Source: Thermodesulfobacteriota bacterium
GTDB taxonomy: Bacteria > Desulfobacterota_D > UBA1144 > Nemesobacterales > UBA2774
Direction: 5' to 3'
NCBI GenBank assembly: GCA_040754335.1
Contig: JBFMCV010000003.1
Span: 1 to 47,355, forward strand
DNA: 47,355 nt
Part shown: one piece after another, positions 1 through 47,355 of the stretch
Layout of the letters: every line of letters starts with the position of its first letter
How positions within the stretch are numbered: the stretch's first letter is position 1
Position numbers and translations under genes: made by a program
The notes under the pieces: generated by a model
What the model was told of the DNA's origin: nothing
What the model saw: only the letters and a program-made list of their open reading frames with translations
The model's database searches: none

Positions 1-487
1 ACTAATCTGAACTCCCGGTTTTAAAACCTTAGGATGACACGAGTATCTCTCCGCTCCCGTATTATAGCTTCTTGATATTTTATACAATTTAATCCGTTGT
101 TTTTAAGATACAAGATACAAGGATGACAACATAAAAATAGATTTCTCGGCTTTGCCTCGAAATGACATATAACTACAAAGACGAGATTGCCGCGTCTCCT
201 TCGTCCTTCGACCCTTCGACAGGCTCAGGGCGAACGGACTCGGAAGCTCGCAATGACAGAATCAAGCAAATCCTCCCTAGCCTACTTTGGCTCAGGCAAT
301 GACAAGCCGGAATTAATTTACTCAGCTGCCTTTGTTGATATGACATCCGAATGCGCACTTGCTTGCATTCGTTCTTTTTCTAAGGAGGGAATTAAATGTA
401 AAGACAAAAGATAGATTTCTCACGTAGTTCGAAATGACAGAATTATGATGTGACCCTACGTCCACAAATCGGTGACAGGAAAGAGAC
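1..487. repeat. Intergenic repeat mosaic 1
   Basis: No convincing gene lies here. The stretch is built from short dispersed repeats that recur at 2935-3424 and 12105-13276. Copies seen: an element starting ATAGATTTC and ending TTCGAAATGACA at about 137-167 and 411-439; an element starting GAGATTGCCGCG (183) and ending CTCGCAATGACAG (about 259); a CCTTCGACAGGCTCAGG...GAACGG element nested inside that one at about 202-238; and a fragment ending AAGGAGGGAATTA near 380-394. The stretch 292-365 resembles 3060-3135. The short open frames here run through repeat sequence and are not supported as genes. Confidence 0.7.
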
Positions 488-1612
488 TCAGATTTTGTAT
501 TTGCTAAGCTCGAACATGAGCTGTTTCAGGTACTCGGAGCTCGATGAGGCGATGCGCTTCTTGATGTCCTTCCATTCCTCGACAGGAATGTTCACGAATA
601 CGTCTATTACATCCGGGTCGAACTGTGAGCCCGAAGCCTCGGCTATTTTCTCCACCGCGTCCTCGAAAGGTATCGCTTTCCTGTAAGTCCTCCGCGATGT
701 CATCGCGTCGAGCGCGTCCACAACGGAGAAGATACGCGCGCCGAGCGGTATCTCCTCTCCGGAAAGCCCCGACGGGTAACCCTGTCCGTCGTATCTTTCA
801 TGATGAGTATGGACTATCCTCGCCGACTCCTCCAGGAAGTCTATCTTCTTCAAGAGCTCGTAGCCGAACTCGGCGTGCTTCCTCATGAGTCCCCACTCCT
901 CGTCATTCAGCTTGTCGGGCTTGAGGAGAATATTGTCGGGCACGCCTATTTTTCCTATGTCGTGGAGGAGCGCCCCCTTGGCTATTATCGAAAGCTCCTC
1001 GTCGGAGAGCTTCATGTGTTTTCCGAGGTTGATCGCGTACTCGGTAACCCTGTAGGAGTGGTACCCCGTCTCGTGCTCCCTCAAGTCAAGCGCAAGTATC
1101 ATCGCCTCGAGAGTTCCGGAATACGCCCTCACGAGCTCCTCCGTCTGCTCTATGACCTTCTTCTCGAGGTTCTTCTGGTAGTCCTTGTTCGCCTTTATGA
1201 GGTTAGACCTCTCGATCGCGCGCCTTATGACCGTATCCACGTCCGTTACGTTGAAAGGCTTGAAGACGTAATCGTAGGCGCCTTCTTTCAAAGCCGCCCT
1301 CACGTTCTCGATATCGCGCGACGCGGAGACCATGATAATGGAGAGGTCGGGGGAGTACGCCTTTAACTTTTTAAGCGTCTCTATGCCGTTCAGCTTCGGC
1401 ATCTGTATGTCGAGGAGGACGACATCGTAGTCCTTTACGCGGTAGAACTTCTCGAGAGCCTCGAGACCGTTCGCGGCGACGTCGCACCTGTAACCGAGCT
1501 CTTCGAGCGCCTCGACGAAGAGACTCCTTATAGCGTCCTCGTCGTCCACTATGAGGATCTTTTCCCCGTTCTTTCTAAACGCGTCCACGGATATTCTCTT
1601 AGCCATTTCCAT
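488..1612 (-). CDS. Response regulator with REC and HD-GYP domains (probable c-di-GMP phosphodiesterase)
   Basis: The 374-residue protein has a receiver domain at about 17-135 and an HD-GYP domain at about 165-350. In the receiver, the acidic pair D23/D24, phosphoacceptor D68 (LLDIQMP) and K118 (FKPF) are all present. The HD-GYP part has the metal-binding H217-D218 in HDIGKIGVPD and HHERYDGQGYP at about 270-280, so it is predicted to be an active cyclic-di-GMP phosphodiesterase switched by phosphorylation. A short coiled-coil linker (about 137-162) joins the two. It is cytoplasmic. No partner histidine kinase is nearby, so the input signal is unknown. Met1 and Met3 are both possible starts and neither has a clear ribosome site. 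It is transcribed away from carA. Confidence 0.93.
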   Translation of the reverse strand: MEMAKRISVDAFRKNGEKILIVDDEDAIRSLFVEALEELGYRCDVAANGLEALEKFYRVKDYDVVLLDIQMPKLNGIETLKKLKAYSPDLSIIMVSASRDIENVRAALKEGAYDYVFKPFNVTDVDTVIRRAIERSNLIKANKDYQKNLEKKVIEQTEELVRAYSGTLEAMILALDLREHETGYHSYRVTEYAINLGKHMKLSDEELSIIAKGALLHDIGKIGVPDNILLKPDKLNDEEWGLMRKHAEFGYELLKKIDFLEESARIVHTHHERYDGQGYPSGLSGEEIPLGARIFSVVDALDAMTSRRTYRKAIPFEDAVEKIAEASGSQFDPDVIDVFVNIPVEEWKDIKKRIASSSSEYLKQLMFELSKYKI

Positions 1613-1768
1613 AATAACTATAATCCATGAAGGCTATATACCTTCCAAGCAGAGTTTTCGCCGATCCTCAGCCGGCTTATCAAGATTAGAATTGGGGAAT
1701 TCCGCCACCCATCACCCCCGATGAGCGCCGCACATACCCCCATTACGTATAAATATACAGTCAAAAGT

Positions 1769-1797
1769 TTGACACGGTGATTTTTAGTATGTATTTT
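1769..1797 (+). promoter_or_regulatory. Possible sigma-70-like promoter for carA
   Basis: TTGACA at 1769-1774 is followed after 17 bp by TATTTT at 1792-1797, which would start transcription near 1804. If real, it would exclude the upstream GTG (1777) and ATG (1789) starts for carA and leave almost no leader before the ATG at 1810. The -10 match is only 4 of 6 and an alternative TATAAA lies near 1749, so this is tentative. Confidence 0.3.
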
Positions 1798-1809
1798 CCA
1801 AACGAAATC

Positions 1810-2934
1810 ATGAAAAAAGCGACTCTGGTGATTGAAGACGGCAGTGTTTTCGAGGGGTTGAGCTTCGGGGCGGAGGGGGAGGCTTACGGAGAGGTCGTAT
1901 TCAACACCTCCATAACCGGGTACCAGGAGATACTCACAGACCCCTCGTATAACGGTCAGATCGTTGCAATGACCTACCCGGAGATAGGGAATTACGGAGT
2001 CAATCCCGAAGACATTGAATCGAGAAAGCCGTTCTTAAAGGGCTTCGTCGTTAAAGAATATTGGAAAGAGCCCTCGAACTGGCGCTCCCGCGGAAGCCTC
2101 GGGTCGTACCTCTCGGACAGCGGGGTCGTGGGGATAGAAGGGATCGACACGAGGTCGCTCACCAAGCTCATACGCTCGAAGGGCGCCCAGAAGGCGGTAA
2201 TATCGACTGCAGAAAGCGACCCTGAAAAACTGCTTAAGAAAGTGCGCGCTTCCCAGGGGATAGTGGGCATAGACCTGGTCACGGAAGTGAGCTGCGATAA
2301 CCCTTACAAATGGAGCGAAGGGACGGGAGCGTGGAGACCGGCCTCTGAAAAAGCGGCCGGGGAGAGGAGACGGTTCCGGGTAGTCGCATATGATTACGGT
2401 CTTAAGCGGAACATATTGCGGAAGCTCTCCGACCACGGCTGCGAGGTATCGATTGTCCCCTCGAGGACTCCTCCGCACGAGGTGCTCTCCATGAAGCCAG
2501 ACGGGATATTCCTCTCTAACGGCCCGGGGGACCCCGCGGCGGTCGCTTACGCCGTCGAGAGCGTGAGGACGCTGATAGGGAAAAAGCCGATATTCGGCAT
2601 ATGCCTCGGACACCAGATACTGGGGCTTGCACTCGGCGGGACGACGTACAAGCTCAAGTTCGGACACAGGGGGGCGAACCAGCCCGTCAAGAACCTGAGA
2701 ACGGGGAAGGTGGAGATCACGTCGCAGAACCACGGGTTCGCCGTAGACGCGGATAGTCTCGGGGGAGATGTGGAGATAACGCACATCAACTTGAACGACA
2801 ACACGGTCGAAGGGCTCAGGCACAGGGAGCACCCGGTGTTCTCAGTGCAGTACCACCCGGAGGCCTCGCCGGGGCCTCATGATTCCTCTTACCTGTTCGA
2901 GGAATTTATAGAGATGATGGAAGAGAACTGCTGA
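1810..2934 (+). CDS. carA: Carbamoyl-phosphate synthase, small (glutamine-hydrolysing) subunit
   Basis: CarA releases ammonia from glutamine for the large subunit CarB, which makes carbamoyl phosphate for arginine and pyrimidine synthesis. The N-terminal CPSase_sm domain opens with [11 protein letters not shown] and contains [17 protein letters not shown]. The C-terminal class-I glutamine amidotransferase domain has the nucleophile Cys265 in FGICLGHQ and the His/Glu pair in [13 protein letters not shown]. With the ATG at 1810 the protein is 374 residues, normal for the family. An in-frame GTG (1777) and ATG (1789) upstream would add residues that do not look like CarA. carB is not in the window, so the two subunits are not adjacent here. 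Repeat-rich DNA follows the stop. Confidence 0.96.
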
Positions 2935-3424
2935 GAGGGCGTTCACTCTGTCAGTCTCAGGTTATCGGCCCATTCCCTCTTCTGAATTGAGCCTTCTTTC
3001 TTCATGATGACATCCTTCGACAAGCTCAGGATGAACGGGTAAAAACCACCCTAGCCTGTTTTAGTTTAGGCAACGATGAGCCGGCAGTTAATTTACTTGA
3101 GAGTCTTTGCTGGTATGGCGTCCGTTTCTTGCACTAGTTCAGAACCGTTGCTCGAAATGACAACTTTCTATCGCGGCGGGCCTGTCCTGAACTTGATTCA
3201 GGAAAGCCGCTCCTACGGACAGTATGCAGGATAAAAGATGAGATTGCCACGGCTCATTCTGAGCCTCGCAAAGACAGATAACTACAAATCCACCCTACCC
3301 CTCCTTTACAAAAGGAGGGAATTAAAGGAATCGCGGCTGGAAGCCGCTCCTACGGTTTATTAAGGATGAGATTCCCAATCGAGTCGGGAATGACAAAAAG
3401 ATTAAGGAGGTATGTGCGGGGTGT
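2935..3424. repeat. Intergenic repeat mosaic 2
   Basis: No gene is supported between carA and the iorB-like gene. Repeat copies: CATCCTTCGACAAGCTCAGG followed by ATGAACGGGT (3011-3040); a TATGGCGTCCG...TTCAGAACCG element (3114-3148) that matches 12295-12329; a composite GAAAGCCGCTCCTACGGAC + ATGCAGGATAAAAGATGAGA + AGCCTCGCAAAGACAG block (3202-3278) that recurs at 12802-12886; a hairpin with CTCCTTT/AAAGGAGGGAATTA (about 3289-3325); and TCGCGGCTGGAAGCCGCTCC (3331-3350). No long T-run terminator was seen for either flanking convergent gene. Confidence 0.7.
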
Positions 3425-5029
3425 TTAAGCTGCTCTTCTTTCAAGCACTTCCCGGGCCATCTTCTCGGCCTTGTCTATGCCGTTCACGGACTCGCCTGAT
3501 ATGAGCTTGAGCGCTTCCTCCCCTATCTCGAGCGTGATGTCGTAGTTCTTCCTCTTGTTCTTCTCGAACTCGGCGATCGGGGATATTACGTTGTCTATTA
3601 ACCGGGTGAATGCGTTCATCGTCCTCCTCCTGACCTTGCCGTAGCCCTTGACCATCGAGGCGCTCCTGGCGACGAGTGACCCTACCCTGTAATCGAGGGA
3701 CGCATAATATTTGACGGCTTCCCTGTATTTCTTTATGAGCGCATGCTCTTTCCTGTACCGGAACGAGTGTCTCCTCATAAACTTCATTTTTGTGAGGAGC
3801 CAGAGCGTCGCGTATCCCGAGAACGACGTGGTAACGGGAGTCTGACCGAAGGTGAGCGGCTTCTTCCTGGGCCATACCTTCTTAAAGATTCCCGTCTGCG
3901 TGAAACGAACCACGGGCGCCACAAGGAAATACGGCAGAAGCCCGTATAGCTCTTCCGCGTCGGGCTTGAGGTAGTCGACGACCCTGAAGACCTGGTCGTC
4001 CCTGAGCCTCATCTCCTCCTTTATCCTCTTGAACCTGTCCGATTTTATCTTGAGGTCGGCCACGCGTATTCCGTCCTCGTAGCTCATGAGCAGAGCGAGG
4101 TTCTTCGCGTAGTGCTCCGTAAGCTTGAGCCCTCCCCCCTTCGCACTTTCGTCAATTTGATAGATTGCTTTCACGTCTTCTATGTATTCGTCCGCGTATT
4201 CCGCGTCCTGGTATTCGAGCAGCCTGAATACGGACTCTGCAAGAATCTCCCGGAGGCTCGGCGGGAACTCGGACTCGAGCCTTGAAACCCTGCCCAGATA
4301 TTCCTCCCTGTCGTACTCCTCGAGCCTGTCGGCCCTCTCCTGCACGAAGCTCTCCCAGACCCGGGGGGGCTTCTTCTGCTCCGCGCCCTTACGGGAGGAC
4401 ACGTGCTCGTACCCGACCTCGAACGCTTTCAAGCTCGCCTTTACCGAAACTCCGACCATCTCGACCGACTTTACGAACGATTCCCTTTTTATCGGCAGCA
4501 CTCCCGAAGCGCAAACCGCGCCCAGGAGTATCGCGTTCACGGCGAGATCGTCCATGCCGTTCTCCTTGGCCAGCTTCAGCGCGTCGAGCTCAATGAACCT
4601 CGATGAAAACGAGGATGCTATCTTTCTGAGATTCTCTTCGGAGTATATACCGCTTCCGACGGGCATCTTCTCGAGCGTCGAGTATATCCTGTGCGTGCTC
4701 GTGACTATGGTCGTCTTGTCGGAGCCGTAGCCCAGCTGCAGCGCCCTTCCGAGCTCGAGGAATTCCTGTGAAATGATAACGTCCACTTCGCCGGGGACCG
4801 GGAACTGCGCGAAGATTACCTGCCTGTCCCCGGAGGCCGACCTGGGGTGCGCCTCCATGTAGTAAACCGTGGACCCTCCCCTTTGCGAGAGGCCCGGGAG
4901 GCTTATCCCCTGCACATCGTAATCCTCGAGGAAGAACGCCTGTACCAGCCATTCGGTGAGCACCCCTCCGCCCTGTCCGCCGACTGCGGGGATAAATATT
5001 TTTATCAGATCGCTCTTAGTCCGCATCAC
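3425..5029 (-). CDS. iorB: Indolepyruvate ferredoxin oxidoreductase, beta subunit with a long C-terminal extension
   Basis: The first 200 or so residues form the gamma-type domain of 2-oxoacid:ferredoxin oxidoreductases, with AVGGQGGGVLTEWL near the N-terminus and the typical GLSQRGGS segment. This subunit works with IorA to oxidise aryl pyruvates to aryl-acetyl-CoA with reduction of ferredoxin. At 534 residues it is far longer than the usual IorB of about 200. The rest (about 210-534) resembles the accessory domain found in large fused indolepyruvate oxidoreductases (DUF6537-like), by recognition and not by search. It follows iorA with a 204-bp gap on the same strand. GTG (5029) or the next codon ATG (5026) starts the gene; no clear ribosome site distinguishes them. 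Confidence 0.85.
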   Translation of the reverse strand: MMRTKSDLIKIFIPAVGGQGGGVLTEWLVQAFFLEDYDVQGISLPGLSQRGGSTVYYMEAHPRSASGDRQVIFAQFPVPGEVDVIISQEFLELGRALQLGYGSDKTTIVTSTHRIYSTLEKMPVGSGIYSEENLRKIASSFSSRFIELDALKLAKENGMDDLAVNAILLGAVCASGVLPIKRESFVKSVEMVGVSVKASLKAFEVGYEHVSSRKGAEQKKPPRVWESFVQERADRLEEYDREEYLGRVSRLESEFPPSLREILAESVFRLLEYQDAEYADEYIEDVKAIYQIDESAKGGGLKLTEHYAKNLALLMSYEDGIRVADLKIKSDRFKRIKEEMRLRDDQVFRVVDYLKPDAEELYGLLPYFLVAPVVRFTQTGIFKKVWPRKKPLTFGQTPVTTSFSGYATLWLLTKMKFMRRHSFRYRKEHALIKKYREAVKYYASLDYRVGSLVARSASMVKGYGKVRRRTMNAFTRLIDNVISPIAEFEKNKRKNYDITLEIGEEALKLISGESVNGIDKAEKMAREVLERRAA

Positions 5030-5233
5030 TTATCAGAAAAGCAATTTCAGAAAAATACTACAACAATTTTTACGCCTTCTACAATCTATACGCCTGACGC
5101 AATAAATTCCATGCTTTAACAAAGAACAGAGAGATTCTGATCGATATACGACGATAGAAACGAAAGGATTATAGTCATAGTCAGCCTCCCTTCGGAGATT
5201 CCGGTATGAGATGCGGTGACGGGAGCGGTCAGC

Positions 5234-7363
5234 CTAACCCGACCAGCCGTTCCGCGAAACCAGGTGAAGTAGCGAGCGGTTTATTTTAGCCCCGATCCGT
5301 TCGAAGAGAGAAGGGTTGTCTATTATCTCCACCCTGTAGAAGGATGGGCAGAGGACGGCCGCGTGCGCTATCTCCCCGCAGAGCCCGCAGCCGACGCACG
5401 AAGGCTCTATATGCGCCACAGGGTCTTCCCGGAGTATGGTGGGACTGTCCTTTAGCGTGAGCGAAGGGCACCCGTTGAACCTCATGCACGAGTGGTCTCC
5501 CGTGCAGACGTCGGGGTCGACGCCGAGTTTTTTCTGCACCATGCGCCTGCCGTCTTTTATATTTTTTTTAATCGTAATCTTTTCTCTTCTCGTCTTCTCG
5601 AGCTGGCACTCGCCCCTGGAAATAATGACTCTCAGTCCCTCGTCCTCTTCGTAAGCCTCGCTCAGCACCCCGATCGATTCCCTGAGGTCGTAGGGGTTCA
5701 CGGTTTTGATCCACCTAACGCCCGCTCCACGGAGGGCTTTTTCGATGTCCATGCCGACCCCTTCCTGTCTCATGTTCTTGCCGGAAGCGGGGTTCTCGTG
5801 ATGACCGGTCATGGAGGTCCAGAAATTCTCGAGGATTATCAATATGGCGTTCTGGTTGTTATACACCGCGTTCGCGATGCTCGTCGTTAGGCCGCTGTGC
5901 CAGAACGTCCCGTCTCCCATGAACGATATGACCCTCTTGTTCGCCATCCTCGAAAGAGCGCCCGCGGAGGCGAGGCCTATGCCCATGCCGGTGATGGAAT
6001 TGCTCAGGTCGAAAGGCGGGAGCCCGCTCATGGAATAGCAGCCTATGTCTGACGCGTAGTATGACTTCCCGTAGTCTTCTTCCAGTATCTTGATCGCCGT
6101 GAATATGGGCCTTTCAGGACAACCTGTGCAGAAAACGGGGTTCCTCTTGGTTACGGGCTGCTTTAAAAAGCTCGCTGCCCTCTCCTTGTGTTTCTCCGTG
6201 AACTCGCTCCTTTCCTTTATCCTCTCCTTCTCGTATTCGGAGAGCGTGTTCTTGAGGAGGAACTGACCCACCCCTTTCGCGATATGGTCGGGCGTGAACT
6301 CGCCCGCCTGGGGCAGTATGTCCTTACCGAATATATCGAGGCCGAGCTTCGCCCTCTGCGCGATTGCCCTTATCTGCTCTTCTATGAGGTTGGGCATGCC
6401 TTCCTCGACGACGAGCACGGCTTTCTTGTCCCGGAGGAAGAGTATTATCTCCTCGGGGACTAGCGGGTTCGTTACGTTAAGGTTGAGTATCGGTATCCTG
6501 CACTCGCCGTAGAGGCTCGCCTCGCCCAGGTTATAGAGGCACCTCATGAGGGAGTTGTATATCATCCCGTGTGTGATTATCCCCATGCTGCTCTCGGTCC
6601 CTTCGAAGAACTCGTTGAGCCTCCGCTCGAGTATGAACCTCCTCGCGGCGGGAATCCGTTCGTGGTATTTCTTCTTTTCGTGGTCGAAGGTAAAGGGCGG
6701 GAGCGGTATCTTGTCGAGGTCGGTTATGAGGTCATCCAGCCTGTTGATCGTGCTGATTTTAGGGTCCTTGTTGTCACGGCAGGTCATCTTGTTCATTATG
6801 TGGGCTACTCTCGTTGACAGGAGAAACATGACGGGCATGTTCGAGTATTCAGAAAGCTCGAATCCGGCCTCGACCATCCTGGCGACCTGCCCGAGGTCCC
6901 CCCGGGGGTCTATCACTGCCATCGTTGACTTCAGCGCGAACGGGAGCGCCCTTTCGGCGACGCACGTGCTGTCGCAGCCGTAATCCTCGCCGACTATTAT
7001 CATCGCCCCGCCCGTTACCCCGGATGAAGATATATGCGAGAGGGCGTCCGAGGCGACGTTCGTGCCCACTATTTTCCAGTTCACGGAGCCCCTGATCGGA
7101 TAGCTGATCGACGCCGACAGCAATGACGCAGCCGAGGCCTCGTTGCCGGAACAGTCGAAATATATTCCCTTTTTTTTGAGAACCGGCTCGTACGCGTCGG
7201 AGATGACATCGATGAGCCTGGCCGTCGGAGAGCCCGGATAGCCTCCGAGATAGCTCACGCCCGACTGTAGGAAAGCCTTGAGTATCGCAAGCGGCGTATC
7301 CCCGAAAAGTGTTTCGCCTTCGCCGTAATTCAACTGCTCGAGCAGTTCTTTTGAGTAACCCAT
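5234..7363 (-). CDS. iorA: Indolepyruvate ferredoxin oxidoreductase, alpha subunit
   Basis: This 709-residue protein has the N-terminal pyrimidine-binding domain (GYPGSPTARLIDVI near residue 40), a central transketolase-like region and a thiamine-diphosphate domain with FMGDGTFWHSGL. Near the C-terminus there are iron-sulfur cysteines in CTGDHSCMRFNGCP and CVGCGLCGEIAHAAVLCP. IorA carries the thiamine diphosphate that decarboxylates indolepyruvate and other aryl pyruvates, passing electrons to ferredoxin. The first cysteine group departs from the plain CxxCxxC ferredoxin pattern, as is usual in IorA. The ATG at 7363 is preceded by a GGGAG ribosome site. The iorB-like gene lies directly downstream. 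The pair is cytoplasmic and probably degrades or salvages aromatic amino acids. Confidence 0.93.
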   Translation of the reverse strand: MGYSKELLEQLNYGEGETLFGDTPLAILKAFLQSGVSYLGGYPGSPTARLIDVISDAYEPVLKKKGIYFDCSGNEASAASLLSASISYPIRGSVNWKIVGTNVASDALSHISSSGVTGGAMIIVGEDYGCDSTCVAERALPFALKSTMAVIDPRGDLGQVARMVEAGFELSEYSNMPVMFLLSTRVAHIMNKMTCRDNKDPKISTINRLDDLITDLDKIPLPPFTFDHEKKKYHERIPAARRFILERRLNEFFEGTESSMGIITHGMIYNSLMRCLYNLGEASLYGECRIPILNLNVTNPLVPEEIILFLRDKKAVLVVEEGMPNLIEEQIRAIAQRAKLGLDIFGKDILPQAGEFTPDHIAKGVGQFLLKNTLSEYEKERIKERSEFTEKHKERAASFLKQPVTKRNPVFCTGCPERPIFTAIKILEEDYGKSYYASDIGCYSMSGLPPFDLSNSITGMGIGLASAGALSRMANKRVISFMGDGTFWHSGLTTSIANAVYNNQNAILIILENFWTSMTGHHENPASGKNMRQEGVGMDIEKALRGAGVRWIKTVNPYDLRESIGVLSEAYEEDEGLRVIISRGECQLEKTRREKITIKKNIKDGRRMVQKKLGVDPDVCTGDHSCMRFNGCPSLTLKDSPTILREDPVAHIEPSCVGCGLCGEIAHAAVLCPSFYRVEIIDNPSLFERIGAKINRSLLHLVSRNGWSG

Positions 7364-7473
7364 TAAAACTCCCGCTCCGAAGCCCGTCCCGAACCCCGGC
7401 GTCTATAATCTACCAGAAAAGGGCCTGATATACCAAAAAGAAAAAGAGAGAAAGGAGTATCGGCAGCCGGTTG

Positions 7474-7953
7474 TCATTTAAAAAGCCCCTCGATGGCAAG
7501 ACTCTCACGTATTATAAAATAATACTCTTTTAGTGCCTCCTCCTGCTCCCAGGTGACGAGGTGAAAGGGCCTTTTCAGCTTGACCGTATCGAGCGCGGTT
7601 GCGGGCTCGATCTTCATATGGTGCATGAGGAAGCAGGCGAGCATGAGGTTCGTCCTCCCCATACCCGCGTAGCAGTGAACGGCTACGCGCCTGTTACTGG
7701 CGATCTGGGCGCTCACGAAATCGACGAATTCCGCAAAATCTTCGTGCCTGGGGGCCTTGAAATCATCGACAGGTATGTGCTTCACGATAAACCCTTCATA
7801 GTCCCTCGCATGCTCCCTTTCTTCGAGGTTCACTATTGCCTCGATCCCTTCCCCTCTCAGGAATTCGAGGTCGTCTTCGTGGCTGTTAAACAGACCAGGC
7901 CGTTCCATCCCCGCTATCACGCCCTCTACCACCCATGAAAACCTCTCAGGCAC
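7474..7953 (-). CDS. Dual-specificity (tyrosine-type) protein phosphatase
   Basis: The 159-residue protein is a compact cysteine-based phosphatase. The P-loop HCYAGMGRTN holds nucleophile Cys94 and phosphate-binding Arg100; Asp63 or Asp64 in HIPVDDF is the likely general acid. It may act on phosphoproteins or on other phosphoesters, since bacterial members vary. There is no signal peptide or membrane segment. It begins with GTG at 7953, placed 9 bases after a GAGGAG ribosome site, and overlaps the end of the endonuclease V gene by 8 bases. The two are therefore likely translationally coupled. Confidence 0.88.
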   Translation of the reverse strand: MPERFSWVVEGVIAGMERPGLFNSHEDDLEFLRGEGIEAIVNLEEREHARDYEGFIVKHIPVDDFKAPRHEDFAEFVDFVSAQIASNRRVAVHCYAGMGRTNLMLACFLMHHMKIEPATALDTVKLKRPFHLVTWEQEEALKEYYFIIRESLAIEGLFK

Positions 7954-8656
7954 TGCCGTACACTCCTCTTTTCAGCTCCGCGACGTATATATCCGCGCGC
8001 CTCGTGGGCTCGGGTATCCTGTAGCCTCTCGCGCATAGAAGCGCGATCTCCCTCGCGGTGTCCGTGTCGAGCCTGTGGCCCGGAGACACGAAGACGGGCT
8101 TTGTCTTATCCTTCGTCCGCAGGACTGAGCCTATGACATCCCCCTCCTTCGATAATAAAGGACTCGAATCACCCTTTTTCTCTCCCGGCTCATCGTACGT
8201 CCCGTAGAGCCTCTTCTTCGCTATCCCCATAGCCGGAATGTCGAGGAGCACGCCTACGTGACAAGCGATGCCGAAACCCCTCGGGTGCGCTATGCCCTGC
8301 CCGTCTATAATCAGGAGGTCCGGCTTTCGCCTTAGCTTCCTGAAGGTCTCGATTATCGCCGGCCCCTCCCTGAACGCGAGGAGTCCCGGTATGTATGGGA
8401 ATCTCTCGTCGCAAACGGAGTAAACCCGCTCGATCTCGCCGAGGGCGGGGTACGAAAATAATATTATCCCGCATATGAGCTTGCGGCCGTCTTTCATGAC
8501 GGACAGGTCCGCCCCGGCGACAGTCTTAACCTCCCCGAGCTCCTTATGTATTATGACTTTTTTGCTTAATTTCCTCTGGATCTCGAATGCGCGGGCGATA
8601 GACGGCGCGCCTTCCCGGTAGAGGGCTTCAATAGTGTCGGCATCAGTGGTATCCAT
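7946..8656 (-). CDS. nfi: Endonuclease V (deoxyinosine 3'-endonuclease)
   Basis: Endonuclease V nicks DNA one phosphodiester 3' of deoxyinosine and so starts repair of deaminated adenine. The family motifs are all present: AGADLS with Asp50, PYIPGLLAFRE with Glu97, and DGQGIAHPRGFG with Asp118, matching the metal ligands of the E. coli enzyme. The length (236) is normal. The ATG at 8656 lies inside the end of the preceding small gene (14-base overlap), and the downstream phosphatase overlaps by 8 bases, so the three form one tight operon. A segment at about 180-192 (EKKGDSSPLLSKEGD) reads like a low-complexity insert typical of repeat-derived sequence. Confidence 0.94.
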   Translation of the reverse strand: MDTTDADTIEALYREGAPSIARAFEIQRKLSKKVIIHKELGEVKTVAGADLSVMKDGRKLICGIILFSYPALGEIERVYSVCDERFPYIPGLLAFREGPAIIETFRKLRRKPDLLIIDGQGIAHPRGFGIACHVGVLLDIPAMGIAKKRLYGTYDEPGEKKGDSSPLLSKEGDVIGSVLRTKDKTKPVFVSPGHRLDTDTAREIALLCARGYRIPEPTRRADIYVAELKRGVYGSA

Positions 8657-8894
8657 AGATGTCCCTTATCACCCTCCTGAACCTCGGGGCGTATATAAGC
8701 TCGAAAGCGAGCTCTTTCCCCGGAAAGAGCCTGAGCGCGAAGTCCCTCACTTTCTCGAAATGCTCGAGCGCCTCTTCCCTTGTCAGGTTGGTCTGATACA
8801 TGAGGGAGATGGTGAAATCGACCATGAACCGGAGGAGCCTGAGCTTTCTGTTCTCCTCCGCTATTTCTTCGGGTGTGGGAATCTGTTTTTCCAT
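8643..8894 (-). CDS. Small conserved-looking protein, function unknown
   Basis: This 83-residue protein is charged and mostly helical (ENRKLRLLRFMVDFTISLM early, LFPGKELAFELIYAPRFRR late), with no signal peptide and no cysteine pair. I recall similar small proteins from other uncultured Gram-negative genomes but cannot name a family or function. It is supported as a gene because its stop overlaps the start of endonuclease V by 14 bases, giving a coupled three-gene operon, and because the frame is compositionally like its neighbours. Its role in DNA repair or otherwise is open. Confidence 0.7.
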   Translation of the reverse strand: MEKQIPTPEEIAEENRKLRLLRFMVDFTISLMYQTNLTREEALEHFEKVRDFALRLFPGKELAFELIYAPRFRRVIRDIYGYH

Positions 8895-9004
8895 GGCATT
8901 AGCCGCCTCGGGACTATCTATTTACGAAAAACCGGTCATTAAAAGTATACATGAAGCGCTTAGAGGGATTAACCTGTTTTCGATGCATTCCGATGCGTCT
9001 GTAT

Positions 9005-9033
9005 TTGTCCGCAACAATAAAATTCGGTAGAAT
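9005..9033 (+). promoter_or_regulatory. Probable sigma-70-type promoter for gshB-gatCA
   Basis: TTGTCC (9005-9010) and TAGAAT (9028-9033) are separated by 17 bp. The -10 box matches the consensus at 5 of 6 positions and the -35 at 4 of 6. Transcription would begin near 9040, about 30 bases before the gshB start. On the other strand TATACT (8949-8944) could be the -10 box for the divergent operon, but its -35 is poor. Confidence 0.45.
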
Positions 9034-9069
9034 CAAACGGCATCACATAAGATCTCAAGGTTAAATGAA

Positions 9070-10020
9070 ATGAAGCTCAGAATGGCTTTCGTCATGGACC
9101 CCGTGGGGACAATAAACACGGAGAAGGATACGACGTACGTCCTCATGCTGGAGGCCCAGGCGAGGGGACACGAGGTGCATTACCTCGAGCTCAAGGACCT
9201 TTTCGTAAAAAACGCGAAGGCCTACGGGAGCGCAGCCCGGATCAGACTAAGCAGGGGCGCCGATTACTATAAACTCGGCGAGAGAAAGACCGTCGGTATG
9301 GAGACGTTCGACGTCGTGTGGATGAGGAAAGACCCGCCCTTCAATCAGGACTACATATACGCTACTTATATACTGAGCCTGATAGACTTGAAAAAGACAA
9401 AGGTCATAAACGACCCGCGGGGCATAAGGGAGTCGAACGAGAAGCTCTACACGCTCTATTTCCCCGAGTGGATACCGAGCTCGATAGTGACGAAGGACAT
9501 AGCGCAGCTTAACAAGTTCCTCGCCGAGGAGGGAGGGGAGATAGTCGTGAAGCCCCTCGACGGCCACGGCGGCGAAGGGGTCTTCTACGTCCGCGAAGGG
9601 GACAGGAACTCGAACGTGATACTCGAAACGATCACGAATTTCGGCAGGCAGTACGTCCTCGCGCAGAGGTTCATAAAAGAAGTGAGCGAGGGGGACAAGA
9701 GGATAATATTACTTAACGGCGAGCCGCTTGGAGCGGTGCTCCGGGTGCCCAAGCCGGGCGGGGAGTTCAGGTGCAACTTCCATTCGGGAGGAAGCCCCGC
9801 CAAATCGGAGCTCACAGAGAGAGACCTCAGAATCTGCAAGGCGCTCTCCAGGAGACTCAGGAAGGACGGCCTCTATTTCGTCGGCATAGACGTGATAGGC
9901 GGGTCCATAACGGAGATTAATACGACGAGCCCCACGGGAATCCAGGAAATAAACAGGCTAAACGGCGTGAAGCTCGAAGCGGACGTGATAGATTTCGCGG
10001 AGGAGCTCTGCTCGCACTGA
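9070..10020 (+). CDS. gshB: Glutathione synthetase, ATP-grasp
   Basis: GshB joins gamma-glutamylcysteine and glycine using ATP to make glutathione. The prokaryotic GshB N-terminal domain (AFVMDPVGTINTEKDTTYVL) and WMRKDPPFN are followed by the ATP-grasp part with VVKPLDGHGGEGVF, the glycine-rich ATP loop, and the metal-binding end IDVIGGSITEINTTSPTG. At 316 residues the length is typical. The ATG at 9070 follows an AAGG ribosome site. A partner gshA is not in the window. It heads a plus-strand run with gatC and gatA and is likely co-transcribed with them (55-bp gap). Confidence 0.95.
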   Translation: MKLRMAFVMDPVGTINTEKDTTYVLMLEAQARGHEVHYLELKDLFVKNAKAYGSAARIRLSRGADYYKLGERKTVGMETFDVVWMRKDPPFNQDYIYATYILSLIDLKKTKVINDPRGIRESNEKLYTLYFPEWIPSSIVTKDIAQLNKFLAEEGGEIVVKPLDGHGGEGVFYVREGDRNSNVILETITNFGRQYVLAQRFIKEVSEGDKRIILLNGEPLGAVLRVPKPGGEFRCNFHSGGSPAKSELTERDLRICKALSRRLRKDGLYFVGIDVIGGSITEINTTSPTGIQEINRLNGVKLEADVIDFAEELCSH

Positions 10021-10075
10021 GGCATAGATCATCCCCCGAACATAAATTGCGTCAAACTGCAGACGGGAGAAACGA

Positions 10076-10366
10076 ATGAAAATCACGAGGGACGACGTAA
10101 TCAAGGTCGCGGAGCTCGCGAGGCTCGAGTTCGGAGAGGAAGAGCTCGCGAGATTCACCGAGCAGCTAGGAAACATACTTACGTACATAGGGAAGCTGAA
10201 CGAGCTCGACACGAAAGACGTCGAGCCGACATCCCACGTGCTCGACATAGCGACCCCGCTCAGGGTTGATGTCGTCGAGGAATGGCTCACGGTCGGTGAA
10301 GCGCTCGAGAACGCCCCGCAGGAGGAAGAGGGCTTCTTCGTCGTCCCGCAGGTGATAGAAGATTAA
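10076..10366 (+). CDS. gatC: Asp-tRNA(Asn)/Glu-tRNA(Gln) amidotransferase subunit C
   Basis: GatC is the small belt subunit that stabilises GatA against GatB in the complex converting Glu-tRNA(Gln) or Asp-tRNA(Asn) into the amidated form. The 96-residue sequence shows the family pattern VAELARLEFGEEELARFTEQL followed by NILTYIGKLNELDT and the D-x-EPTSHVLD segment. A GGGAG ribosome site precedes the ATG. It is 12 bases upstream of gatA. Confidence 0.95.
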   Translation: MKITRDDVIKVAELARLEFGEEELARFTEQLGNILTYIGKLNELDTKDVEPTSHVLDIATPLRVDVVEEWLTVGEALENAPQEEEGFFVVPQVIED

Positions 10367-10378
10367 GGAGATATCTGA

Positions 10379-11839
10379 ATGGAACTCCCGTTTTTGTCTA
10401 TAGGGGAAGCGTCGAGACTCATAAAGAAAAGGGAAATCTCCCCCGCAGAGCTGACGGAGTCCGTACTCGACAGGATCGTAAAGCTCGACGGGAAGCTCAA
10501 TTCCTACATCACGGTCATGGGCGAGAGGGCGATCGAGGCGGCGAAGGCAGCGGAAGAGGAAATCGCCTCGGGCAATTACCGCGGCCCCCTTCACGGCATC
10601 CCCATAGGCCTGAAAGATATATTCGTCATGAAGGGCGTCCCGGCCACGTGCGGATCGAGGATGCTCGAGAATTTCTTCCCTCCTTACGACGCGACCGTCA
10701 CGAAAAAGATACTCGACGCTGGAGCGGTAATCACGGGCAAGAACAACATGGACGAGTTCGCGATGGGCTCGTCTACCGAGACATCCTACTTCGGCCCTGC
10801 GAAGAACCCGTGGGATTTGGAGAGGGTGCCCGGAGGCTCGAGCGGCGGGTCGGCAGCTGCGACCTCAGCATCGCTCTGTCTCGGCTCGATAGGAACGGAT
10901 ACGGGCGGCTCCATAAGGCAGCCGGCCGCATTCTGCGGGGTCGTCGGCATGAAGCCCACTTACGGGCGCGTCAGCAGGTTCGGCATGATAGCGTTCGCGT
11001 CCTCGCTCGACCAGGCGGGCCCCATAACGAAAACTGTCGAGGACACCGCCATAATACTTAACGCGATATCGGGACACGACCCGAGGGACTCGACTTGCGT
11101 CAACACACCTGCGCCCGATTATACGGCAAGCCTGAAAGACGACATAAAGGGCGTGAAGGTGGGCGTGCCGAAGGAGTATTTCATTCCGGGCATGGACAGA
11201 GAGGTGGAAGAGGCCGCGAAGAAGGCGATCGCCTTGATAGAGGACCTCGGGGGAGAGATTATCGAGATATCGCTTCCGCACACGGAATACGCAGTCGTGA
11301 CCTACTACATCATCGCCCCATCGGAAGCGAGCTCGAACCTCGCTAGATACGACGGAGTGAAATACGGCTACAGGACCACGAACGCTGAAACGCTCCGCGA
11401 AATGTATTTCAGGACGAGGGCAGAAGGGTTCGGGAACGAGGTCAAGAGGAGGATAATGCTCGGGACGTACGCGCTTTCGGCCGGATACTACGACGCATAT
11501 TATCTCAAGGCACAGAGGGTGAGGACACTCATAAAACGGGATTTCGACGAGGCTTTTAAAAAGGTAGACGTCATCATGGCCCCGACGGCGCCCGAAACAG
11601 CGTTCAGGATCGGCGAAAAAACGGACGACCCGATAAAGATGTACCTGTCGGACGTGCTCACGATACCGTGCAACATAGCGGGGCTCCCGGGGATATCCGT
11701 CCCGTGCGGGTTTTCATCGGACGGTCTCCCGATCGGCATGCAGGTGCTGGGCAAGCCTTTCGACGAGGCCTCAGTCATTCACGTAGCGCACGCGTACGAG
11801 CAACACGCAGGATGGAGGGAAAGGAGACCGCCACTCTGA
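10379..11839 (+). CDS. gatA: Asp-tRNA(Asn)/Glu-tRNA(Gln) amidotransferase subunit A
   Basis: GatA hydrolyses glutamine and channels ammonia to GatB. It is an amidase-signature enzyme with the Lys79 / Ser154 / Ser178 triad: GLKDIFV (K79), [10 protein letters not shown] (S154) and [11 protein letters not shown] (S178), the same residue numbers as in characterised GatA. The 486 residues are full length. An AAGGAG ribosome site sits 7 bases before the ATG. gatB is not adjacent; a different gene follows. Presence of GatCAB implies that the organism makes Gln-tRNA and/or Asn-tRNA by the indirect route. Confidence 0.97.
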
Positions 11840-11915
11840 CGTCTGAGGTTAATCTCATATAGACTTATAGCAGTATGCATCATGTTAAGCGGAGATTGTA
11901 AACGAGGAGAACGAA

Positions 11916-12104
11916 ATGACCGGGAAGAAAAAGGTATGCATGATATGCGGGAAGCCGTCGGAAGCTTCTATATGCGACGAGTGCAAGGCGAAGATACAGG
12001 GGGAGGCTGCGGGCGAGAAACAGAAGATAGAGAAGCAGGTGAAGGTGGGGTCCGAGGTTGAAAAGGACAAGATTGTGAGGAAGCATATTCGGGAGAAGAA
12101 GTAA
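11916..12104 (+). CDS. Small Cys-rich (zinc-ribbon-like) protein
   Basis: The 62-residue product has two cysteine pairs close together, CMICGK near residue 8 and CDECKA near residue 20, followed by a highly charged Lys/Glu-rich tail. Two CxxC knuckles of this spacing normally bind one zinc. A GAGGAG ribosome site stands 6 bases before the ATG, which supports real translation. It lies 76 bases after gatA on the same strand, so it may be read from the same transcript. Function unknown; a small nucleic-acid or protein-binding zinc protein is the plain guess. Repeat-filled DNA follows immediately. Confidence 0.7.
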   Translation: MTGKKKVCMICGKPSEASICDECKAKIQGEAAGEKQKIEKQVKVGSEVEKDKIVRKHIREKK

Positions 12105-13276
12105 GAAGAATGAGATTGCCGCGTCGCTTCGCTCCTCGCAAAGACAGGCCAAATATTCCGTCCTTCGACACACTCCAGTCTTCGCCAAGGCTTCGCCAGG
12201 CAAGCAGGACGAACGGATTTTAAAATATGAGATCCTGAATACTATGGGTCATTCAAGGAACGACCGTGGAATACTTGCAGCGTTGCATTCAGCCTATGGC
12301 GTCCGGTTCTTGCACTTGTTCAGAACCGTAGTTCAGGATGACTGAATTGCTTTTTAATGTCCCCTCACCCTTCACCCTCTCCCACAGAGGGGAGAGGGGA
12401 TTAAAAAAACAACAATAGATTTCCCACGCTTCGGTTCGAAATGACACTCTTCGATCCTTCGACAGGCTTCCCGGCTTCCCTGTGCTTCGCCGTGGCAAGC
12501 GCCCTTCTGGTTTCGGCAGGGGCCCAACCCGTTCGTCCTTCGACGAGCTCAGGATGAACGGGTTAAGGTGCGATGTTGGTTTAGCACCGTAGGTAACTAG
12601 AACCACGGAACACACTATGTGTGCGCCGGGCAAGCAGGACGAACGGGTAGAGGTAACTTGCGGTTCAGTAGAGGAGATTGCAATGAATCGTATATGAGCA
12701 CACATTGTGTGCCGCCGATTCTGTGAATGTCGGAAAAGAAAAATAAAATCCTCCCTAGCCCTCCTTTTTCTAAGGAGGGAATTATAAAGATTGTCGCGGC
12801 TGAAAGCCGCTCCTACGGACGGGATTCATGATGCAGGATAAAAGATGAGATTGCAGCTGCTGCTGTCGCAGCCTCGCAATGACAGAAAAATATTAAGGTA
12901 CACCCCCACCCGATCCCCCTTCGCCATCCTCCTTCGCCAAGGCTTCGAAGGACAAGAGACTTCGGGGGACAAGCCCTCTCCCCTCCTGAAGAGGGGGGAG
13001 GGAATTAATTGATTTGATTCGTCCTTCGACAAGCTCCCGTCTTCGTCAATACTTTGCCGGATCACACTACGGCTGACCCCCCCAACGGCTCATAGTCTTT
13101 GGGCGACGTGCCGCAAACAGGACGCACGGATGGCGAGTCGCTGCTGACATCCGAATGCGTAACCCGCTCATGCTTCGATCCTTCGACGTCGCTCAGGACA
13201 GGCTCCTGCTCAGCACGAACGGGTTGGGTTGGGCGGAGTGGGAGATGGAAATCATATGCCAGCGGGCGCTGGCCCG
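12105..13276. repeat. Intergenic repeat mosaic 3 (about 1.2 kb)
   Basis: No gene is supported. Recognisable repeats in order: GAGATTGCCGCG...CTCGCAAAGACAG (12112-12148); an expanded TCCTTCGACA...AGGACGAACGG copy (about 12159-12217); TATGGCGTCCGG...TTCAGAACCG (12295-12329); a CCCTCTCCC/GGGGAGAGGGGATTA hairpin (about 12361-12402); ATAGATTTCCC...TTCGAAATGACA (12415-12446); a 14-bp-stem hairpin (12526-12564); CTCCCTAGCCCTCCTTTT...AAGGAGGGAATTA (12749-12786); TCGCGGCTGAAAGCCGCTCC (12795-12814) joined to a GAGATTGC...CTCGCAATGACAG block (to 12886); and degenerate TCCTTCGAC...GAACGGG copies (about 13020-13040 and 13176-13223). Many are imperfect palindromes. Confidence 0.75.
12526..12564. repeat. 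Dispersed repeat copy forming a near-perfect hairpin
   Basis: AACCCGTTCGTCCT (12526-12539) pairs with AGGATGAACGGGTT (12551-12564) with a single G-T pair, around an 11-base loop. This is the most symmetrical copy of the TCCTTCGAC...GAACGG family in the window and shows that the unit is a palindromic element. No T-run follows on either strand, so it is not a typical intrinsic terminator. Confidence 0.7.
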
Positions 13277-14116
13277 CTATCCCCGGCCCCAGATTGCGAG
13301 GGCGCGCTTGTAGGTCTTGCTCTTCGAATATCCCGTTTCACCCGACACGATCTTTACCGCGTCTTTCAGGCTGAGCCCTTTCTTTTTACAGGAGCTCAGC
13401 ATCGTGTCCACTTCTTCCGTATCGGCTTCCCCGCTTTCAGGCGATGCACCCTCGACTACGAGAGTCACCTCCCCTTTTATTTCACTCCGCTCTAAGAGGG
13501 ATTCGAGCACTTGGGAAATCTTCCCCCTTAGAGTCTCCTCGTAGAGTTTCGTCATCTCGCGGCTCAGGGAAATATTGCGGTCTCCCAATACTTCCAGCAT
13601 TGCGCGGAGGGTCTTGAGAACTCTATTGGGAGATTCGTAGAAAACGAGCGTTTCGGGATAATCTTTTATACGCGCGAGGAAATCGGTCAGATGCTTCTTC
13701 GTCCTGGGCGGGAAACCGAAAAAAGCGAAGTGTGAAGTGGGGAGACCGGAAACGCTCAACGCCGATACGGCTGCAGACGGGCCCGGTATCGACAGCACGT
13801 CGATACCGCTTTCGGAAGCGAGCTTGACGAGCCTGTACCCGGGATCGGATATGCAGGGGGTCCCGGCATCGGAAACGAGGGCTACGCTCCTTCCGTCACG
13901 CAGAAGCGAGAGTATCTCGTTCGACTTTTCTATCTCGTTGTGCTCGTGGTAGCTGATGAGGGGTCTCTCGATCGCGTACCGTGCGAGGAGCTTCTTCGTG
14001 GTCCTCGTGTCCTCGCACGCGATGAAGTCCGCTTCTTTCAATATTTCGAGGGCCCGGAGCGTTATGTCCCCGAGGTTCCCGATGGGGGTCGAAACGATAT
14101 AAAGCTTTCCGCTCAT
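13277..14116 (-). CDS. rsmI: 16S rRNA (cytidine-1402 2'-O)-methyltransferase
   Basis: RsmI methylates the ribose of C1402 in the decoding centre of 16S rRNA using S-adenosylmethionine. The 279-residue protein has the tetrapyrrole-methylase fold with the family landmarks LYIVSTPIGNLGDIT, CEDTRTTKKLL, LVSDAGTPCISDPG and SIPGPSA, then FFGFPPR and the C-terminal small domain (KKGLSLKDAVKIVS). A GGAG ribosome site precedes the ATG at 14116. It stands alone on the minus strand with repeat-rich DNA downstream. Confidence 0.95.
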   Translation of the reverse strand: MSGKLYIVSTPIGNLGDITLRALEILKEADFIACEDTRTTKKLLARYAIERPLISYHEHNEIEKSNEILSLLRDGRSVALVSDAGTPCISDPGYRLVKLASESGIDVLSIPGPSAAVSALSVSGLPTSHFAFFGFPPRTKKHLTDFLARIKDYPETLVFYESPNRVLKTLRAMLEVLGDRNISLSREMTKLYEETLRGKISQVLESLLERSEIKGEVTLVVEGASPESGEADTEEVDTMLSSCKKKGLSLKDAVKIVSGETGYSKSKTYKRALAIWGRG

Positions 14117-14221
14117 CTTCTCCGAGAATAAACCGCAATCGTCAATACGATATTTTCAATTACGGTTTATACCGAGTCAACCCCTTGCTTCGCCAGTATT
14201 ATCAGGCGGATAAAATCAGCG

Positions 14222-14716
14222 CTAGTCGATATTACATCTCTGATGCGACTCGTAGTTGATGCATTTGTCCGTATCTTTCCCGCCGTCGATGCCGTCTGTG
14301 CCCATGCCACCGTCGAGGAAGTCTTCCCCGTCGTTCCCTTCGAGATAGTCGTTCCCGTCCCCGCCGTAGACGACGTCGTTATCCCTTCCGCCTCTCAGGT
14401 CGTCGGTCCCAGCGTCGCCGTAGATAATATCCTGGCCGGGGCCGCCGGTTATCGTGTCGTCGCCGTCTCCGCCGCAGATTACGTCGTCCCCGTCGAACCC
14501 TTTTATCTGGTCGTTCCCTCCGAGACCGGCTATTACGTCAGGGCCGAGCGAGCCGTTTATGGTGTCGTTCTTATCGGTTCCCACGATCGTGGCCGTTTTG
14601 CCCTGGCATGAAGGCGGGGTTTGAGGCTGCTGCGGCGCCGGGCTCGCAGCGTATGAATTCAAAGCAAGGAACGTTATAGCTAAGAAAGCAGAAATCCCAA
14701 CCATTATCCTTTTCAT
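14222..14716 (-). CDS. Small secreted RTX-type calcium-binding repeat protein
   Basis: The 164-residue protein starts with a Sec signal peptide (hydrophobic segment about 5-22, cleavage likely after NSYA near residue 23), then a Pro-rich stretch, then glycine/aspartate nonapeptide repeats of the GGxGxDxhx type from about 45 to 145 (for example GGNDQIKGF, GGDGDDTITGG, GGRDNDVVYGG). Such repeats fold into a calcium-filled beta-roll. Four cysteines (about 37, 82, 150, 159) could form disulfides. Unlike classical RTX toxins it is short, has an N-terminal signal and no type I secretion genes nearby, so it is probably periplasmic or released by another route. A strong GGGAGGGA ribosome site precedes the ATG. 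No enzyme domain is visible. Confidence 0.85.
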   Translation of the reverse strand: MKRIMVGISAFLAITFLALNSYAASPAPQQPQTPPSCQGKTATIVGTDKNDTINGSLGPDVIAGLGGNDQIKGFDGDDVICGGDGDDTITGGPGQDIIYGDAGTDDLRGGRDNDVVYGGDGNDYLEGNDGEDFLDGGMGTDGIDGGKDTDKCINYESHQRCNID

Positions 14717-14884
14717 ATCATCCCTCCCTAACTCTTTGATATAACTTCAATTAAAATACCGGAGGCCGGAAAAGTCAAGCGGAATATAAAGTTATTACGA
14801 ATATTAAAAATCCACAGTGTCTGAGCGTGGAACCCCGGCTTTTAACGACGGCGGTATTAAAGATGAAAGGTTTTTAGAAAATGC

Positions 14885-14930
14885 CTGGAAAAGAAAACCT
14901 GCCGCCTTCAGCAGTAAGGCGGCAGGTTTA
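14885..14930 (-). terminator. Intrinsic terminator of the OprP-like porin gene
   Basis: A perfect 14-bp stem (AAACCTGCCGCCTT at 14895-14908 with its complement at 14916-14929) encloses a 7-base loop. Read on the minus strand it is followed by TTTTCTTTT, the U-run of a Rho-independent terminator. It lies about 45 bases after the stop of the porin gene and shields the downstream RTX gene. Confidence 0.9.
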
Positions 14931-14972
14931 TTAAAGGAGGTGATGAGAGACCGATTGTCTTTCCGTTTCTTT

Positions 14973-16376
14973 CTAAAAATTTGCCTGAACCTGTGCCCTC
15001 ACGATATTCGCGTCCACGTCCGGGGCGTCAAGAGTCGCCTCGTTCCTCTGGAACGTGTAATTGAGCTGGAGCTTCCACCTGTGGTCGTGCGAGACGTAGT
15101 AATTTAATCCCGGAGTCAATTCCCACTGTTTGCTGGGTACGCTCGTATCCGGAGGAACCACGCCCGAGCCGGTGTCGTAGTCGATAAGCGCATACCGGGC
15201 GGCGAGCTCCACGGTCTTGGGCAAAAGGAACACGCCGGCCTGAATCCTGAAGCCCTGGTCGAACGCGGTGTCCTGCGGGCCCGAATCGGGCGAGAGCCAC
15301 CTGGCGTCGTATTCCGCCTCCACGTTGAAGTAAGGCATCTTGAAGCTCAGGTCGCCCGTTATCTGGGTGAAGTTCGACTGCGGGAACCCTAGCTCGGCTA
15401 TCCTGTCGCAAGCCCCGCCGTTAGGCTGCTTTCTCTCGCAGTTAAGCCCCGGCAGCGCCGAAGCGCCGAACCCGGCTACGAACGTGGGTTTCTTTGCGAA
15501 GTTGGGAACCAGCTCGTAAGCCCTGGCTGTAGCGTATGTGCCGTTAGGGTTGAACTTGAAATCTTCCCCCCCCAAGCCAAGCTGAACCCTGCCGACGTAG
15601 AGCAGGTTGGAATCGACGCTCGTGCCGTTGAGCCCGTCCCCGTTAAAGACGCCTGCGCTGTAGGAGACGTTGTTGTTTTTCCCGATTCCGCCCAGGAGCG
15701 CGAGACCGCGGTCTCTCTCGAGCCCGAACTGATCGTTTACAATCGACCTCTCGACCATCTGGAGGGCTGAGGACGAGTTAAGCTCTTCCCTGTTGAACGG
15801 GACTTTCCACTGTCCTACTCTCGGGGCGACCTCCTTCTGATACGCAGCAGTGAGATACATGTCCTTCAGGAGCTGGCTGCTCGCGGGATCTATCATGAAC
15901 GTATAATAGAACCACGGTTTGAATGCATACCCGTCCCACCTGAGCTCGAGTCTACGGAGCCTGAAGTTCGTAGATACCAGCTCCTCGTCAGTATCGTTGA
16001 CTATGCCCTGTATCTGAGCCAGGAAGACGAACCTCGTCTTGAACTGAAAACCGTCTTTGTCCGACGATTCGAAAACGAAGCCCTTGTCGTACCTGGCCAG
16101 GAACTTGTTATACCAGGCGTCCTCGTCGACAGTTTCCTGCTTCGTCTTTATCTCCGCGATCTTCTCCCGATCTGCCGCCCTTTCCGTCTGCAGGCTTTCG
16201 ATTTGCTTCTTCAGCTCCTCGATCTGCTTCTGGTTCTGGAGCTGTATGATCTCGATCTGCTTCTTGAGCTCTTCTATCTGCTGCTTCGTCGATTGGGCGA
16301 ACGAGCTCGCAGGGCTGAGAAGTATAAGGAGCAGGACTACCACCGCTTCCGTGTTTCTAACGATCCTACTTATCAT
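14973..16376 (-). CDS. Outer-membrane porin, phosphate-selective OprP/OprO family
   Basis: The 467-residue protein has a signal peptide (VVVLLLILLSPASSFAQ, cleavage near residue 27), a coiled coil with repeated KKQIE/QNQKQIEELK segments (about 30-80), and a beta-barrel domain typical of Porin_O_P proteins (RLRRLELRWDGYAF, GQWKVPFNREEL, ERDRGLALLG) ending in the outer-membrane signature phenylalanine (QVQANF). The coiled coil probably mediates trimerisation in the periplasm. Family members pass phosphate or other anions; the substrate here is not fixed by sequence. A strong AAGGAGG ribosome site precedes the ATG at 16376 and an intrinsic terminator follows. It lies downstream of the ABC importer and one unknown gene on the same strand, so it may serve the same uptake route. 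Confidence 0.9.
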   Translation of the reverse strand: MISRIVRNTEAVVVLLLILLSPASSFAQSTKQQIEELKKQIEIIQLQNQKQIEELKKQIESLQTERAADREKIAEIKTKQETVDEDAWYNKFLARYDKGFVFESSDKDGFQFKTRFVFLAQIQGIVNDTDEELVSTNFRLRRLELRWDGYAFKPWFYYTFMIDPASSQLLKDMYLTAAYQKEVAPRVGQWKVPFNREELNSSSALQMVERSIVNDQFGLERDRGLALLGGIGKNNNVSYSAGVFNGDGLNGTSVDSNLLYVGRVQLGLGGEDFKFNPNGTYATARAYELVPNFAKKPTFVAGFGASALPGLNCERKQPNGGACDRIAELGFPQSNFTQITGDLSFKMPYFNVEAEYDARWLSPDSGPQDTAFDQGFRIQAGVFLLPKTVELAARYALIDYDTGSGVVPPDTSVPSKQWELTPGLNYYVSHDHRWKLQLNYTFQRNEATLDAPDVDANIVRAQVQANF

Positions 16377-16419
16377 CTTACTTATCCTCCTTAAATTGAT
16401 TTTTCCTGCAGTGAGTCGG

Positions 16420-17082
16420 TCACTCGATAATCAACCTGCCGGCTGATTTTAGATCCGGTCTTTTGTATCTCGAATACCTGGCGCTCCTTACGTTCCTCAG
16501 CCCGTCGACGATAGGCACTCCGAGAGCCTTGGAAAGCCCGCGTCTTAGCGGCTCGAGCTTCTCCCTGAAAGCTCTCAGGCCCCTCACGTAAGCCGCGGGA
16601 TTATTCTGCCACAAGAGGAAGTTGTTGAAGACCCGCTTGAGCTTCTCCCTCACCTCGGACGATTCGAAGCTCCAGTTATAATCCCCTTCGACGGGGTAGA
16701 AGGTTTGAAAGAAGAGGAGCTGCTTTATGACCGTCCGGTGGTCTTCGACGTAATCGAGGTCGAAGAACCCGGTCCGCACCCAGCTGTAACCGCTCCCGAA
16801 GCTATCGGCAAAATTGTCCTCGAGCCCCAGCTTCTTTCCCGCGATAAATGCCAAGTTCACGTACACGTACGCAGCCTCCGGCGTGAAATACCCGTGCTCC
16901 GCAAATCCTTCGTCGAACCGGTTAAGGCTGCTCACGAAGTAAAGCCCGCTGTATTTCCTGGCGAAGCCGTAGTCAGCCCGATTCCCGAAGTCGAGCTCTC
17001 CGACGTCGGCGATCTCTAAAAGCGATTCCCTGATGTTCCCCCATTCACGTTCTGCTATCCTGATCGTATCTTCGGATTTCAT
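16420..17082 (-). CDS. Unrecognised soluble protein between importer and porin genes
   Basis: I do not recognise this 220-residue protein. It has no signal peptide or membrane segment, is rich in aromatic residues (GYSWVRTGFFDLDYVEDH, FFQTFYPVEGDYNWSF) and has a basic C-terminal third (RFREKL-type helices, SARYSRYKRPDL). The start is placed at the ATG at 17082 because GGGAG lies 6-10 bases upstream; the frame stays open to 17214, but that extension (44 residues) is of different character and lacks a ribosome site. It precedes the porin gene by 43 bases and is likely co-transcribed with it. A possible accessory to transport or surface assembly is only a guess. Confidence 0.65.
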   Translation of the reverse strand: MKSEDTIRIAEREWGNIRESLLEIADVGELDFGNRADYGFARKYSGLYFVSSLNRFDEGFAEHGYFTPEAAYVYVNLAFIAGKKLGLEDNFADSFGSGYSWVRTGFFDLDYVEDHRTVIKQLLFFQTFYPVEGDYNWSFESSEVREKLKRVFNNFLLWQNNPAAYVRGLRAFREKLEPLRRGLSKALGVPIVDGLRNVRSARYSRYKRPDLKSAGRLIIE

Positions 17083-17321
17083 TTTCTTCTCCCGTAATTT
17101 CCCTTTTGCTGTTTTTGCGTAGAACTCCCCCGTAAGTTGAAATATCAACTTTTTAAAATCCAGGAAATTTTCCGCAACTCTCCCGCGCGCCCGTACACAT
17201 GCGTCAGACGACACGGCTCTCCGATTGTCTCAGAAACTAATTACGGTCAGGACAACAATAATACGTGCCCCTTAGCTTGACGCGGTGCTTCGGGAATACC
17301 AGATTTTTGAAATCGATATGT

Positions 17322-18083
17322 TCATGCATTTAACAGCCCCCATCTCTCTCTTACGCGGTTCTCGAGCTTCGTGAAGACGAACCTGTCAACAGTAATGCCG
17401 ATGACAATGATTATTATCATTACCGCGATGATCTGGCTTATGTCGTTGAGCTCCCTGCCCATGGTCAGCAGGTGTCCGAGCCCGATGCTCACGTAGAGCA
17501 GCTCGCCCGCCATAAGCGCGCGCCACGCGAAAGACCAGCCCTGCTTGAGCCCGCTTATGATGGACGGCATGGCGGCGGGGATGATGACCCTTGTATAGAG
17601 GTCGAACCCGCCCGCACCCATAGTCCTCGCGGCCCTGAGGTATATTGGCGGCACGTTCTTCACGCCGGAATCGACGCCGATTGTAATGGCGAAGAGAGAT
17701 CCGAGAACGACAACAAGCACTATCGCGCTTTCACTGAGACCGAACCAGAGGAGCGCTATGGGGAGCCAGCAGATGCTGGGAAGCGCCTGGAAGCCGAGCA
17801 CTATGGTACCGACGGTCTCGTCGAGCACCTTGACTCTTCCTATCGCGAGGCCTATAAGGACCCCGCCGACTATGGAGAGACCGTAGCCTATGAGCACCCG
17901 CTTCATGCTCTCAAGAATCCCTATGGTGAAGCTGTTGTCCTGGAAGCCCGCGATGAGGGACCTCAGGACGCTCAGCGGTGACGGGAACAGGTATGATGGC
18001 CATAGCTTGAGAGCCGCGACCCCCTCCCATACAGCGACCAGGAGCAGATAAAAAACGGTCAATAAAATTATCTTCCTCTTCAT
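17322..18083 (-). CDS. ABC importer permease, nitrate/sulfonate/taurine type
   Basis: The 253-residue inner-membrane protein has about six transmembrane segments and the BPD_transp_1 cytoplasmic EAA loop (YLRAARTMGAGGFDLYTRVIIPAAMP region, about 150-175) that docks on the ATPase. It resembles SsuC, TauC and NrtB. Its ATG shares one base with the stop of the ATPase gene (TGATG), so translation is coupled. Which anion it carries cannot be read from sequence. Confidence 0.92.
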   Translation of the reverse strand: MKRKIILLTVFYLLLVAVWEGVAALKLWPSYLFPSPLSVLRSLIAGFQDNSFTIGILESMKRVLIGYGLSIVGGVLIGLAIGRVKVLDETVGTIVLGFQALPSICWLPIALLWFGLSESAIVLVVVLGSLFAITIGVDSGVKNVPPIYLRAARTMGAGGFDLYTRVIIPAAMPSIISGLKQGWSFAWRALMAGELLYVSIGLGHLLTMGRELNDISQIIAVMIIIIVIGITVDRFVFTKLENRVRERWGLLNA

Positions 18084-19132
18084 CAGCCCGCGGCCTCCCT
18101 GACTTCCGAATCCTCGCCGTCTTCCCTTATCTCATCTGTGATCCACTTCGTGTTGAGGAACACCTCGGGATTGCCCGGCCTCCTCGGTCTTTCGATCTCT
18201 ATATCGTGCTCTGACTTTATCCTCCCCGGGTTCTTCGTGAACACTAGAACCCTGTCGCCGAGTATCACAGCCTCTTCCACGTTATGCGTGACGAAAACGA
18301 TCGTCTTATGCGACTCCACCCAGATCCTCTGGAGCTCTTCCTGAAGCGACTCCCTCGTCTGTATGTCGAGAGCGGCGAACGGCTCGTCCATGAGCAGTAT
18401 AGAGGGCTCCATGACGAGCGCCCTCGCGAGCGCGACGCGCTGTTTCATGCCTCCCGAGAGCTGGTGGATGAAGGAGTTATGGAACTTGTCGTCGAGCCCT
18501 ACGAGCTTAAGATAATCGTACGCGAGCTCTCTCCTTATTTTCTGAGCAACCTTTCTCAGCTTGAGCCCGAATTCGACATTCTCGTTAACCGTGAGCCACG
18601 GGAAGAGCGCCCCTTCCTGGAAGACTACAACCCTGTCCGCGCCGGGGCCTTCCACGCGCTTCCCGTCGGCGAGTATCCGTCCGCTCGTGGGCTTGTCGAG
18701 CCCCGCGATCATGTTGAGGAGAGTCGACTTCCCGCACCCCGAAGACCCGACTACCGAGACGAACTCCCCGTCCCGGATAGTGAGGTTTATATCGCTCAGC
18801 GCCGTGACCTTTCCCTCTTTCGTATTGAACACTTTCGAGACGTTTTCCACCCTGAGCCTCGCCTCTTTCTTCTCTATCTTCTGAATGAATATGTTCCAGA
18901 GTCCTTCCTGCTCGACGACCCTGTACGGATATCCCCTCCTCTCGCAGAACCTCGGCGCGTTCTCGAGCGCCGTAGCCTCGTGGTCCGATATAGCGAGGAG
19001 CACCGCATCGTCGCCGAGCGCCCTTATGGTGTCCCTTATCACGTTAAGCGGATGAGGGCAGATAGCGTCCCTCAAATCGACGACTTTATCGGGCTTGAGC
19101 ACTTCCAGTTTTTTTACTGTTTCCAAATGCAT
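18083..19132 (-). CDS. TusA-like domain fused to ABC importer ATPase (nitrate/sulfonate/taurine type)
   Basis: Residues 16-85 match the TusA/SirA sulfur-carrier fold: DLRDAICPHPLNVIRDTI with the CPxP motif and its Cys25, then VLLAISDHEATALENAPRFC and a closing WNIFIQK. Residues 91-349 are an SsuB/TauB/NrtD-type ATPase with Walker A GSSGCGKST (129-137), Q-loop VFQEGALFPWLTV, signature LSGGMKQR, Walker B ILLMDEP and switch VFVTHN. The ATPase motifs are complete, so the transporter should be active. TusA-type domains pass persulfide sulfur or act as structural relatives; the fusion suggests a link to a sulfur compound or regulation by a thiol signal. It follows the binding-protein gene by 22 bases (AAGGA ribosome site) and is coupled to the permease gene. 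Confidence 0.9.
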   Translation of the reverse strand: MHLETVKKLEVLKPDKVVDLRDAICPHPLNVIRDTIRALGDDAVLLAISDHEATALENAPRFCERRGYPYRVVEQEGLWNIFIQKIEKKEARLRVENVSKVFNTKEGKVTALSDINLTIRDGEFVSVVGSSGCGKSTLLNMIAGLDKPTSGRILADGKRVEGPGADRVVVFQEGALFPWLTVNENVEFGLKLRKVAQKIRRELAYDYLKLVGLDDKFHNSFIHQLSGGMKQRVALARALVMEPSILLMDEPFAALDIQTRESLQEELQRIWVESHKTIVFVTHNVEEAVILGDRVLVFTKNPGRIKSEHDIEIERPRRPGNPEVFLNTKWITDEIREDGEDSEVREAAG

Positions 19133-19154
19133 CTGATTTCCTTGTATTTGACGT

Positions 19155-20213
19155 TTATTTTTCCGCTGTCTGACCGCTCTCGACCTTTATCTCTTTAAGA
19201 CCTCTTTCCCTGAGAATTCCGTTTAAAATCGAGAGGTCGTATATATTCGAGAGGTCGGGCTCTTTTTTCCCGAGGAAACCGAGCTTGTACGCATCCTCGG
19301 CCGACTGGAAAAGAGAGCCGGCTACGGGGTCGTACGTGAATTCGATCCTCTTGATGGCAGCGTCGAGGATATTTTGAGGAAGCGACTTCCCGGTTTCCCT
19401 CTTGATCTCCTCATTTAGCACCTGTTTCGCCTCTTCCGGGTTGTCGTTTATCCAGTCAGTAAGCACAAGATTGGTTTCGAGCCAGGTTTTTACAAGCCCG
19501 GGGTGCTCTTTCAGGAACTCCGTGTTGACGATAATATGAGTGGTCACGTACTGACCGTTCGGCCAGAGGTCCTTCTCGTCGAGGAAAAGCTCACCGCCGC
19601 CGTCGTATATGAGCCTCGACACCCAGGGCTCGACAGTCCACGCGCCGTCTATCTCCTTTTTAATGAAGAGAGTGAGCTGGTCGGGGTTTTCGAGAGGGAC
19701 GACCTCCACGGTCCCGCCTTTTTCCTTGAGCTTGTATCCGTTCTCGGCAAGCCAGTTCCTGAGCGCGACGTCCTGAGTATTGCCTATGCTCGGCGTCGCG
19801 AACTTCTTCCCGTTAAAATCCTTCGCCGATTTGATACCCGCGTCCTTCCTCACGACGAGCCCCGCGCCGCCGCTTGCCGCGCCGGATACTATGCGGAGCG
19901 CCTCGCCGTCCGATTTAATGTAGCCGTTAACTGCAGGGTTCGGGCCGATGTACGTGATGTCGAGCTCCCCGGCGAAGAGGGCCTCTATTGCCGAGGTACC
20001 CGAATTGAAGAGCTTCCAGTCTACGGACGCTTTATCCCCGAGCGCCTTCTCGAAATCTCCCCTCGCCTGCCCGATGACCCCCTGGGCGTGGGTGACGTTC
20101 GGGAAATGGCCCGCGCGTATGGTCACTTTCGAATCATCGGCGTCTGCGTTCCCGATCAGTACCGTAAGTCCCAGCAAAACTGCGAAAGTTAAAATTAATA
20201 ACCTTATCTTCAT
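19155..20213 (-). CDS. Periplasmic substrate-binding protein, nitrate/sulfonate/taurine ABC importer
   Basis: A signal peptide (LLILTFAVLLGLTVLIGNADA) is followed by an SsuA/TauA/NMT1-type binding domain: IRAGHFPNVTHAQGVIG, LDITYIGPNPAVNGYI, then GKKFATPSIGNTQD and DGAWTVEPW. The resemblance is strongest to aliphatic-sulfonate binders, but nitrate binders share the fold and I cannot decide. The start is placed at the second ATG (20213): the strong GGGAGGAG ribosome site sits 5-12 bases before it but runs directly into the ATG at 20219. It is the first gene of the three-gene importer operon and has its own sigma-54 promoter at 20253-20268. Confidence 0.9.
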   Translation of the reverse strand: MKIRLLILTFAVLLGLTVLIGNADADDSKVTIRAGHFPNVTHAQGVIGQARGDFEKALGDKASVDWKLFNSGTSAIEALFAGELDITYIGPNPAVNGYIKSDGEALRIVSGAASGGAGLVVRKDAGIKSAKDFNGKKFATPSIGNTQDVALRNWLAENGYKLKEKGGTVEVVPLENPDQLTLFIKKEIDGAWTVEPWVSRLIYDGGGELFLDEKDLWPNGQYVTTHIIVNTEFLKEHPGLVKTWLETNLVLTDWINDNPEEAKQVLNEEIKRETGKSLPQNILDAAIKRIEFTYDPVAGSLFQSAEDAYKLGFLGKKEPDLSNIYDLSILNGILRERGLKEIKVESGQTAEK

Positions 20214-20252
20214 TGTCATCTCCTCCCGAATCGATATTAGGGGAGCTATATC

Positions 20253-20268
20253 GGCAAAATGCGTGCCA
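20253..20268 (-). promoter_or_regulatory. Sigma-54 promoter of the ABC importer operon
   Basis: Read on the minus strand: TGGCACGCATTTTGCC. The -24 GG and -12 GC are separated by exactly 10 bases, the required spacing. Expected start near 20242, about 29 bases before the binding-protein ATG. Confidence 0.8.
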
Positions 20269-20361
20269 AATAAATTATTTAATGTTTACGGGAGGAACAA
20301 CCAGTAGCCTTGGCTGTAACGGTTAAATAGTATCCACCATGTCGTAGTATTTTGTTACCGC

Positions 20362-20378
20362 TGTATAATATTTATACA
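20362..20378. promoter_or_regulatory. Inverted repeat, possible activator site
   Basis: TGTATAA and TTATACA are perfect complements around TAT. The position, about 128 bp upstream of the predicted importer start site, suits an enhancer site. The sequence differs from the ACAA-N2-TTGT sites at the nitrate promoters. Confidence 0.45.
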
Positions 20379-20623
20379 TAATACGTTAGAAACTCCACCG
20401 ACTCGAATTTCCGTACACTTACATCTTTATTCCTATATGGAAAATCATCGTGATTGAAAAGCGCCAGGAGAGTGGGTTTATACCGGAGGGAGGGTGAGGT
20501 ATTCGACCCCCGCTTTTGGATTCCGTGCTGAAAATATCACAGGACTGCTCAATAATGCGACATTAAAACCGGCCGCATAAGAAAATCACATAATATTTAG
20601 AGGCCTTTTAATAAATGGAATTC

Positions 20624-20639
20624 TGGCATACAACTTGCA
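20624..20639 (+). promoter_or_regulatory. Sigma-54 promoter of the activator gene
   Basis: TGGCATACAACTTGCA with GG-N10-GC spacing. Almost identical to the promoter at 39975-39990 (TGGCATACAAGTTGCA). Expected start near 20650, giving a leader of about 32 bases. An activator gene with its own sigma-54 promoter implies auto-activation or control by a second activator. Confidence 0.85.
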
Positions 20640-20681
20640 CCTACTTAACCTAAGGGGTATTCCACCCCGAGGGAGTATTTT

Positions 20682-22244
20682 ATGGCCGCCGCTACAAAAA
20701 GGTCACTCGAACTCACGACATTATACGAGATCAGCAAACTCTTGACCTCGACTTTCAACCTCGACCAGTCGCTCACCTCGGTCATGAACGTGCTCGACAA
20801 GTTTCTAGGCATGCGTTACGGGACAATCGTGCTTCAGGATAAAGAGTCCAAAACGCTCGACACCGTCGTTTCACTCGGCGTAGAAAAAAAACGCCACATC
20901 AAATTCAGATCCGGCGAGGGAATAATCGGGAAGGTATTCAAAACGGGGTCCCCGATAGTCGTAACGGATATAAGGGACGAGCCCTCGATATGGAAAGGGA
21001 TGAAGCTCGAGGACAGCGTCCTTACGAAGTTTTCACTCCTCTGCATTCCCATCAAATCGCAGAGGGGGACGATTGGGACGCTGAGCGTTATCTACTGCAG
21101 GAGCGAGGAGTCGGTATCCATCAACGAGGCGCTTTCACTGCTGACGATGATCGGGTCGCTTATCGGGCAGGCGATAGAGATAAGCAGCAAGGTAAACGAG
21201 GAGAAGGCGAGGCTCAGGGAAGAGAAAATGCACCTCCAGCAGGAGCTCGCGAGCATGCACCGTATAGACAATATGGTCGGCCGGAGCGATATAATGCAGG
21301 AGACTTTCGAAACCATCAAGCGCGTGGCGCTCAGCAGCGCCACCGTCCTGATCAGGGGTGAGAGCGGGACCGGGAAAGAGCTCGTCGCAAGGGCCATACA
21401 CTATAACAGCCCCAGAGCCGAAGGCCCGTTCATCAAAATCAACTGCACGGCGATCCCCGACACGCTGCTAGAGACAGAGCTCTTCGGCCATGTAAAAGGG
21501 TCTTTTACCGGCGCTTCGGGAGAGAGGAAAGGGAGGTTCGAGCTCGCGGATAAAGGGACGATCTTTCTCGACGAGATAGGGGACCTGCCCGTATCCACGC
21601 AGTTGAAGCTCCTCCGCGTGCTCCAGGAGAGGAGCTTCGAGAAAGTTGGGAGCTCGACGACGATAAGCGTCGACGTGAGGATAGTCGCCGCGACCAACAG
21701 CGACCTCGAAGCTGCGATCGAGAAGGGGACTTTCAGGGAAGACCTGTTTTACCGTTTGAACGTCGTCCCCATAATACTCCCGCCGGTCAGAAGCCGGAGA
21801 GAAGACATACCGCTTTTAATAGAGCATTTCCTGAAGAAGTTTAACAAGGAGAACTCCAAGAACGTGAGCATCTCAGGGGAGGCGATGGAATATCTGCTCG
21901 GCTACACCTGGCCCGGCAATGTGCGCGAGATCGAAAACTGCATAGAGAGGATCGTTATACTGAGCGATAACGACATTGCGACGCGCAACGACCTGCCGTA
22001 CGAAATATTGAATGCAAGGAGAATACCGCACCGATCCAAGCCGGAGGATGTTCACAAACCCGAAGATGACTCACTCACGAAGACGGTGGAAGATATAGAG
22101 ATCGAACGTATAGTGGACGCGCTCAGGAAATGCGGATGGGTGAAGTCGAGAGCGGCCAAGCTCATAGGACTCACGACGAGGCAGCTCGATTACAGAATAA
22201 GCAAATACGGCATCTCGTTCGACAAGCCGTGGAGAGATTCGTAA
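20682..22244 (+). CDS. Sigma-54-dependent activator (GAF - AAA+ - Fis HTH)
   Basis: The 520-residue protein has an N-terminal GAF sensor (about 25-168), a short coiled linker (170-195), a sigma-54 activator AAA+ domain (about 198-430) and a C-terminal Fis-type helix-turn-helix (about 475-510, KSRAAKLIGLTTRQLDYRI). Walker A is GESGTGKE (226-233), Walker B is FLDEIGD (295-301). The sigma-54-contacting loop reads GSFTGA (273-278) and not the usual GAFTGA. The layout is that of NifA/NorR-type activators, which sense a small molecule through GAF. It is divergent from the ABC operon and converges on moeA with only 7 bases between the stops. A GGGAG ribosome site precedes the ATG. Five sigma-54 promoters in the window make it the likely master regulator of the cluster. 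Confidence 0.93.
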   Translation: MAAATKRSLELTTLYEISKLLTSTFNLDQSLTSVMNVLDKFLGMRYGTIVLQDKESKTLDTVVSLGVEKKRHIKFRSGEGIIGKVFKTGSPIVVTDIRDEPSIWKGMKLEDSVLTKFSLLCIPIKSQRGTIGTLSVIYCRSEESVSINEALSLLTMIGSLIGQAIEISSKVNEEKARLREEKMHLQQELASMHRIDNMVGRSDIMQETFETIKRVALSSATVLIRGESGTGKELVARAIHYNSPRAEGPFIKINCTAIPDTLLETELFGHVKGSFTGASGERKGRFELADKGTIFLDEIGDLPVSTQLKLLRVLQERSFEKVGSSTTISVDVRIVAATNSDLEAAIEKGTFREDLFYRLNVVPIILPPVRSRREDIPLLIEHFLKKFNKENSKNVSISGEAMEYLLGYTWPGNVREIENCIERIVILSDNDIATRNDLPYEILNARRIPHRSKPEDVHKPEDDSLTKTVEDIEIERIVDALRKCGWVKSRAAKLIGLTTRQLDYRISKYGISFDKPWRDS

Positions 22245-22251
22245 AATGTGC

Positions 22252-23460
22252 CTATGGAAGGAGATGAACCTTTACCCCGGAATTTTCCGGCAGGTATGAG
22301 TCATCCTTATCTATAACGATCAAACAGTTCGACAGGGCAAAGGATTTCAGCATGTGCGAGCCCTGTCCTCCCGAAGTCATGACGTAGACTTTTTCCCCCT
22401 CTCTACCGACTATGCCGCGGAGAAAGTGCGTCTTCCCCGGCTTTTTTCTTACCGGATCAAGGAGCATGGCGTTTAATTCGTGAAGGAATATGTCCTTCTT
22501 CCCGATCATTTTGCGGAGCACGGGGCGGACGTATTCGTAATAGCAGACGAGCGTGGACGCGGGGTTTCCAGGCAGTCCGAAGACCAGAGCGTCACTCGCC
22601 CTCCCGAAGAACATGGGGCCGCCCGGCCTTTGAGAAACGCCCCAGAATATCTTTTCGACCCCCGCGGCGCCGAGTGTATCCTTGACGAAATCGTAATCAC
22701 CAACAGACACGCCTCCCGTAATTATAAGGACGTCGGAAGAGACAAGCCCTTTTTTGATCCTTTCTTCTATATCCGATCTAACATCTGCAATGCGTTCTGC
22801 GGAGATGAGCTTAACCTTCTCTCCCGCAAGAGCGGATTTGAGTGTAACTGAATTCGTATCCCTTATCTTGCCTGGCGTTAAATCTTCTTCAGGCCCGACT
22901 AGCTCCTCGCCTGTGACTATGACCGACACCTTCGGCATCTTCCGGACTTTAACTCTCTCGATGCCAAGCTCGGCAAGGAAACCCACCGCGGCAGGCGTGA
23001 TCTCGACGCCTGCGCTGAGAGCGGTCTCGCCCTTCCCTATTTCCTCCCCTTCGAATCTGACGTTAGACCCCTTTTCGATTGCGGCTGTTAATATCAAATC
23101 TCCGTACTCCTCTGCAGCGTCCTCTATTCTCACGACAGCATCCGCGCCACCTGGCACGGGCGCGCCCGTCATGATCTTCGCCGCTTCTCCAGAATTTACG
23201 GAAAAATCGGGGAAGTCGCCTGCTCTCACAGTGCTGACGACCCTCAAACGGACGGGACTCCCGGGCGCTGCGCTTACGGTGTCTTCCGACCTCGCTGCGT
23301 AACCGTCCATCGCGGAGTTAGTGAAGAGCGGCAGGTTGACCGGACTTATAACGTCTGAAGAAAGCACGAGACCGAGAGCGTCTTCGACGCTCACTTCGAT
23401 TTCGCCGAGGGGTCGCGTGTTATCGAGAACCAGTTTTTGCGCCTCTTTTACCGTAACCAT
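22252..23460 (-). CDS. moeA: Molybdopterin molybdenumtransferase
   Basis: MoeA inserts molybdate into adenylylated molybdopterin to form molybdenum cofactor. The 402-residue protein has the MoeA N-terminal domain (LPLFTNSAMDGYAARSEDT), the MogA-like core with ITGGVSVGDYDFVKD and FGLPGNPAST, and the C-terminal beta domain ending near VKVHLLP. It follows the moaC-mogA fusion by 7 bases and is the last gene of the Mo-cofactor run. No strong ribosome site is visible, consistent with translation coupled to the gene upstream. Confidence 0.95.
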   Translation of the reverse strand: MVTVKEAQKLVLDNTRPLGEIEVSVEDALGLVLSSDVISPVNLPLFTNSAMDGYAARSEDTVSAAPGSPVRLRVVSTVRAGDFPDFSVNSGEAAKIMTGAPVPGGADAVVRIEDAAEEYGDLILTAAIEKGSNVRFEGEEIGKGETALSAGVEITPAAVGFLAELGIERVKVRKMPKVSVIVTGEELVGPEEDLTPGKIRDTNSVTLKSALAGEKVKLISAERIADVRSDIEERIKKGLVSSDVLIITGGVSVGDYDFVKDTLGAAGVEKIFWGVSQRPGGPMFFGRASDALVFGLPGNPASTLVCYYEYVRPVLRKMIGKKDIFLHELNAMLLDPVRKKPGKTHFLRGIVGREGEKVYVMTSGGQGSHMLKSFALSNCLIVIDKDDSYLPENSGVKVHLLP

Positions 23461-23467
23461 ATAGGGC

Positions 23468-24391
23468 TCAGTTTTTTTTGGAAGAATGGTCGCCGCCTCT
23501 TAAAATGCGGAAAGAGTGGAGTACCCACGGGAAGAGGGCGTCCATTGTTTCGGCGGCGCCCCTGGAGCTTCCGGGCAGATTGATGATAATCGTCTTCCCC
23601 CTGATACCGCTCACGCCCCTCGATAGCATCGCGTGGGGAGTCCTGCGGAAGCCGTAGCTGCGGCCTGCCTCGGCTATTCCCGGGACTTCCCGTTCTATTA
23701 CTTCCATCGTTGCCTCGACGGTTACGTCGCGGGGGCTCAGTCCCGTGCCGCCTGTAGTGAGAATCAGGTCTAGCGCTTCGCCGTCGGAGAGCTCAATAAG
23801 CCTTTTTTTAATCAGCCCGATCTCGTCGGGGAGGATTTCGTATCCAACGACCTCGACGGGCTGGTCTTTCAATTTTTCCTTGATTATCTTGCCGGATTTA
23901 TCTTCCTTCTTTCCGCTAGATACACTGTCCGAGAGAACGAGAATTGCTGTTTTTAGCGGCTCCCTGTAGCTTTCCTTCCAGTCGCTCTTGCCTCCCTTTT
24001 TTTCGACGAGCCTCACTTCGCTTATTTCAAGGGAGGTGTCGATCGGCTTCAGCATATCGTAAATCGTGAGTGCGGCGATCGATGCCGCGGTGAGCGCTTC
24101 CATCTCGACGCCTGTTTTCCACACCGCTTTCACGAACGAGTGTACGGCGATGCCGTCTTCTTCTATATCGAAATCGAGGGTGACAGTGTCGATCGGGACC
24201 TGATGGCAGAGAGGAATGATTTCGCACGTCTTCTTCGCCGCCATTATACCCGCAGTCCTCGCCGTCTCGAGCACGTTCCCTTTGGGCACTGCGTTCGATC
24301 TGATTAAATCCAGCGTTTCTGCACCGGCTCTGATTTTCGCGCTCGCGCGAGCTGTCCTTAATGTATCAAGCTTGTCGCTTACGTCTTTCAT
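23468..24391 (-). CDS. MoaC-MogA/MoaB fusion for molybdopterin synthesis
   Basis: Residues 1-135 are MoaC, which with MoaA turns GTP into cyclic pyranopterin monophosphate: KGNVLETARTAGIMAAKKT, IPLCHQVP, and VKAVWKTGVEMEALTAAS. Residues about 145-300 are a MogA/MoaB domain that adenylylates molybdopterin before metal insertion, with LTTGGTGLSPRDVT and INLPGSSRGA. The two activities are separate steps of one pathway. Such MoaC/MoaB fusions are known in other bacteria. It sits between mobA and moeA with gaps of 10 and 7 bases, so the three form one unit. The ATG at 24391 has only a weak ribosome site. Confidence 0.93.
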   Translation of the reverse strand: MKDVSDKLDTLRTARASAKIRAGAETLDLIRSNAVPKGNVLETARTAGIMAAKKTCEIIPLCHQVPIDTVTLDFDIEEDGIAVHSFVKAVWKTGVEMEALTAASIAALTIYDMLKPIDTSLEISEVRLVEKKGGKSDWKESYREPLKTAILVLSDSVSSGKKEDKSGKIIKEKLKDQPVEVVGYEILPDEIGLIKKRLIELSDGEALDLILTTGGTGLSPRDVTVEATMEVIEREVPGIAEAGRSYGFRRTPHAMLSRGVSGIRGKTIIINLPGSSRGAAETMDALFPWVLHSFRILRGGDHSSKKN

Positions 24392-24401
24392 GGCTCGTTA
24401 A

Positions 24402-25001
24402 TTATAATCGAGTTCTCTCTATCTTTAAGTCTTCGGGTGTATTCACGTTACGGAACATGAGCTCAGGGTCGCCGAACCGGGATATTTCATCTTCGGCGAG
24501 GAGCCTTACTCTGAGGCCGCTGCCTTCATCCGCGAGGAGATGCGGAGCGGGCTTTCTCCCTTCTTCGAAGAAGCGCTCGATCACCGGTATCACCTTCCGG
24601 GAGTAAACCGCGATTAGAGGTTCGGGATAGCCCTTCCATACCGGCATTAGGACGTCGAAGCCGCCGGATACGTCTTTCATGTATTCGAGCAGCTCCGTTC
24701 TCAAACCGGGCGTATCGACGGGGTTCACTATGCCGCGAGGGCCGGCCATCGTTTTCAAGCCCGTATATATTCCCATCATCGGACCCCTGTCCGAGGCTAT
24801 GTCGCTCACCGATATTACACCGTCGAACTCGATGTTCTCTCCTTCCGCCGTGACCGCGATCACCTCGTCCGCAACGCTCTTCAAGCGCTCAACCGCTATA
24901 TCAAGGAACGTCCTGCCGTCGTATTCGAGGTATCTCTTATCGACGCCCATCCTCTCCGATTTCCCGCCTGCGAGCAGAATTCCCGAAAAAATCTCTTTCA
25001 T
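24402..25001 (-). CDS. mobA: Molybdenum cofactor guanylyltransferase
   Basis: MobA adds GMP to Mo-molybdopterin to give the guanine-dinucleotide cofactor that nitrate reductases need. The 199-residue protein begins with the nucleotide-binding signature LLAGGKSERMGVDKRYLEYDG and has NPVDTPGLRTE (metal-binding region) and the family ending VNTPEDLK. The bis-MGD nitrate reductase in the same cluster is the obvious client. It lies 75 bases downstream of the alginate-export-type porin gene, same strand. Confidence 0.93.
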   Translation of the reverse strand: MKEIFSGILLAGGKSERMGVDKRYLEYDGRTFLDIAVERLKSVADEVIAVTAEGENIEFDGVISVSDIASDRGPMMGIYTGLKTMAGPRGIVNPVDTPGLRTELLEYMKDVSGGFDVLMPVWKGYPEPLIAVYSRKVIPVIERFFEEGRKPAPHLLADEGSGLRVRLLAEDEISRFGDPELMFRNVNTPEDLKIERTRL

Positions 25002-25076
25002 CTCATCTATCCGGTATATATGACCCGAATAGAATTATACCCAAGCCAGAGGCGGATATGCGCGATTCAACCCCCC

Positions 25077-26555
25077 CTACTTCTTCTTTCCTATAGTGAA
25101 CGGGACCGTCGCCTGAGCGTAGAACCAGTCGAGCTGGTCTTCCTCGTTGTAAACGACCTCGACGCCGCGTCCTCCGAAGAAATGGGAGTAGCCCAAATCG
25201 AACGTAAGGTATTCGAGCGCCTTTATGCTCAGCGTTACGTCTATCTCTCCTCCGAGGAAGCTCTCTATGTCCTCGCCTTCGACTGGGCTCCTGAACTGGT
25301 ATCCGAAGACGGTATCGTTGAAGGGACCCGAGCCGCCGATCCACACCTCTTCGTCCGAGGCGAGCCAGAAGAGGTGGCCTTCCACGTCGAAGCCTACGAT
25401 CGGAAGGGGCTTAAGCATTATCTGCGTATATGCGTCGATCAGGTTGCTGAATGCGACTGTGTCCGCGTAACCGTACCATTTGTGGTTCGTGGGTACCATA
25501 TTGAAGAAGGTGCCGTTGTCGGAATCGTCAGGGTCTCCGTCTCCCGAGGCGTAAGCGAGACCTATCCTCACCCACGGCTTCCACGGAGTGGCGGCGAACT
25601 GATAACCGAGCTCGCCTATGAAGGCGAGCGCCTTCTGGTTCTCGACGCCGAAATCGCCCAGCTGAAAGGCGAACCACAACATCGTGTCGAAAAAGCCCGA
25701 GCCCGCCGGGTATGCACCGACCATGCTTATCCCAGTCGTGTTAATTTTGAGGTCGTCTCCCGCGAGAGCTTTTGCCGGCGCCCTGTCGTCGAAATAGAAA
25801 TAATCGAAGAGCTGGAACTGCGTGTTTTTCAGGAGGACGTCTTTCTTCAGCGTGAACGACCCTCCTGTGACGAATACGGTATCGAGGTCCTTCCAGTAAC
25901 CGTCGTCGATGTCGTAACCGCCGAAGGTCACGACCGCCCCCATGAGGTTGAGGTTAAATTTATCGTTCGCATAACCAGCCGTGCCGCCGTCGAACCTCCT
26001 CCCTACGAGAGTCCAGTCCCAATCGCCGATGAGCCTCTCGGAGAGCCTCTTTTTTATGAGCCAGGTGAGCTGAGGCGAATCTTCGTAGAGCACCTCGCCG
26101 CCGTCTTCATAATTTATCCTCCCTCCCTTGAGATAAAACCCGTTTAAATTTTTGAGGTGGAGGTATGCCTCGACGAACTGGAAATTCCCCGGACCTGTCT
26201 CGTCGTCGCTCGCGGTGAAGTAGAGAGGACCCGGACCGAAGGCGCCGTTCTCGGGAAGGTTGAAAGCCTTGACGCCCTGACCCATTACGTGAAGCGCAAC
26301 GTGCTCCCAGTCGAAATCTACGAACGCCCTCGCCCTTATGAGAAAGAAATCGTACGTGCGGTCGGTATCCGTATTCTCCTGCTGGAACGTGCTCCAGAGC
26401 TCGTTTCTCAGGTTTATATTTACTCCGCCGCTCACGTGGTTTTTCAGTCCCTCGGAAAAGTTCTCTTCCGCTCTTGCGTTAAGGCATACAGCCCCTGATG
26501 ATAATACGATAGCTAACGATAGGACTGTCAATTTCAGGTAAAGTGATCCCGTCAT
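25077..26555 (-). CDS. Outer-membrane porin, alginate-export (AlgE-like) family
   Basis: A signal peptide (LTVLSLAIVLSSGAVCLNARA, cleavage near residue 29) precedes a long beta-barrel of alternating amphipathic strands. Family landmarks include RARAFVDFDWEHV, LHLKNLNGFYLKGGRI and LIGDWDWTLVGRRFDGG, as in the Alginate_exp family. At 492 residues it is full length. Members are used for many anionic solutes, not only alginate. The position between the nitrate transporter and Mo-cofactor genes makes it a good candidate for the outer-membrane entry path of nitrate; that is an inference from context. A strong GGGAGGAG ribosome site precedes the ATG. Confidence 0.88.
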   Translation of the reverse strand: MTGSLYLKLTVLSLAIVLSSGAVCLNARAEENFSEGLKNHVSGGVNINLRNELWSTFQQENTDTDRTYDFFLIRARAFVDFDWEHVALHVMGQGVKAFNLPENGAFGPGPLYFTASDDETGPGNFQFVEAYLHLKNLNGFYLKGGRINYEDGGEVLYEDSPQLTWLIKKRLSERLIGDWDWTLVGRRFDGGTAGYANDKFNLNLMGAVVTFGGYDIDDGYWKDLDTVFVTGGSFTLKKDVLLKNTQFQLFDYFYFDDRAPAKALAGDDLKINTTGISMVGAYPAGSGFFDTMLWFAFQLGDFGVENQKALAFIGELGYQFAATPWKPWVRIGLAYASGDGDPDDSDNGTFFNMVPTNHKWYGYADTVAFSNLIDAYTQIMLKPLPIVGFDVEGHLFWLASDEEVWIGGSGPFNDTVFGYQFRSPVEGEDIESFLGGEIDVTLSIKALEYLTFDLGYSHFFGGRGVEVVYNEEDQLDWFYAQATVPFTIGKKK

Positions 26556-26619
26556 TTAATTCTCCTCCCTTTTTATACCATTTTTACAGACCGGTGTCCT
26601 TCTTTGGTGTTGAGGAGAG

Positions 26620-26682
26620 GGGATAGCATTATTCATCTCGATGCTATCCCTTCACTCAGAGGGAATCTCGGCATGATTCCCT
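26620..26682 (-). other. Tandem hairpins in the leader of the porin gene
   Basis: Two perfect stems lie between the nitrate transporter and the porin: an 8-bp stem (AGGGAATC 26660-26667 with 26675-26682, 7-base loop) and a 10-bp stem (GGGATAGCAT 26620-26629 with 26641-26650, 11-base loop). In transcript order the 8-bp stem comes first. Neither is followed by a U-run, so they may stabilise or process the transcript, or act as an attenuator. Confidence 0.55.
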
Positions 26683-26716
26683 TCACAAAGGAGATTTGGC
26701 TAATTTACGGGTAATG

Positions 26717-28054
26717 CTAGGAGCCGACTGCGGCTGTTTTCTGAGCCTGCGCCTCCTGGAACGCCCTCTTCTCCTCCTCGATCGTCTCAGGTGAGAACCT
26801 GATGAAGAACACGAAGAGCGATGCTATCACGACGCAGAGCCCGAGATAGAAGAGCCCGCCCTGCATAGTGAGGCTTTCAGACCTGAAGAGAAAACCGGCC
26901 GCAACCGCGCCGGCATTCCCTCCCGCGCCCACTATACCCGCAACGGATCCGAGGGCCTTCTTGTTAAGGAACGGCACTACTCCATACGTCGCTCCGTTAG
27001 ACATCTTGACGAAGAGGCCGAAGACGACCATGGAGATTACAGCGATAACGAGGGCGGACATCTGTGAAAAGACGACGAGTGCGATACCTTCGAGGAACAA
27101 TACGGCGAAGAGGAACCTCACTCTCCCCGTGAGTCCGTGGCTTTTCGCAAACTTGTCGGAGAAGATTCCGCCCAGCGCCCTCGCGAATATATTCATGAGA
27201 CCGAAGAGGCCCGCGATTATGCCCGCCGACTCCAGGCTTAACTCGAACCGGTCGAAGAAGTAGAGCGCCGCTATGTTGTCTATCGTTATTTCGACACCGA
27301 AGCACGCAGCATAGACGACGAAGAGCGCCCAGACGCGGGGGTCTTTCGCTGCAAGGAGAAAAGAGCCGTGCTCCTTGTCCTCCGCTGCCGGCATCTCGCC
27401 CCTCGCGCGGAGCTCTTTGTAGTTTCCGTCGGGAGCGTCCTGTGTGAAGAAGTAGTAAGCTATACCAGTGAGAAATAATACCACTCCGGGAACCACCATC
27501 GCGAGTCTCCATCCGAGGAATTTACCGGCACCCAGGCTGACTATGGCCGCGAATATGAGCGGCATGACCATTTGCGTCACTCCGCCTCCGAGGTTGCCCC
27601 ATCCCGCGGTAGTCGCGTTCGCAGTACCCACAACGTTCGGGGCGAACATGATGGAGGTGTGATATTGAGTGATTACGAACGACGCGCCTATCATGCCTAT
27701 CGCGAGTCGGAAGAGGAGGAACGTCTCGTAGCTGTGGGAGAGACCTATACCCATGACCGGCAGAGCCCCAACGAGGAGGAGCCATGTGTATGTAAGGCGC
27801 GGGCCGTACTTGTCGCAGAGCTTTCCGACGACAAGACGGCATAGAATCGTAATGGCGACGGATGCGATTATCGTGTTGCCTATTTGCGTCTTCGTGAGGC
27901 CGAGGTCTTCCCTCACTACAGCCATTAACGGCGCTATTCCGAACCATCCGAAAAAGCAGAGGAAGAACGCGAACCACGTCATGTGAAATGCCCGCATTTG
28001 CGGTGTGCTCAGGCTGAACAGGCTGATACGTGCAGCTTTATTTTTGATCTCCAT
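26717..28054 (-). CDS. Nitrate/nitrite transporter, NNP family (MFS)
   Basis: The 445-residue inner-membrane protein has 12 predicted transmembrane segments and both NNP signatures: AGWGNLGGGVTQ in TM5 and GAGGNAGAVAAGF in TM11, with FRLAIGMIGASF between. NarK/NasA-type carriers bring nitrate into the cytoplasm by symport or exchange for nitrite. The gene has its own sigma-54 promoter (28103-28118) with paired upstream palindromes (28212-28245). A GGAGGC ribosome site precedes the ATG. Given the assimilatory reductases around it, nitrate uptake for growth is the likely role. Confidence 0.95.
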   Translation of the reverse strand: MEIKNKAARISLFSLSTPQMRAFHMTWFAFFLCFFGWFGIAPLMAVVREDLGLTKTQIGNTIIASVAITILCRLVVGKLCDKYGPRLTYTWLLLVGALPVMGIGLSHSYETFLLFRLAIGMIGASFVITQYHTSIMFAPNVVGTANATTAGWGNLGGGVTQMVMPLIFAAIVSLGAGKFLGWRLAMVVPGVVLFLTGIAYYFFTQDAPDGNYKELRARGEMPAAEDKEHGSFLLAAKDPRVWALFVVYAACFGVEITIDNIAALYFFDRFELSLESAGIIAGLFGLMNIFARALGGIFSDKFAKSHGLTGRVRFLFAVLFLEGIALVVFSQMSALVIAVISMVVFGLFVKMSNGATYGVVPFLNKKALGSVAGIVGAGGNAGAVAAGFLFRSESLTMQGGLFYLGLCVVIASLFVFFIRFSPETIEEEKRAFQEAQAQKTAAVGS

Positions 28055-28102
28055 AAGTTTAGCCTCCCTGGAACATTTGCTTATTTCTTATTAGTCCTTA
28101 TT

Positions 28103-28118
28103 GGCAATTGCTGTGCCA
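28103..28118 (-). promoter_or_regulatory. Sigma-54 promoter of the nitrate transporter gene
   Basis: Read on the minus strand: TGGCACAGCAATTGCC, with GG-N10-GC spacing and an almost ideal -24 box. Expected start near 28092, about 38 bases before the transporter ATG. Confidence 0.85.
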
Positions 28119-28211
28119 AGTTGACCGCCCATATTGTGCAAGCGCAAAATACCTAAATGTATCGAGAATTTTCGGAATGATGATGACAGGAGATAAAAGG
28201 GAATTTAAAGC

Positions 28212-28245
28212 TTACAATTTTGTAAATACTCTTACAAAGTTGTAA
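28212..28245. promoter_or_regulatory. Paired palindromes, candidate enhancer sites for the sigma-54 activator
   Basis: TTACAATTTTGTAA (28212-28225) and TTACAAAGTTGTAA (28232-28245) are two 14-base inverted repeats with centres exactly 20 bp apart. A weaker third half-site TTAC begins at 28252, again 20 bp on. They lie about 127 and 147 bp upstream of the predicted transporter start, a normal distance for enhancer-binding proteins. The same core (ACAA-N2-TTGT) is paired at 40076-40109. Confidence 0.75.
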
Positions 28246-28269
28246 ATATGTTTACTTGCAATGAGTGTC

Positions 28270-30144
28270 TTAATCCTCGACGGAATAGCCGCTGCCCCTG
28301 GGTACGAGCCTGTAGGTTTTTATTTCGAGTGACGAATCCGTATGACACCTTCCGGTCTTGACGTTGAACCTGTTGCCGTGTCCGGGACAGACCACGTCAT
28401 CTCCGAGCAATGTCCCGGAGGATAATCTATTCCCCTGGTGCGGGCAGAGATTTTGCGTCGCATAGAGTTCGCCCCTGATCTTGAAAACGGCGATCTCCTT
28501 GCCGTCGATAACGACGGGCTTGCCCGACCCTTCCGTTATGTCGTCCGCGTGAATGACGGAGACGGCTTTCGCTTCGGCGCTTTCGATAACGGAGGGCCCT
28601 AGTTCTTCGGGGTTAAGGAGGTTGTCTATCTGTTTTCTGAATTTTTCGAAGGCACCCCATTGAACGAGCCCTTCGAGAACGAACGTGAGCTCGCTGCACG
28701 GGACGTTCTCCATTATCTTTATCGCGGGCTTCGTTTCGGGACCCGACTCCCCGCCGATAAAAATATCGACCGCATCGACGATCTCGCCATTCACCTGTGT
28801 TTTCTTGCCGAGGAGCCCTATGTCGGCGATCGTATGGTTGCCGCAGCCCGAAGGACAGCCGGACCAATTGATGCTCCTGGGATTAAAATTCGGGAGAATG
28901 CTCTCCAGCTCGCGTCCTATCTCGAACGCGCGGTTTTTCGTCTCTATGAGAGCGAGGTTGCAGTACTCGCTTCCGGAGCAGCTCGTGATGCTCCTCATGA
29001 CGGCCGAGGGATAGGGACTCAGCTCCTGGAGAAGCCTTTCCGAGAGTACGCGGTTCACGTTTTCATCCGGTATATTAGGGATGATCAGATTCTGCCGCGC
29101 CGTCAGCCTGACCTCTCCGTTACCGTAGAGCGCAGACAACCTCGCCGTCTCGGCGAGCTGCTCTCCCGTAATCTTGCCTACCGGGACGAGCATCCCGATA
29201 TAGTTGAGCCCGTGCTGGAGCTGGGGGAATACTCCTATATGGTCGGTCTCGTGGCCGAACCTTTCGTCCTTCCCCGCACTCTCGAGAGCAACCCCCAGGC
29301 TGATCTCAACCGCCTCTCTCAGCTTTTCCACTCCCCATTCGTCAATCAGGAACGAGAGCCTTGCCTTGTTCCTCGCCGCTCTCGGACCGTTGTCGCGATA
29401 AATGACCGCGATCGTTTTACACAGCTCCGGCGCTTCGCGTGGCGTCACGAATACGTCGAGCGGCCGGGATTCCTTGAACCCTCCCGAGCCGTTTTTGCCG
29501 CCGACGAAAACGTTGAACCCTTGAACGTTTTTACCGTTCATGATTTTGCTCGCGGGAACGAGAGAGATGTCCTGAGTTGCGGAGTTCGTGCAGTTCTCCT
29601 TGCACGCCGTTATCGTCACGTTCATCTTCCGCGGGAGGTTCGAGTATTCCCTGTTGCCGACGAAAATGTTGTTGAACCGTTTCACGACAGGGGAGGCCTC
29701 GAAGAGCTCAGTCCTCGAGATACCGGAGACCGGACAGCCCACGACGTTTCTGATGTTGTCCATCCCTGTCTGGAGAGTGAGGAGTCCGGCATGATTAAGG
29801 AGCCTGAGGACCTTCGGGACATCGACGATCTTTATCCATCTGAGCTGAATCTGCTGCCGCGTCGTTATATCCGCTCTTCCGCGGCCGATGTTATTCGTTA
29901 TCCACGCTATCGTCTCTATCTGCTGTGAAGCGGCTATGCCGTTAGGAATCCTTATCCTGACCATGAAATAGCCCGGAGTGTGCTTTCTGAAGAACGTGCC
30001 GAACCACTTTAGCCGCTCGAGATCGTCTTCGCCAATTGACTCGAACCCCTCGAGAGCGAACTTTTCGATATCCGCCCCCACATCGAGCCCGTCCTTCTCG
30101 AGCTTGATCTTCTCTATCCTGTTGAGCTTCGTTTTCTTCGGCAC
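28270..30144 (-). CDS. nirA: Ferredoxin-type nitrite reductase (siroheme) fused to a Rieske domain
   Basis: Residues 1 to about 500 are a NirA/sulfite-reductase hemoprotein with two half-domains; the siroheme-[4Fe-4S] cysteines are CSGSEYC (about 387-393) and CPSGC (about 429-433). Residues about 525-624 form a Rieske-like domain (CPHQGN and CPGHGN, two Cys-His pairs) of the NirD type, ending soon after. The enzyme should reduce nitrite to ammonium with six electrons, the Rieske part replacing a separate NirD. Family members can also act on sulfite, but the nitrate context favours nitrite. The start is GTG at 30144 with a GAGGGGG ribosome site upstream. It lies 31 bases after the moaD-moaE gene. 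The cytoplasmic electron donor is probably ferredoxin fed by the FprA-like reductase nearby. Confidence 0.93.
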   Translation of the reverse strand: MPKKTKLNRIEKIKLEKDGLDVGADIEKFALEGFESIGEDDLERLKWFGTFFRKHTPGYFMVRIRIPNGIAASQQIETIAWITNNIGRGRADITTRQQIQLRWIKIVDVPKVLRLLNHAGLLTLQTGMDNIRNVVGCPVSGISRTELFEASPVVKRFNNIFVGNREYSNLPRKMNVTITACKENCTNSATQDISLVPASKIMNGKNVQGFNVFVGGKNGSGGFKESRPLDVFVTPREAPELCKTIAVIYRDNGPRAARNKARLSFLIDEWGVEKLREAVEISLGVALESAGKDERFGHETDHIGVFPQLQHGLNYIGMLVPVGKITGEQLAETARLSALYGNGEVRLTARQNLIIPNIPDENVNRVLSERLLQELSPYPSAVMRSITSCSGSEYCNLALIETKNRAFEIGRELESILPNFNPRSINWSGCPSGCGNHTIADIGLLGKKTQVNGEIVDAVDIFIGGESGPETKPAIKIMENVPCSELTFVLEGLVQWGAFEKFRKQIDNLLNPEELGPSVIESAEAKAVSVIHADDITEGSGKPVVIDGKEIAVFKIRGELYATQNLCPHQGNRLSSGTLLGDDVVCPGHGNRFNVKTGRCHTDSSLEIKTYRLVPRGSGYSVED

Positions 30145-30175
30145 CTTGCAATCCCCCTCTGTCTTGGTCTATAGA

Positions 30176-30958
30176 TTAAACAGGCAATTTGTATGCCGTT
30201 TTTTCATGATAGTTATAATCGGGATCCGATATGATATCCGGGTCGTCCGGGGTCTCGGCGTCCGGTCCGATGAGCTTCCCGTCCTTCCAGCTTTCGGTGC
30301 CGTCGTCGTAGTTCTCGAGCTTCCATACGGGCACCTTCGATTTCACTTCGTCTATAATAAAATCAATGCCGGCAATGCTTTCCTTCCTGTGCCCGGAGGA
30401 AACCGCTACGAAAAAAGCTGTCTCGCCGACATTGACCTCGCCAATCCTGTGCCTGAGCACGACATCGTGGAGTCGGAATTTCTCCATCGCGGAGAGGACG
30501 ATTTTATTTATCTCCCTCTCCGCCATCTCTTCATAAGCCGAATAAGTGATAGATACCACTCTTTTGACCGCCTTTCCCGTGCTTGATTTTTGAGCAGTGT
30601 GGTCATTTCTTACAATCCCCTCGAAAATGAGGAAAGAGCCTGAGCTCTCTCTCCGTACCCGCAATACGCTCTCGACGAATTCGAACGTTATCGGGCTATT
30701 CGTGAGGTATGTGAAATTCCCTCCCGAGATCGGGGGCAGGAGAGCGACCTCGTCCGAGTCCCCGATCCTGTCATCGTCCTGAGAGACGGATTGGTTTACG
30801 ACGACCCGGAATGTTTCCGCACTTAACTGCGGATGGATGCCGAATAGCGATGCCGTCATTTCCCTGACGGAGCAGCTTTCCCGGTCGATGCAGAGGGTCA
30901 GCTCCTTTACGCCTGCGATCGACATCAATCTGCCGAACAAGAGCACGTTAACTTTCAT
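30176..30958 (-). CDS. MoaD-MoaE fusion (molybdopterin synthase, both subunits)
   Basis: Residues 1-80 are the ubiquitin-like sulfur carrier MoaD, ending in the conserved LLPPISGG (Gly79-Gly80); residues about 85-235 are MoaE, with SGHRKESIAGIDFIIDEVK and PVWKLE holding the catalytic basic residues. Together they add two sulfurs to cyclic pyranopterin monophosphate. Because MoaD must carry a free C-terminal Gly-Gly thiocarboxylate, the fusion must be cut after Gly80 to work, as reported for mycobacterial MoaX. A GGAGTGAG ribosome site precedes the ATG, which overlaps the stop of the molybdate transporter gene by 11 bases. The acidic tail after residue 235 is unusual. Confidence 0.92.
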   Translation of the reverse strand: MKVNVLLFGRLMSIAGVKELTLCIDRESCSVREMTASLFGIHPQLSAETFRVVVNQSVSQDDDRIGDSDEVALLPPISGGNFTYLTNSPITFEFVESVLRVRRESSGSFLIFEGIVRNDHTAQKSSTGKAVKRVVSITYSAYEEMAEREINKIVLSAMEKFRLHDVVLRHRIGEVNVGETAFFVAVSSGHRKESIAGIDFIIDEVKSKVPVWKLENYDDGTESWKDGKLIGPDAETPDDPDIISDPDYNYHEKTAYKLPV

Positions 30959-32138
30959 TTCTCACTCCGAGCGACCTCCTTGCTATGGGTTCGAGATAGT
31001 AAATCAACGTGCCTGCCAGAAGACCGTAGACGTATCCGTTCTTGATAAAGACGCATATAAAGCCGACTATGAGGGCTATTATGAGCTCTTTCGAGCCGGC
31101 CGTTTTTTTAATAAATTTAGTCAGGGCAAAACCTTCGACCGAGAGAATGACGCCCAGAACAGGGAGCGGGAAGAGCGCGTTGATCGACGAGTAATTGCCT
31201 GAAAGAAAGAACGCGATAAGCAGGTATAAAGAGCCGTAGATGAGGAGGGTCCCGCCCGTCCTTCCGCCGAAAGCGTAATGCCCCGCGAGCCCGCCCGATC
31301 CGTGGCATACAGGGATTCCGCCGAATAGCGGGTTTACGATGTTCATGAGCGAGTAAGTGTTCGCGAGCTTTTTCACACTCAGCTTTTTCTCGGGGAACAA
31401 ATCATCTGCGAGCTTTTTCGTCGCGGCGAGAGCATTCGTTATGGAGAGCGGGAGCTGCGGAAGGCCGAGGACGACAAAGCCCGTAAGTATGTCGTATAGT
31501 GAAGGTGCATGAATTTGCGGAAGGGATAAATGCATGGCCGGGAAGTTAGGCATCGCCCCGGTGTTAAAGATTAGAGAGTAAAGCAAGCCCAGAAGTATGA
31601 CCGCGAGCGCCGGAGGGTATCGCCTGTTTCCAAGAAGCAAGAATACAATTACCAAACCCGCTGCGGCTAGAATAATGCCCTCGAGACCCTGCGACGGAAT
31701 GTAATCCGTGAGCGCAAGAAGCAGCAAGTTCAGACCGAGGCCGAACTGGATTCCCCTTACGACGGAGCTCGGTATGAAGTCGTATATCATTTTTATCAGG
31801 CCGGTAAGGTTGAGGAAAAGCATCACGACGCCGAGCCCGATGCCCGCAGCAAGTATCATGTCGGCTCCCAGGCGCTGGGATATGGCCATGACTGCTATTG
31901 CTTTCAACGGTTGGACGGGCATCGGGATGCCGTAGAAGAGTCCCGAGAAAATTTGTGTAGCGCCGAACATGACGAACACGCTGACAGGGTCGAGACCTGA
32001 TGCGAGCAAAATACCAACGATGAGCGGCAGGTCAGTGCCTATGTCTCCGAAAGCGCCTGAGAGCTCGTTCCTGTCTATCCTTATGCGGGACCGAAGTGCT
32101 CCGTTAAGCGAGCCAAGCATGAACATTGTATGATTCAT
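30948..32138 (-). CDS. Molybdate (sulfate-like) transporter, MOT1 family
   Basis: The 396-residue polytopic protein carries the MOT1 signatures: GAFGDIGTDLPLIVGI near residue 30 and GGIPVCHGSGGLAGHYAF near residue 275. It has about 10 to 12 membrane segments. Plant and algal MOT1 proteins are high-affinity molybdate carriers; the location between moaA and moaD-moaE fits molybdate uptake for the nitrate reductase. Sulfate cannot be excluded. An AGGAGG ribosome site lies 8 bases before the ATG at 32138. Confidence 0.9.
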   Translation of the reverse strand: MNHTMFMLGSLNGALRSRIRIDRNELSGAFGDIGTDLPLIVGILLASGLDPVSVFVMFGATQIFSGLFYGIPMPVQPLKAIAVMAISQRLGADMILAAGIGLGVVMLFLNLTGLIKMIYDFIPSSVVRGIQFGLGLNLLLLALTDYIPSQGLEGIILAAAGLVIVFLLLGNRRYPPALAVILLGLLYSLIFNTGAMPNFPAMHLSLPQIHAPSLYDILTGFVVLGLPQLPLSITNALAATKKLADDLFPEKKLSVKKLANTYSLMNIVNPLFGGIPVCHGSGGLAGHYAFGGRTGGTLLIYGSLYLLIAFFLSGNYSSINALFPLPVLGVILSVEGFALTKFIKKTAGSKELIIALIVGFICVFIKNGYVYGLLAGTLIYYLEPIARRSLGVRNES

Positions 32139-32142
32139 CCGG

Positions 32143-33147
32143 TCAACCTCCTATTTGCGACATTGTCCTCGCTGGCTTTACAAAGCCCGGTTTGTTTATG
32201 AGGTGGCCGCGCTCTTTTTTCGACACCGCGTCGACGATTACGTCCCTGATTTCCAGATCGCTCGCGCCTTCTCTCAGGAGATTCCGCAGATCCGTTTCGC
32301 CTAAAGAGAAGAGGCAGGTCCTCAGCTTGCCGTCGGAGGTAATCCTCACGCGGTTACAGTGCCCGCAGAAGGGATTGCTTACCGAGCTGATGAACCCTAT
32401 CTCGCCCGAGCCGTCTTCGAATAGGTAGCCGTCCGCAGGCTCGCTCCCCCCGAGACGCTTGGGAATAAGACTGAGCCTGAGGCCGTGCTCTATCGTCTTG
32501 ATTATTTCGTCTTGAGTTATTACCTGCTCGATGTTCCAGTCATCCCCGCCGCCTATGGGCATGTATTCGATGAACCGGATTATGTAATTGCTCTTCCGCG
32601 CGAGCTCCGCAAAATCGAGTATTTCGCCGTCGTTGAACCCGCGTATTAAAACGACGTTTATCTTGATGGGGCTAAGCCCGATACGCGCGGCTTCTGCGAC
32701 ACCGCGGAGCACCTTATCGTAGTAGCTCCTCCTGGTTATTTCTGCGAAGCTGTCGCTCCTGAGTGAATCGAGGCTTACGTTGATGCGCTTGAGCCCCGCA
32801 TCCGATAACGCTCGAGCTTGCTCCTCAAGAAAATAGCCGTTAGTAGTGAGGGATATGTCTCTCACATTCCCGACGCCTGCGAGCATAGCCACGAGGACGT
32901 GAAGCTCCTTCCTCAGAAGCGGCTCGCCGCCCGTGAGGCGTATCTTGTCGACGCCGAGGCCGGAGAAAATTTCTGCGAGTCTTGCGATCTCCTCGAAGCT
33001 CAGTATCTTGTCTTTCTCCAGCCACACCATGCCTCGGGCGGGCATGCAGTACTTGCAGCGGAAGTTGCATCTGTCCGTTACAGAGATCCTCAGATTATTG
33101 ACCACTCTTCCGAACGTGTCTTTAAGCAGAATTTTCGATTCCTCCAT
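32143..33147 (-). CDS. moaA: GTP 3',8-cyclase
   Basis: MoaA is the radical-SAM enzyme that starts molybdopterin synthesis by rearranging GTP. The N-terminal cluster is CNFRCKYC (Cys27, 31, 34), the C-terminal cluster is NPFCGHCNRVR...RTCLF, and the protein ends in the diglycine IGG that members need. The start at 33147 shares one base with the stop of the nitrate reductase gene (TAATG), so the two are translationally coupled. The frame stays open further upstream but that part lies inside the nitrate reductase gene and has no MoaA character. Length is 334 residues. Confidence 0.95.
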   Translation of the reverse strand: MEESKILLKDTFGRVVNNLRISVTDRCNFRCKYCMPARGMVWLEKDKILSFEEIARLAEIFSGLGVDKIRLTGGEPLLRKELHVLVAMLAGVGNVRDISLTTNGYFLEEQARALSDAGLKRINVSLDSLRSDSFAEITRRSYYDKVLRGVAEAARIGLSPIKINVVLIRGFNDGEILDFAELARKSNYIIRFIEYMPIGGGDDWNIEQVITQDEIIKTIEHGLRLSLIPKRLGGSEPADGYLFEDGSGEIGFISSVSNPFCGHCNRVRITSDGKLRTCLFSLGETDLRNLLREGASDLEIRDVIVDAVSKKERGHLINKPGFVKPARTMSQIGG

Positions 33148-36100
33148 TAATGCACCGGTTTTACCGCGCGCAGAATCTCCTTTACCTCTTCGAGACAAGT
33201 GCCGCACGTGACCGCGACCTTGAGCCGCTCCTTGAGCGCTTCGATGCTGCTGCTCCCGTTCTTTACGGCGAGCGTTATCTCGTCCTCGGTCACGCACATG
33301 CAGGAGCATACGACTCTCCCCGAAGGGAGCTTTTCTTTGAAATTCCCCGAGATGAGAGTGTCTCTATACTTCGAGATATCGGAAGCGCTCCGGGCGAGCG
33401 CCAGCACTTCCTCGGCCCCTCCGGTGTCCCCGATATAGAATCCGCCGACTACGCGGTCACCGCGCACCACTATCTTTTTGTATATCGATTGACCTTTGTC
33501 TAAAAACGTGAGCACATTCGACTTTTCATCGTCGGCGTTGAACTGTCCGAATGAAATTATGTCGAGCCCGAGGATATGGAAGCGGTTCGCATCGACCGAT
33601 TCAGTGTAGCGCGCGGTCGGGTCGCCGCTAACGTGTCTCGCCAGAACGTCCGCCTGCATCGCGAGCAAGTCGGTGTCGTGCGTGAGAACGCCCTTGACCT
33701 CAGCCGTTTTCCCTATGGCGTGTATGTCGGGGATGTTAGTCTCGAGCTGCTCTCCCGCGACTATACCTTTATTGATGAGGAGACCGGTTTTGAGCGGCAG
33801 GTCGAGGTCGGGCCTCATGACGGATTCGATGAATATAAGGTCGGCGCCTATTTCCCTGCCGCGCCCGATCACCACTTTCCTTATGCCGTCTCTTTCTATT
33901 ATCTCTTCGATCTCGGCGCCGAGTATTATATTTATACCTCTGCGCGTGAGCTTGTGAAAAATAAATTGAGAGCCCGCTGAATCGACATACTTGTCGAGGA
34001 GCATGTTGTCGGGGTCGATTAGATAGACCTCCTCGGCGCCCCGTGATTTCAACAGATCGGCGGTCTCTATAGCGGAGGGCCGCGAGCCTATCACGACAAC
34101 TCTCCCGAGGACGAGCTCCCTCGCGATTATCCTCTTAGCATCTTCGAAATCGCGTATGGGTCTTATACACTCGGATGAAAACCCTTTCACGGGCGGCAGG
34201 TACGTCCTCTTTCCCGGCGCAAAAACGAGCTTGTCGTATGGAAGCGCTTCTCCGTCCGCAAGCTCTACCATCTTTTCGCCGGTTCTTACGTTATTCGGGA
34301 GTCTCCCGTCTACCCTTATCCTGCCGTTGGGGATGTTCTCAGCTGTGGTAAGAAGTGTTATATCGATTGCGGGATTGATGTCGTTGATTTTGTGAGCGAG
34401 CTCGAGCGCGGAGGGGTCGTTCCCAATTATCAGCACTCGGGACTTGTCGTCGAACGATTTCTTCTCTACCCTCACGGCGCACGCCTTGAATTCCGGCTGC
34501 TGTGAGTAAGGGTCTATGGCATCGAGGGTGAGAAGGTTTGCCCTGCCGTTATTCGCGAGGAGCTTCCCCCAGTGAAACGGGAGGAATACCGTGCCTTCCC
34601 TGACCTTGTCCGTCACCTTGCACCTCACGGTCGCTTTACCCCTCCGCGACTCGACCAGCGTGAGATCGCCCTCGCGGAGTCCGTACTTCCCGGCATCCAC
34701 GGGATTAATTTCGAGCACGGGCTCGGGTTCGTTCTTGGTGAGGCTCTCGACCTTTCCCGTCTTCGTCATCGTGTGCCACTGGTCCCTTACGCGCCCTGTA
34801 GTGAAGACGAGCGGATATTCGGGGTCGGCGGTCTCCTCCTGCGGGTTGTAATGCACGGACAGGATTTTCGCCTTCCCCGTGTCGGTATGGAATTTACCGT
34901 CCGTGTATAGCCTGGGCGTTCCCGGATGCGTCTCATCGGGGCAGGGCCACTGGAGAGGGCCTGTATTTATCAGTCTCTCGTACGTCACGCCCGTGATATC
35001 GACGTCGCGGCCCCTGCTCAACTGCTTATATTCATCGAAGACATCCTCAGCGCGCTCGTAACCGAAATGCGCGCCGAAGCCCATCTTATGTGCGAATTTC
35101 GTGAATATCCGCCAATCGGGGAGAGCCTCACCCGGGGGATCGACCGCTTCCGAGACGTGGGATATCCTCCGCTCCTGGCTCGTCATCGTCCCTTCCTTCT
35201 CGCTGAAGCCGGCCGCGGGGAGAAGGATGTCGGCGAATATGCTCGTATCCGTCGGGTGGAATATGTCCTGCACTATGACGAGCTCGGCTTTCCGGAGCGC
35301 GTCTTCGACTTTCGATCCGTTCGGGAGCGACACGACAGGGTTCGTGCATATTATCCATACTGCTTTTATCCTGCCTTCATTTATGCCGTCGTATATCTCG
35401 ACCGCGGTGAGCCCTTTTAAAGGCGAGAGTCCGTCCGTGCCCCATCTCTCTTCTATCTCTTTCCTATGTACTTCGTCAGCCATGTAGCGGTGTCCGGGCA
35501 GGAGGTTGGCGAGACCGCCTGTCTCACGGCCGCCCATTGCGTTTGCCTGACCCGTGAGGGAGAATGGGCCCGCGCCAGGTTTGCCGATGTTTCCCGTAAC
35601 TATGGATAGATTTAATAGCGCGTTGTTCTTGTCCGTGCCGGAGCTGCTCTGGTTGAGACCCATAGCCCAGAAGCTCATCGCCGCGCTCGCTTTTCCGAAT
35701 GCGAGAGCAGCTTCCGTAATGAGACTAGAAGACACGCCGCAGATCTCCGATACTTTTTCAGGCGGGTATTCTTTCACCGTATCCTTGAGATTTTCGAACC
35801 CTTCCGTGTGCGTATCGATGTAGTCGTGATCGACGAGACCGTTTTCGATTAGAACGTGAATCATGGAGTTGAGAAGGGCAACGTCGGTGCCGGGCTTTAA
35901 CGGTATGAATATATCGGCTATGCCCGCGGTAGGCGTCTTCCTCGGATCGGCAACGATTATCTTTAAATCACTCCCCTTTTTCTCTTTCTCCTCCGCCAGC
36001 TGCATGAACACGACAGGATGGCAGTAGGCCATGTTCGAGCCGATGATGAATACGCAGTCCGTGTGCTTCAAATCTTCATAAGAGCATGGCGGGGCGTCCA

Positions 36101-36563
36101 CGCCGAACGCGCGCCTGTAGCCCATCACGGCAGAAGACATGCAGAGGCGGGAATTCGAGTCGAGGTTGTTGACTTTGAGGAAACCCTTAGAGAGCTTGTT
36201 GACGACGTAATAGTCTTCCGTGAGAAGCTGGCCGGATATATAAAAAGCTATCGACTCCGGTCCGTAAGTATTAATGAGACTCTTGAATTTACCGGCGATC
36301 CTGTCGAGAGCTTTATCCCACGTAGTCGAAGTGAACGGGGAGAGCCTGGAGTCCCTGATTAAAGGGTGAGTGAGCCTGTCTTTCTTATGGATCGTGTGAT
36401 GGAGGTTGAGCCCCTTCGAGCAGAGCTTTCCCCTGTTCGAAGGATGGCCGGGATCGCCCCTAACGCCAAGGACTCTGCCTCCTCCCGTCTCCAGTATCAC
36501 GCCGCATCCCACGCCGCAGTAAGGACAAACGGTCCTGTGCTCGGTCTTCTGATTCAGCTGCAA
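33147..36563 (-). CDS. Assimilatory nitrate reductase fused to flavoprotein-like and BFD modules
   Basis: The 1138-residue protein begins with a Mo-bisMGD oxidoreductase (about 1-695) that has a [4Fe-4S] motif Cys13, 16, 20 and 48 (CPYCGVGCG...GKLC) and NasC/NarB-like sequence (GQANAMGGRETGGLANLLPGH). From about 700 to 1070 is a fold like the NirB/NasB NAD(P)H flavoprotein, but its cofactor motifs are altered: IGNDPSA (about 712), FAPGKR, IGSRPSA (about 823) and AIGKTAE (about 949). The end is a BFD-like [2Fe-2S] domain (CSCMC 1086-1090; CGTC 1120-1123). The start is TTG at 36563 with GGGGAG 7 bases upstream, 47 bases after the previous stop; the longer open frame overlaps that gene. It reduces nitrate to nitrite in the cytoplasm. 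Confidence 0.92.
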   Translation of the reverse strand: MQLNQKTEHRTVCPYCGVGCGVILETGGGRVLGVRGDPGHPSNRGKLCSKGLNLHHTIHKKDRLTHPLIRDSRLSPFTSTTWDKALDRIAGKFKSLINTYGPESIAFYISGQLLTEDYYVVNKLSKGFLKVNNLDSNSRLCMSSAVMGYRRAFGVDAPPCSYEDLKHTDCVFIIGSNMAYCHPVVFMQLAEEKEKKGSDLKIIVADPRKTPTAGIADIFIPLKPGTDVALLNSMIHVLIENGLVDHDYIDTHTEGFENLKDTVKEYPPEKVSEICGVSSSLITEAALAFGKASAAMSFWAMGLNQSSSGTDKNNALLNLSIVTGNIGKPGAGPFSLTGQANAMGGRETGGLANLLPGHRYMADEVHRKEIEERWGTDGLSPLKGLTAVEIYDGINEGRIKAVWIICTNPVVSLPNGSKVEDALRKAELVIVQDIFHPTDTSIFADILLPAAGFSEKEGTMTSQERRISHVSEAVDPPGEALPDWRIFTKFAHKMGFGAHFGYERAEDVFDEYKQLSRGRDVDITGVTYERLINTGPLQWPCPDETHPGTPRLYTDGKFHTDTGKAKILSVHYNPQEETADPEYPLVFTTGRVRDQWHTMTKTGKVESLTKNEPEPVLEINPVDAGKYGLREGDLTLVESRRGKATVRCKVTDKVREGTVFLPFHWGKLLANNGRANLLTLDAIDPYSQQPEFKACAVRVEKKSFDDKSRVLIIGNDPSALELAHKINDINPAIDITLLTTAENIPNGRIRVDGRLPNNVRTGEKMVELADGEALPYDKLVFAPGKRTYLPPVKGFSSECIRPIRDFEDAKRIIARELVLGRVVVIGSRPSAIETADLLKSRGAEEVYLIDPDNMLLDKYVDSAGSQFIFHKLTRRGINIILGAEIEEIIERDGIRKVVIGRGREIGADLIFIESVMRPDLDLPLKTGLLINKGIVAGEQLETNIPDIHAIGKTAEVKGVLTHDTDLLAMQADVLARHVSGDPTARYTESVDANRFHILGLDIISFGQFNADDEKSNVLTFLDKGQSIYKKIVVRGDRVVGGFYIGDTGGAEEVLALARSASDISKYRDTLISGNFKEKLPSGRVVCSCMCVTEDEITLAVKNGSSSIEALKERLKVAVTCGTCLEEVKEILRAVKPVH

Positions 36564-36610
36564 AATTCTGCTCCCCGTTTTATATTGGATTCGACAGCTT
36601 TCTTGCCCCC

Positions 36611-39600
36611 CTACGCGTCCACCTCCATATCTCCTCTGGGTTTCGCCATGCAGATGAGCGCCTCTCCCGACGCTATCTCTTCGGGTGTAATCCCCTCGAC
36701 ATTGCCCTGCTCGAACCTGCCCCTCACCCTGAGCTTGCAAGTCCCGCAGACACCCTGCTGGCAGCTGAACGGCAAGCTAAGGCCCTCGTCGAGCCCTTTT
36801 TGCAGTATCGTTTCGGTGCCTTTGACGGTGACGGTCTTCCCGCTCACCTTGAATTTCACGGAGTATTCTCCTTTTGCCAGGTCCTTCGATTGGACAGCCT
36901 CGTTCTCCGCGACTTTTTTCCGGGCTTCGATCGCCTCGGGCGAGTCGAGCATGCCCGCTATTATCTCGGCGAGGTTGTCGATTCCGATTCTGTACACGAA
37001 GTCGACGAAGGGCTCTCCGTCATGTCTCATCTCGATATAAGTCCTGAGGACAGTATCCACGGTATCGTTCACTTCATTGGCGGCTATATTTCTTCTCACC
37101 ACTTCTCCCACCCTGGCTGAGCCGTTCATGTGGCCGCCCAGGTATAGAAAATATTTTCCCGCGCTCCCCGAAAGTCCTATGTCCGCAACCTGGTGCTGCG
37201 CGCAGCTGTTCGGGCAGCCGGATATTTGTATGCGCAACTTACTGATCTGCTCGTCGTCTTTATAGTCTTTCCCGCCTATGTGTCTTATGAGCGAATCCGC
37301 GGTCCCCTGCGAGTTGGAAACACCCCAGACGCAGAAGGTCGTACCCGGGCAGGCCATCACGTCGAGCACGGAGCCCGAGCCCTTAGGAGCGAGCCCGATC
37401 GCGCCTAGCTCCGCGAGCAGCTTAGGGAGCTTTTCCTTTCTTACCCACTGGAGCTCGAAATTCTGCTGCATCGTGTTCTGGATTTTTCCGTCGGCGTAAT
37501 CGAGAGAGAGCCTCGCTATCGTTCTGGCCTGCGCCGCGGTGAGCTCTCCGAGCGGCACTCTCACGACCACCCTGTAATAGCCCTCCTGCTTCTGCGGGTA
37601 GATTCCCTCCTTATCGACGTCACCGTGTAAAGACTCATCGTTTTTAACTTCGACGCCGTGAAGCTGCGGGAATTTCGAGTAATAGATGCTCGAAAACTCT
37701 TCGCGAAATTTATCGAAGCCCCAGAGCTCGACGAGCTCTTTCAGGCGGGGGTTCCTGCTGTCGCTTATGTTCCCGTGTCTTGAATAGATTTCTATTATCG
37801 TCCTGAGCACCGGTACCGTCTGCTCAGGGGGAATGAAATCGATTAGCCGTTGAGATAGATGAGGCTTCGAGCCCAGGCTTCCTCCTACCCACACTTCGAA
37901 GCCGGGAATAACCGAGCCCTCGTGCTCGGCTTCGACGGCGACGTAACCTATATCGTTTACCATCGCGTGCGAGCGGTGTTTGGGACTGTTAGCGAAGTAG
38001 ACGTTCATCTTGCGGGGCAGCCTTTTATTTATCGAAAGCGAGTTCGTAACTATGTAGTCGTGAGCTACTTTCACCCAGGGCCTCACGTCCAGTATCTCGT
38101 CCCCACCTATACCGGCTTCCTCCGAGCACGTGACGTTCCTGATCGCGTGCCCGCACGCTGAGCGAGTGGAGAGTCCGACCTCTCTAAGCCGCTCGTCGAT
38201 CTCGCCGTCGTTTATGGTCGTCCAGTGGAGCTCCAGCGCCTGACGCGTCGTGATGTGCACCCAGCCTCCGTATTTCCCGGCGAGCTCCGCGACAGTCATG
38301 AGCTGGGGCGCTGTAACCTGTCCGCCGGGGACCCTGATGCGCCTCATGAAGTAGCCTTCCTGCTTCTGGCTGCAGTATCCGTGCGACTTAAGCCTAAGGA
38401 AATCGCTCGGGTCGATTGATGCGAAGCCCTCCTGCCTGTAACGCTCGAAATCGACTTCCATACCTTTCGATTTAATATCCGCCGGGTTGATTTTGCCGAG
38501 CCACGGGCTCTTGACCGTGCGGGGATGCAGGTCCTGAGAAGCGTAAATCGGGCTCTCAGGGGTAAGGGGAACGTCTTTGAGCGGAGGCTCATCGGCGGTA
38601 ATATCCTTCTCAGGAGTTTTCGCGGCGGAGTTGTCGGCAGCCGCACCCAGTAATAATTCATGCCTGTTCCCGTTCACACCGGTTCTATCAATTATCAATT
38701 TGAAAATCTTTCTGTAGTCTTTGATGTCTCCGAGGAATATTGCGCCTACGATGTGGTTGTCCCTGAAAACGAGCTTCTTGTATATGCCCCGCTCCGGGTC
38801 GGAATAGACGAGGTCTTCGCACCCCTCCCCGCCGTTGAAATTCCCGACCGAGACCAGGCTCACGCCGGCTACCTTGAGGACGGCGGATACGAGGGACCCC
38901 TCGTAGACGGACTCGCCGTTCCCGGCGATGGAATCGGCGGCGACGCGCGCCTGCTCGACAAGAGGGTCGAAGAGTCCGTAAACCATGCCCCGGTGCTCGA
39001 CGCATTCGCCGAGAGCGTAGATGTTTTCGTGGCTCGTCTGAAGGTAATCGTTGACGACTATCCCTTTCTTCACCAGGACCCCGGCTTTTTTCGCGAGCTC
39101 GACGTTGGGCCTTATGCCCGTACAGACAAGGACGAGGTCGGCGTCTAGTATTTCACCCGACGCCAGCCTGACCGCTTCCGCTCTCTCGTTACCGAGTATC
39201 TCCTCTGTGACTGCCTTCATCCTGAACTTAATCCCCATCCTCTCGATCAATCTTTCGAGCATGAGACCGGAATCGTAATCGAGCTGCTGCTCCATCAGGT
39301 GATCGACGAGGTGTATAACGGTCACGTCCATGCCGTTATCCTTAAGCGCCTTCGCGGCTTCGAGACCGAGGAGTCCCCCGCCTATCACGACCGCGTTCTT
39401 CTTGTATCTCGACACCTCGAGCATCGACCACACGTCGTCGATAGTCCGGTACGCGAATACGCCGCTCTTCTCGATCCCTTTTATAGGCGGGATGAAAGCA
39501 ACGCTCCCAGTTGCGATTACGAGCTTGTCGTAAGCTGACGAGAACCCTTTCTCGGAGCGGACTCTCCTACTCGCGGTATCTATCTCGGTCACGCGCGAGC

Positions 39601-39841
39601 CGGTGTAGAGCTTCACGCCGTTCTCCTCGAACCATTTCCTTTTTTTCAAATAGAGCTGGGCGAAGCTCTTCTTCCCCGACAGGACCTCGGACAGGAGAAT
39701 CCTGTTATAGCTGTGGTCGGGCTCCTCGCCGAAAACGACGAGCTCGATATTTTCGTTCTTTTTTCTGAGAATGTGCTCGACGGCGGACTGTCCCACCATC
39801 CCGTTCCCGATGACTACTACTCTCTCCTTCGATAAACTCAT
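36611..39841 (-). CDS. NirB-like flavoprotein / siroheme reductase / [2Fe-2S] ferredoxin fusion
   Basis: This 1076-residue protein combines (1) a NirB-type NAD(P)H flavoprotein head (about 1-400) with intact GNGMVG at 12-17, IATGS, GGGLLG near 155 and ALGECVE near 277; (2) a linker at about 405-455; (3) a nitrite/sulfite reductase hemoprotein (about 470-980) with siroheme-[4Fe-4S] cysteines in CPGTTFC (about 829) and SGCPNSC (about 875); and (4) a plant-type [2Fe-2S] ferredoxin at the C-terminus (CQQGVCGTC about 1020-1030 and LIC about 1063). The BFD domain usual in NirB is missing. It should carry electrons from NAD(P)H to siroheme in one chain, most likely for nitrite. It heads an operon with the nitrate reductase; a GGGAGAAG ribosome site precedes the ATG. 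Confidence 0.92.
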   Translation of the reverse strand: MSLSKERVVVIGNGMVGQSAVEHILRKKNENIELVVFGEEPDHSYNRILLSEVLSGKKSFAQLYLKKRKWFEENGVKLYTGSRVTEIDTASRRVRSEKGFSSAYDKLVIATGSVAFIPPIKGIEKSGVFAYRTIDDVWSMLEVSRYKKNAVVIGGGLLGLEAAKALKDNGMDVTVIHLVDHLMEQQLDYDSGLMLERLIERMGIKFRMKAVTEEILGNERAEAVRLASGEILDADLVLVCTGIRPNVELAKKAGVLVKKGIVVNDYLQTSHENIYALGECVEHRGMVYGLFDPLVEQARVAADSIAGNGESVYEGSLVSAVLKVAGVSLVSVGNFNGGEGCEDLVYSDPERGIYKKLVFRDNHIVGAIFLGDIKDYRKIFKLIIDRTGVNGNRHELLLGAAADNSAAKTPEKDITADEPPLKDVPLTPESPIYASQDLHPRTVKSPWLGKINPADIKSKGMEVDFERYRQEGFASIDPSDFLRLKSHGYCSQKQEGYFMRRIRVPGGQVTAPQLMTVAELAGKYGGWVHITTRQALELHWTTINDGEIDERLREVGLSTRSACGHAIRNVTCSEEAGIGGDEILDVRPWVKVAHDYIVTNSLSINKRLPRKMNVYFANSPKHRSHAMVNDIGYVAVEAEHEGSVIPGFEVWVGGSLGSKPHLSQRLIDFIPPEQTVPVLRTIIEIYSRHGNISDSRNPRLKELVELWGFDKFREEFSSIYYSKFPQLHGVEVKNDESLHGDVDKEGIYPQKQEGYYRVVVRVPLGELTAAQARTIARLSLDYADGKIQNTMQQNFELQWVRKEKLPKLLAELGAIGLAPKGSGSVLDVMACPGTTFCVWGVSNSQGTADSLIRHIGGKDYKDDEQISKLRIQISGCPNSCAQHQVADIGLSGSAGKYFLYLGGHMNGSARVGEVVRRNIAANEVNDTVDTVLRTYIEMRHDGEPFVDFVYRIGIDNLAEIIAGMLDSPEAIEARKKVAENEAVQSKDLAKGEYSVKFKVSGKTVTVKGTETILQKGLDEGLSLPFSCQQGVCGTCKLRVRGRFEQGNVEGITPEEIASGEALICMAKPRGDMEVDA

Positions 39842-39974
39842 ACTATCTTCTCCCGTTCATTAACAACGGAGCCCTGAACCCCGGCCGATATTGAGGGGCC
39901 CTGACTTATGGCATTAGTCTGTCAATGTATTGAGGATTCGCTAAAGCAGAGAAACTCATACGGTTATGTGAAGA

Positions 39975-39990
39975 TGCAACTTGTATGCCA
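39975..39990 (-). promoter_or_regulatory. Sigma-54 promoter of the nitrite/nitrate reductase operon
   Basis: Read on the minus strand: TGGCATACAAGTTGCA, GG-N10-GC spacing, one base different from the activator gene's promoter over 16 positions. Expected start near 39965. Confidence 0.85.
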
Positions 39991-40075
39991 TTTTTCTTCT
40001 GCAGTGCACAATGAAGAAAAAGCCTGATTTACGGTTGAGAGCAGGAAAGTAATTGAATATAAGATTTATGAAAGG

Positions 40076-40109
40076 TTACAAATTTGTAAGTTTGTCGACA
40101 AAATTGTTT
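40076..40109. promoter_or_regulatory. Paired palindromes, candidate enhancer sites
   Basis: TTACAAATTTGTAA (40076-40089) is a perfect 14-base palindrome. Twenty bases on, CGACAAAATTGTTT (40096-40109) keeps the core ACAA-N2-TTGT. They lie about 118 and 138 bp upstream of the predicted operon start. Core, pairing, 20-bp phase and distance match the sites at 28212-28245. Confidence 0.72.
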
Positions 40110-40245
40110 ACAAAATGACACTCCAAGGAATTACTTTTTAAGATAATCCCCCTTGGACAGGCTCAAGACCCCGCCGTACGGCCGAGGGACCTGAGCCCGG
40201 TTATTACCAGCTTCTTGTGATAGTCAGTGCGCACATGCAAAGAGG

Positions 40246-41685
40246 TCAGCTTTTGTCCGCACCGAAGTGCTCCGTCACATACCCCGTTCCCTTGAGCGCC
40301 GTAAATATCTCCTCGATCGACGTGAATTTGAGGCGCGGTCTGCCGCATTCACCGCCCCTTGCTATCTCAAGGCTGTCGATCTTGAGCCAGTCTTCATACG
40401 TTATATAGTGAGGCTGTCTTTCTCTAATTAATTCTTCCACGTGACCGTTGCCCGTACTATTCGGCTTGAGCGAGATTCCGTTCTTCACGTCCTCTATTAT
40501 GCATGCCGCCGTTTCGGCCGAATCCGTTTTATTCGTACCTATCACTCCCGATGCCCCCCGCTTTATCCATCCGGTCGCGTAGAGGCCAGGAATAGGAGCG
40601 TTGGTTCCGGGGTCTATAATCCTTCCCTTTTCATTGTGTATCGTTCCCCATTTATCGTTGAAAGGGATGCCGGGAAGGGGTACCCCCTGATAGCCGATCG
40701 ACCTGAAAACTAGGCCTGCGGGTATCTCTATGCGCTCGTCCGTCGATCTCGATTTTATGCTCCCGTCCTCAGACCTGTAGAGCTCGTTTTTCATGAGGCG
40801 GAGCGTGCCCGCCTTTCCCTCGCCATTGTCGACGATCTCGGCAGGGGAAAGGAGGAACCTCAGGTGGAGCCTCTTCCGTTTATCAGAAACGGAGTTGGCG
40901 GCGTATTCCCTTAGTATCTCAATTCTCCTCTCCACGGCCTCGTCGCCGCTAGCAGAGATTTCCTCGAGCGAAAGCTCGTCAGGCTCGACCTCGTCCGTGA
41001 GCGCGAGAGGGACTGCGTCTTCGAGCTCACCCAGCTCGCGGAGCTCGGGGTTCGTGAACGAGGCCTGTGCGGGACCTCGGCGGCCGATGATGTAAATGTC
41101 CCTGATTTTGCTATTGAGGAGAGTATTGAGGGCGTGCTCGGCGATGTCGGTCGCTCTGAGCTCTTTCTCCGAAAGGCAGAGTATCCTTGCGGCGTCGATC
41201 GCGACATTGCCTACTCCGATTATCACGGCGGTCTCGCAGGAGAGGTCGAATTCGAGGTCCCTGTAATCGGGATGACCGTTATACCAGGCGACGAATTCGG
41301 TCGCGGGGTGGCTCCCATTCAAATCTTCGCCAGGGATATTCATACGCCTGTCGGTCTGCGCGCCTGTCGCGAACACGACGACGTGATAATGATTTTTGAG
41401 GTCTTCCAAGTGTATGTGCTTGCCATATTCTACGAATCCCGTGAACCTGAACCGCGGGTCTTTAGCGATCTTGTCGTAGACCCTCGTCACGGATTTAATC
41501 TTCTGATGATCTGGAGCGACCCCGTTCCGCACAAGCCCGTGAGGCGTAGGGAGCCTGTCGTACATATCGATCTCAGCGTCTATTTCCTTGCTCTTTAACA
41601 GGTGGTCGGCAGCGTAAAAACCGGCAGGGCCCGAACCTATAACGGCCACCCTGATATGATTTGAGTTCGATTCGATATTGCTCAA
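40246..41685 (-). CDS. Ferredoxin-NADP reductase, FprA (adrenodoxin-reductase) type
   Basis: The 479-residue flavoprotein has the FAD motif VIGSGPAGFYAADHLL near the N-terminus, the NADPH site VIIGVGNVAIDAARILC near 155, and the family segments FRSIGYQG and GWIKRGASGVIGTNKTDS. FprA-type enzymes move electrons between NADPH and ferredoxins. In this cluster it can supply reduced ferredoxin to the NirA-Rieske enzyme, or to the attached ferredoxin domain of the NirB-like fusion. A C-terminal extension (about 425-479) follows the usual end. The start is TTG at 41685, 7 bases after a GGAGG ribosome site. It has its own sigma-54 promoter (41773-41788). Confidence 0.92.
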   Translation of the reverse strand: MSNIESNSNHIRVAVIGSGPAGFYAADHLLKSKEIDAEIDMYDRLPTPHGLVRNGVAPDHQKIKSVTRVYDKIAKDPRFRFTGFVEYGKHIHLEDLKNHYHVVVFATGAQTDRRMNIPGEDLNGSHPATEFVAWYNGHPDYRDLEFDLSCETAVIIGVGNVAIDAARILCLSEKELRATDIAEHALNTLLNSKIRDIYIIGRRGPAQASFTNPELRELGELEDAVPLALTDEVEPDELSLEEISASGDEAVERRIEILREYAANSVSDKRKRLHLRFLLSPAEIVDNGEGKAGTLRLMKNELYRSEDGSIKSRSTDERIEIPAGLVFRSIGYQGVPLPGIPFNDKWGTIHNEKGRIIDPGTNAPIPGLYATGWIKRGASGVIGTNKTDSAETAACIIEDVKNGISLKPNSTGNGHVEELIRERQPHYITYEDWLKIDSLEIARGGECGRPRLKFTSIEEIFTALKGTGYVTEHFGADKS

Positions 41686-41772
41686 TTTAAATCCTCCGCA
41701 TAGATGTGATTGATTTTGGATAGTCCCCCGGAATATACCTGGAGATAACTTCCGATATGAGCTTTTGTAGAG

Positions 41773-41788
41773 AGCAATTATCGTGCCA
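41773..41788 (-). promoter_or_regulatory. Sigma-54 promoter of the ferredoxin reductase gene
   Basis: Read on the minus strand: TGGCACGATAATTGCT, GG-N10-GC spacing. Expected start near 41763, giving a leader of about 78 bases. No ACAA-N2-TTGT palindromes are present upstream. Confidence 0.8.
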
Positions 41789-41916
41789 TATTAAGGTGAG
41801 ACCACCGACAGGCCCAACTTTCCTTTCAATAACTTCAGACCCATTTTGGAAAGTGCGGACTGGAGAGAACTTCCTGATAAAGAAAAACCAAATATTATGT
41901 AGTTAAGGAAATTCGG

Positions 41917-41974
41917 TGGCGGAGGGCGAGGGATTCGAACACCCAAGTCCTTGCTGACGCCGGTTTTCAAGACC
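41917..41974 (-). pseudogene. 3' remnant of a tRNA-Ser(TGA) gene, probable integration scar
   Basis: Read on the minus strand, the segment begins in the anticodon stem (GGTCTTGAAAACCGGC, anticodon TGA), continues through a serine-length variable arm, a T arm (GGGTGTTCGAATCCCTC, one mismatch in the stem), the acceptor 3' strand GCCCTCC, discriminator G and an encoded CCA. The upstream bases do not contain the matching acceptor GGAGGGC or a D arm, so the 5' half is missing. Homology stopping inside the anticodon stem is typical of attachment sites used by tyrosine integrases. No integrase is in the window. Confidence 0.8.
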
Positions 41975-42195
41975 TATTGAAGGTCCATTTTTAACTTTCC
42001 GGAATCGTTGAAGTATTTCTAATTCACATTCAATAAACGAATTTCAACTGTTCTATATGGTGGCAAGAATTATGGATGGTTATTTAAAAATGCTTAGAAA
42101 GGTGGGAGGGACCGGTCTATGTACGATTCATACCAATCCCGGGTGGGGAAATGATGGGTCGGCAATTAGCAAGTTCGGTAAAAACGCAATCATGC

Positions 42196-44397
42196 CTAGA
42201 GTGCGCCGCCTCCATGTAGGGAAGAGTCGGAAGAACCCGCATAGGTAAACGCGGAAGACTCTTTGGATTCGGCGGATTCGTTACCGGCTTCATCGATGGA
42301 CGAAACCGTATACGTATATTTAGTTGACGGATCGAGATCCGTATCCGAGTAATGGGTATTTCGTACTACTTTAATCGGGGTCCCGTTGCGATAAATACGG
42401 TAACCGTATACCCCGACATTATCCGTGGACGGACCCCACGAGAGATTTACCTGGGAACCCGATATGACGATCGCCGTCAGGACGGATGGAGTTGAAGGAG
42501 GGTGAGTATCGGTAAATTTCTGCGTAGTGAACGTACGGTCTCCTGAAACGACAGTATCACCGGAATCACCTTGAGACACCACTCTGTAATGGTATGTGGT
42601 TTCCGGTTTAAGCCCTGTTATCAATACAAGATGATTCACATCCGGTTCGGGATCGTGTTTACTCATCTTGCCGTAGGATTCGTCGGTCCCGTATTCCACC
42701 TGCGAATCTCCGGGCTCCGCGGTACTCCATGTTATGAGCGCCGAATCATGGGTTACCGATTCACTCCTGATCGAGAGCTCAGTGATTATGGTCTCGCTTT
42801 TACAAAGATTCAGGAGCCCTTTTTGTTCCGCGGACATGCTGACAACGCTCGGATCGCGGAAGACCGAGCCTGAATCCTGTCCGGTAACGGATTTCCACTT
42901 GGTAAAGTCGAACGTTCCGTCAGCTTTAAATACCGCCAGGTTAAACGCGTTATACCAGATATTCTTATTGGAAGTCAGACTGCTGATAAACCGATCAGCG
43001 GGGCTTTCCTTAACATCGATTAGTGATTGAGCTCCTTTCTTCCCCATGATAACGTTGTAGACGACCGTCCAATTCCGGGTATATAGATTCATTTTTTTTC
43101 CTGTTTCCCAGTTGTCCACCGTCCTCCCCGTATTAACCCCCCTTACAGCGATTTGACTGTCGCCATTCCCGTAAAAGACGTTTCCGTCGAGAGTGACGTA
43201 CTGCGAGTTGTCACCTATTATCCCCGGACCTTCTTCGTTGTTGCAGATAGCGCTATCCTGAATCGTGACCGGCCCCTCGCTCGCTTCGACGAATATTCCG
43301 TCCTTTAGGTTATTAGTAAGGATGGCGTCTTCGACGGTTACGTCAGAGCAATCGAAATCGCACCAGAACCCCCGGGTCTTGTTCCCCACGGAAACATGCC
43401 TCCTATAAGTCCCGTCGTGGATTCTAAGGTGCTTAAGACCAGCAACGGCAAAGCCCGTAAAATTCCCTCTTACGCCTCTCCAGTTATTAAACGAGGTGGT
43501 ATTTTCTTCAAAGAGCAAATTCTTTATCCGCCACGCCTCCATCCCCCTCCCTCCATTGTGATTAGCCACATTGCCGCGGGCTGTTATATTGTTCGAGCTG
43601 TTGAACCTTAGCCCTCCCCAGTTATTCCAGATAAAGGAGTTGTCCTCGACCAGGATATTCGAGGAGTTATTTATATCGACCGCGTTACCGTCGACAGCAG
43701 TATTGGCATGTTGGAACACGAAGCCCCTGATTGTCACATTCTTTCTGCTGTCAACGGTAAAAAGCTTGGAGCGAACTGCGACCTCGACTCTGTAATTATT
43801 TATATCGACTCCGGCCGGCATCCGCACATATATCTTATCCTGGGACTCCGACACATAAAACGAGTTCGCCAGTAGCTCTTTGTAGGAGAGCACCTGCTTC
43901 ATTATCTTGCCGCCGACAAATACTATCTCCCTCCTTCTCACTATCTCCGCGAGGTTCTCATCATTCGGCCAAGGCTGGGGGACCGCCCCCCAGTTGTAGG
44001 GCCAATTTCGCGAATAAATGTTGTACGACGATTCCTTCTTCCACCCCGTCCAGATGTCGGAACCCGATATAATCACGCTGCCCGGAGAGGAAGCTTTGAA
44101 GATGATCGCGGCTTCCGTATTAGAATGATCGGAGACGAAAGGGAGGGCGATCGATTCTCTGTACGTTCCCGGGTTCACGATTACTGTGGTCTGGATGTTG
44201 TTCTTGTTGTTTTTATCCGCGAGATAAGCAGCTTTGGATATGGTCTTAAGAGGTCGGGCATTCGTCCCGGCATTATTGTCAGACGCGTAAGGATTATTCC
44301 CGTCCACGTATATTTCCGCCGCAGAAAGAGCGCCGCAGCAACACACCGCAGAAACAAAAAATGAAATCAATGTCAGCCGAAGCTTGGAAAGTGTCAT
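42196..44397 (-). CDS. Secreted right-handed beta-helix protein with two Fn3-like domains
   Basis: The 733-residue protein has a signal peptide (LRLTLISFFVSAVCCCGALSA, cleavage near residue 26), a DUF1565/pectate-lyase-like beta-helix (about 27-500; IYVDGNNPYASDNNAGT and asparagine-rich rungs such as ILVEDNSFIWNNWGG), and two C-terminal fibronectin-III-like domains (about 545-640 and 640-725; ITGLKPETTYHYRV, VNLSWGPSTDNVGVYGY). Such proteins bind, cleave or epimerise polysaccharides outside the cell. The start is the second ATG at 44397: AAGGAGG sits 5 bases upstream of it but only 2 before the first ATG. It follows gmd in the polysaccharide cluster, and its base composition looks more AT-rich than the nitrate island. 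Catalytic residues cannot be assigned. Confidence 0.85.
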   Translation of the reverse strand: MTLSKLRLTLISFFVSAVCCCGALSAAEIYVDGNNPYASDNNAGTNARPLKTISKAAYLADKNNKNNIQTTVIVNPGTYRESIALPFVSDHSNTEAAIIFKASSPGSVIISGSDIWTGWKKESSYNIYSRNWPYNWGAVPQPWPNDENLAEIVRRREIVFVGGKIMKQVLSYKELLANSFYVSESQDKIYVRMPAGVDINNYRVEVAVRSKLFTVDSRKNVTIRGFVFQHANTAVDGNAVDINNSSNILVEDNSFIWNNWGGLRFNSSNNITARGNVANHNGGRGMEAWRIKNLLFEENTTSFNNWRGVRGNFTGFAVAGLKHLRIHDGTYRRHVSVGNKTRGFWCDFDCSDVTVEDAILTNNLKDGIFVEASEGPVTIQDSAICNNEEGPGIIGDNSQYVTLDGNVFYGNGDSQIAVRGVNTGRTVDNWETGKKMNLYTRNWTVVYNVIMGKKGAQSLIDVKESPADRFISSLTSNKNIWYNAFNLAVFKADGTFDFTKWKSVTGQDSGSVFRDPSVVSMSAEQKGLLNLCKSETIITELSIRSESVTHDSALITWSTAEPGDSQVEYGTDESYGKMSKHDPEPDVNHLVLITGLKPETTYHYRVVSQGDSGDTVVSGDRTFTTQKFTDTHPPSTPSVLTAIVISGSQVNLSWGPSTDNVGVYGYRIYRNGTPIKVVRNTHYSDTDLDPSTKYTYTVSSIDEAGNESAESKESSAFTYAGSSDSSLHGGGAL

Positions 44398-44522
44398 CAT
44401 TGCCTCCTTATCAAATAAACCATTTATAAATCCAGCCTTTGACTTATTCCTCGCCGATACAATCATATTTCCTTTATGCCGCTCAACCGTATCCAGGCTC
44501 ATGCCGCATCCGACCTGTGATT

Positions 44523-45626
44523 CTAATCCCCCTTCCACCACTCGTCCGGGTATTTTTTCTTAAGTATCCTGTATCCCTCCCCTACCGGAATCAGCCCCAT
44601 CTTTTTCATATCAGCGTCTACCATGATTTTTACAAGGTCCTTGAAACCCACCCTGACATTCCACCCCAGGAGATCGACCGCCTTGCGGGGGTCAGCCCTG
44701 AGACTCTCTACCTCCGTAGGCCTGAAATATTTAGGGTCTGTCCTCACGTATTTTTCCCAATCGAGCCCGACGTAAGAGAAAGCCTCCTCGACGAATTCCC
44801 TTACTGAATGTGTCTCCCCAGTGCCGATCACAAAGTCCTCCGGGGTCTCGCGCTGAAGCATGCTCCACATCATCTCCACATACTCGGGCGCATATCCCCA
44901 GTCGCGCGTGGGCTCGAGATTGCCGAGATAGAGGTGACTCTGCCTTTCCATGAGTATATTGGATATGGCCCGGGTTACTTTTCGTGTGACAAACGTCTCC
45001 CCCCTCCTCGGAGATTCGTGGTTGAAGAGTATCCCGGTTACGGCGAAGAGATTGTATCCCTCCCTGTAGTTGACCGCCGTCCAGTGAGCCATCAGCTTGC
45101 CGCAGGCATAAGGGCTTCTCGGCCGAAACACGGTCGACTCGTTCTGCGGGGGCGGGGAAGCCCCGAACATTTCACTGCTTGACGCCTGATAGAACCTGCA
45201 CTTGATCCCGCTCCGTCTGATCGATTCGAGTATCCTGACGGTGCCGAGACCCGTAACGTTGTTACTGTATTCAGGCATATCGAAGCTGACCCTGACATGG
45301 CTCTGAGCGGCCAGGTGGTATATCTCGTCGGGCTCGATGTTATATATCAAATTCGTCAGCTGGCTCGAGTCGCTGAGATCGCCGTAGTGAAGATAGAGCC
45401 CGGCGTCGGGATCGTGCGGATCGACATATATATGGTCAATCCTGTCCGTATTAAAACTGCTCGATCTCCTGATCAATCCGTGGATCTCGTATCCTTTAGA
45501 CAGCAAAAACTCAGCCAGATAAGAACCGTCCTGCCCGGTTATCCCGGTAATAAGCGCCCTCCTCCGCGGGGTTTCCTTAAAGGGCCGAGATGTATAATCG
45601 GTTTCCGCAGCAATAGTAATTGTCAT
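44523..45626 (-). CDS. gmd: GDP-mannose 4,6-dehydratase
   Basis: Gmd converts GDP-mannose to GDP-4-keto-6-deoxymannose, the precursor of GDP-fucose, GDP-rhamnose or GDP-perosamine for surface glycans. The 367-residue SDR protein has the NADP motif [32 protein letters not shown], the QASSSEMFG catalytic segment and the YACGK tyrosine-lysine pair. It has an N-terminal tail of about 20 residues before the Rossmann fold. A GGAGG ribosome site lies upstream of the ATG. The enzyme for the next step is not in the window, so the final sugar is unknown. Confidence 0.95.
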
Positions 45627-45732
45627 TGTTTCGAATCCTCCGGGTAGGGATGACTTACCGTTATGAAACTACTTCAGGGCTTCCGAACCCCAACGCACCC
45701 AGGCGAGGTGAACTATGAACACCACAGGGACG

Positions 45733-46782
45733 CTAATGCGCAGAGGCGGCGGATTTCTTTACCCTCCCTGTCCCGGCTTTTTCGCTCTTCCTCATGCCGA
45801 GAACGGCCTTCTCCGGGATGAATCCTAATTCACTTCTCCTGCCCGAACGCATGAAGTCATCGAAATATTCTATCGTTTTCCTGAGTCCCATCTCGATATC
45901 TATGGTCGGCGACCACCTCAACATTTCAGTCGCCAGTGTAATATCCGGTTGTCTTCTCACGGGGTCATCGGTCGGAAGCTCTCTCGAAACTATCTTCGAC
46001 CCGGAGCCCGTGAGGCCGATTATCAGTTTTGCAAGATCGATTATAGTCATCTCGACCGGGTTTCCGAGATTCACCGGCCCTGTAAAATCTCCCGGCATGT
46101 TCATGAGAGCGATGATCCCGTTCACCATATCGTCCACATAGCAGAACGACCTCGTCTGTAAGCCGTCTCCGTAAACTGTTATCGGCTCGCCGAGCAGGGC
46201 CTGAACTATAAAGTTGCTCACGACTCTTCCGTCCTGAGGGTGCATTCTGGGACCGTAGGTGTTAAAGATCCTTGCTACTCTGATATCTATCCCGTGCTGA
46301 CGGTGATAGTCGAAAAACAGCGTCTCCGCACATCTTTTCCCCTCGTCGTAGCATGACCTCGGACCTACCGGATTTACGTTCCCCCAGTACCCTTCCTTCT
46401 GCGGATGCATCGTGGGGTCGCCGTAGACTTCGCTCGTCGATGCCTGAAACACCTTGGCTTTCAGCCTCTTGGCCAGACCCAGCATGTTTATGGCTCCCAG
46501 CACATTTACCTTCGTCGTCTGTACCGGATCGAACTGGTAATGTATGGGAGAGGCCGGACACGCGAGGTTGTATATCTCGTCCGCCTCTATATACAGCGGG
46601 AAACAAATATCGTGACGAACGACCTCGAAGAAAGGATCTCCGATCATGCTCTTTATGTTTTGTTTCGTACCCGTAAAGAAATTATCGATGCATATCACCT
46701 CATTCCCCTGGTCAAGCAATCTTTCGCATAAATGGGAACCGATAAAACCGCTTCCTCCCGTGACTGCGATCCTTCTTTTCAT
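45733..46782 (-). CDS. uxs: UDP-glucuronate decarboxylase (UDP-xylose synthase)
   Basis: The 349-residue SDR enzyme has the Rossmann motif [17 protein letters not shown], the marker [16 protein letters not shown] that separates UDP-glucuronate decarboxylases from other epimerases, the STSEVYGDP segment and the [11 protein letters not shown] catalytic Tyr-Lys. It should turn UDP-glucuronate into UDP-xylose for a surface polysaccharide. The basic Ser/Ala-rich C-terminal tail (from about 325) is longer than usual. GGAGGGA precedes the ATG. The glycosyltransferase gene ends 43 bases upstream, so the two are co-transcribed. Confidence 0.92.
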
Positions 46783-46825
46783 TTTCGATCCCTCCCCGGG
46801 TCAATCCGATTGACGCCGTGCAATT

Positions 46826-47355
46826 TTAAAATTTTAATATCCTCGTCTTCTCAAGCATTACCAGTCCTATAAAGAGCGGCCCGTAAAGGAGATACCTGCG
46901 CCATAACCTGCGAGGCTCGCTCAACAGGCGCCAGAGCCATTCGAACCCGTTTTCCCTGAACAATAAAGGAGCTTGAGGCTTTGCGCCGGCCAGAAAATCA
47001 AAGGCAGCTCCCACTCCGACCATGACCGGGACCCGCAGCACTTCCGCATGCTCATACATCCAGATCTCCTGCCTCGGAGCCCCCAACCCCACCCATAACA
47101 CGTCGGGTCCGATGTCGTTAATCATATCCACAATATCCCCCTCTTCCTTCTCCGTCAGAGAACGAAATGGGGGAGAATAAGAGCCCACAAACCTGAGCCC
47201 GGGATATTTACGGGAGAGCCTTTCGGAAATCTTCTCGGGAATGCCCTGCATCCCGCCATAGAGGAAGTGCCGGTATCTGGGACCCGTTTCGCGCAAGAAG
47301 CCTTCCATCAGCTCTGGCCCGTAAACACGCCTCTTTAAAGGATATCCGCTCAGTC
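46826..47355 (-). CDS. WecG/TagA/CpsF-family glycosyltransferase, cut by the window edge
   Basis: The frame is open to the end of the window, so the N-terminus is missing; an internal ATG at 47308 is not the start, since the residues before it (PLKRRVYGPEL) match the conserved PxRVYGPDL region of this family. Visible motifs are HFLYGGMQG, VLWVGLGAPRQEIWM (the family hallmark) and VGVGAAFDFLAGAKPQAP. Members transfer N-acetylmannosaminuronic acid, N-acetylmannosamine or related sugars onto a lipid-linked acceptor at the inner face of the membrane. The last 50 or so residues include EWLWRLLSEPRRLWRRYL, which anchors the protein at the membrane. It leads into uxs and gmd. Confidence 0.9.
   Translation of the reverse strand, partial: LSGYPLKRRVYGPELMEGFLRETGPRYRHFLYGGMQGIPEKISERLSRKYPGLRFVGSYSPPFRSLTEKEEGDIVDMINDIGPDVLWVGLGAPRQEIWMYEHAEVLRVPVMVGVGAAFDFLAGAKPQAPLLFRENGFEWLWRLLSEPRRLWRRYLLYGPLFIGLVMLEKTRILKF

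Follow-up and report, generated by a model that had tools for sequence, protein, structure and literature searches.

What controls the nitrate-assimilation genes of this Thermodesulfobacteriota bacterium, and which protein might act at the paired palindromes that precede two of their promoters? The window (the whole stretch of DNA that was analysed, 47,355 nucleotides) encodes a NarK-type MFS transporter, a porin, NirB with a ferredoxin domain, a fused nitrate reductase, a second nitrite reductase with a Rieske domain, and genes for the molybdenum cofactor. The nitrate/nitrite transporter (26717-28054, minus strand; Pfam MFS_1) has orthologues in two relatives, G034 and G007, that are 77-80% identical. 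The reductase operon, also on the minus strand, begins with the NirB-type nitrite reductase, which has a C-terminal 2Fe-2S domain (36611-39841; 59% identical to its orthologue in G034). Its second gene encodes an assimilatory nitrate reductase fused to a pyridine-nucleotide (flavoprotein)/BFD module (33147-36740). Both genes of the operon were assigned using Pfam.

The initial annotation picked out four sequences as two pairs of ACAA-N2-TTGT palindromes. All four were found in place, with exactly 20 bp between the centres in both pairs. The array for the transporter promoter (28212-28245, minus strand) has palindromes at 28214-28223 and 28234-28243, and the array for the nitrite/nitrate reductase promoter (40076-40120, minus strand) has palindromes at 40078-40087 and 40098-40107. 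One member, CGACAAAATTGTTT, had been described as degenerate: its outer bases do differ, but its ACAA-N2-TTGT core is complete. In the 3.26-Mb genome, TTACAANNTTGTAA has 4 copies, 3 of them inside the window, while a reversed control pattern has 0 matches. Genome-wide, there are exactly two copies of the pair ACAANNTTGT-N10-ACAANNTTGT, and the window holds both; the other pair matches in the genome carry at least 3 mismatches, the same as for the control pattern. Because both intergenic regions are AT-rich, the pairs might be suspected of being chance resemblances. When we shuffled the window, 0.05 pairs with up to 3 mismatches were expected, versus the 2 we found (both with 0 mismatches). Also, the arrays are kept in four relatives, which already contradicts chance, and we consider this explanation scarcely credible.

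Both pairs had been placed upstream of sigma-54 promoters, and the promoters are there. A loose scan for such promoters (two mismatches allowed) gave no more matches than expected by chance, and we used a strict pattern instead. TGGCAYN5TTGCM has 4 matches in the window, versus 0.02 expected, and these include the predicted -24/-12 promoters of the transporter (TGGCACAGCAATTGCC, 28103-28118, minus strand) and of the reductase operon (TGGCATACAAGTTGCA, 39975-39990, minus strand). The activator gene that we discuss below also has a strict match (TGGCATACAACTTGCA, 20624-20639, plus strand). A fifth promoter, at 41773-41788, fits the consensus TGGCACN5TTGCW exactly, and all five are directed at a gene start. 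Relative to the starts predicted from the strict promoters, the palindromes are centred at -126.5 and -146.5 for narK and at -118.5 and -138.5 for nirB, or 118-147 bp upstream, where the initial annotation had estimated about 120-150 bp. The three other sigma-54 promoters of the cluster (at 20253, 20624, and 41773) lack arrays. The one at 41773-41788 precedes a gene for a pyridine-nucleotide oxidoreductase (40246-41685). An ABC transporter ATPase with an N-terminal TusA-like domain (18083-19132) also has its own sigma-54 promoter, and its gene adjoins genes for an NMT1-type binding protein and a permease.

The arrays are conserved within the order. The initial annotation staked its proposal on finding such pairs upstream of orthologous operons in close relatives, and we found them at both narK and nirB. 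Four relatives from the same order have arrays, at narK, nirB, glnK-amtB, or a LuxR-type gene. Across five genomes, we tabulated nine arrays: three at narK, three at nirB, one at glnK-amtB (in G018, with an exact -24/-12 site), one at the LuxR-type gene (in G034), and one more. The window's narK and nirB arrays are both kept in G034 and G007. Six other sigma-54 promoters at the same loci, including the activators' own, have no arrays. Three of these genomes (G018, G026, and G034) encode orthologues of the window's activator, with 59-60% identity, and they have pairs near the activator or the nitrate genes; G034 has one further array elsewhere. Among 58 genomes of the phylum, we found no further activator orthologue at E <= 1e-140. 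In G007, an exact pair lies upstream of a narK that is 80% identical to the window's, and there is an array upstream of nirB; the arrays are present in this assembly (82% complete, with a nitrate contig of 13.9 kb) and no activator orthologue was found in it. In G026, an array (L118 10732-11121) lies directly 5' of a truncated porin gene and narK is missing. This locus looks like what a deletion has left of the nitrate operon.

All nine tabulated arrays lie upstream of sigma-54 promoters, at -111 to -172, which is a normal distance for an enhancer. This argues against the idea that the palindromes are operators for an unrelated repressor or activator near a housekeeping promoter, which we consider very unlikely. 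That idea would suit a lone exact copy of TTACAAAATTGTAA, the fourth exact palindrome in the genome, on contig 8 (120369-120382; L092 6370-6383). The gene that follows it, after about 57 bp, encodes a second porin of the alginate-export type, and we saw neither a partner palindrome nor a sigma-54 site nearby; for this reason, we left this copy out.

Which protein would bind the arrays? Our candidate (20682-22244, plus strand) is a sigma-54 activator of the NifA/Nlh1 family, as judged from protein models, its match in the PDB, and a phylogenetic tree. Like NifA, it has a GAF-AAA+-HTH_8 architecture (GAF, Sigma54_activat, and HTH_8 in Pfam). It passes the NifA model TIGR01817 (546.6 bits, cut-off 528.85), as do its orthologues (569-587 bits); this model is not specific for the control of nif genes, as amtB-linked homologues pass it too. 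Its best match in the PDB is 9qq6 (NifA), and its recognition helix is NifA-like (TTRQLDYRI versus TPRQIAYRI in 9qq6). It also matches the GAF domain of Nlh1 (4g3k; 5.6e-22). The loop that contacts sigma-54, GAFTGA, reads GSFTGA in this protein. As with NtrC, the proposed enhancers precede sigma-54 promoters that serve nitrogen assimilation; unlike NtrC, the protein has no N-terminal receiver domain (by Pfam), and it scores far below the cut-off of the ntrC model (341.8 versus 558.6 bits). It is also below the cut-off for NorR (343.1 versus 476 bits). In contrast to the oxygen-sensitive type of NifA, its translated sequence has no CX4C cysteine pair. This linker pair marks only oxygen-sensitive NifA and is absent from enteric-type NifA too. 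Past the orthologues, its neighbours in the tree are a protein from the Hydrogenothermaceae, which is encoded within a nitrate cluster that has TTACAAAATTGTAA sites, and a NifA-like protein from a gammaproteobacterium (support is moderate, 84/80 and 88/87).

Nitrogen fixation is what NifA is known to switch on. We found no nifH above the family cut-off in this genome or in ten relatives, so we did not classify the activator as a nif regulator. Also unlike NifA, the targets in this system are nitrate/nitrite assimilation and glnK-amtB. Given the arrays and their conservation, the promoters, the activator's family, and their co-occurrence, all of which are read from sequence, we think it quite probable that a NifA/Nlh1-type activator has been redeployed for nitrate and ammonium assimilation and that the arrays are its candidate upstream activator sequences. 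Set against this are the three promoters of the cluster that lack arrays, the other sigma-54 activators in the genome, and G007, with its arrays and no activator orthologue in the incomplete assembly.

The consensus site for NifA is TGT-N10-ACA (PMC7294313). When two ACAA-N2-TTGT palindromes are placed 20 bp apart, TTGT-N10-ACAA lies between them, and this is the NifA consensus. The inner TTGT-N10-ACAA also closely resembles the upstream activator sequence of nifH from Gluconacetobacter diazotrophicus, TTTTGT-N10-ACAAAG, which was used in binding assays (PMC10590331). The initial annotation considered that the sites do not match those of NifA; this was mistaken, as the inner dyad fits and the activator passes the NifA cut-off. 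Its broader suggestion, that these are enhancers for a dimeric Fis-family activator, fares better: the type of site, its conservation, and its presence mostly alongside an orthologue of 20682-22244 all agree with it, and we infer that this protein binds. The narK array has one TGT-N10-ACA, between the palindromes (28221-28236), and the nirB array has two (40085-40100 and 40105-40120). These putative sites were identified by sequence match. As for NifA, the window has an exact TGT-N10-ACA within 150 bp upstream of the starts of the predicted -24/-12 promoters; unlike for NifA, the half-sites continue as an array that also includes ACA-N4-TGT palindromes.

Which dyad is the binding unit? To see whether the N10 spacing is under selection apart from the palindrome, we looked outward of the terminal palindromes of the nine arrays: of 18 positions, 6 have an extra half-site at spacer 10, while any other spacer from 0 to 30 has at most 2. 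(P is about 6e-7 by a binomial test on base composition; this ignores shared ancestry and is optimistic because some of the promoters share a common origin.) Across 26 promoters, from loci that were partly selected by their sites, TTGT-Nd-ACAA has its peak at d = 10, and the peaks for ACAA-Nd-TTGT are at d = 2 and d = 22. Around the genes of distant homologues, ACAA-N2-TTGT ranks 1st of 3840 palindromes (12 occurrences versus 0.63 expected). Given these three results, both dyads appear to be real, alternating every 10 bp. We did not accept the NifA dyad as the sole unit, as the distant homologues keep the palindrome at other spacings (14, 18, 19, 29, 30, and 31 bp). We also rejected the argument that the inner arms are more conserved than the outer arms as proof of NifA-type sites: with the TGT/ACA core, the difference falls to about two mismatches when the nirB array of G007 is counted.

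Alternatively, the palindrome itself might be the unit, resembling the TAC-N6-GTA sites of AnfA, with TGT-N10-ACA as a by-product of the 20-bp placement. AnfA and VnfA are also GAF-type activators, their sites are TAC-N6-GTA and GTAC-N6-GTAC, and the anfH gene of R. capsulatus needs two such sites for full activity (PMC7294313). ACAA-N2-TTGT tops all the palindromes that we tested and is kept in the distant homologues while the spacing varies; also, TTACAANNTTGTAA contains TAC-N6-GTA, which is the consensus for AnfA from R. capsulatus (PMC7294313). TAC-N6-GTA is present in 3 of the 4 palindromes in the window, but the bases for TAC and GTA are missing from CGACAAAATTGTTT, and the outer TA is not fully conserved. 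Within the orthologue group, the spacing is always 20, the extra half-sites at spacer 10 do not complete a palindrome, and the recognition helix is NifA-like. Also, AnfA and VnfA serve alternative nitrogenases. We give this alternative real weight, but less than even chances.

Some other sigma-54 activator might use the arrays, as the genome does encode more of them. In many relatives that lack the NifA-like activator, sigma-54 promoters have TTGT-N10-ACAA at 60-125 bp on their upstream side (in total, 12 of 44 genomes have a match, versus 1 for the control). Such sites were seen at L153, L160-L164, L168, and L172, and at C5:266475-266587 in this genome; they often have the form TTGTAC-N6-GTACAA or TTGTCA-N6-TGACAA, and they are probably the sites of another conserved activator. 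Since other sigma-54 activators of the order appear to use sites like TTGTAC-N6-GTACAA, the presence of the inner dyad by itself does not point to our candidate. The full array, however, is found in genomes that have the activator or, for G007, its nitrate genes, and the arrays mostly adjoin one or the other. Furthermore, similar elements accompany the homologues in Aquifex, Hydrogenothermaceae, and Syntrophorhabdaceae. We therefore consider a different activator to be unlikely.

If the 20682-22244 protein is the regulator, then how might it work? The arrays are built of TGT/ACA half-sites, in which TGT-N10-ACA dyads alternate with ACA-N4-TGT palindromes, so that dyad centres recur every 10 bp, or about one helical turn. 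Most likely, the activator would bind as adjacent dimers along the array, oligomerise, and loop to the RNA polymerase-sigma-54 complex at the -24/-12 promoter, about 90-115 bp away, and its hydrolysis of ATP would open the promoter. The GAF domain would sense nitrogen limitation, perhaps via 2-oxoglutarate or another nitrogen signal, which would induce nitrate transport and the reduction of nitrate and nitrite.

We found no array at the activator's own promoter in any of four genomes, so its expression probably depends on a second activator, in a cascade like that from NtrC to NifA. Three of the orthologues have a TGCT-N9-AGCA palindrome (such as TGCTTAATTTATAAGCA) upstream of the activator's sigma-54 promoter (L116 18797-19175, L118 14880-15243, and L115 420-900), and this palindrome is absent from the window. 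It is possible that it is the site for the upstream activator. In the distant homologues, many of the ACAA-N2-TTGT sites are at the activator gene itself, with no sigma-54 promoter. For example, they lie 11-84 bp before the activator gene at L023 9967 and L017 9937-9975. The placement of these sites suggests an additional, possibly autoregulatory, role.

One known relative is Nlh1 (NifA-like homolog 1) of Aquifex aeolicus. To our knowledge, no binding site for Nlh1 has been published, nor has its regulon been established; the structure of its GAF domain has been solved. The homologue in an Aquifex genome matches that structure (4g3k) at 4.2e-73; its gene appears to be frameshifted ahead of the HTH. 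The window's activator belongs to the same family, and it is about 48% identical over the shared part, from another phylum. In this Aquifex genome, TGT-N10-ACA/ACA-N4-TGT elements lie before two sigma-54 promoters that fit the strict pattern, one for glnB-glnA and one for an operon with P-II and an MFS transporter, so the same type of site co-occurs with the Nlh1 relative. In a genome from the Syntrophorhabdaceae, the palindromes lie upstream of a glutamine synthetase operon. A review presumed that Nlh1 regulates nitrogen assimilation, not fixation (PMC9866876), so a role of this kind for the family was anticipated; the present analysis adds the site and the set of targets.

More tentatively, a non-fixing branch of NifA, comprising the window's protein and Nlh1, might be a general regulator of nitrogen assimilation in several phyla, taking NtrC's part. 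Its enhancers would be continuous arrays, in which every half-site is common to two overlapping dyads (TGT-N10-ACA and ACA-N4-TGT) that are one helical turn apart, with the DNA templating the activator ring. We would not yet favor this idea. Overall, a protein that fits the NifA model appears to run nitrate and ammonium assimilation, by way of NifA-type sites, in bacteria where no nitrogenase was detected. For Nlh1, this provides a testable binding motif and a target set, and it implies that nif-specific annotations of such genes are misleading.

Follow-up and report, generated by a model that had tools for sequence, protein, structure and literature searches.

The NasA enzyme of Klebsiella has a flavoprotein subunit, and to our knowledge neither the Klebsiella nor the Paracoccus catalytic subunit has been described with a flavoprotein fold between its molybdenum part and its [2Fe-2S] domain. 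In Paracoccus, electrons are described as moving from the NADH site of NasB via NasG to NasC, and in Bradyrhizobium japonicum a stand-alone flavoprotein, Flp, is needed for growth on nitrate and not for growth on nitrite (PMC4724949). The stretch of DNA analysed here, referred to as the window, comprises 47,355 nucleotides and is part of a 562-kb contig in a 3.26-Mb genome of the class Dadabacteria. Its nitrate reductase locus resembles the Bradyrhizobium Flp/NasC and Paracoccus NasB/NasG/NasC systems in having a separate flavoprotein and a catalytic subunit with a C-terminal [2Fe-2S] domain (PMC4724949). Unlike the window protein, B. japonicum NasC is not described with a flavoprotein fold between the Mo part and the [2Fe-2S] domain (PMC4724949).

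The domain order of the window protein recurs in a fused 'nitrate reductase' that occurs in Bacteroidota (for example in Hymenobacter volaticus, WP_245126148.1, and in Spirosoma and Persicobacter) and in the phylum of one further genome, G332. In a single chain these proteins carry a 4Fe-4S/Mo part, a NirB-like FAD/NAD fold, Rubredoxin_C and a BFD domain. In contrast to the window protein they have all FAD and NAD motifs and a full FAD lobe, and their complete flavoprotein neighbours are NirB proteins with a BFD domain.

By NCBIfam, the flavoprotein family nearest to the module in the window is the flavoprotein half of NirB (TIGR02374, 204 bits against a cut-off of 578), from which it differs by lacking the FAD elements and the siroheme part. 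A fold like that of the module is also found in the FAD subunit of the Aromatoleum aldehyde oxidoreductase (8c0z chain E), there paired with a tungsten enzyme, and in ferredoxin reductases (3fg2, putidaredoxin reductase), whose FAD elements are gone in the window module. These proteins are FAD enzymes. Fused reductases, two-component reductases and the GR fold are all known; what appears to be new is a member that has lost its flavin and yet persists, folded, within a reductase that presumably still works. The literature searched describes no nitrate reductase that contains a flavin-less module or a pseudoenzyme, and nothing on such a module turned up under lost-FAD disulfide-reductase folds or Dadabacteria nitrate reductase; neither result is proof of absence from print.

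A nitrate reductase with a fused flavoprotein-like module

The reductase (33147..36563, minus strand) is a NapA/NasC-like protein of 1138 aa. Its open frame starts with TTG at 36563, preceded by GGGGAG, and its stop codon TAA (33147-33149) overlaps the ATG of moaA (MoaA, 32143..33147, minus strand) in TAATG. The earlier note had placed a Mo-bisMGD part, a NirB-like fold and a BFD domain in this frame, and both the coordinates and this architecture were borne out by the frame and its Pfam domains. The catalytic part (residues 1-696; 34476..36563, minus strand) contains the 4Fe-4S cysteines, the Mo-bisMGD domains and Cys141, followed by Met, as the Mo ligand; it matches Molybdop_Fe4S4 (8-59), Molybdopterin (63-491) and Molydop_binding (585-696). 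The pseudo-flavoprotein module (residues 697-1071; 33351..34475, minus strand) consists of an FAD lobe, an NAD lobe and a Rubredoxin_C-like C-terminal lobe (33351..33605, minus strand), with matches to Pyr_redox_2 (761-954) and Rubredoxin_C (993-1054). The BFD [2Fe-2S] domain (33168..33314, minus strand; Fer2_BFD, 1084-1132) has its CxC...CxxC cysteines, all four of them, and matches PF04324 with 39.2 bits against a cut-off of 26. Hence one open frame carries the Mo part, the FAD/NAD-type module and the BFD domain in the order of fused NasC-type reductases.

The 4Fe-4S cysteines, the Mo ligand and the BFD cysteines are all retained. At the Mo site the window reads RLCMSSAV, which aligns with RLCMASAV of NapA (2jio), i. 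e. Cys followed by Met, whereas three aligned formate dehydrogenases have X/C-His at this position. Cys-Met at the Mo ligand is a mark of nitrate reductases, and formate dehydrogenases have Sec/Cys-His. The NCBIfam profile for the formate dehydrogenase alpha subunit (TIGR01591) is nevertheless passed, with 668.8 bits against a cut-off of 666.25, i. e. by 2.5 bits. We read this as a broad-family match, because of the Cys-Met at the Mo site and the nitrate/nitrite gene context. With NarK, nitrite reductase, molybdate transport and Moco genes around it, the enzyme is, judging by these features, most reasonably a nitrate reductase of the NasC/NasA/NapA group. Its score with the equivalog profile for assimilatory nitrate reductase NasC (NF047855) is 595 bits, below the cut-off of 1100, and the protein is not claimed as a NasC equivalog.

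Loss of the FAD-binding elements

The FAD dinucleotide loop GxGxx[G/A] is replaced by GNDPSA (34407..34424), the ATG motif by FAPGK (34209..34223), the NAD loop GGGLLG by GSRPSA (34071..34088) and the FAD-binding Gly-[Asp/Glu] by Gly-Lys (33708..33713); in addition, roughly 29 residues are deleted at 34310..34311, so that the FAD lobe lacks its cofactor loop and helices, the YNR region included (all minus strand). The strings IGNDPSA, FAPGKR, IGSRPSA and AIGKTAE, from which the earlier note had concluded that the cofactor sites seem to be lost, are thus all present.

Two orthologues of the full reductase were found, one in genome G007, which belongs to the same family as the window genome, and one in genome G034. 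Compared with the window module, the module of G007 is 64% and that of G034 42% identical. In all three proteins the same FAD elements are altered: the dinucleotide loop, the beta-2 Glu, the YNR loop, the ATG motif and the terminal G-[D/E]. The FAD lobe is 26-29 residues shorter in 3/3 Dadabacterial modules than in the neighbouring intact FAD domains and the fused relatives. In the AlphaFold2 model of the neighbour the deleted stretch forms two short helices, and the YNR motif beside the deletion is unrecognisable in all three modules. The Pyr_redox_2 match reflects this loss: it begins at profile position 80 in the window and at positions 75-80 in all three modules, compared with position 2 in one scanned intact fused protein and in the neighbours.

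In a motif table of 66 aligned sequences, the Dadabacterial modules keep 0, 1 and 1 of five cofactor elements, and the positive entry of the window module for YNR is an alignment coincidence at the deletion. All five are present in the 12 complete fused relatives and in the three neighbouring flavoproteins. The terminal G-[D/E] is found in each of the 62 non-Dadabacterial homologues that reach this position (63 were examined, one of which ended with its contig); in the three Dadabacterial modules it is replaced by Gly-Lys, Gly-Pro and Gly-Arg.

Since two orthologues break the same FAD elements and the deletion is common to all three proteins, the loss of motifs is not due to chance. A sequencing or assembly error is ruled out by the same FAD-site losses in two further genomes. 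The earlier claim that the dinucleotide motifs are lost stands for the FAD site throughout the clade. It does not stand for the NAD motif, which is broken in the window and in G007 and reads GEGPLG, intact in pattern, in G034; therefore only the loss of the FAD site is clade-wide. From the sequences we consider it very probable that the module no longer binds FAD, and it is best filed as a derived variant and not as a working flavoprotein. Because the FAD elements are broken in all three modules and the NAD loop is intact in G034, loss of the FAD site probably came first, in the common ancestor, and was followed by that of the NAD loop, as far as three sequences can tell. For annotation this is a warning: the module scores well as Pyr_redox_2 and matches NirB, and it should not be named an NADH-dependent flavoprotein.

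Intact relatives and ancestry

The fused reductase with the pseudo-module occurs in 3 of 57 Dadabacteria-class genomes, a small set of uncultured bacteria. When residues 580-1138 were searched by tblastn against 72,556 plasmid records, 11 of these matched at least 80% of the query at a single place. Four of the 11, from Hymenobacter, Spirosoma and, twice, Persicobacter, have the protein as a single open frame of about 1171-1189 aa in which every motif is present. The actinobacterial plasmid matches H5, H7, H8 and H10 (80-99% query coverage) turned out to be separate genes or frames and not fusions; H6, H9, H11 and H12 were left out of this examination. In a sample of 386 genomes over the domain Bacteria, in which fusions were judged by eye from the frames and the query ranges, the fused form was seen in the three Dadabacteria and in G332 alone; since no more than 3 candidates were scored per genome, misses are possible. 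With four fused cases, again allowing for misses, fusion is ruled out as a common bacterial state. Within the phylum of G332, 9 of 68 genomes (G332 and 8 others) carry the fused protein; one of them (L072/G421) is cut by a contig end and, being incomplete, counts neither in the trees nor among the 12 complete relatives.

A further genome, G018, contains a stand-alone BFD frame of about 51-61 aa (L034, 5738-5893, minus strand), which is 58-60% identical to the BFD domain of the reductase. No flavoprotein or nitrate reductase was found in the 10-kb stretch around it. As nothing but the stand-alone BFD was found on that stretch, the idea of a decayed remnant in G018 was rejected.

Proteins of the same architecture with intact motifs, which would have counted against the earlier note had they run through the clade, were found solely outside it, and since all 12 complete ones (from Bacteroidota and the phylum of G332) keep every motif, the Dadabacterial form is, on the sequences compared, derived. 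The proteins can be arranged as a series of states, from the intact fused form found elsewhere, via a dead FAD lobe with the NAD loop pattern kept (G034), to the form in which both are dead (the window and G007).

In a 42-row module tree, the three Dadabacterial modules, the 12 fused modules and the three neighbouring flavoproteins each form one group (100/100). The Dadabacterial stem branch has a length of 1.72 in this tree, where its position is not placed, and of 0.35 in the catalytic tree. In the AU test, a grouping of the Dadabacterial modules with the fused modules is compatible with the data (p 0.387). Their grouping with the neighbouring flavoproteins is rejected (p 0.0165), and with it the idea that the module is a recent duplicate of the neighbouring FAD domain. 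The catalytic tree places the Dadabacterial and the fused proteins on one side of a branch, weakly (74/60); constraining the fused proteins with three unfused ones (p 0.336) or the Dadabacterial proteins with those three (p 0.0513) was not rejected in either case, in the latter narrowly. At most, these trees make a single fusion event likely.

The neighbouring flavoprotein and a possible electron route

The gene directly upstream of the reductase (36611..39841, minus strand) encodes a protein of 1076 aa with a NirB-type FAD/NAD domain (1-398), a NirA-type siroheme nitrite reductase (about 440-960) and a plant-type Fer2 domain (999-1068). Its FAD motifs are intact and it has no BFD domain; GNGMVG, YNRILLS, ATG, GGGLLG and YALGE agree with the earlier observation that the adjacent NirB-like protein keeps its motifs. 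An intact, BFD-less FAD domain of the NirB type lies directly upstream of the reductase at all three loci. It is joined to a NirA-type nitrite reductase and Fer2 in the window and in G034, and is a stand-alone protein of 400 aa, without nitrite reductase or Fer2, in G007. Among the 57 class genomes, this FAD domain (E<=1e-60) is confined to the three genomes that have the reductase; the other match to the FAD part is the ordinary NirB of G007 alone.

The situation is different beside the intact fused reductases, where the full flavoprotein neighbour is a NirB with its own BFD domain in 6/6 cases (G332, G419, G422, G416, G409, G418). In Hymenobacter the stretch examined carries a NirB that is incomplete or divided among frames, and no such neighbour was seen at the remaining intact-fused loci on the stretches examined. 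In sequence terms, the Dadabacterial split thus appears complementary, with a flavin and no BFD domain in the neighbouring protein and a BFD domain and no flavin in the reductase.

The interpretation we prefer is that a cytoplasmic fused Mo nitrate reductase in the ancestor of these Dadabacteria came to lack the flavin in its own flavoprotein part. The oxidation of NADH would then fall to the intact NirB-type FAD domain of the neighbouring gene product, and electrons would pass from the FAD of this neighbour to the BFD [2Fe-2S] of the reductase and on via [4Fe-4S] and Mo to nitrate. The dead module would be a folded scaffold that positions the BFD domain and docks the neighbour, and perhaps the blind half of a flavo/pseudo-flavo heterodimer. 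The cofactor sites are read from the sequences, and the electron route and the docking are what we infer. The need for Flp in B. japonicum and the NasB-NasG-NasC relay of Paracoccus are precedents for such a route (PMC4724949). That the neighbouring flavoprotein supplies the flavin in trans is probable, and the whole model, i. e. loss of the own flavin, reduction of the BFD domain in cis by a flavin in trans and a dead module that acts as scaffold or dock, seems on balance the likelier account. Use of the dead module as a dock fits the gene order, the co-occurrence and the absence of a BFD domain from the neighbour, and we would put it just short of an even chance. More tentative still is the idea of a trans-complemented flavoenzyme, in which the dead half would be the obligate dock of a heterodimer with flavin and [2Fe-2S] split between homologous halves. 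The series of states described above shows how a modular redox enzyme could shift NADH oxidation to a neighbour and reuse the old module otherwise. The flavin of the neighbour in the window may mainly serve nitrite, because a nitrite reductase and Fer2 of its own are attached to it.

The main rival to this model is a ferredoxin-fed reductase, in which the module is a mere spacer for the BFD domain and electrons come from reduced ferredoxin, bypassing a direct contact with the flavin of the neighbour. The neighbour's Fer2 domain could be the donor, or else a free ferredoxin, recharged by a glutamate-synthase-beta/FprA-like flavoprotein, which is encoded at 40246..41685 (minus strand) and is a possible second electron source. 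A gene for such a protein also adjoins the G034 locus, two of the three neighbours have a Fer2 domain, and the NasG relay of Paracoccus offers a precedent (PMC4724949). However, in G007 the flavoprotein still adjoins the reductase without Fer2 or nitrite reductase, no FprA-like frame of at least 150 aa is listed on its 13.9-kb contig, and the retention of a whole GR fold is left unexplained. We therefore regard a ferredoxin route as unlikely, although it has to be kept in mind.

Fold and constraint of the module

AlphaFold2 predicts the module as a confident GR-type fold (mean pLDDT 82.3, pTM 0.67, from an alignment of 5 sequences). The intact neighbour reached 73.0 from the same sequences, with its weakest regions at 41-64, 258-266, 280-291 and 309-319. 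The module model superimposes on 3fg2 with a Z of 35.1 and an rmsd of 3.0 over 363 residues, and on 8c0z_E with a Z of 33.0 (Foldseek E 2e-28, 21% identity).

Such a fold could still hold a flavin or a nucleotide in an unusual manner. Besides the confident prediction, the NAD loop pattern of G034 and the retained structural Gly of both lobes would speak for a rebuilt site. Yet in all three modules the FAD elements (0-1 of 5 kept) are lost or altered, as is a stretch of 26-29 residues in the FAD lobe, and the three-way alignment shows no new conserved Cys outside the BFD domain, which makes this reading improbable.

Between the window and G034, identity is 70% in the catalytic part, 28% in the FAD lobe, 34% in the NAD lobe, 52% in FAD-C, 59% in the C-terminal lobe and 47% in the BFD domain. 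The intact fused proteins of G332 and G423, whose catalytic parts are likewise 70% identical, have 50% in the FAD lobe, 59% in the NAD lobe, 62% in FAD-C, 48% in the C-terminal lobe and 65% in the BFD domain, and the neighbouring flavoproteins of the window and G034 have 66, 66, 73 and 59% in the FAD, NAD, FAD-C and C-terminal lobes. By these values, the cofactor lobes drifted within the clade and the C-terminal lobe stayed constrained. The reading frame is open despite synonymous sites that are saturated in most blocks, and because of this saturation dN/dS is unusable.

Of the residues that do not vary among 8 fused proteins, the Dadabacteria retain a similarly low share in every lobe, with 34/72 in the FAD lobe, 39/75 in the NAD lobe, 21/45 in FAD-C and 20/45 in the C-terminal lobe, and the highest share in the BFD domain (24/36); the same residues are retained at 0.77-1.00 in four Bacteroidota (the partial frame NirB_Hymeno was left out of these counts). 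As the C-terminal lobe lost invariants like the FAD lobe did, the loss extends beyond a single site, which speaks against the preferred model. With 59% identity in the clade, the C-terminal lobe was therefore changed and then conserved anew.

A vestige drifting under weak constraint with no role would account for FAD and NAD lobes that diverged faster than those of intact relatives and for a stem branch that is longer for the module (1.72) than for the catalytic part (0.35), but it is very improbable given a frame and fold retained over saturated synonymous divergence, a C-terminal lobe at 59% compared with 48% in the intact pair and BFD cysteines retained, in line with the earlier note, in 3/3 Dadabacterial sequences. 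It is thus supported that the module-bearing reductase keeps its fold, its BFD ligands and its Mo and 4Fe-4S sites.

The surrounding gene cluster

Positions 22252-41685 of the window form a compact nitrate-assimilation and molybdenum-cofactor island. It comprises genes for MoeA, a MoaC-MogA-like fusion and a porin (these three named by eye from sequence), NarK, nitrite reductase, a MoaD(ThiS)-MoaE fusion, the molybdate transporter MOT1, MoaA, the nitrate reductase, the FAD-NirA-Fer2 fusion and the FprA-like protein. Two unusual siroheme fusions are present in the cluster: NirA with a NirD-like Rieske domain (28270-30144) and NirB-FAD with NirA and a plant-type ferredoxin (36611-39841).

In Bacteroidota (L047 7823-9313, L050 7829-9286 and others), the intact fused reductase is followed by a protein of 485-496 aa that has a nitrite-reductase ferredoxin-like half domain and, at its C-terminus, a rubredoxin; the siroheme 4Fe-4S domain PF01077 was not reported in the one such protein that was scanned. 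The island of the window is adjoined by a gene for a GAF and AAA+ activator of the sigma-54 type (20682-22244), and similar GAF/AAA+ activator genes lie near the G034 and G018 loci (all named by eye).
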